This document shows, in pieces, positions 1-32,300 of a DNA stretch of 32,300 nt (the stretch's first letter is position 1; the number at the start of each line of letters is the position of its first letter). The notes below the pieces were generated by a model. The model was not told the DNA's origin and made no database searches. It was given only the letters and a program-made list of their open reading frames with translations. This DNA comes from Sterolibacterium sp. GTDB taxonomy: Bacteria; Pseudomonadota; Gammaproteobacteria; Burkholderiales; Rhodocyclaceae. The stretch spans positions 1 through 32,300 of the forward strand of contig JAGOVA010000029.1 of NCBI GenBank assembly GCA_018061005.1, read 5' to 3'. The position numbers were made by a program, and so were the translations under genes.

Positions 1-1
1 C

Positions 2-1771
2 GTCGAGGAGGTGGTGCGTCATGTGCATCTGCCGGAAACCATCTGGGTGGCTGATCTGGCCCACAAGGTGTCGGTGAAGGCGACGGAGGTAATCAAGGCC
101 CTGATGAAGATGGGCACAATGGTGACCATCAATCAGTCGCTGGATCAGGAAACGGCGATGATCATCGTCGAGGAAATGGGGCATCGTCCCTTTGCAGCCA
201 AGCTTGATGATCCGGATGCCTTCCTGGTTGAGGAGCAGAGTACGGCCACAGAATATGCGGTGATGCCGCGTGCGCCGGTGGTGACCGTCATGGGCCACGT
301 CGATCACGGCAAGACCTCATTGCTGGATTACATCCGTAAAACGCGAGTGGCGCACGGTGAGGCCGGGGGGATTACCCAGCATATCGGTGCTTATCACGTC
401 GAGACGCCGCGCGGGATGGTGACTTTCCTGGATACGCCGGGTCACGAAGCGTTTACAGCGATGCGTGCGCGGGGTGCCAAGGCGACCGATATTGTCATCC
501 TGGTGGTGGCTGCTGATGATGGTGTCATGCCGCAGACCAAGGAAGCCATCCATCATGCCAAGGCGGCAGGCGTGCCCTTGGTGGTTGCGATGACCAAGAT
601 TGACAAGCCCGAAGCCAATCCGGATCGGGTCAAGCAGGAGTTGGTGGCCGATGGTGTTGTGCCTGAAGAGTATGGTGGTGACTCGCCTTTTGTGCCGGTT
701 TCTGCCAAAACGGGTCAGGGGATCGACGAGCTGCTCGAACAGGTCTTGCTGCAGGCTGAAGTGCTGGAACTGAAAGCCGCACCGACGGCACCGGCGAAGG
801 GGCTGGTCGTTGAAGCGCGTCTGGACAAGGGTAAGGGGCCTGTGGCGACCATCCTTGTGCAGAATGGTACCTTGCGGCGTGGTGATGCCCTGCTGGTGGG
901 TGCGGTGTATGGCCGGGTGCGGGCGATGCTGGATGAAAACGGTCATCCCGTTGAGGAAGCCGGCCCGTCGTTTCCGGTGGAAATCCAGGGCTTGTCCGAT
1001 GTACCGGGGGCAGGGACCGAAGCTGTGGTGCTGGCGGACGAACGCCGGGCGCGGGAAATTGCCCTGTTCCGTCAAGGCAAGTTCCGTGACGTCAAACTGG
1101 CCAAGCAGCAGGCAGCCAAACTGGAGAACATGTTCGAGAACATGGGGCAGGCCGAGGTGCGGCAGCTGGCACTGATCGTCAAGGCGGATGTGCAGGGTTC
1201 TCAGGAAGCACTGGTGCATGCGCTTGAAAAGCTGTCGACCGACGAAGTCAAGGTCAATATCATGCACGCCGCCGTCGGCGGCATCAGCGAGTCGGATGTG
1301 AACCTTGCGGCTGCATCGAAGGGCGTGATTATCGGCTTCAACACGCGAGCGGACGCTTCTTCGCGCCGCCTGGCTGAAACCCTGGGGGTGGATGTCCGTT
1401 ATTACGGCATTATTTACGATGCGGTCGATGACGTGCGTGCCGCCTTGTCGGGCATGCTGGCACCGGAAAAGCGCGAGCAAGTCATCGGCATGGTCGAAGT
1501 GCGCCAAGTGTTCAAGATTTCCAAGGTGGGTACGGTCGTCGGTTGTATGGTCACCGATGGTTTGGTACGGCGCAATTCGCAAGTGCGTGTGCTGCGTAAA
1601 AGCCAGGTGGTGCATACGGGAGAGCTGGATTCCCTCAAGCGCTTCAAGGATGATGTCAAGGAAGTCAAGAACGGCTTCGAATGTGGCCTGTCGCTACGGA
1701 ATTTTGATGATCTCGTCGAGGGCGACCAACTCGAGATCTTTGAAATCCAGAGCATTGCCCGAACGTTGTAA
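2..1771 (+). CDS. infB: Translation initiation factor IF-2, 3' part (5' end outside window)
   Basis: This GTPase places fMet-tRNA on the 30S subunit and promotes 70S assembly. The frame is open from base 2, so the start lies before the window; about 590 residues are visible of a family that usually has 850-950. The sequence opens in the IF2 N-terminal module just before the G domain. All GTPase motifs are present: GHVDHGKTS (about nt 292-318), [12 protein letters not shown] and the SAK of SAKTG. The later beta-barrel, linker and fMet-tRNA-binding C-terminal domains follow, and the protein ends normally at a TAA. An internal GTG at 11 is not a credible start because the upstream codons continue the same domain. 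It is followed by rbfA and truB on the same strand, the usual nusA-infB operon order. Confidence 0.97.
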
Positions 1772-1778
1772 TCAAGGG

Positions 1779-1805
1779 CTTCCCCGCATTTGTCGTGCGG
1801 GGAAG
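1779..1805 (+). other. Perfect 10-bp hairpin between infB and rbfA
   Basis: Arms 1779-1788 and 1796-1805 are exact reverse complements around a 7-base loop. No T-run follows, so it does not look like an intrinsic terminator. It sits 14 bases before the rbfA start and its 3' arm holds the only purine-rich stretch that could serve as ribosome-binding site. An RNA-processing or translation-control role is inference. Confidence 0.55.
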
Positions 1806-1819
1806 TGCGGCCTACCATC

Positions 1820-2203
1820 ATGAATACCTTTTCTCGTAGTGACCGCGTCGCTGAGCAAATACGCCGCGAACTGGCCGAGTTGATCCGTCTCGAACTGAAA
1901 GATCCCCGGGTGCGTCTGGTGACGCTGACCGGTGTTGAGGTCACGCCAGATTACACGCATGCCAAGGTGTTTTTTACGACGCTGACGGATGCCACGCAAC
2001 AAACGGAAATCGTCGCCGGATTGCGGCGGGCGAGCAGTTTCCTGCGGCGTGAACTTGGGCGGCGTATCAAGATCCATCACATACCCGATCTGCATTTCGT
2101 GTACGACGTTTCTGTGGAGCGGGGTGTGCAGCTTTCACAATTGATTGATGAAGCGGTGAGCCACACTGCGGCTCCTGACGACGTATCGCCGGGCGACGCA
2201 TGA
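1820..2203 (+). CDS. rbfA: 30S ribosome-binding factor A
   Basis: RbfA is a small KH-fold protein that binds immature 30S subunits and helps 16S rRNA 5'-end maturation, notably in the cold. The 127-residue product has the family's usual size and opening (SRSDRVAEQIRREL), followed by LKDPRV and a conserved VTPDYTHAKVFF strand near residue 45. The ATG at 1820 is chosen because the upstream extension to a TTG at 1790 encodes nothing family-like. The stop overlaps the truB start as ATGA, indicating translational coupling. It lies between infB and truB, as in most proteobacteria. Confidence 0.96.
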   Translation: MNTFSRSDRVAEQIRRELAELIRLELKDPRVRLVTLTGVEVTPDYTHAKVFFTTLTDATQQTEIVAGLRRASSFLRRELGRRIKIHHIPDLHFVYDVSVERGVQLSQLIDEAVSHTAAPDDVSPGDA

Positions 2204-3105
2204 GTGCGCCCCGTCGGCCACCACGACGTCGTGTCGATGGGGTGCTGTTGCTCGACAAACCTTTGGGGATGACTTCAAATGCCGCCTTGCAGCAGGCGCG
2301 GCGTTTGTTCAACGCGGCCAAGGCAGGGCATACCGGCACCCTTGATCCGTTAGCGACAGGTTTGTTGCCGTTGTGTCTGGGCGAGGCCACCAAGTTTGCC
2401 GGGGAGTTACTCGAAGCCGACAAGGCTTACGATGCAACGATACGCCTGGGCGTGACGACTGAGACCGCCGATGCCGAGGGCGCGGTGCTTGAAGTGCGCC
2501 CCGTGGTCGTGACCGATGACGATATTGCGCGGGTGCTTGCGTCGTTTGTCGGCGAAATCATGCAGGTACCGCCGATGTATTCGGCACTCAAGCGGGATGG
2601 CAAGGCACTCTACGAGTATGCGCGCCAGGGGATCGAAGTGGAGCGTAAAGCGCGTGGTGTGAGCATCCAGCGTATTCGTCTGCTGAGCCGTGAGGGGGAT
2701 GTTTTTTCCATTGCGGTGGATTGCAGCAAAGGCACCTATATCCGGACATTGGCTGAAGATATCGGCAAGGCGCTGGGGTGCGGAGCGCATCTGGCCGGTT
2801 TGCGCCGTACCCGCATCGGCGCGTATATTTTGCCGCATGCGCTGACATTGGCACAGATCGAGGCGGTCGCGGTGGCGGGGCGCGATGCTTTGCTGGCACC
2901 CGTGGACGCGTTGCTGGCCACCTTGCCGTGTGCCGCCTTGCCAGAGGCAGAGGCAATGCGCTTGAGTCATGGTCAGCCGGTACGCTGGCAGGGCGAGCCG
3001 GGACGCTATCGCGCCTATCAGTCGGCCGTTTTTCTGGGATTGTGCGAACTGGATTCCGAAGGCTGGTTGAAGCCGGGGCGTCTGATTGCCGGGCAGCCAT
3101 GCTGA
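2200..3105 (+). CDS. truB: tRNA pseudouridine(55) synthase
   Basis: TruB converts U55 in the T-loop of elongator tRNAs to pseudouridine and acts as a tRNA chaperone. The 301-residue protein carries the catalytic motif GHTGTLDPLATG, with the nucleophilic aspartate at residue 49, and the KPLGMTS motif near residue 20. The later conserved SKGTYIRTLAEDIG segment lies around residue 180. Length fits the family (about 300-310). The start overlaps the rbfA stop by four bases (ATGA), so it belongs to the infB-rbfA-truB transcript. About 100 bases follow before rpsO, which has its own promoter. Confidence 0.97.
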   Translation: MSAPRRPPRRRVDGVLLLDKPLGMTSNAALQQARRLFNAAKAGHTGTLDPLATGLLPLCLGEATKFAGELLEADKAYDATIRLGVTTETADAEGAVLEVRPVVVTDDDIARVLASFVGEIMQVPPMYSALKRDGKALYEYARQGIEVERKARGVSIQRIRLLSREGDVFSIAVDCSKGTYIRTLAEDIGKALGCGAHLAGLRRTRIGAYILPHALTLAQIEAVAVAGRDALLAPVDALLATLPCAALPEAEAMRLSHGQPVRWQGEPGRYRAYQSAVFLGLCELDSEGWLKPGRLIAGQPC

Positions 3106-3139
3106 AATCCTGATGCGCCGCTGCCGACATTTTGCAGAC

Positions 3140-3169
3140 TTGAGCTTGTACCTGAATTCCGACTATAAT
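3140..3169 (+). promoter_or_regulatory. Sigma70-type promoter for rpsO
   Basis: A consensus -10 TATAAT (3164-3169) stands 18 bases after TTGAGC (3140-3145), in the truB-rpsO gap and about 37 bases before the rpsO ATG. Such an internal promoter between truB and rpsO is known in E. coli; its use here is inferred from sequence. Confidence 0.65.
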
Positions 3170-3206
3170 CGCACGTTTCCGAGCAACCCAATCCAAGAGA
3201 AATCAG

Positions 3207-3476
3207 ATGGCTATTTCCACTGCTGAAAAAGCAAAGATCGTGAGTGACTACCAGCGTGCTCAAGGCGACACCGGTTCGCCCGAAGTGCAAATCGCGTTGC
3301 TCACTGCACGCATCAATGGCCTGACCGGTCATTTCAAGGCTAACGTCAAGGATCACCATTCACGCCGCGGTCTGCTGATGATGGTCAATCAGCGTCGCAA
3401 GCTGCTCGATTACCTGAAGCGCAAGAACGTCAGCGGCTATCGTGAGCTGCTGGGTCGCCTCAATCTGCGTAAGTAA
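3207..3476 (+). CDS. rpsO: 30S ribosomal protein S15
   Basis: S15 is a primary 16S rRNA-binding protein of the 30S platform and contacts 23S rRNA in an intersubunit bridge. The 89 residues match the universal length. Recognisable landmarks are [32 protein letters not shown] and the C-terminal [12 protein letters not shown]. The ATG at 3207 follows a purine-rich AAGAGA ribosome-binding site. It has its own upstream promoter and lies upstream of pnp, the conserved rpsO-pnp arrangement. Confidence 0.98.
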
Positions 3477-3840
3477 TTCGGCTTCCGCACAGTGCGGTGG
3501 TGCGATTTTGCAGTGTTGCAGTGTTGCCGTATTGTGGTGTTGCGTTGTGCCGGAACCGGCGCACGCAGCCCCCGAACGTTTTGACGCGAGGCCGAATGAG
3601 GAGTCTGGAGCGTATTCTGCCTGGGTTGCCTATTCTGCTGCTGTCGCGCGTGTTGGTTTTGCGGGGGTAGTCATGTCGATGCCGACGGGCCAGTTTCTGG
3701 TTGCGTCGGCATTGCTGTTTCTGTTCTCCGTTCATGTGTGCAATGAGTGGCTTGTTTGCCAATAGAAGTACGGGTTGTCAGGGATGTGGCCACACATTAG
3801 GTGTGTCACATCAGACCCGATCATGATGAAAGGAATTACT
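3477..3840 (+). other. Long rpsO-pnp intergenic region without a credible gene
   Basis: These 364 bases carry no protein I can support. A short GC hairpin (3485-3497) lacks a T-run. An 8-base direct repeat TTGCAGTG occurs twice in tandem (3508-3523) inside a T/G-rich stretch. A stem-loop lies close to pnp at 3785-3810. In E. coli this interval holds the rpsO terminator, the pnp promoter and an RNase III site, but I could not identify a clean promoter here. Confidence 0.5.
3785..3810 (+). promoter_or_regulatory. Stem-loop in the pnp leader
   Basis: Bases 3785-3788 pair with 3807-3810 and 3791-3795 pair with 3801-3805. A small internal loop separates the two helices and the apical loop is ATTAG. 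It lies 30 bases before the chosen pnp start. E. coli pnp is autoregulated through RNase III cleavage of a leader stem followed by PNPase; the position here would suit that role, but this is inference. Confidence 0.4.
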
Positions 3841-5946
3841 GTGCTAGAGCTTAAACCCGTCAAGAAATCATTTAGTTACGGCGCGCATACCGTCACCCTG
3901 GAAACCGGCGAAATCGCCCGCCAGGCCGGTGGTGCCGTGTTGGTCAATATGGATGACACCGTCGTGCTCGCCACGGTGGTGGCACAACCGCAAGCCAAAC
4001 CCGGGCAGGACTTTTTTCCGCTGACCGTTGATTATGTCGAGAAGACCTATGCGGCTGGCCGTATTCCGGGGGGCTTCTTCAAGCGTGAAGGTCGTCCGTC
4101 GGAAAAGGAAACGCTGACTTCGCGTCTGATCGATCGTCCGATTCGCCCGCTGTTTCCGGAAGGTTTTACCAACGAAGTGCAGGTCATCATCACCGTCATA
4201 TCGAGCAATCCGGAAGTGGATCCGGACATCCCGGCGATGATCGGTGCGTCGGCCGCGCTGGCCATCTCCGGTGTGCCTTTTGCCGGCCCGATTGGCGCGG
4301 CGCGGGTGGGTTATATCAACGGTCAATATGTGATGTGCCCGACCCTTTCCCAGCTCAAGGACTGCCAGTTGAACCTGGTGGTTGCCGGAACTGCCTCGGC
4401 GGTGCTGATGGTCGAATCCGAAGCACAGCAGCTTTCTGAAGAAATCATGCTCGGTGCCGTGGTGCATGGCCATGAGCAGATGCAGGTTGCGATCAACGCC
4501 ATCAACGAACTCGTGGAAGTGGCTGGCAAACCCGAATGGGATTGGCAGGCACCGGCCAAGGACGAGGTGTTGATCGCGAAGATCACCGAGCTCGCTGAAG
4601 CCGAACTGCGTGAGGCGTATCGCATTACCCAAAAGCAGGCACGCACGCTGAAGACCCGTGAGATTACGGCTAAGGTGGTTGCCGCACTGAGCGAAGGCGA
4701 GCAGGCCGCCGATGCCAATACGGTCAAGAACCACTTGTTCGACCTTGAAGCCAAAATCGTTCGCAACCAGATCCTTAACGGCGAGCCGCGCATTGATGGA
4801 CGGGATACGCGCACGGTACGTCCGATCGCCATCCGTAATGGCGTGTTGCCGCGCACGCACGGTTCTGCACTGTTTACGCGGGGCGAGACGCAGGCTTTGG
4901 TGGTGGCCACGCTGGGTACCGCTCGCGATGAGCAAATCATCGATGCCCTGCAAGCCTCGTATCGTGATCGTTTCATGCTGCACTACAACATGCCGCCGTT
5001 TGCCACGGGTGAGACGGGTCGTGTGGGTACGCCCAAGCGTCGTGAAATCGGCCATGGCCGTCTGGCCAAGCGTGCGTTGATCGCCGTGCTGCCGACGGCT
5101 GAAGAATTTGGCTACAGCGTGCGCGTCGTTTCCGAAGTGACGGAATCCAATGGTTCCAGCTCGATGGCCTCGGTGTGCGGTACGTCCTTGTCACTGATGG
5201 ATGCCGGTGTGCCGCTCAAGGCGCATGTTGCGGGCATTGCCATGGGGCTCATCAAGGAAGGCAACCGTTTTGCCGTGCTGACCGATATTCTGGGTGATGA
5301 AGATCACCTGGGCGACATGGACTTCAAGGTGGCCGGTACGGATGCAGGGATCACCGCGCTGCAGATGGACATCAAGATCCAGGGGATCACCAAGGAAATC
5401 ATGCAGGTGGCACTGGCGCAGGCGCAGCAGGCACGTCTGCATATCCTCGGGCTGATGAAGGACTCCATGTCCGGTCATCGCGAGGCCGTTTCGGATTACG
5501 CGCCGCGTATGATCACCATGAAGATCAACCCGGAAAAAATCCGTGATGTGATCGGCAAGGGCGGTGCCGTGATTCGTGCGCTGACCGAAGAAACCGGCGC
5601 AGTCATTGATATTGAAGATGACGGCACGATCACCATTTCTTCCGTCAGCTCTGATGCCGCGCAGGCGGCCAAGAAGCGTATCGAAGACATCACGGCAGAA
5701 GTCGAAGTGGGTCGCATCTACGAAGGCACGGTGCTGCGTCTGCTGGACTTCGGCGCGATTGTCAGCCTGCTGCCGGGTAAGGATGGTTTGCTGCATATTT
5801 CGCAAATCGCCAACGAGCGCGTCAATGCCGTGGCCGATTATCTGAAAGAAGGCCAGATCGTCAAGGTCAAGGTCATCGAGACCGACGACAAAGGTCGTGT
5901 GCGCTTGTCCATGAAGGCAGCGGTTGCTGAACCTGCGGCACAGTAA
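3841..5946 (+). CDS. pnp: Polyribonucleotide nucleotidyltransferase (PNPase)
   Basis: PNPase degrades RNA 3' to 5' by phosphorolysis and is a core part of degradosome-type complexes. I choose the GTG at 3841: AAAGGA lies six bases upstream and translation then begins just before the typical PVKKSFSYG segment. Upstream ATGs (3823, 3826) would add residues without family resemblance. The 701-residue product has two RNase PH domains (about residues 10-140 and 325-460) with an alpha-helical linker. A KH domain follows at about 560-620 with the GKGG loop, then an S1 domain at about 622-690. Length matches the family (about 700). It follows rpsO and ends at a strong terminator. Confidence 0.96.
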
Positions 5947-5959
5947 GTCATGTGTCGAC

Positions 5960-5988
5960 GAGCGGCAAGCTTTTCTGGCTTGCCGCTC
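5960..5988 (+). terminator. First hairpin after pnp
   Basis: Eleven-base perfect arms (5960-5970 and 5978-5988) enclose a 7-base loop directly after the pnp stop. No T-run follows, so this may act as an RNA-stabilising or backup structure in front of the stronger terminator at 5993-6029. Confidence 0.55.
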
Positions 5989-5992
5989 AACC

Positions 5993-6029
5993 AAAACAAA
6001 GGGCGCCTGTTCAGGGCGCCCTTTGTTTT
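5993..6029. terminator. Bidirectional intrinsic terminator between pnp and dksA
   Basis: Fifteen-base perfect arms (5993-6007 and 6015-6029) enclose a 7-base loop. The GC-rich core GGGCGCC is flanked by an A-rich side and a T-rich side, so it reads as an intrinsic terminator on both strands. It serves plus-strand pnp and minus-strand dksA, whose stop is only 22 bases away. Confidence 0.9.
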
Positions 6030-6050
6030 TGGTCTAGACGTTTTAAAGGG

Positions 6051-6413
6051 TTATTTGGCGACCTGCTTCTCGCGCATTTCTTCCAGCGTCTTGCAGTCGA
6101 TGCACATCGTGGCGGTGGGGCGCGCCTCCAGACGCTTTACGCTGATTTCAACACCGCAGCTGTCGCAACAGCCATATTCACCCTTTTCAATGCGCTCCAG
6201 CGCCTCATCAATCTTCTTGATGAGCTTGCGTTCACGATCACGGTTACGCAGTTCCAGGGCAATGTCTGACTCCTGGCTGGCGCGGTCATTCGGATCGGCA
6301 AATACGGTGGCTTCTTCCTGCATCGTATGCACGGTGCGTTCGACATCGCCCAGCAGTTCGTCCTTGAGGGTCTGCAGGATTTTCTGGAAGTGGGCCTGTT
6401 GCTTGTTGTTCAT
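6051..6413 (-). CDS. dksA: RNA polymerase-binding transcription factor DksA, short form
   Basis: DksA enters the RNA polymerase secondary channel and works with ppGpp to repress rRNA promoters and activate others. The product keeps the coiled-coil tip acidic motif DPNDRA (the D-x-x-D-x-A signature) and the ELRNRDRERKLIKKI helix. It also has a four-cysteine zinc finger, CDSC and CIDC. The ATG at 6413 is preferred because AGGA lies just upstream and the residues align with the internal MNEAQLAHF of E. coli DksA. An ATG at 6446 would add 11 residues but lacks a ribosome-binding site. Either way it lacks about 20-30 N-terminal residues of the E. coli protein; an in-frame stop upstream rules out a longer form. 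Monocistronic, convergent with pnp. Confidence 0.9.
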   Translation of the reverse strand: MNNKQQAHFQKILQTLKDELLGDVERTVHTMQEEATVFADPNDRASQESDIALELRNRDRERKLIKKIDEALERIEKGEYGCCDSCGVEISVKRLEARPTATMCIDCKTLEEMREKQVAK

Positions 6414-6505
6414 ATTGTCCTGACTCTTCTGTGGGGCTATATACATGGATCGCTGGTTCGCGTCCGGGATTCCGTGGGCAGGAAGGGGGTCTGCCCGCTC
6501 GGGTC

Positions 6506-6534
6506 TTTATAAACCAAATGCCCGCACCTCGCAA
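6506..6534 (-). promoter_or_regulatory. Sigma70-type promoter for dksA
   Basis: On the minus strand TTGCGA (6529-6534) and TATAAA (6506-6511) are separated by exactly 17 bases, about 90 bases upstream of the dksA start. A GC-rich discriminator follows the -10, a feature of promoters sensitive to ppGpp/DksA, which would fit autoregulation (inference). Confidence 0.6.
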
Positions 6535-6620
6535 GCATTGATGCGGGTGAGGGGTTGATATTTGGCATTCGTCGAAGTGTTGATTTTACCTTGAAAATTC
6601 GTGGGGAGCCGTGGTGGGAA

Positions 6621-6649
6621 TTGACCAGTGTGCGTCTCGTGCGTACAAT
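6621..6649 (+). promoter_or_regulatory. Sigma70-type promoter for tRNA-Pro
   Basis: TTGACC (6621-6626) and TACAAT (6644-6649) are spaced 17 bases apart. They lie 25 bases before the tRNA 5' end, with a GC-rich discriminator, as expected for a strong stable-RNA promoter. Confidence 0.7.
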
Positions 6650-6673
6650 CCGCGATCTACGATACGCAGTCCT

Positions 6674-6750
<77 letters not shown>

Positions 6751-6869
6751 GCTTTACAGTTTTTCTGCCAGCCGAACCATGGTTGTTGTCGTTGAAATTT
6801 CGACAATCCGGCTGTGCTGATGGTACTAATTGTGCTGACTGTGTCTGTATTTTTCCCCTCGGTTCCGAT

Positions 6870-6943
6870 GCGGCAGTAGCTCAGTTGGATAGAGCAACGG
6901 CCTTCTAAGCCGTAGGTCGGGGGTTCGATTCCCTCCTGCCGCG
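6870..6943 (+). tRNA. tRNA-Arg (anticodon TCT)
   Basis: The acceptor stem GCGGCAG pairs with CTGCCGC. The anticodon stem ACGGC/GCCGT encloses loop CTTCTAA, giving anticodon TCT for AGA codons, and the T-loop is GTTCGATTC. The discriminator is G and CCA is not encoded, so it must be added after transcription, unlike the tRNA-Pro upstream. It lies 119 bases after tRNA-Pro; I see no clear promoter in the spacer, so co-transcription is possible. Confidence 0.95.
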
Positions 6944-6954
6944 CATTGCCTTGT

Positions 6955-6974
6955 CTGGCTCATTTTCGAGCCAG
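6955..6974. terminator. Short hairpin between tRNA-Arg and kup
   Basis: Seven-base arms CTGGCTC (6955-6961) and GAGCCAG (6968-6974) enclose an AT-rich loop in the 32-base gap between the convergent tRNA-Arg and kup. No long T-run follows on either strand, so its efficiency as a terminator is uncertain. Confidence 0.45.
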
Positions 6975-6975
6975 C

Positions 6976-8862
6976 TCAAAGTTCTACTTGCGTTCCCATC
7001 TCAACGACCCGGTTGGCAGGGAGCTTGAAGAAACTCGCCACGCTGCTGGCGTTGCGGAACATGGTGATGAAGACCTTCTGCCGCCAGTAATTCATTTCCG
7101 AGCCGAAACGGGCAATCAATGTTTCACGGCCAAGGAAGAACGAGGTGTCCATCATGTCGAAGTCCAGTCCTTGTTCAGCGCACCAGTCGAGTGCTTCCGG
7201 TAGGTTGGGTTCGTCCATGAAGCCGTAGAACACCTTGACGCGCCAGAACTGGTTCGGCAGATTTTCAACAGAGACATGCTGGGCATCCGCTACATGCGGA
7301 ATGTCGAGCACACTCACGGCCAGCAATACGACTCGTTCGTGCAATACCTTGTAGTGCTTGAGGCTGTGCAGCATGGCGTGCGGTACGCCCTTGAGATTGG
7401 AGGTCATGAAAATGGCGGTACCGGGGACGCGGGTAATGCTGTCATCGATCCCGACGCTGCGGATGAAAGGTTCCAGCCCGATGGCATCGTCGGACAGACG
7501 TTTTTGCAGCAGGGCGCGACCGCGTTTCCAGGTGGTGAGCAGTAGGAAGAGCATCATGCCGAAAACCAGCGGGAACCAGCCGCCGTCGATGATTTTGACG
7601 GAGCAGGCAGAAAAATAGGCCAGGTCGATGCAGACGAATGGCAGTGCGCCCAGAAAGGCACGCCAAGCAGGCCAGCCCCAGATTTCACGCGCGACGTAGT
7701 AGGCCAGGATGCTGGTGATCAGCATGGTGCCGGTCACGGCAATCCCGTAGGCCGCGGCTAATTTGGTGGATGAGCCAAAGCCGATTACCAGCAGGATGAC
7801 CAGGATCAGCAGCATCCAGTTGATCGACGGCAGGTAGATCTGGCCAATGGTGTGGTCAGAGGTGTGCTGGACTTCAAGCCGTGGGCAATAGCCCAATTGC
7901 ATCGCCTGGCGAGTGACGGAGTAAGCGCCGGAGATGACGGCCTGCGAGGCGATGACGGTGGATAGTGTGGCCAGCGCAATCAGCGGATACAAGGCCCAGT
8001 GAGGCGCCAGCAGATAAAAAGGGTTTTTGATGGCCTCCGGATCGCTGAGTATCAACGCACCTTGGCCAAAATAGTTGCAGACCAGTGCAGGCAAGGCGAG
8101 AAACAGCCAGGCCATCTGGATCGGTTTGCGGCCAAAATGCCCCATGTCGGCATACAGTGCCTCAGCGCCGGTCAGGGCGAGCACGACCGCACCGAGCGAG
8201 AGAAAGCTGAGCAGCGGATGGTCGAGCAGGAAGGCGATGGCGTAATACGGGTTGATTGCCTGGATGACGCGGGGTTCGGCAATGATGTTGATGATGCCCA
8301 GCATTGCCAGGGTAATGAACCAGAGCGTCATCACCGGGCCAAACAGTCGCCCCACGCTGGCAGTCCCCCGGCTCTGGATGGCGAACAGTGCCACCAGTAC
8401 AGCGAGTGTGGTGGGAATGATGTAAGCATGAAAGGCTGGGCTGATGACTTCCAGCCCTTCCACAGCAGAGAGCACCGAAATGGCTGGGGTAACAACCCCA
8501 TCGCCATAAAACAGGGACGCGCCGAACAGCCCCAGCATGGTGATCATCAGGCGACTGTGGGTGCCCTCCTTCTTGTTGCGTAAAGCCAGTGCCATCAGCG
8601 CCATGATGCCGCCTTCACCCTTGTTGTCGGCACGTAGGATGAAGTAAATGTATTTGATCGTGATTACCACCATGAGCGACCAGAAGATCAGCGACAGGAT
8701 GCCCAGGACGTTTTCCGGCGTCACCGGAACAGGGTGGTGTGTTCCCGCAAACACTTCCTTCATGGTGTAGAGCGGGCTGGTGCCAATGTCGCCAAAAGCA
8801 ACGCCCAGTGCGGCGAGTGACAATGAGGCCAGTTGTTTCTTGTCAGCGTGCGAGGTATCCAC
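6976..8862 (-). CDS. kup: Low-affinity potassium transporter Kup
   Basis: Kup (HAK/KUP/KT family) is a proton-coupled potassium uptake protein of the inner membrane. The 628 residues match the family length. The conserved first membrane segment contains GDIGTSPLYT (about residues 24-33), and the GEGGIMAL motif lies near residue 83. About twelve hydrophobic segments fill the first 450 residues, followed by a hydrophilic cytoplasmic tail. Translation appears to begin at GTG 8862; no ATG gives the conserved N-terminus. A promoter-like sequence lies about 65 bases upstream. It is transcribed alone, converging on the tRNA genes. Confidence 0.96.
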   Translation of the reverse strand: MDTSHADKKQLASLSLAALGVAFGDIGTSPLYTMKEVFAGTHHPVPVTPENVLGILSLIFWSLMVVITIKYIYFILRADNKGEGGIMALMALALRNKKEGTHSRLMITMLGLFGASLFYGDGVVTPAISVLSAVEGLEVISPAFHAYIIPTTLAVLVALFAIQSRGTASVGRLFGPVMTLWFITLAMLGIINIIAEPRVIQAINPYYAIAFLLDHPLLSFLSLGAVVLALTGAEALYADMGHFGRKPIQMAWLFLALPALVCNYFGQGALILSDPEAIKNPFYLLAPHWALYPLIALATLSTVIASQAVISGAYSVTRQAMQLGYCPRLEVQHTSDHTIGQIYLPSINWMLLILVILLVIGFGSSTKLAAAYGIAVTGTMLITSILAYYVAREIWGWPAWRAFLGALPFVCIDLAYFSACSVKIIDGGWFPLVFGMMLFLLLTTWKRGRALLQKRLSDDAIGLEPFIRSVGIDDSITRVPGTAIFMTSNLKGVPHAMLHSLKHYKVLHERVVLLAVSVLDIPHVADAQHVSVENLPNQFWRVKVFYGFMDEPNLPEALDWCAEQGLDFDMMDTSFFLGRETLIARFGSEMNYWRQKVFITMFRNASSVASFFKLPANRVVEMGTQVEL

Positions 8863-8924
8863 GAAAAGGCCTTGTCAAAAGAGGGAAGCGCAGTGACGAA
8901 ACTCGCCTCATGCACAGGGCGGCC

Positions 8925-8952
8925 ATTATATAACTTTGGCTGTGGCTCAAAG
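8925..8952 (-). promoter_or_regulatory. Probable kup promoter
   Basis: On the minus strand CTTTGA (8947-8952) and a consensus TATAAT (8925-8930) are 16 bases apart, about 63 bases upstream of the kup GTG. A 9-base direct repeat TAAACGAGC (8960-8968 and 8970-8978) lies just upstream and could be a regulator site. Confidence 0.5.
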
Positions 8953-9095
8953 CGGTGAATAAACGAGCCTAAACGAGCATCAGGGCAATCGTATCAAACG
9001 AAGGTCAGATCAATGGGGGGGGTCGCGGTAAGGATCCGCTGAAGCCGAAAGAATGCGGCGAGTACCCACTTGGAATTAAAAAACCCCTTAAAACC

Positions 9096-9416
9096 TCACA
9101 CCGCATTCAGGTCGTCGTAATAAACCAGCGCGGGCAAGTAGCGTTTCTGATGGACGATCCGCAAAATCACCGGGGCACCTTGCGACGCTTGCAAAACCTG
9201 ATAAAAGACCACATGCATTTCGCAATTCAGGGAACGCATTTCAGGTACAAACAAGCTGCGATCTCGCCCAACTGCAGGATGTGCCGCAATGTTTTCAAAA
9301 CACTGCACCAGTTTGCGGTAATAAATCAACCATTGCGCCTGCCCCCAGGTCTCGACGGTGTAACGACGAATAGCTTCCAGATCGGCCCGCGCCAGGCGGG
9401 AAAGCAGGATAGCCAC
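9096..9416 (-). CDS. parE: RelE/ParE-family toxin
   Basis: Toxins of this fold inhibit gyrase (ParE) or cleave ribosome-bound mRNA (RelE). The roughly 106-residue product begins AILLSRLARADLEAIRRYT, typical of the ParE N-terminal helix. It continues with FENIAAHPAVGRD and RSLNCEMHVVFYQV and ends with the RIVHQKRYLP strand. I choose GTG 9416, seven bases after the antitoxin stop, because family homology starts there. An in-frame extension to 9473 would overlap the antitoxin by about 50 bases. The antitoxin lies immediately upstream in the same operon. ParE rather than RelE activity is suggested mainly by the ParD-type partner. Confidence 0.85.
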   Translation of the reverse strand: MAILLSRLARADLEAIRRYTVETWGQAQWLIYYRKLVQCFENIAAHPAVGRDRSLFVPEMRSLNCEMHVVFYQVLQASQGAPVILRIVHQKRYLPALVYYDDLNAV

Positions 9417-9423
9417 GGCGGGC

Positions 9424-9666
9424 TTAATCGGTGAAAGCAGAGGGCTCGAATTCACGCGGATCGAAGAGCGCAAAGTCCCCTGCTTCAGCAGCGGTGCTCG
9501 CTTTTTCCAGTTCGGTCTTCAAAGCATAAAACTGTCGCGCCCCATCTTTCTCCATCAACAGCCGTATCCCCGCACGCACCACTTCACTGAGATTGGCATA
9601 GGCACCAGCGGCAATTTGTCCCTGCACATATGCTTGCATGGGGGCGGTCAGATGAATGTTCGGCAT
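9424..9666 (-). CDS. parD: ParD-family ribbon-helix-helix antitoxin
   Basis: This 80-residue protein neutralises the downstream toxin and should repress its own operon. The N-terminal half (residues 1-40) has the ribbon-helix-helix pattern of ParD, with NIHLTAPMQAYV forming the beta strand and SEVVRAGIRLLMEK the recognition helices. The acidic C-terminal tail (about residues 55-80) would wrap the toxin. The ATG at 9666 has a strong GGAGG ribosome-binding site about seven bases upstream. A 9-base palindrome sits just before the start. Confidence 0.88.
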   Translation of the reverse strand: MPNIHLTAPMQAYVQGQIAAGAYANLSEVVRAGIRLLMEKDGARQFYALKTELEKASTAAEAGDFALFDPREFEPSAFTD

Positions 9667-9675
9667 GGCAGCCTC

Positions 9676-9713
9676 CTGTCAGTTCTATGCTCGATTATGG
9701 CAGAAACTGACAG
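9676..9713. promoter_or_regulatory. Palindromic operator candidate upstream of parD
   Basis: CTGTCAGTT (9676-9684) and AACTGACAG (9705-9713) form perfect 9-base inverted arms around a 20-base centre. On the minus strand the centre contains a CATAAT -10-like element (9694-9699). The arms flank the probable promoter and end 10 bases before the parD start, where a ribbon-helix-helix repressor would bind. That binding is inferred. Confidence 0.55.
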
Positions 9714-9731
9714 TGGCAGTCTGCGTGCTGC

Positions 9732-9787
9732 TTCTTGCCCATTCTTGCCCAAATGCAAGGTATGCGATAAGTTCGCTCGTTCGCTCG
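9732..9787 (+). repeat. Two short tandem duplications upstream of corA
   Basis: TTCTTGCCCA occurs twice head to tail (9732-9751), and TTCGCTCG occurs twice (9772-9787). Both lie in the gap between the divergent parD and corA genes. No function is evident; replication slippage is the simplest origin. Confidence 0.6.
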
Positions 9788-9836
9788 CTCACCATCGGGC
9801 GTGGCGATCAAAATCTGTCGTGGAGATGTTCATTGC

Positions 9837-10808
9837 ATGCTGGTTAATTGTGTGGTCTATCAGGAAGGGGCGCGGCTGGCTGATATTCCGGCGGCGGATA
9901 TCAGCGATTATGTTGGGCGCACAGACTGTTTTGTCTGGGTGGCGTTGCGGGATGCGACACAGGAGGAGCTGACGCAGATGCAGGAGGAATTCAATCTGCA
10001 TCCGCTGGCGGTTGAAGATGCCCAGCATGGTCATCAGCGGCCAAAAATCGAGGAATATGGCGACACGCTGTTTGCTGTGATGCATTTGCTGGAAATGGGT
10101 GAGGATTCGTGCCAGCTGCAACGTGGTGAGGTGGATGTGTTTGTGGGCGCGAATTTCGTGCTGTCAGTGCGTTCTTCCAGTCATCAGACTTTTCTGGGGG
10201 TGCGTCAGCGCTGTGAGCGTGAGCCGCATTTGCTTGGGCAGGGTGCGGGGTTTGTACTGTATGCACTGATGGATGCGGTGGTTGATCGTTATTTTCCGCT
10301 GGTGGATGCAATTGAAAGCCAGCTGGAGGCGATCGAGGAAAATATTTTCACGAAAAGTTCGGCACGTTCGAATATCGAGGGCTTGTATCAGCTCAAGCGT
10401 CAGCTGGGGGTGCTCAAGCATGCCGTGGCACCGCTCATGGAGGCGGTCAGCAGGCTCATCAGCGGGCGTGTTCCGGCGGTGTGCCTCCACAGTCAGGAGT
10501 ATTTCCGGGATGTGTTTGACCACCTCTCACGCCTGAACATTTCCATTGATACGCTACGCGACACCATCGGTACGGCGATACAGGTCAATCTGGGGATGAT
10601 TGCCATCGAGGAGAGCGAGGTGAACAAGCGGCTGGCCGCGTGGGCGGGTATTTTTGCCGTGGCCACTGCGTTTGCGGGAATCTGGGGCATGAATTTCAAG
10701 GCCATGCCGGAGTTGCAGTGGGAATTTGGTTATCCGATGGCACTGAGTATGATCGTCATCTGTTGCGGGTTTCTGTATATCCGCTTTCGCCGCGCCGGTT
10801 GGCTGTAG
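9837..10808 (+). CDS. corA: CorA-family magnesium/divalent cation transporter
   Basis: CorA forms a pentameric inner-membrane channel for Mg2+ (also Co2+/Ni2+). The roughly 323-residue product has a long cytoplasmic N-terminal domain with HPLAVEDAQHGHQRPKIEEY and a helical stalk. It ends with two C-terminal membrane segments, and the signature GMNF lies at about residues 284-287, between them. The usual acidic MPE loop follows (AMPEL). I start at ATG 9837, where LVNCVVY resembles the family N-terminus; GGAG lies about 11 bases upstream. It is a single gene convergent with norD. Confidence 0.93.
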   Translation: MLVNCVVYQEGARLADIPAADISDYVGRTDCFVWVALRDATQEELTQMQEEFNLHPLAVEDAQHGHQRPKIEEYGDTLFAVMHLLEMGEDSCQLQRGEVDVFVGANFVLSVRSSSHQTFLGVRQRCEREPHLLGQGAGFVLYALMDAVVDRYFPLVDAIESQLEAIEENIFTKSSARSNIEGLYQLKRQLGVLKHAVAPLMEAVSRLISGRVPAVCLHSQEYFRDVFDHLSRLNISIDTLRDTIGTAIQVNLGMIAIEESEVNKRLAAWAGIFAVATAFAGIWGMNFKAMPELQWEFGYPMALSMIVICCGFLYIRFRRAGWL

Positions 10809-10817
10809 CCTGAAGTA

Positions 10818-12674
10818 TCAGGTCGGTCGGGTGAGCTGCGAGTAGAGCAGGGGCAGGCGGCGGGCGAGTTCTTCGGGGTGGCGCAGGACGAGAAAACCGC
10901 CCGGGCCGAACAGGTGGGGCAGGTAATCGGCTCCTTCGCGGTCGATGGTCAGGCAGAACGGGCGGATGCCGGCGCGTCGCGCTTCGATCAGGCTCATGCG
11001 CGTGTCTTCGATGGCGTAACGGCCTTCGTAGGCATCGATGTCGGTGGGTTTGCCGTCGGAGAGGATCAGTAGCAGGCGTTGCGTTTGTGCTTGTTCAGCG
11101 AGCAAGGTGGTGGCGCGCCGGATGGCTGCGCCCATGCGGGTGTAATAGCCGGGGCGGATGGCAGCGATGCGGCCACGATAATCGGCGTTGTAACTGGCCG
11201 CGAAGGGTTTGAATTCGTGAAAGCGGATGTTGCCGCGCTTGAGCGACGAGAAACCATACATGGCAAAGGCATCGTCGCAGGCGCAGAGCGCTTCAGCAAA
11301 CAGCATCATGCCGTCACGGATGGCATCGATGACGCGCAGGTTGTCGACAATGCCGGCATCCGTCGAGAGTGACAGGTCGGCCAGTAGCAGGCAGGCGAGG
11401 TCGCGTTCTTGCTGGGTTCGGGAGAGATAGGCGGGCATGCCGCCGGCGTGTCCGGCGCGACGGTCGGCAAAGGCGCGCACGCAGGATTCGATATCCAGTT
11501 CTTCGCCATCGCTCTGGTTTTTCTGCCAGCGGCGTGCCGGGGCGAGTGCGGCGAATTGCGAGCGCAGGCGACGTGCGGCCGCTTGTAAATTTTCGGGCAG
11601 GGGCGTCGGGTACGCCTTGCGGGACTGCATGGTTTGCAGGCGGCACCAGTCGGCCTTCATCTGGCGTTTTTTCCAGTCCCATTCGGGCAGCGGGATGCCC
11701 GCACCCAGTGGGGTGTCGTCTTCGGCCGCAGAGGGCAGGTCGAGATCGAAGCGGATTTTGCTGGCCACGGCCTTGTCGTCACGCGCCAGGGTCAGCTTGT
11801 CCATGTTCTCCGCTTTGTCCGCGGCATCGGGGTCGGGGTCTTCGTCGGTGTCGCGGTTGACCTTGATGTATTCCGCCCAGGAAAGCAGGCTTTCGGCGCG
11901 GAACATCATGATGAAGGGGGATTCATTTTCCGGCATGTCGGCACGTTCGGCCTGATGGCGTTTTTTACTGCCCTTTTGCTCTTTGCCACCGCCTTCGGCA
12001 CTTTCGTGCTGTTTGCGGTTCGAGGCGGATTTCAGCAGCAGATCGGGCAGAGGACGTAGCCAGAGCGCCACGGGTTGCAGGTCGAGGGCTTTCTTGCGTG
12101 TCAGTGGCGGTAGTGTGGCCACACTACCGGGCGCTTGCAGGGCGCGGCGGATGGCCAGTTCGCGTGCTGCTTCATCAGCGGGCAGACGCGCGGGATCAAG
12201 ACGCTGCGCCAGGGTGGCCGCTACCAGACGTTCATAGCGTGGCTGTAGCCCCGGATAATCTGCCAGTACAGACAGCGTGGCGCGCTGGTTGGCAGTGAGC
12301 CAGTCATCGTCGGTGGCGGCTTGCATCTCATCTGAACGGGCGGCCAGTGCCGCGAGCCATAAGTAGAGATCGCGGTTGAGCTCTTTTTCGGGGAACAAGG
12401 CGATGCGCGGGGGGAGATGCAGGGTTTCGCTATCGCGTGCGGCCTGGGCGATGCGATCGCCGGTGTGGGCGAGGCGTTGCAGGAAGCGTCGTCGTCCCGT
12501 GTGTCCCAGATCCGCAGCGGCGGTGACGCGCAGGCCGGCATCGCCACCGAAGGCGCGGAACAGCAGGCCGACGCTGCGTTCGACGGTGTCGAGGGTGACG
12601 GCAGCCTGCGGATATTCACGTTGGGCAACGCGGGTGACAAGGCGATGCCAGAGGTCGCCGATGTATTCTTCCAT
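10818..12674 (-). CDS. norD: Nitric oxide reductase activation protein NorD
   Basis: NorD is a cytoplasmic von Willebrand factor A-domain protein that works with the AAA+ protein NorQ to assemble or metallate cytochrome c-dependent NO reductase. The 618-residue protein has a poorly conserved N-terminal region and a charged, probably flexible middle (about residues 215-300). The C-terminal VWA domain carries a MIDAS: D-x-S-x-S at 433-437, threonine near 512 and aspartate near 540 (LSDGKPTD). Length fits the family. It is the last gene of the nor cluster, 33 bases after a small membrane-protein gene. Pairing of MoxR-type ATPases with VWA proteins is well established. Confidence 0.93.
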   Translation of the reverse strand: MEEYIGDLWHRLVTRVAQREYPQAAVTLDTVERSVGLLFRAFGGDAGLRVTAAADLGHTGRRRFLQRLAHTGDRIAQAARDSETLHLPPRIALFPEKELNRDLYLWLAALAARSDEMQAATDDDWLTANQRATLSVLADYPGLQPRYERLVAATLAQRLDPARLPADEAARELAIRRALQAPGSVATLPPLTRKKALDLQPVALWLRPLPDLLLKSASNRKQHESAEGGGKEQKGSKKRHQAERADMPENESPFIMMFRAESLLSWAEYIKVNRDTDEDPDPDAADKAENMDKLTLARDDKAVASKIRFDLDLPSAAEDDTPLGAGIPLPEWDWKKRQMKADWCRLQTMQSRKAYPTPLPENLQAAARRLRSQFAALAPARRWQKNQSDGEELDIESCVRAFADRRAGHAGGMPAYLSRTQQERDLACLLLADLSLSTDAGIVDNLRVIDAIRDGMMLFAEALCACDDAFAMYGFSSLKRGNIRFHEFKPFAASYNADYRGRIAAIRPGYYTRMGAAIRRATTLLAEQAQTQRLLLILSDGKPTDIDAYEGRYAIEDTRMSLIEARRAGIRPFCLTIDREGADYLPHLFGPGGFLVLRHPEELARRLPLLYSQLTRPT

Positions 12675-12707
12675 GCGCGGGGTTCAGTGATTCAGAGATT
12701 CATTGGT

Positions 12708-13127
12708 TCAGCGGGCTGGGCGGCGGGGGCCGATGAGCGGATAGATGAATTCACGTCCGGCAATGGCGCGCGACAGGCCAAAAACGCCGAGCAGAACCAG
12801 TGTGGAGTGGATGCAGGTGAAGTAGAGGATGACCACCACCCAGGTCCATTGCGAATGCAGACCGCCCAGCACCATGAAGAGGGCACTGAAGATCAGCAGC
12901 AGTGCGCCGCCCCACAGGCTGACGAAAAAGGTCTGGTCGATGTGGTTATAGGCCAGTGAGCCGGTTTCTTTTCGGTAATACCAGCGCAGCCAGACGAGAA
13001 TCAGGAAGGAGATGCCGGGCAGGAGCAGCAGATTGGAAAGATAAAGTCCTTCGGCAGTGATGGCCAGCACCTGGTCGAGGTCGTTTTCATTATCGTCATC
13101 ATCCGGATCGTGCGCGGCATCGCTCAT
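12708..13127 (-). CDS. Small membrane protein in the nor cluster (DUF4870/Tic20-like)
   Basis: I do not recognise a named function. The 139 residues begin with a highly acidic cytoplasmic stretch containing a run of aspartates, then three or four hydrophobic segments (about residues 30-48, 70-90, 95-118). Between the first two is YRKETGSLAYNHIDQTFF, and the C-terminus has EFIYPLIG. This arrangement resembles small DUF4870-type membrane proteins, judged from memory only. It lies between norQ (gap 4 bases) and norD (gap 33 bases), so it is almost certainly co-transcribed and may help NorQD act on membrane-bound NorBC. That role is inference. Confidence 0.75.
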   Translation of the reverse strand: MSDAAHDPDDDDNENDLDQVLAITAEGLYLSNLLLLPGISFLILVWLRWYYRKETGSLAYNHIDQTFFVSLWGGALLLIFSALFMVLGGLHSQWTWVVVILYFTCIHSTLVLLGVFGLSRAIAGREFIYPLIGPRRPAR

Positions 13128-13131
13128 GGCA

Positions 13132-13935
13132 TCAACGTCCGAAGGTGGCGAGGACGACTTCCATGAGGGCTGTGGTGATTTCAGGGTCGTCCGACAGGCT
13201 TTCGATCAGCGCGCTGCGACAGGCAATCACGGGGTCCATGCCATTGTGGATGAGTACGGCGGCATAGACGAGCAGGCGCGTGCTGGGGACTTCTTCGAGG
13301 TCGACGTCCTTCAGGTGGCGCAGGCTGCGACCGATGGAAACCAGCCGCCGGGCGGTCATTTCATCGCAGCCGGTTTCACCGCGCAGGATGGCTTCTTCAC
13401 GGCTGGCTTCAGGGAAGTCGAAACTCAGGGCGACGAAACGCTGGCGTGTCGATGGCTTCATGCTTTTCATGAAGTTCTGGTAGCCAGGGTTGTAGGAAAC
13501 GATCAGCATGAAGCTGTCAGGTGCCTGCAGCACTTCGCCGGTACGGTCGATGGGCAGTGTGCGGCGGTGATCGGCGACCGGGTGGATGACGACGGTGGTG
13601 TCTTTGCGTGCCTCGACCACTTCGTCGAGATAACAGATGCCGCCTTCACGCACGGCGCGGGTCAGCGGGCCGTCGCTCCAGTAGGTGGCGCCGCCGTCCC
13701 CGATCAGGTGGCGACCGATCAGGTCGGCCGCCGTCAGGTCATCGTGACAGGCCACCGTGAACAGCGGCAGCCCCAGTTTGGCGGCCATGTGGGCGACGAA
13801 ACGCGTTTTGCCGACACCGGTTGGGCCTTTGATGAGCAGGGGCAGACGATTGCGCCAGGCTTGTTCGAACAGATCGATTTCGTAGCCTGCGGCTTCGTAG
13901 TAAGGAATGGCGTTTTCCGGATGGGGAGCGTTCAT
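13132..13935 (-). CDS. norQ: MoxR-type AAA+ ATPase NorQ
   Basis: NorQ is an AAA+ chaperone that acts with NorD to activate NO reductase, probably by enabling non-heme iron insertion. With the ATG at 13935 the protein has 267 residues, the usual size. Walker A GPTGVGKT is at residues 37-44 and Walker B CYLDE ends at about 105. The NPGYQ and STRQRF segments provide sensor and arginine-finger-type residues. Upstream in-frame ATGs (13953 and 13998) would add residues that overlap norF and look unrelated. It is followed after four bases by the small membrane-protein gene. Confidence 0.94.
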   Translation of the reverse strand: MNAPHPENAIPYYEAAGYEIDLFEQAWRNRLPLLIKGPTGVGKTRFVAHMAAKLGLPLFTVACHDDLTAADLIGRHLIGDGGATYWSDGPLTRAVREGGICYLDEVVEARKDTTVVIHPVADHRRTLPIDRTGEVLQAPDSFMLIVSYNPGYQNFMKSMKPSTRQRFVALSFDFPEASREEAILRGETGCDEMTARRLVSIGRSLRHLKDVDLEEVPSTRLLVYAAVLIHNGMDPVIACRSALIESLSDDPEITTALMEVVLATFGR

Positions 13936-13963
13936 CAGTTTTCCAGAAGGCATGATGGGGAGG

Positions 13964-14242
13964 TCAGGCAGGATGCGGCATCCCGAAATAATAGGCAAGC
14001 CCGATGGTCATGACGACAATCACCAGCCAGAGTAGGATGATGAGCCGCCAGTGCAGGGCCGCATGACGCAAGCCCATGAATTCATCGGCGACCCACCAGC
14101 CCTTGATACCGGCGATGCCCAGCAGCAGGCCGACGGCCAGCGGGCCGTGAGCGCCTTCTTCACCGAGCAGCCAGGTAACAAAGGTGGCGATCAGCAGGGC
14201 TGCAAAGGTGAGATCCAGGGTGCGTGTATTCATGTTGATCAT
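13964..14242 (-). CDS. norF: NorF, cytochrome c oxidase subunit IV-like protein
   Basis: This 92-residue membrane protein has three hydrophobic segments (about residues 10-26, 34-50 and 66-86), as in prokaryotic cytochrome c oxidase subunit IV proteins. Such proteins accompany NorE in nor operons and support maximal NO reductase activity. The ATG at 14242 lies six bases after the norE stop; a second ATG at 14233 is possible. The identification relies on size, topology, the KGWWVADEFMGLRHA segment typical of the family, and position beside norE. Confidence 0.8.
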   Translation of the reverse strand: MINMNTRTLDLTFAALLIATFVTWLLGEEGAHGPLAVGLLLGIAGIKGWWVADEFMGLRHAALHWRLIILLWLVIVVMTIGLAYYFGMPHPA

Positions 14243-14248
14243 GGTTAT

Positions 14249-14878
14249 TCACCGCATGACATAAACGAGAGGGAAAAGGATCAGCCAGACCAGATCCACC
14301 ATGTGCCAGTAGCTGGCACCCGTTTCCATGCCGTGATGGTCGGCCGAACTATAGCCCCCCTGGCGGGTTTTGTTCCAGACTGCGAAGAGGATGACCATGC
14401 CGAGGATGACGTGCATGAAATGGAAGAAGGTCAGCGCCAGATAGAAGAAATAGAAGGTGTTGGTGGTCAGGTCGATGCCGTGGCTGAATTTGTCGGCGTA
14501 TTCGAACATCTTGACGACGAGAAAGCCGCCGCCGCAGACGATGCCCGCGATCAGCAGGCGGGCGGCGTTTTGTGCCTGATCCACCTTGATGGCCGCTACG
14601 GCGCGTGCCACGCACCAGCTGGCTGTCAGCAGCAGGGCGGTGTTGATGGCTCCGGCATTGCGGTCAAGGGTGGGTTGCAGGCTGTCGAACAGCTCAACAT
14701 TTTTGGCGCGCACGATGGCGTACGCCGCGAAGAAGATGGCAAAAACCAGCAGCTCTGACCAGATGAAGATCCAGATGGCCAGATCGCCCGGCAAGCCCTT
14801 GCCTTGAGCGCGAGGTGGATGGGCGGCGGCTGCTGGTGCGGGAGATTCGCTGGACATGGATAAAGGCGGTGTGCTCAT
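14249..14878 (-). CDS. norE: NorE, heme-copper oxidase subunit III-like protein
   Basis: The 209 residues belong to the cytochrome c oxidase subunit III family. An alanine/proline-rich N-terminal tail is followed by five or so membrane helices with WIFIWSELLVFAIFF near residue 35 and TFFHFMHVILGMV near residue 150. The C-terminal ASYWHMVDLVWLILF segment also fits. NorE is not part of the catalytic NorBC core but supports its activity in vivo. A terminator-like hairpin separates it from norB upstream; norF follows after six bases. A TAGAAT -10-like element lies about 25 bases upstream of the start, but I see no matching -35. Confidence 0.9.
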   Translation of the reverse strand: MSTPPLSMSSESPAPAAAAHPPRAQGKGLPGDLAIWIFIWSELLVFAIFFAAYAIVRAKNVELFDSLQPTLDRNAGAINTALLLTASWCVARAVAAIKVDQAQNAARLLIAGIVCGGGFLVVKMFEYADKFSHGIDLTTNTFYFFYLALTFFHFMHVILGMVILFAVWNKTRQGGYSSADHHGMETGASYWHMVDLVWLILFPLVYVMR

Positions 14879-14904
14879 CGTGGTCTTTCGATTCTACTAA
14901 AACA

Positions 14905-14926
14905 GACCCCGGCCGGAGCCGGGGTC
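14905..14926 (-). terminator. Intrinsic terminator/attenuator between norB and norE
   Basis: GACCCCGGC (14905-14913) and GCCGGGGTC (14918-14926) are perfect 9-base arms around CGGA. On the minus strand TGTTTTAG follows. It lies 60 bases after the norB stop, so it probably limits read-through into norEFQD and lowers their expression relative to norCB. Confidence 0.75.
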
Positions 14927-14986
14927 TTGAGTGCAGGTTTGTCTTGAAGCAAACAAACCGGCGGGTGCTGCATGAGTCGTGCTTCG

Positions 14987-16375
<1,389 letters not shown>

Positions 16376-16804
16376 TTAACCTTCGATGTTTGGCGGCCAC
16401 TTGGCAGTGTTGATTTCCGACGTGTACTTGAAGAACTCGACGAGATCATCCAGTTGCTTGTCGGTGAAATTGAACTGCGGCATCTGGCGACGACCCGGCG
16501 TGCCGGTCGGTTGTGCCTTGATCCAGGCCTTGATGAAATCCGGGCCGCGACGCTTGTAGACATTGCCGAGTTCAGGTGCGAAATACGCACCTTCGCCGAG
16601 CAGCGAATGACAGCCGATGCAGTTATAGGTTTCCCAGATCTTCTTGCCCGCGATTGCAGATGGGGTCAGGTTGGCCCGGTTGTCTCGGGCAGGCAGTGCC
16701 CGCTCGGTCTGGAACGTGAGGGCCAGAAATATCAGGAAGAAGAACATCGTTCCTCCGTAAAAGATATTTCGGGCCATCGACGTCGTGAATGTGCCTCCGC
16801 TCAT
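16376..16804 (-). CDS. norC: Nitric oxide reductase subunit C (cytochrome c)
   Basis: NorC is the membrane-anchored monoheme cytochrome c that passes electrons to NorB. The 142-residue protein has one N-terminal membrane anchor (about residues 14-31). The heme motif CIGCH is at 62-66 and the probable axial methionine at about 108 (RQMPQF). The ATG at 16804 is preceded by a good GGGAG ribosome-binding site. It is the first gene of norCB, and a Dnr/FNR-type box and -10 element lie upstream. Confidence 0.97.
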   Translation of the reverse strand: MSGGTFTTSMARNIFYGGTMFFFLIFLALTFQTERALPARDNRANLTPSAIAGKKIWETYNCIGCHSLLGEGAYFAPELGNVYKRRGPDFIKAWIKAQPTGTPGRRQMPQFNFTDKQLDDLVEFFKYTSEINTAKWPPNIEG

Positions 16805-16853
16805 CTCGTCTCCCTTGGTTAAGATAAAAACTACACTAAAAAACTAAAAAAGT

Positions 16854-16896
16854 ATTTTACACGCATCTTGATGATGCCATTCTTGATTTCCGTCAA
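16854..16896 (-). promoter_or_regulatory. FNR/Dnr-type box and -10 element of norCB
   Basis: On the minus strand TTGAC-GGAA-ATCAA (16883-16896) matches the FNR/Dnr consensus TTGAT-N4-ATCAA with one mismatch. A TAAAAT -10 element lies at 16854-16859. The box centre is 33 bases from the -10 centre, placing the activator near -42 of the start site, the classic class II position. The leader before norC would be about 45 bases. Confidence 0.7.
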
Positions 16897-16902
16897 CTGG
16901 AG

Positions 16903-17670
16903 TCAACTATTGATGGTTCGTTGATGCGCCGGTTGCAGGCGATCATGCAGGGTGACGACTTCACCCACAATAATCAGTGCCGGGCTGCTGAGTGCGGCCG
17001 CCTTGACGGCTTGGGGCAGGCTGGCGAGTGTGCCGGTCAGTACCTGCTGGTCGGGCAGCGTGGCATGACGCACCACCGCAGCAGGAGTGTGGTCAGACAA
17101 ACCGTGGGCGATCATCTGGCGGCAGATTTCATCGAGCGCGGCCAGCCCCATGTAGACCACCACAGTTTGATGCGGACGTGCCAGGGTCGGCCAGTCGAGA
17201 TCCACAGTGTCATCCTGCAGATGGCCCGTGACAAAAATACAGGCTTGCGCGAAATCACGATGGGTCAGGGGGATGCCCGCATAAGCCGACATGCCCGAGG
17301 CCGCCGTGATGCCAGGAACCACCTCGCAGGGAATGCCGTGCGCCACCAGTTGTTCGATTTCCTCGCCGCCGCGCCCGAAGATGTAAGGGTCGCCCCCTTT
17401 GAGGCGCACTACATCCAGCCCCTCGGTGGCCAGATCGACAAGCAGGGTGTTGATGTCTTCCTGCGGCAGGGTGTGCCGACCGGCTTCCTTGCCGACATAA
17501 ACCTGGCGGACGTGTTTGCCGATGAGCTGGCGCACGCCTTCGCCGACCAGATGGTCATACACCACGACCGCGCAATCGCGCAGCAGCCGCGCGGCCCGCA
17601 AGGTGAGCAATTCAGGGTCGCCAGGGCCGGCTCCTACCAGATGCACTGTACCGATACGTTGTGTTTTCAT
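16903..17670 (-). CDS. cobA: Uroporphyrinogen-III C-methyltransferase (SUMT)
   Basis: SUMT makes precorrin-2 from uroporphyrinogen III using two S-adenosylmethionines, the entry to siroheme, cobalamin and heme d1. The 255-residue single-domain protein has VGAGPGDPELLT (residues 12-23), RLKGGDPYIFGRGGEE (about 85-100) and the VPGITAASG SAM-site segment. There is no CysG-type fused dehydrogenase domain. I start at ATG 17670, where homology begins; an upstream extension to 17769 is rich in polar residues and unlike the family. Its position between the nirS group and norCB suggests it acts as NirE for heme d1, but sequence alone cannot separate NirE from general CobA. Confidence 0.93.
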   Translation of the reverse strand: MKTQRIGTVHLVGAGPGDPELLTLRAARLLRDCAVVVYDHLVGEGVRQLIGKHVRQVYVGKEAGRHTLPQEDINTLLVDLATEGLDVVRLKGGDPYIFGRGGEEIEQLVAHGIPCEVVPGITAASGMSAYAGIPLTHRDFAQACIFVTGHLQDDTVDLDWPTLARPHQTVVVYMGLAALDEICRQMIAHGLSDHTPAAVVRHATLPDQQVLTGTLASLPQAVKAAALSSPALIIVGEVVTLHDRLQPAHQRTINS

Positions 17671-17805
17671 CGTCGGATTTTCGCATCCATTACCGGGTTG
17701 AAACGGATTGAAACGGGAAGTTTTTGAATTTCTCTGGCGCATTTCTTGACGCATTTCGACAGATCCCATGGCGCCTCCGGGCGGGCTTTTACGATGCTGG
17801 AAATG

Positions 17806-17834
17806 ATGAGCGCCGAGGGGGCGTCGGCGCTCAT
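17806..17834 (-). terminator. Hairpin after the EB_dh-like cytochrome gene
   Basis: ATGAGCGCCGA (17806-17816) and TCGGCGCTCAT (17824-17834) form a perfect 11-base stem with a 7-base loop. It lies 58 bases beyond the stop of the minus-strand cytochrome gene and before cobA. The T-run is weak, so it may attenuate rather than stop transcription. Confidence 0.55.
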
Positions 17835-17891
17835 GGGGTCATGAAAAGTACATTCGTTTATTCCGGCGTGCCGGATTAACAGGGACAGGGC

Positions 17892-18767
17892 TTACTGCTT
17901 GGCCGCCGTAATGTCGGCCTTGGCATCGATGCCCAGCGTATAGCCCAGTGAAACGTGGTGGAAACGTCCCAGCGCGCTGTCGTCATGGATGGCGAAGCCG
18001 AAGTTGTAGACCTTGCCGGGTGCCATGACGATATCGCCTTCACCCCCGCCGGCCAGCTTGCGGGTCACGGTCACAGTCCAGGTGTCGCCCTTTTGCTCGC
18101 CCTTGGCTTCAACCAGCCCCTTGCCGCCTTCCATCACACGCTTGTCGGCAACGTAACCATCCACCGCCTTGCCCTTGCTCTTCCACTGAATAAGGTCGTA
18201 GAACTTGCCGGTTTTGACATCGCCACCGGGGACGTACTTGGTCTTTTTGTCATCCTTGGCATCCGGCATGGTGCGGGAGTCGCCATGACAGGTTTCCCAG
18301 CAGCCACTCTGGCTGGCGCGCTCGATCTTGTTGTCTTCGAGCATGAAGGCGAGCTTGACCGGATTTTCCTTGTCCATCTTCTCGCCGCCGCTGGCCGCAG
18401 GCTGTTTCCAGGTGAAGCGCAGGTAAAGGTTGCTGCCATCGTTGGCCGCCTGAACATCGACCGGGATGCTGCCTGCCTTGCCCTTGATGGGCTTGGGTTC
18501 ATTCTTCTGACCCAAAACGATCTTCTTGCCCATGTCGGCGGTTTCATCGCTATGGCAGTCGACGCAGCGCTCGCCTTTTTTGAACGCCTTGGCACCGCCG
18601 TGTTCCGTTCCCTTGGTGATCCATTCCATCGGGGATGCACCCGGGTAGAGCAGGACGATCTTCTTGCTGGGCACTTTGCTCCAGTCGGGGGCAGCCGCGA
18701 GCGCGTGGCCGCTGGCCGCGAGCGACAAAATCAGACCCAGGGCGGAAGAGGTGATCAGCTTATGCAT
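17892..18767 (-). CDS. Periplasmic cytochrome with ethylbenzene-dehydrogenase-like heme-binding domain
   Basis: The ATG at 18767 follows a near-perfect AAGGAGT, giving 291 residues with a clear signal peptide (cleavage after about residue 25, HALAAA). A standard c-type heme motif CVDCH is at 68-72. A second motif, CWETCH at 156-161, has three residues between the cysteines (CX3CH). The body, with IPVDVQAANDGSNLYLRFTW and FGFAIHDD, resembles the cytochrome c-552/DMSO-reductase-like heme-binding (EB_dh, PF09459) family, which includes the gamma subunits of ethylbenzene and selenate dehydrogenases. No molybdoenzyme lies nearby. Placed downstream of nirS and the NapC/NirT gene, it is probably an electron-transfer partner between NirT and NirS or another reductase (inference). 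Confidence 0.85.
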   Translation of the reverse strand: MHKLITSSALGLILSLAASGHALAAAPDWSKVPSKKIVLLYPGASPMEWITKGTEHGGAKAFKKGERCVDCHSDETADMGKKIVLGQKNEPKPIKGKAGSIPVDVQAANDGSNLYLRFTWKQPAASGGEKMDKENPVKLAFMLEDNKIERASQSGCWETCHGDSRTMPDAKDDKKTKYVPGGDVKTGKFYDLIQWKSKGKAVDGYVADKRVMEGGKGLVEAKGEQKGDTWTVTVTRKLAGGGEGDIVMAPGKVYNFGFAIHDDSALGRFHHVSLGYTLGIDAKADITAAKQ

Positions 18768-18840
18768 GGAATGACTCCTTGAATGTGGTGAAACTGGAAT
18801 GAGATGGGGCGTGTGGATCGTGAAGGGAGGAGTGCAGCGT

Positions 18841-19434
18841 TTACTCATCATCTTCCTTCATGCCCTTGGGTTTGTGGTGAGCAATTCCCTTGTGGCAGTC
18901 GATGCAGGTCATTTTGTCACGCTGGGCATTCTCATGCTGTTTCTTGGCGCGCTGTTTTTGTGCTTCCGGGTTCATGCCATCAAAGCTGTGGCAGTTGCGG
19001 CACTCGCGGGAATCGCTGTCCTTCATGCGCTTCCATTCGTGCTCGGCCAGTGTCAGGCGTTTGGCCTCAAACTTCTCTTTGGTATCGATGGTGCCCATGA
19101 TCTTGCCATAGACTTCCTGCGAAGCCTGGATCTTGCGCATGATCTTGTGCGTCCAGTCTTTCGGTACGTGGCAGTCGGGGCAGGTCGCGCGCACGCCGGT
19201 GCGGTTCGAGTAATGGATGGTCTGCTTGTATTCCTGATACACGTTATCGTGCATTTCATGGCAGGAGATACAGAAATCAAGGTTGTTCGTGGCTTCCATG
19301 CCGGTGTTGAACGCGCCCCAGAAAACAATGCCGGAAATAAAGCCGACGATGATCAGGGTGAGCAGGGAGTATTTTGCGCTTGGGCGCTTGAGCATGGCCC
19401 AGAGGCCGGGTTTTGGATTGTTGTGATCACTCAT
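18841..19434 (-). CDS. nirT: NapC/NirT-family tetraheme quinol dehydrogenase
   Basis: Proteins of this family take electrons from the quinol pool and pass them to periplasmic reductases. The 197 residues hold one N-terminal membrane anchor (about residues 23-42) and four CxxCH heme motifs: CISCH 55-59, CPDCH 85-89, CRNCH 145-149 and CIDCH 177-181. Length and spacing fit NapC/NirT. No napA or napB is in the window, while nirS is immediately upstream, so NirT is the better name, as in Pseudomonas stutzeri nirSTB. A strong terminator lies between nirS and this gene. The EB_dh-like cytochrome follows 73 bases downstream. Confidence 0.9.
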   Translation of the reverse strand: MSDHNNPKPGLWAMLKRPSAKYSLLTLIIVGFISGIVFWGAFNTGMEATNNLDFCISCHEMHDNVYQEYKQTIHYSNRTGVRATCPDCHVPKDWTHKIMRKIQASQEVYGKIMGTIDTKEKFEAKRLTLAEHEWKRMKDSDSRECRNCHSFDGMNPEAQKQRAKKQHENAQRDKMTCIDCHKGIAHHKPKGMKEDDE

Positions 19435-19516
19435 TTTGTTTCTGCCTTTGACCTTGGGCTACCGTAGCGATGCTTGTTGATGTGCGCTTGCTGCAAGGAC
19501 TGTGGTTGTGCGGTTG

Positions 19517-19548
19517 AAAAAAGGGCGGGAGCTGCGCGCTCCCGCCCT
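19517..19548 (-). terminator. Intrinsic terminator of nirS
   Basis: Perfect 11-base arms (19522-19532 and 19538-19548) around a 5-base loop are followed on the minus strand by six Ts. It begins ten bases after the nirS stop. This is the cleanest terminator on the minus strand here, implying that nirS is expressed above its downstream neighbours. Confidence 0.88.
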
Positions 19549-19557
19549 GTGACATCA

Positions 19558-21288
19558 TTAATAGATGTCGTGCTGCGTGTTGTAGACGTTGAACTTGCCA
19601 GTCGGTGTGATCATCTTTGGATCGGTGATCACCTTCTTCAGTGCCAGTGTCTTGTCGTCATACACCACGATGGCCGACTGATCCGCCTTGCCGCCCCACA
19701 GCGAGATCCAGACTTCGGTGCCATCCGCACTGTATTCCGGATGCACGGCGCGGCGGGTGGCCTTGGTTTCAGGCAGGCCGGAGTCCTTGGCGACGTTGAT
19801 GACCTTCACCGGCTTGGAAAGATCGTCCATGTTCCAGACCGCCACCGATTCAGCCAGCGTCTTGTCCGGGTTTTGCGGAGAGTCTGCCCAGAAATGCTTG
19901 GACTTCGGATGGGTCTTGACGAACAGGTTGCCCGGAACGTGCTTCATTTCCTGCACGACCTTCCAGTTATGCTGCTTGTACTGGGCAAACTTCTTTTCGT
20001 CGGACGGGGTCGAGATCAAGGTCACGACATCGGCACCGAGGTGACCCGTCGCCCAAACCGGACCAAACTTCGGATGGACGAAGTTTGCACCACGCCCCGG
20101 ATGCGGGATCTTGGCGGTATTGACCAGTGCGGCCAGTTTGCCGGTTTTGGTGTCGACTGCAGCAATCTTGTTGGAAGCATTGGCCGCCACCAGGAAGTAA
20201 CGCTTGGACGCATCCCAGCCGCCGTCATGCAGGAACTTCGCTGAGCCGATAGTGGTCGTCTTCAGGTTTTCGATGTCGGAATAATCCACCAGCAGAATCT
20301 GGCCGGTTTCCTTGATGTTCACAACCCACTCCGGCTTGATGAAGGAAGCCACGATCGAAGCGACGCGCGGTTCCGGATGGTATTCGCCATCCACGGTCAT
20401 GCCCCGGGTGGAGACCACCTTGCGCGGCTTCAGCGTGTCGCCGTCCATGATGACGTACTGCGGCGGCCAGTAGGAACCGGCAATGGCGTACTTGTCTTCA
20501 AAGCCCTTGAACTTGGAGGTGTCGACCGAGCGGGCATCGAAGCCAATCTTGACTTCAGCCACCACGGCCGGTTTTTCCATCCACAGGTCGATCAGCGATA
20601 GGCGGCCATCGCGACCGATCACGTACACATAACGGCCGGAAGCCGACAGGCGCGAGATGTGCACCGCATAGCCCGTCTTGACGATGCTGCGGATTTCCTT
20701 GGTGTCGCCATCAATCAGCGCCACTTCGCCGGTATCACGCAGGGTGACCGAGAACATGTTCTTCAGGTTGTACTTGTTCATCTGCTTGGTCGGACGTTGG
20801 TCGACCGGCACGATGACTTTCCAGGAGTCCAGGGTTTCCTTGAAGCTGTACTCGGGCGGCACATCTGGCGTGGTCTGGATGTACTTCGCCATCAGCGAGA
20901 TTTCATCTTTGGTCAGGATGTCGTCGAAGTTCACCATGCCGCCTTCAGTGCCATAGGTGAGGATCTTTTCCAGACGGTTCTGGCCGAGCTTGAGCGTGCC
21001 GCCCTCCTGGGTCGAGCCATCCGGCAGCTTCTTGCTCCAGTGCGGTTCCAGGTTCTTGCCCGTCGCACCCTTACGCAGCACGCCGTGACAACCGGCACAG
21101 CGTTCGAAGTAAATCTTCTTGGCAGCGGCCTTTTCGTCGGCACTCAGGGTCGGTGCCACGGGTGCGGCGGCGGCGGTTTCGACCGCTTGCTGGGCGTGGC
21201 TTACGCCAAACGCGCCCATCAGTGCCAACGGCAGCACAGCCAAGCGCAACATATGATTTCTATGGCCTGAAGGTTTCGATATCGTCAT
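19558..21288 (-). CDS. nirS: Cytochrome cd1 nitrite reductase
   Basis: NirS is the periplasmic dimeric enzyme that reduces nitrite to NO. I start at ATG 21288, preceded by AAGGGG; the 576-residue precursor has a signal peptide ending near HAQ (residues 31-33). The N-terminal cytochrome c domain has CAGCH at 64-68 and a probable axial methionine at 118. The C-terminal eight-bladed propeller binds heme d1 through His210 (YAVHISR). The catalytic histidines are His354 (LHDGG) and His396 (HPGRGANF), spaced 42 apart as in P. aeruginosa His327/His369. The C-terminal PTGKFNVYNT is characteristic. A perfect FNR/Dnr box lies about 97 bases upstream. Confidence 0.98.
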   Translation of the reverse strand: MTISKPSGHRNHMLRLAVLPLALMGAFGVSHAQQAVETAAAAPVAPTLSADEKAAAKKIYFERCAGCHGVLRKGATGKNLEPHWSKKLPDGSTQEGGTLKLGQNRLEKILTYGTEGGMVNFDDILTKDEISLMAKYIQTTPDVPPEYSFKETLDSWKVIVPVDQRPTKQMNKYNLKNMFSVTLRDTGEVALIDGDTKEIRSIVKTGYAVHISRLSASGRYVYVIGRDGRLSLIDLWMEKPAVVAEVKIGFDARSVDTSKFKGFEDKYAIAGSYWPPQYVIMDGDTLKPRKVVSTRGMTVDGEYHPEPRVASIVASFIKPEWVVNIKETGQILLVDYSDIENLKTTTIGSAKFLHDGGWDASKRYFLVAANASNKIAAVDTKTGKLAALVNTAKIPHPGRGANFVHPKFGPVWATGHLGADVVTLISTPSDEKKFAQYKQHNWKVVQEMKHVPGNLFVKTHPKSKHFWADSPQNPDKTLAESVAVWNMDDLSKPVKVINVAKDSGLPETKATRRAVHPEYSADGTEVWISLWGGKADQSAIVVYDDKTLALKKVITDPKMITPTGKFNVYNTQHDIY

Positions 21289-21378
21289 GTTTTTAACCCC
21301 TTTTCTATAGTGAGTAGGTGAAGCGGACAGCAATAAAATTAATGCTTGAAGTTTCGTCGGTTAGCGCAATCTATGTCA

Positions 21379-21392
21379 TTGATTAAAATCAA
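21379..21392. promoter_or_regulatory. Perfect FNR/Dnr box between nirS and the FecR-domain gene
   Basis: TTGAT-TAAA-ATCAA is an exact match to the FNR/Anr/Dnr consensus and is palindromic, so it could serve either gene. Its centre is 97 bases from the nirS ATG and 154 bases from the FecR-domain gene. No ideal -10 is found 33 bases away on the nirS side; candidate AT-rich -10 elements lie about 47-50 bases away, consistent with a more distal activator position. Confidence 0.75.
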
Positions 21393-21538
21393 TCAATTCT
21401 TGGTTTTTTTTGTAAGGAAAACCCGCGTGTCATTGAAGGGTAAATCCTACATGAATTGAATGTCATTACCTTGGGCGTTCCGGCAGGTGAGCTCGCCTAT
21501 ACTGCAGGTCATGGGTTGTTTTTGTCAGGAAGAAAATC

Positions 21539-22315
21539 ATGGGTTCTATGAATGTGGCGCGTGTTGTGTTGTGCGGTTTTTGTCTGGCCGGTTTTTTGCT
21601 GCCTGGAATCGTTCAGGCAGGTAACGCCGGGACGGTGATGGCTACTTCCGGGGCGATTAGTGCCGTGACGGCAGAAGGCAAATCGCGCACGCTCCAGAAA
21701 GGCTCGCCGGTGAGTTCCGGCGATACGCTGGTGACGGGTAAGGGCGGGCACGTCGATGTGCGCTTCAGTGATGAATCCATGGTGCAGTTGCGTCCGGAAA
21801 CCCGTTTTCGTATCGATGATTACGCCTATGCCCGCAGCAAGTCAGGGACGACTCAAGGCGGCGAGGCCGAGCCGCGCAGTTTTTTCAGTCTACTCAAGGG
21901 TGGGTTCCGCGCGGTGAGCGGCATGATCGCGAAAATCAAGCGTAGCAATGTGGCGGTGGTAACACCCACGGCTACGATCGGTATCCGTGGCACGGATTAC
22001 ATGGCCTCGCTGGATGAGCGCGCTGGTTTGCGGGTCAGTGTGGCGCGCGGTGAAATCTCGCTGGACAACAAGGCGGGCAGTTTTTCTGTGGCTGAAGGGC
22101 AGGGGGCTTATGTGCCGAATGCCGACAGCGCGCCGACGTATATATCGCTGGATGGCGGTGGCTCGTCGGGCGGTCACCAGGCAGGGGCTGCCCGGGGCGG
22201 TGTGCAGATCAAAGGAAATACGCGGATTGAAGCGAATACGGAGCGCACCGGTGCGATTGCCGTCGGGCAGGAAAACCGCGCGGTCAACCAGGCCGGGGTG
22301 ATCGGCGGCGACTGA
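21539..22315 (+). CDS. Secreted FecR-domain protein
   Basis: The 258 residues begin with a signal peptide (hydrophobic residues 6-25, probable cleavage after VQA at 27). A FecR-type beta domain follows: KGSPVSSGDTLVTGKGG, VDVRFSDESMVQLRPET and VAVVTPTATIGIRGTDY, about residues 50-190. The C-terminal part is glycine/alanine-rich and low in structure, containing GGGSSGGHQAG. There is no membrane segment, and no FecI sigma factor or TonB receptor lies nearby. It is therefore not a classical iron-signalling FecR but one of the free periplasmic FecR-domain proteins of unknown role. AGGAAGA precedes the ATG. It diverges from nirS across a perfect FNR/Dnr box and could be co-regulated. Confidence 0.85.
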   Translation: MGSMNVARVVLCGFCLAGFLLPGIVQAGNAGTVMATSGAISAVTAEGKSRTLQKGSPVSSGDTLVTGKGGHVDVRFSDESMVQLRPETRFRIDDYAYARSKSGTTQGGEAEPRSFFSLLKGGFRAVSGMIAKIKRSNVAVVTPTATIGIRGTDYMASLDERAGLRVSVARGEISLDNKAGSFSVAEGQGAYVPNADSAPTYISLDGGGSSGGHQAGAARGGVQIKGNTRIEANTERTGAIAVGQENRAVNQAGVIGGD

Positions 22316-22368
22316 CACTGATCTCGGCGTTGTTTCTCTTTGTTTCTGTTGGTGGTGATGCAGCGTGA

Positions 22369-22947
22369 TCAGTGCCAGACGGATTTGCAGAGGGTGATTT
22401 CCTGATCTGTCATCACTGGCTTGATGACGCACTGGCGCTCCAGGGCTTCCTGCAGTCGGGTGCGTTCACGAGCGGCCTCTTCCTGTGCCTGCCTGCGCGC
22501 GGCAAGTCGTTCTTCCTTGAGTTTTAGTGCCACTTCCTGTTCGGCTTTGCGCTGGGTTTCTGCTTGTTGTTTGCGTTCGGCTTCACGCTTGAGCTCTGCG
22601 GCCAGCAGATCGAGTTTTTCCTGGCGTTGTTTGGTGTCGGTGGCAGCCGATGCGGAAGGCTGGGTTTCCGCATTCAGGGTGTTTCCAGGTTCGGATTGAT
22701 CTGATTGATCTGATGGTTCCGTGGCGGCTGATTTGTGACGGATTGTTGCGGTCACCCCCGAAATCAGTTTTTGAGCCCCGCTTTCCTCGGTATGTGTCGC
22801 GGCATGGCTGCTGTCGTGTGTCGTGCTGTGTGCAGCTGCGCCGCGCCGCGCGTGAGCATCGAGCGGCGTGATGGCGAAGAGTGTGGCTGCAATCGTGGCG
22901 GCTGCGATGCAGAGGGCAGGCAAGGGTGGATTCGCGGTCAGGGTCAT
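22369..22947 (-). CDS. Hypothetical secreted coiled-coil protein
   Basis: I do not recognise a family. The 192-residue product has a hydrophobic N-terminal segment (about residues 9-28) that looks like a signal peptide. A low-complexity Ser/Thr/His/Ala region reaches about residue 105. From about 105 to 170 a strongly charged Glu/Lys/Arg/Gln heptad-like stretch predicts a coiled coil (KREAERKQQAETQRKAEQEV). The end, QCVIKPVMTDQEITLCKSVW, has two cysteines that could form a disulfide. AAGGA lies upstream of the ATG. It follows parC on the same strand after 45 bases and converges with the FecR-domain gene. Confidence 0.75.
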   Translation of the reverse strand: MTLTANPPLPALCIAAATIAATLFAITPLDAHARRGAAAHSTTHDSSHAATHTEESGAQKLISGVTATIRHKSAATEPSDQSDQSEPGNTLNAETQPSASAATDTKQRQEKLDLLAAELKREAERKQQAETQRKAEQEVALKLKEERLAARRQAQEEAARERTRLQEALERQCVIKPVMTDQEITLCKSVWH

Positions 22948-22992
22948 GGCTGGGTTCCTTGTTGGCGAGTGTGCGTCAGGTGGATGGGCGTG

Positions 22993-25359
22993 TTACAGCG
23001 GTAGTTTCTTGCCGGGGAGGGGCGTGCCTTTGCGCGCCCGTTGCCCCTGGTGTTTGGCCAGATCGTCGCCTTTCAGGGTGAGTGGGGTCGTTTTGTTGCG
23101 CTCGCGACACGCCAGGGTCAGGGTCTCGCCATTGCAGTAACCGCAGGCCACTAGTGTTTGTTGTGCTTCCAGACTTTGCAGCATGACACCACGTCCCTTG
23201 CCGAGCACCTTGATTTCGCTGGCATCGAACATCAGCAGGCGTCCGTTGCTGCTGGCTGCCCACAGATGCGTGGCGTTGGCCTGCGGTACGACCACAGGGG
23301 ACAGGGGGGTTTCGCCTGCATCCAGGCTCATGAAAGCCTTGCCCGCCTTGATGCGGCTGGCCAGGTCGCTCACGCGGGAGACAAAGCCGTAGCCGCCACT
23401 GTTGGCAAAGAGATATGCGGCTTCAGGGGAGGCAGACAGTGCCTGAGCACGTTTGCCGTTGTCCTGCAGGTCGATCAGGGTGGCGAGTGGTACGCCATCG
23501 CCTTTGCCGCCGGGGATGGATGAGACGGGGATGGTGTAGGCGCGGCCATTCGTGTCGAGAATGATGAGTGGCCAGGTCGTGCGTGTTTCAAAGACGGCAA
23601 AGCCTTCGTCGCCGGTCTTGTAGTTGATGCTCTCGGTGGCAATGCCATGGCCTTGACGTGACCGTAGCCAGCCCGCTTTGGAGAGGATGACGGTGACCGG
23701 TTCGTCAGGCACGCTGGTTTTCAGATCGCCGCGTCCGGCACTGCTGGAAGCGTCTTCTTCAATCAGGGTGCGGCGCGCATCACCGTGGGTTTTGGCATCG
23801 CCTTCGATTTCCTTGATGATGGCGCGCGTCATGGCGGCTCGGTTGTCGAGCAGGTTTTGCAAGGTGCTGCGTTCCAGATACAGCTCGCCCAGCTCCTTTT
23901 CGATCTTGATGCCTTCCAGGCGCGCCAGCTGGCGCAGGCGGATTTCAAGGATGTCTTCGGCCTGGATTTCGCTCAGACCGAAGGCACTCATCAGGTTTTG
24001 TTTGGGATCATCGGATTCGCGGATGACGCGGATCACTTCTTCGATCCGCAGGAAGGCGATCATACGGCCTTGCAGGATGTGGATGCGCCGATCGACTTCA
24101 TCGAGCCGGAAGCGCGTGCGCCGTTCGACGGTGACGTAACGGAAATCCACCCATTCCTGGAGAATCTGGCGCAGATTTTTCTGTTGCGGATTGCCATCGC
24201 GCCCGATCATGGTCAGATTGAGCGAGGCCGAAGTTTCCATCGAGGTGTTGGTCAGCAGTACCGCCATGAAATCCGCCACGGCGATGCGTGAGGAGCGCGG
24301 TTCGAGGATCAGGCGCACCGCTTCAACATCGCTGGATTCGTCGCGCGCCACGTCGAGCACCGCCAGCACGGCGGCCTTGAGGTTCTTCTGTTCCTGGCTG
24401 ATGTCTTTTTTGCCCGCACGCGGTTGCGGGTTGGTGACGGACTCGATTTCCGCCATCACCTGGGCGACAGAAACACCATGCGGCAGTTCATTGACGATCA
24501 CGCGCCACTGACCACGCGCCATTTCCTCGACGCGCCAGCGCGCCCGCACCCGCAGGCTGCCGCGCCCGCTTTCGTAAGCATCGCGCAGGGTGTTGGAGGA
24601 GGAAATGATCTGGCCACCCCCCGGAAAATCCGGTCCATGGATGTGCTGAAGCAGATCGGTCAGCGTTGCCTCGGGGTGGCGTATCAGATGAATGGCGGCC
24701 TGCGCGACTTCATGGAGATTGTGTGGCGGGATTTCTGTCGCCATGCCCACGGCAATGCCGGACGCCCCATTGAGCAGCGTGAATGGCAGGCGGGCGGGCA
24801 GCAACACGGGCTCTTCAAAACTGCCGTCGTAATTGGGGCGGAAGTCGACCGTGCCGCGATGGACTTCGGCGAGCAGCAGTTCGGCAATCGGCGTGAGACG
24901 GATTTCGGTGTAACGCATGGCCGCTGCGCCGTCGCCATCGCGTGAGCCAAAATTACCCTGGCCATCGGCGAGTGGATAACGCAGGCTGAAATCCTGGGCG
25001 ATGCGTACCATCGCGTCATACACCGAGGAGTCGCCATGCGGGTGGAGTTTGCCCAGCACATCCCCGACCACCCGCGCTGACTTGACGTGCTTGGCGGTCG
25101 CCGACAGGCGCATTTCGTGCATGGCATAAAGAATGCGTCGCTGGACGGGCTTCTGCCCATCTTCGACCTGTGGCAGGGCGCGCCCCTTGACTACCGACAT
25201 GGCATACGCCAGATAAGCGCGCTCGGCAAACAGATCGAGCGGCGCGGCATCATCAGGCAGGCGGGGCTGCTCTATCGGCGGTGGCGGCGGTGGCAGAGAT
25301 GAATGTGATGTGTCGTCATCAGCCGTGGTGCTGAAAAGATCCAGATTGTCGTTGCTCAT
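22993..25359 (-). CDS. parC: DNA topoisomerase IV subunit A
   Basis: ParC is the DNA-cleaving subunit of the enzyme that decatenates daughter chromosomes. The 788-residue protein has a proline-rich N-terminal tail containing six consecutive prolines, then the winged-helix and tower domains. The catalytic tyrosine is at about residue 150 (AAMRYTE). The quinolone-determining region [12 protein letters not shown] keeps Ser111 and an acidic Asp115, the wild-type, drug-sensitive pattern. A C-terminal five- or six-bladed domain replaces the GyrA box, and its shorter length separates ParC from GyrA. parE is not adjacent upstream, where a divergent lipoprotein gene starts. Confidence 0.96.
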
Positions 25360-25555
25360 ATTTCGTATTCAATAGGCTAGCAAAATCCAAACCGCCAGCA
25401 TAGCCCGCGATAGCAGGCCGGTGCAAGCTGGTGCAACAGCCGTCGGTAAAATTCCAGCGGCGGCTGGGTTACAGCCCTACAGTCGGCCAGGTAAATTTCC
25501 GTTAAAACGATTAACCTGCAGACATTTCCAGCGTGTCTCTCGATAGGGTGATGCC

Positions 25556-26500
25556 ATGAATACATGTTGTTTCTCCGTAAGAAGCCTGTCTGCCGGGCTG
25601 CGGGCGGTCTTGCTCGTGGCGGCTGTGGTGGGGCTGGTCGGCATGGCGGGCTGCGCCGCTGCGCCGCAGAAGAAAGCAGGCTCCGCCAAGGTCGAGCGCG
25701 AAGCCAATGCGTCCACACTCACGCTCAACGCAGAAAGCCGGGTACGTCAGGTGCTCGATGCCGTGCCACCCGAGTCGTTGATGGAGCACTTCGAGGCTTA
25801 CGATACGCAGGGGCGTTTGTGGTCTTATCTCGCGATGACGGACACCGAGGCGGGCGGCGTGCTGTTTATGGATGACCGTTTGCAAGGGACGCTCACGCGT
25901 CAGGATGTACAGGCTTTTTACGCCTGCCGTGGCCATGTCATGATGGCCGATCGTCGTTACTGGGCCAGCGAGTTGCAAGCCTGGCTGGAAGGTTTGCAGA
26001 CGCGGGTTCATCCGGAAACATCCGTATTGCTCGAGTTTTCTGGCAAGTCGACCGTGCAGAGCATCAAGGAAGCGACGGAAAACCCGGTGCTCGGGCGCAT
26101 CCGTTCGCTATTGGGGATGGGGACGAATCCCTTGAATATCTTCAGCACGCTCAGTTCGGCACGCAACGAATACGATGCCAGCGAACAGTTCAAGAATGAA
26201 ATCGCCGCCATGAACCAGCTCAAACCCGGGATGCGGGAGACGCGACTGGCCGAGATTGCCAACCCGCAGGATCTGGGGTTTCTGGATAAAGGAATACTCA
26301 TGGCCTATCCGACGCATCGTGCCGAATACTTCATCGTGGATGGGCAGATACGCGTGATCCAGCAGCCTTCGCTGTACACAATGTCGCGACTCAAACCGGC
26401 GGTGTTCTACCTTCCCGACGTGCAATGGTCACGCTGTAATCCAAAAGAATGGATGGACGCGCTCCCCAAAGCGCAGCCGACAGAAGCAGGAGCGCAGTGA
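25556..26500 (+). CDS. Orphan lipoprotein of unknown function
   Basis: The 314-residue product has a lipoprotein signal: basic and hydrophobic residues 8-30 followed by the lipobox MAGC, with the lipidated cysteine at 33. The mature part begins with a flexible Ala/Lys stretch. The rest is soluble, with LWSYLAMTDTEAGGVLFMDD near residue 87 and a C-terminal cysteine in WSRCNPKEW. I recognise no domain. It is divergent from parC (196-base gap) and followed by a gene-poor region, so neighbours give no functional hint. Export to the outer or inner membrane is expected; residue +2 is Ala, which favours the outer membrane. Confidence 0.8.
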   Translation: MNTCCFSVRSLSAGLRAVLLVAAVVGLVGMAGCAAAPQKKAGSAKVEREANASTLTLNAESRVRQVLDAVPPESLMEHFEAYDTQGRLWSYLAMTDTEAGGVLFMDDRLQGTLTRQDVQAFYACRGHVMMADRRYWASELQAWLEGLQTRVHPETSVLLEFSGKSTVQSIKEATENPVLGRIRSLLGMGTNPLNIFSTLSSARNEYDASEQFKNEIAAMNQLKPGMRETRLAEIANPQDLGFLDKGILMAYPTHRAEYFIVDGQIRVIQQPSLYTMSRLKPAVFYLPDVQWSRCNPKEWMDALPKAQPTEAGAQ

Positions 26501-26524
26501 CGCCCGTTGAATGAAAATCAAGCG

Positions 26525-26640
26525 TCCCTGTGTCTCGGTTTGTGCGACCTGATGTCCATCGCGATCGGCTTCGACGATACGGCCGTGATGAGTGAGTCTG
26601 TCGGGTAGGGGCTTCGTTCTCTGGGTATCGTCAGCCATGC
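26525..26640 (-). pseudogene. Possible remnant of an IS21-type istB C-terminus
   Basis: The minus-strand translation contains LPDRLTHHGRIVEADRDG, which resembles the conserved C-terminal end of IstB helper ATPases (DRLTHHCHIVE-type). Only about 30 residues are recognisable and no Walker motif, IstA or terminal inverted repeat was found. If correct, this is a scar of an IS21-family insertion at the island border. The resemblance is from memory and could be chance. Confidence 0.3.
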
Positions 26641-26980
26641 GGGTAGCGGTGGGGGTCAGGCGGCGATGGCGTGCCGCAACTGGGTGATGATCTGCGCGGC
26701 CTGGGTCGCCCCGGCGGCCACCCCTGACCCTACCTCTGGCGCGAGCAGACGCGATTGCTGTCGTCGGCACCCCAGTCTCCGCCGCTGTAGCAGTCTCCAA
26801 CCACAACCGGGCGTCTCTAAGCCCTTGTCGCGCAAGGAAGTCGCCCTGGGAGCACTCCACGGACGCGAGAGAAAAACAGAGAACAGAGAGCCTTCGGAGC
26901 GGCTGGCGGCACGCGCGGGGCGCGCGCGTGTCCGAGAGGCGATGCTCGCAAATCCTGCAACCACGCGGGGAACGGGCAAA

Positions 26981-27010
26981 AAAATCCCAACCGATCAGGG
27001 TTGGGATTTT
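26981..27010. terminator. Bidirectional intrinsic terminator
   Basis: AAAATCCCAACC (26981-26992) and GGTTGGGATTTT (26999-27010) form a perfect 12-base stem with a 6-base loop, with A- and T-rich sides that work on both strands. It lies about 95 bases beyond the stop of the minus-strand helicase and probably ends its transcript. Confidence 0.85.
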
Positions 27011-27104
27011 GATAAATGGTGGCGTGTGGCTGACCAATCGTTTTGTGGACTCCCAAGATTAAACGCAATGGCGCGGGATTGTGAGGAACGGCGCGGGTTT
27101 CGCG

Positions 27105-28061
27105 TCAATTTGCATCCTTTTCTTCCGCCATCCGGTAGCCCATCGCTCGGTAGCCGCGCTGGCGTTTTTCCCACATCCGCAGCAGCGCCGGGTGGCCGGT
27201 ATCGACGAAATCGATGATGCGCACGTCGGTCTTGGTGGCATGCTCGCGGTGCAGTCGACCCGCGTATTGCTGCAACGTCCCCTTCCACGAAACCGGCATT
27301 GCCAGCACCAAAGTGTCGAGCGGCGGATGGTCGAATCCTTCTCCGACCAGCTTGCCGGTCGCCAGCAGAACACGCGCTGCATCGGGTGGCAGCGCGTTAA
27401 GTTCCGCGATCAGGGTGGTGCGCTGCTTCTTGGCGACCCGCCCGTGCAGGACAAACAACGATGGCATCTTGTCGCCCAAGGCGGTTTGAATGGCATCGAG
27501 ATGCTCGGTGCGCTCGGTGAGCACCAACACCTTGCGGCCCTGGTCATAGGCGCCAATGACTTCGGCAGCAATCGCGTCTGTTCGGGCTTGGTCAATGGCA
27601 AGGTGCCGGAACACATCCTGAATCCCCGCCTCCTGCGGCAAGTCAATTCGTGAGTGCAATGTGCATGGCGTGACCGCCAGATCGTGCGGCGCACCCGTTG
27701 GCTTGGCGGCGGTGTGGCGAGTTGGCCCGCATTGCATGAAAATAATCGGTTGCTGGCCATCGCGGCGAATCGGCGTGGCTGTCAGGCCGAGCACGTATTT
27801 GGCTTTGGCCTGCTTCAGAATTACATCGAAGGACGCTGCGCCAACGTGATGGCATTCGTCAACGATCACGTGACCGTAGTTTTCGACCAGCGAATTCACT
27901 TCACCCTGCCGCGACAGCGATTGCATCACCGCGATGTCGATTTTGCCTGTCGGCTTGGCCTTGCCGCCACCAATGGTGCCGACCACTCCCTTGCCAACGC
28001 CTAAAAATGATTGCAGGCGTTCTTGCCACTGCTTGAGCAGTTCGGTTCGATGCACCAGCAT
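27105..28061 (-). CDS. SF2 (DExH) helicase, N-terminally truncated
   Basis: The 318 residues start at motif Ia (LVHRTELLKQW) and contain motif II DECHH (68-72), motif III LTATP (93-97) and the C-terminal helicase half with QYAGRLHREH (motif VI). The ATP-binding motif I (GxGKT) and everything before it are missing, so ATPase activity is not expected. The sequence resembles the C-terminal helicase region of large multidomain proteins found in TOTE-type conflict systems and phage-defence islands (from memory). The ATG has GGAG just upstream and lies five bases after the rhuM stop, so the fragment could still be translated. The join looks like a recombination scar. Confidence 0.8.
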   Translation of the reverse strand: MLVHRTELLKQWQERLQSFLGVGKGVVGTIGGGKAKPTGKIDIAVMQSLSRQGEVNSLVENYGHVIVDECHHVGAASFDVILKQAKAKYVLGLTATPIRRDGQQPIIFMQCGPTRHTAAKPTGAPHDLAVTPCTLHSRIDLPQEAGIQDVFRHLAIDQARTDAIAAEVIGAYDQGRKVLVLTERTEHLDAIQTALGDKMPSLFVLHGRVAKKQRTTLIAELNALPPDAARVLLATGKLVGEGFDHPPLDTLVLAMPVSWKGTLQQYAGRLHREHATKTDVRIIDFVDTGHPALLRMWEKRQRGYRAMGYRMAEEKDAN

Positions 28062-28066
28062 CTCCG

Positions 28067-29149
28067 CTATTCCTCGGCGATGTCCGGTTGGCTGCCGGAC
28101 TCGATCTGCTTGATCACCCGATCAAAGTCACTCTCAAACAAGCGGTCTTGCACGATGCGGTATTTCTCGAACTCGCTCATCGCGTGGGCCTTGGCGATTT
28201 CTGCCGTCACCTTGCCCGCGTCTTGCAGCACTTCCCGGTCGGTTGCCTCAATGAAGCGGTTCAGGCGCGTTTCCCAGTCCTGCATGGTCATCGGGATTTT
28301 GCGCAGCGCCATATCCTCGGCCACATCGAGGTAGGCCGACACCAGCCGCTGCAACTGGGCAATCTCGTGTTCGGTCAGGTAATTCTTGGCGACCACCACA
28401 TCGAACTTCTGAATCTTTCCTTGCGGCCCGTCCTTCCAGGAGGTTAGCCCCATATGGTCTTTGTCGGCATCAGCGCGGTGGTAGATGACTTCTGCAGCCG
28501 TCTGTCCATGAATGGCCCAGTGCAGCTTGTTTTGGACTGTGGCATAAAAACGCTTGGTCGCCTGCGCGGTGACGTCGTAGTCCATCGAAGTGGCGTAGAT
28601 GTCGGTGATCTTCTGGTAAAACTTGCGCTCGGATGCGCGGATTTCCCGGACTTTTTCGAGCTGGCGCTCAAAGAAATCAACCGTCAGGATGCTGCCGCCC
28701 CCTTTAAGGCGTTCGGCATCCATGACCCAGCCCTGAATCGTGTAATCCTTGACGATCTGGTTGGCCCATTTGCGAAACTGCACCGCGCGTTCGTTTTCGA
28801 TCTTGAAACCCACGGCAATGATGGCCTGCAGGCTGTAGTGATCCACCTTGCGCTGAACCTCACGCTCGCCCTCGGTTTGAACCATTAAGTACTGCTTAAC
28901 AGTTGCCTCGCGCTCCAGCTCGTTGTCGGCATAGATGCGCTTCAAATGCTGACTGACGGCGGGCACCGACACATCGTAGAGCGTGGCCATCATTTTCTGC
29001 GTGAGCCACAGGTTTTCATCCTCGTAGCGCATGTCCACGCTGCTTTGCGCATTGCCGGTTGCGGCCACGAAGGTCAGGTATTCGGCCGCTGAGGAACGGA
29101 CGAGGGAGACTTCGTTTTTCTTGGGAATTTGCCGTTTGCTTTTGCTCAC
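28067..29149 (-). CDS. rhuM: RhuM-family protein
   Basis: The 360-residue protein belongs to the RhuM (virulence protein RhuM) family often found inside type I restriction-modification loci; its biochemical role is unknown. The N-terminal half has an ANT/helix-turn-helix-like segment (WLTQKMMATLYDVSVPAVSQHL, shown here only in part by its WLTQKMMATLYD core). It is followed by HYSLQAIIAVGFKIENERA and FRKWANQIVKDY, typical of the family. The C-terminal half continues with a FYATVQNKLHWAIHGQTAAE segment. It starts at GTG 29149, three bases after the hsdM stop, so it is coupled to hsdM. It appears intact while both flanking genes are damaged. Confidence 0.88.
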   Translation of the reverse strand: MSKSKRQIPKKNEVSLVRSSAAEYLTFVAATGNAQSSVDMRYEDENLWLTQKMMATLYDVSVPAVSQHLKRIYADNELEREATVKQYLMVQTEGEREVQRKVDHYSLQAIIAVGFKIENERAVQFRKWANQIVKDYTIQGWVMDAERLKGGGSILTVDFFERQLEKVREIRASERKFYQKITDIYATSMDYDVTAQATKRFYATVQNKLHWAIHGQTAAEVIYHRADADKDHMGLTSWKDGPQGKIQKFDVVVAKNYLTEHEIAQLQRLVSAYLDVAEDMALRKIPMTMQDWETRLNRFIEATDREVLQDAGKVTAEIAKAHAMSEFEKYRIVQDRLFESDFDRVIKQIESGSQPDIAEE

Positions 29150-29152
29150 GAC

Positions 29153-30613
<1,461 letters not shown>

Positions 30614-30617
<4 letters not shown>

Positions 30618-31318
30618 TTAGCATCCTTTGAGATGTCGCCAGTCAGCGCGCTCAGTTCGGTCTCGATGATCTCAATACTCGGCAGAACGCTTTGCAAATT
30701 GTCAGGCAGCGCCCTGGTAAGTTCATAACTGGCGATGCCGATGGGTTTGTCGATGCCGCGTAAGGCATATTCAGCCAGCACATTATCTTTTGATTGACAG
30801 AGCATGAGCCCGATGGTGGGCGCGTCGTTGGCATGGCGGAGCATGTCATCCACCACATTGCAATAGAAGTTCAGTTTGCCGGCGAATTCGGGTTTGAAGT
30901 CACCGCGCTTAAGCTCGATGACCACAAAAGCGCGCAACTTGAGGTGGTAAAAAAGAAGGTCAATGTAAAAATCCTTGTCGCCGACGGCTAGCGGGTATTG
31001 CCGACCGACAAACGCAAAACCTTGCCCCAGTTCAAGCAAAAACTTTTCCAGATGCGCAATCAACCCGGTTTCCAGCTCACGCTCGTGAAACGTCGCGTCC
31101 AGCGTCAGGAAATCAAACACATACGGGTCTTTGAGCGTCTGCTGCGCCAATTCCGACTGCGTTGCCGGCAGGCGTGCAGCAAAATTGTTAATCGATTGGC
31201 CCTGCCGTGCATGGGCTTGGCTGTCAATCTGTAGTGCCAAGGTATTGCGGCTCCAGCCGTGGCTGAGTGTTTGCACCATGTACCAGCCGCGCAACTCAAG
31301 ACGCTTTACCTTTTCCAA
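30614..31318 (-). CDS. DUF1016/YhcG-type PDDEXK nuclease, N-terminally truncated
   Basis: The 234 residues cover the C-terminal nuclease domain of the DUF1016 (YhcG) family. They include HGWSRNTLALQID (about 20-32), DPYVFDFLTL, FAFVGRQYPLAVGDKDFYID and VVIELKRGDFKPEFAGK. The Asp and Glu-x-Lys residues form the PDDEXK site. Intact members have about 340-370 residues with an N-terminal DUF1016_N domain, which is missing here. The frame begins at a TTG right at the junction with hsdR sequence (about 31321). It overlaps the hsdM start by four bases, so it belongs to the hsdM transcript. Such proteins accompany type I loci and may contribute to DNA cleavage or defence; activity of the truncated form is doubtful. 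Confidence 0.82.
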
Positions 31319-31320
31319 CA

Positions 31321-32300
31321 GTAACCCTTGCTGCGCACATCGCGCATGAAGAGCAGCACTTCCAGCGGCTTCACGTCGGTGCCGGTGGCGATCATGTCGA
31401 CGGTGACCGCGATGCGCGGGTTGTAGTCGTTACGAAAACTGGACAGGATGCTGTCGGTGTCTTCTTCCGCGCGGTAGGTGAGCCGATTGATGAATCTGCT
31501 GAAGATGTCTCGCTCAACGAAGTGCAACAAACCGTCAAACAAGAAAAGTTGGTGCGCTACAACGCTGCTGTACCCATCGAGACTTTCGATTTCATCATCA
31601 TCGATGAATGCCACCGCAGCATCTACAACCTGTGGAAGCAAGTACTCGACTACTTTGATGCCAGCCTGATCGGCCTTACCGCCACGCCTGACAAACGCAC
31701 CTTCGGCTTCTTCAATGAAAACATCGTCGCCGAATACACCTACGAGCAATCGGTGGCCGACGGCGTCAACGTCGGTTACGACGTGTACGAGATTGAAACC
31801 GAAATCACCCAGAAAGGTGCCGAGCTAAAGGCCAAAGAATGGGTCGATCACCGCGACCGACAAACCCGTAAAAAGCGCTGGAGTGAAACCGAAGAAGACA
31901 CCGCCTACACCGGCAAAGAGTTGGACCGCTCCGTAGTCAACGTCAGCCAGATCCGCCAAGTGATTCAGGCCATGAAAACCGCCGTGGAAACGCAGATTTT
32001 CCCGGCGCGCAAAGAAGTCCCGAAAACGCTCATCTTCGCCAAAACTGACAGCCACGCCGACGACATCATCAACATCCTGCGCGAGGTCTACGGCCAAGGT
32101 AACGCCTTTTGCAAAAAGGTCGCCACTCAGGATGGAGTACATGCGCTGGATGGTGCTGATGCACACCTGCGAATGGAGGTTTTCGCCATCGTGGCGAAAC
32201 ACAGTGAAAACGCAATCCGGGCGGCTGGTCCAACAACATTTGGACTGGCGCGCCTTCGCCTTCTGGGCACGTCAACGTGAACCTCAACAACGGCAACTTG
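31321..32300 (-). pseudogene. hsdR: Type I restriction endonuclease subunit HsdR, scrambled and incomplete
   Basis: HsdR is the translocating ATPase and nuclease subunit. Three collinear pieces of one protein are present. Minus strand about 32200-32122 encodes QVCISTIQRMYSILSG. Plus strand 31480-32121 encodes the next 214 residues, with DECHRS (31603 on) and LTATP (31675 on), ending GNAFCKKV. Minus strand 31479-31321 continues TYRAEEDTDSIL, YNPRIAVTVDMIATGTDV and FMRDVRSKGY. The middle piece is inverted. Phase is kept across both joints if it is turned back. The gene then stops at a join with the DUF1016 gene, so the C-terminal third, including motif VI, is missing. The 5' end lies beyond the window, and upstream of about 32200 the frame is not clearly HsdR. 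Confidence 0.88.
31480..32121 (+). other. Inverted internal segment of hsdR (642 bases)
   Basis: This segment reads as HsdR on the plus strand while both flanks read as HsdR on the minus strand. Codon phase fits at both ends: GGC|GAG at one joint and GTC|ACC at the other. Only short similarity (GGYGA, plus-strand 31477-31481 and minus-strand 32124-32120) is shared at the breakpoints, so there are no long inverted repeats as in known invertible hsdS cassettes. Confidence 0.8.

Follow-up and report, generated by a model that had tools for sequence, protein, structure and literature searches.

As assembled, the window (contig C64 in its entirety, 32,300 bases) carries a 642-base inversion within a fragment of the type I restriction gene hsdR, and this much is confirmed. 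On balance, we favor a single recent event, a reciprocal, illegitimate inversion within a type I restriction-modification (R-M) island in decay. The joints are reciprocal and have little or no homology, and the relatives compared do not share the arrangement. A sequence-only reading of this DNA had offered an illegitimate inversion of this kind as one of three explanations, and it is the best supported of them.

An hsdR segment is reversed between its flanks

The reversed segment lies on the strand opposite to both of its hsdR flanks (Table 1). Its plus strand is open from EPIDESAEDV through GNAFCKKV (214 aa), and its protein identity to the closest relatives is 94-96%. The relatives used throughout are the best 80 of at least 554 confirmed stretches, and we compared the three hsdR pieces with 20 of them by blastn. 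The pieces adjoin in the relatives, and only the middle one is reversed in the window, with the flanks on the minus strand and the middle on the plus strand, just as the sequence-only reading had proposed. In L008, a metagenome-assembled genome (MAG) of Candidatus Accumulibacter regalis, they occupy positions 5947-6000, 6001-6642 and 6643-6802. When the L008 protein was searched against the whole assembly, the middle piece matched with E = 2.5e-136 and the downstream flank with E = 2.3e-27, while the short upstream flank by itself was weaker (E = 4.3e-4). Given these E-values, chance is excluded as the source of the hsdR matches.

Table 1. Features at the right-hand end of the window
Feature	Position	Strand	Remarks
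Helicase gene without N-terminal part	27105..28061	-	ResIII match starts at position 58 of 164
RhuM-family gene of the island	28067..29149	-	PF13310, 1.9e-107
hsdM	29153..30617	-	two frames, split near 29820 at a homopolymer run
YhcG/DUF1016-type PDDEXK nuclease gene, 5'-truncated	30614..31318	-	directly abuts the hsdR fragment
hsdR flank immediately downstream of the inverted segment	31320..31479	-	53 codons, TYRAEEDTDSILSS...KGY; hsdR homology stops there
Left inversion joint	31479..31480		sites share two exact bases (GA) in inverted orientation
Inverted internal hsdR segment	31480..32121	+	642 bases, 214 codons; helicase motifs DECH and LTATP
Right inversion joint	32121..32122		179 bases from contig end
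hsdR flank immediately upstream of the inverted segment	32122..32175	-	18 codons, HSQVCISTIQRMYSILSG
Contig end without hsdR homology	32176..32300		hairpin 32181-32199; tentative retroelement-template-like stretch 32208-32297

A separate scan of 30900-32300 returned eight terminator-like hits, against 2.2 (sd 1.4) in shuffled sequence. Those at 31442-31916 include at least five that fall within the inverted segment, on the minus strand; the hits overlap one another and are probably meaningless.

The joints are exact and share almost no sequence

Both joints keep the reading frame, and zero bases are lost or gained at either. This holds base by base in ten relatives, one of which (L020) is itself broken at joint 2, the end of the middle piece, and by blastn in 20. 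The earlier expectation that the frame would run on through both joints once the segment was turned back is thus upheld. The shared breakpoint sequence is shorter than the five or so bases first estimated: the exact run common to both sites is two bases (GA), or four of five if one mismatch is allowed (GGcGA/GGtGA). Compared with pairs of sites picked at random within the middle segment, a two-base exact run has P = 0.16. In wider windows, the two sites agree at 5/8 (P = 0.027), 6/14 (P = 0.11), 10/20 (P = 0.017), 14/30 (P = 0.011) and 18/40 (P = 0.0085) positions. This likeness is slightly above chance, and we judge it weak because five window sizes were tried.

The joints carry no inverted repeats, and those detected in the sequence sit elsewhere. 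PhaseFinder finds invertons through a scan for inverted repeats (PMC11892184); the two joints here have two exact consecutive bases in place of such repeats. Together with the outer limits of the hsdR homology, they make four non-homologous joints in the last kilobase of the contig (31319/31320, 31479/31480, 32121/32122 and 32175/32176).

Relatives carry the three parts in collinear order

Because the middle piece was the query of the scan, the 80 relatives were selected for a full match to it. A search with the separate parts of the L010 HsdR found upstream, middle and downstream in line and in one orientation in 78 of the 80, and a reversed part in none. The two exceptions lack the downstream part: homology breaks there in L020, and in L041 the contig ends 29 bases on. 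An earlier, ungapped test of the flanks had passed 57 of the 80 relatives and failed 23, of which the separate-part search found 21 to be collinear.

We also surveyed 395 genomes of the family, scoring two candidates per genome. A match to 31250-32300 occurs in 131 of them, the source genome counted, and many of these are short motif stretches. Among the matches listed, those in other genomes extend past a joint by 7 bases at most. The family sample appears to include Accumulibacter, since the match in genome G049 has coordinates identical to those of L006, an Accumulibacter MAG.

Codon comparison with L008 gave 61 synonymous and 9 non-synonymous differences in the middle piece, 2 and 0 in the upstream flank, and 14 and 3 in the downstream flank. 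In a comparison with 13 of the 80 relatives, differences in the fragment are mostly synonymous, and four residues of the window occur in none of these 13. With codon differences so largely synonymous, the break reads as recent, or else not real. Signs of decay in the fragment are almost absent, as would also be expected of an artifact.

Damage to hsdR of this type is not confined to the window. In one draft genome of the family (G323:C34; L130, about 6555) hsdR jumps from residue 330 to 517 through an internal deletion, and the frame changes. In another (G097:C10; L131 8262-8725) a relic matches about residues 1-119 and 468-522, its two matches overlapping so that the ends and the exact joint are uncertain. 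From these two deletions we conclude that the gene occurs broken in other family members too, those being drafts.

The surrounding R-M island is incomplete

Missing from the sequence-only reading were two facts: hsdR is already a fragment, and the contig stops shortly beyond the right joint. Homology to hsdR is limited to 31320-32175, where three pieces cover 285 of 926 residues. A search with the 926-residue L008 HsdR matched residues 255-541 in this contig and did not find the rest of the protein in the assembly, a 3.08 Mb draft in 135 contigs that is 93% complete. Methylase_S has no match above the Pfam cut-off genome-wide; the best (20.9 bits against 22) sits on contig C59, outside this locus. 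The HSDR_N_2 profile exceeds its cut-off on C59 only, although this model may not suit the present HsdR type.

Other hsdR-like matches in the genome are distant, at 32% identity on C59, 27-36% on C76 and 20% on C128. A different hsdR copy as donor of the segment, the finding by which the inversion was to be refuted, is disfavored at identities of 20-36%. Middle and downstream identities correlate across relatives (Spearman 0.65 over 56 of the 80, after filtering on length and identity had removed 24). At about 9300-15200, C59 holds a second, distant hsdR-like gene with an 866 aa open frame and a weak HsdS-like match nearby.

In relatives, the island runs hsdR, hsdS, further genes, hsdM. In the window, hsdR lacks its two ends, hsdS is missing, and the DUF1016-type gene has lost its start. 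That gene has a complete YhcG_C domain and only positions 102-137 of 137 of DUF1016_N, below cut-off; the profiles match from about position 129 of 355. The hsdM frame is intact at the split site in the six relatives checked, and the break in the window may stem from genuine slippage or from an error in sequencing. The N-terminally truncated helicase gene starts directly after the RhuM gene, which suggests another deletion joint near 28064. The assembly yielded neither a complete hsdR nor an hsdS above the cut-off, hsdM at the locus is split, and the locus is best read as the wreck of a type I R-M island.

The contig end

Contig C64 ends at 32300, and its final stretch resembles plasmid DNA only faintly: 14 plasmid records, 13 of them from Vibrio, match over 25 bases at 96% (E = 0.4). 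In the one record examined, the Vibrio plasmid NZ_CP068640.1, the match falls inside a short ORF that neighbors two reverse transcriptase genes. Compared pairwise with this record, none of 2000 letter shuffles reached the score of the contig end under two scoring schemes, for a target chosen after the search. The stretch at 32208-32297 may, tentatively, be a template of a diversity-generating retroelement; RVT_1 has zero matches in the genome. The 30-residue contig-end peptide matched nothing in plasmids or phages, and a DNA search of phages gave one weak match (31 bases, E = 0.4). In IMG/VR, neither one degenerate pattern for the right joint nor a 24-base contig-end word found a match.

Origin of the inversion

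We consider it fairly probable that the inversion is a real event. In that case, the remaining hsdR fragment would have been cut at two places in the cell and the 642-base stretch rejoined in reverse. The rejoining would be a conservative exchange of ends using about two shared bases, with end-joining as the presumed chemistry. That it happened once, and the order of events, we infer. Selection against a restriction subunit left without methylation partners is a possible driver: by extension from post-segregational killing, a broken hsdR might be favored upon loss of modification. To our knowledge, however, type I systems generally lack such killing, which counts against this driver. Post-segregational killing is described for type II systems (PMC3031569). 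Our literature search found nothing on small microhomology inversions, invertase-driven intragenic inversion or intragenic invertons.

Because the contig stops so soon after the right joint, the chief alternative to a real inversion is chimerism of the contig end. Amplification or library chimeras, or a misassembly in a poorly supported end, would then have reversed the segment and left the whole last kilobase chimeric, which would also cover the joins of hsdR to its DUF1016-type neighbor and to the final 125 bases. We hold this to be possible but doubtful. Assemblers require long shared words to join sequences, and the two sites share two bases; since an assembler will not join over so few, the molecule itself would have to be chimeric. 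Independent chimeras are, moreover, unlikely to give two reciprocal joints at which nothing is lost or gained, and exact reciprocity with almost no shared sequence would argue for a real molecule. Yet four joints are clustered in the last kilobase before the contig end, the genome is a draft of 135 contigs at 93% completeness, and the sequence between the joints is undecayed. Library preparation does yield chimeras, and inverted ones are described from multiple displacement amplification (PMC3842359). As a control, we aligned three 19.9 kb stretches of the genome, one of them window positions 8001-27900, with three genomes of the same genus. The main blocks against one of these, G002, come to about 31 of 59.7 kb by tally, with only about 3.4 kb of the C128 stretch aligned. 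Over this portion, neighboring blocks at one G002 place lie on the same strand, which we count against the chimera.

Enzymatic routes fare worse. A site-specific recombinase acting on cryptic sites in hsdR would fit the exactly conservative exchange, and L020 (apparently the same record as G053:C101) lends it some color: its hsdR homology ends at the joint 2 base (6642), after AAGGTC, and the remaining 837 bases of that contig close with a frame that by eye resembles a tyrosine recombinase. The C-terminal half of the L020 hsdR was not found in G053. The CKKV/TYR codon boundary would then be a recombination-prone site used by mobile elements of this family of bacteria, where a recombinase made the exact inversion, a proposal to which we give little credence. 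The likeness of the two sites supports it only through the best of five window sizes, the sites share just two consecutive exact bases, and a profile scan of five island ORFs and the inverted segment found no recombinase family. With several relic breakpoints to compare, a single coincidence carries little weight, and we consider recombinase action very unlikely. Still harder to sustain is the reversible switch raised in the sequence-only reading, whereby flipping the segment turns restriction off; we regard its probability as negligible. The frame would hold at both joints, and invertible type I R-M loci that work via hsdS are reported. But the segment is part of an incomplete restriction subunit in either orientation, and so is almost certainly not a switch: only 285 of 926 HsdR residues are present and the ends of hsdR are missing. 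In addition, no HsdS exceeds the cut-off, hsdM is frameshifted into two frames, the joints lack inverted repeats, and no reversed part occurs in the 80 relatives.

Overall, the inversion has the look of an unremarkable scar in a defense locus under decay, or of a contig end gone wrong, rather than of an on/off switch. A short inversion can mimic a switch when its joints alone are read, with the frame kept in a gene that is fragmentary. If real, the present one is a clean natural case of an exactly reciprocal intragenic inversion, with about two shared bases, in a restriction gene whose partners are gone. Otherwise, it flags a contig end due for trimming.

Comparison with known systems

The type I HsdR of L008 contains the same three parts. 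Measured against the full protein, the window retains about residues 256-540 of 926, of which 214 are reversed. Phase-variable invertible hsdS loci, such as that of pneumococcus, likewise invert DNA within a type I R-M locus. They are reported, however, to act among hsdS genes and to need repeats, whereas here a fragment of hsdR is inverted between repeat-free joints. Inverted chimeras from multiple displacement amplification (PMC3842359) are short-range inversions without long repeats, as is this one, but the window has two exactly reciprocal joints. A likeness in mechanism comes from a plasmid carrying the PaeR7I R-M system in E. coli, which is reported to undergo illegitimate recombination of a reciprocal kind at 1 or 3 bp of identity (PMC3031569). 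That exchange was also reciprocal, used 1-3 bp of identity and involved an R-M system; it joined plasmid and chromosome in laboratory E. coli, whereas the one described here is an inversion within a gene.
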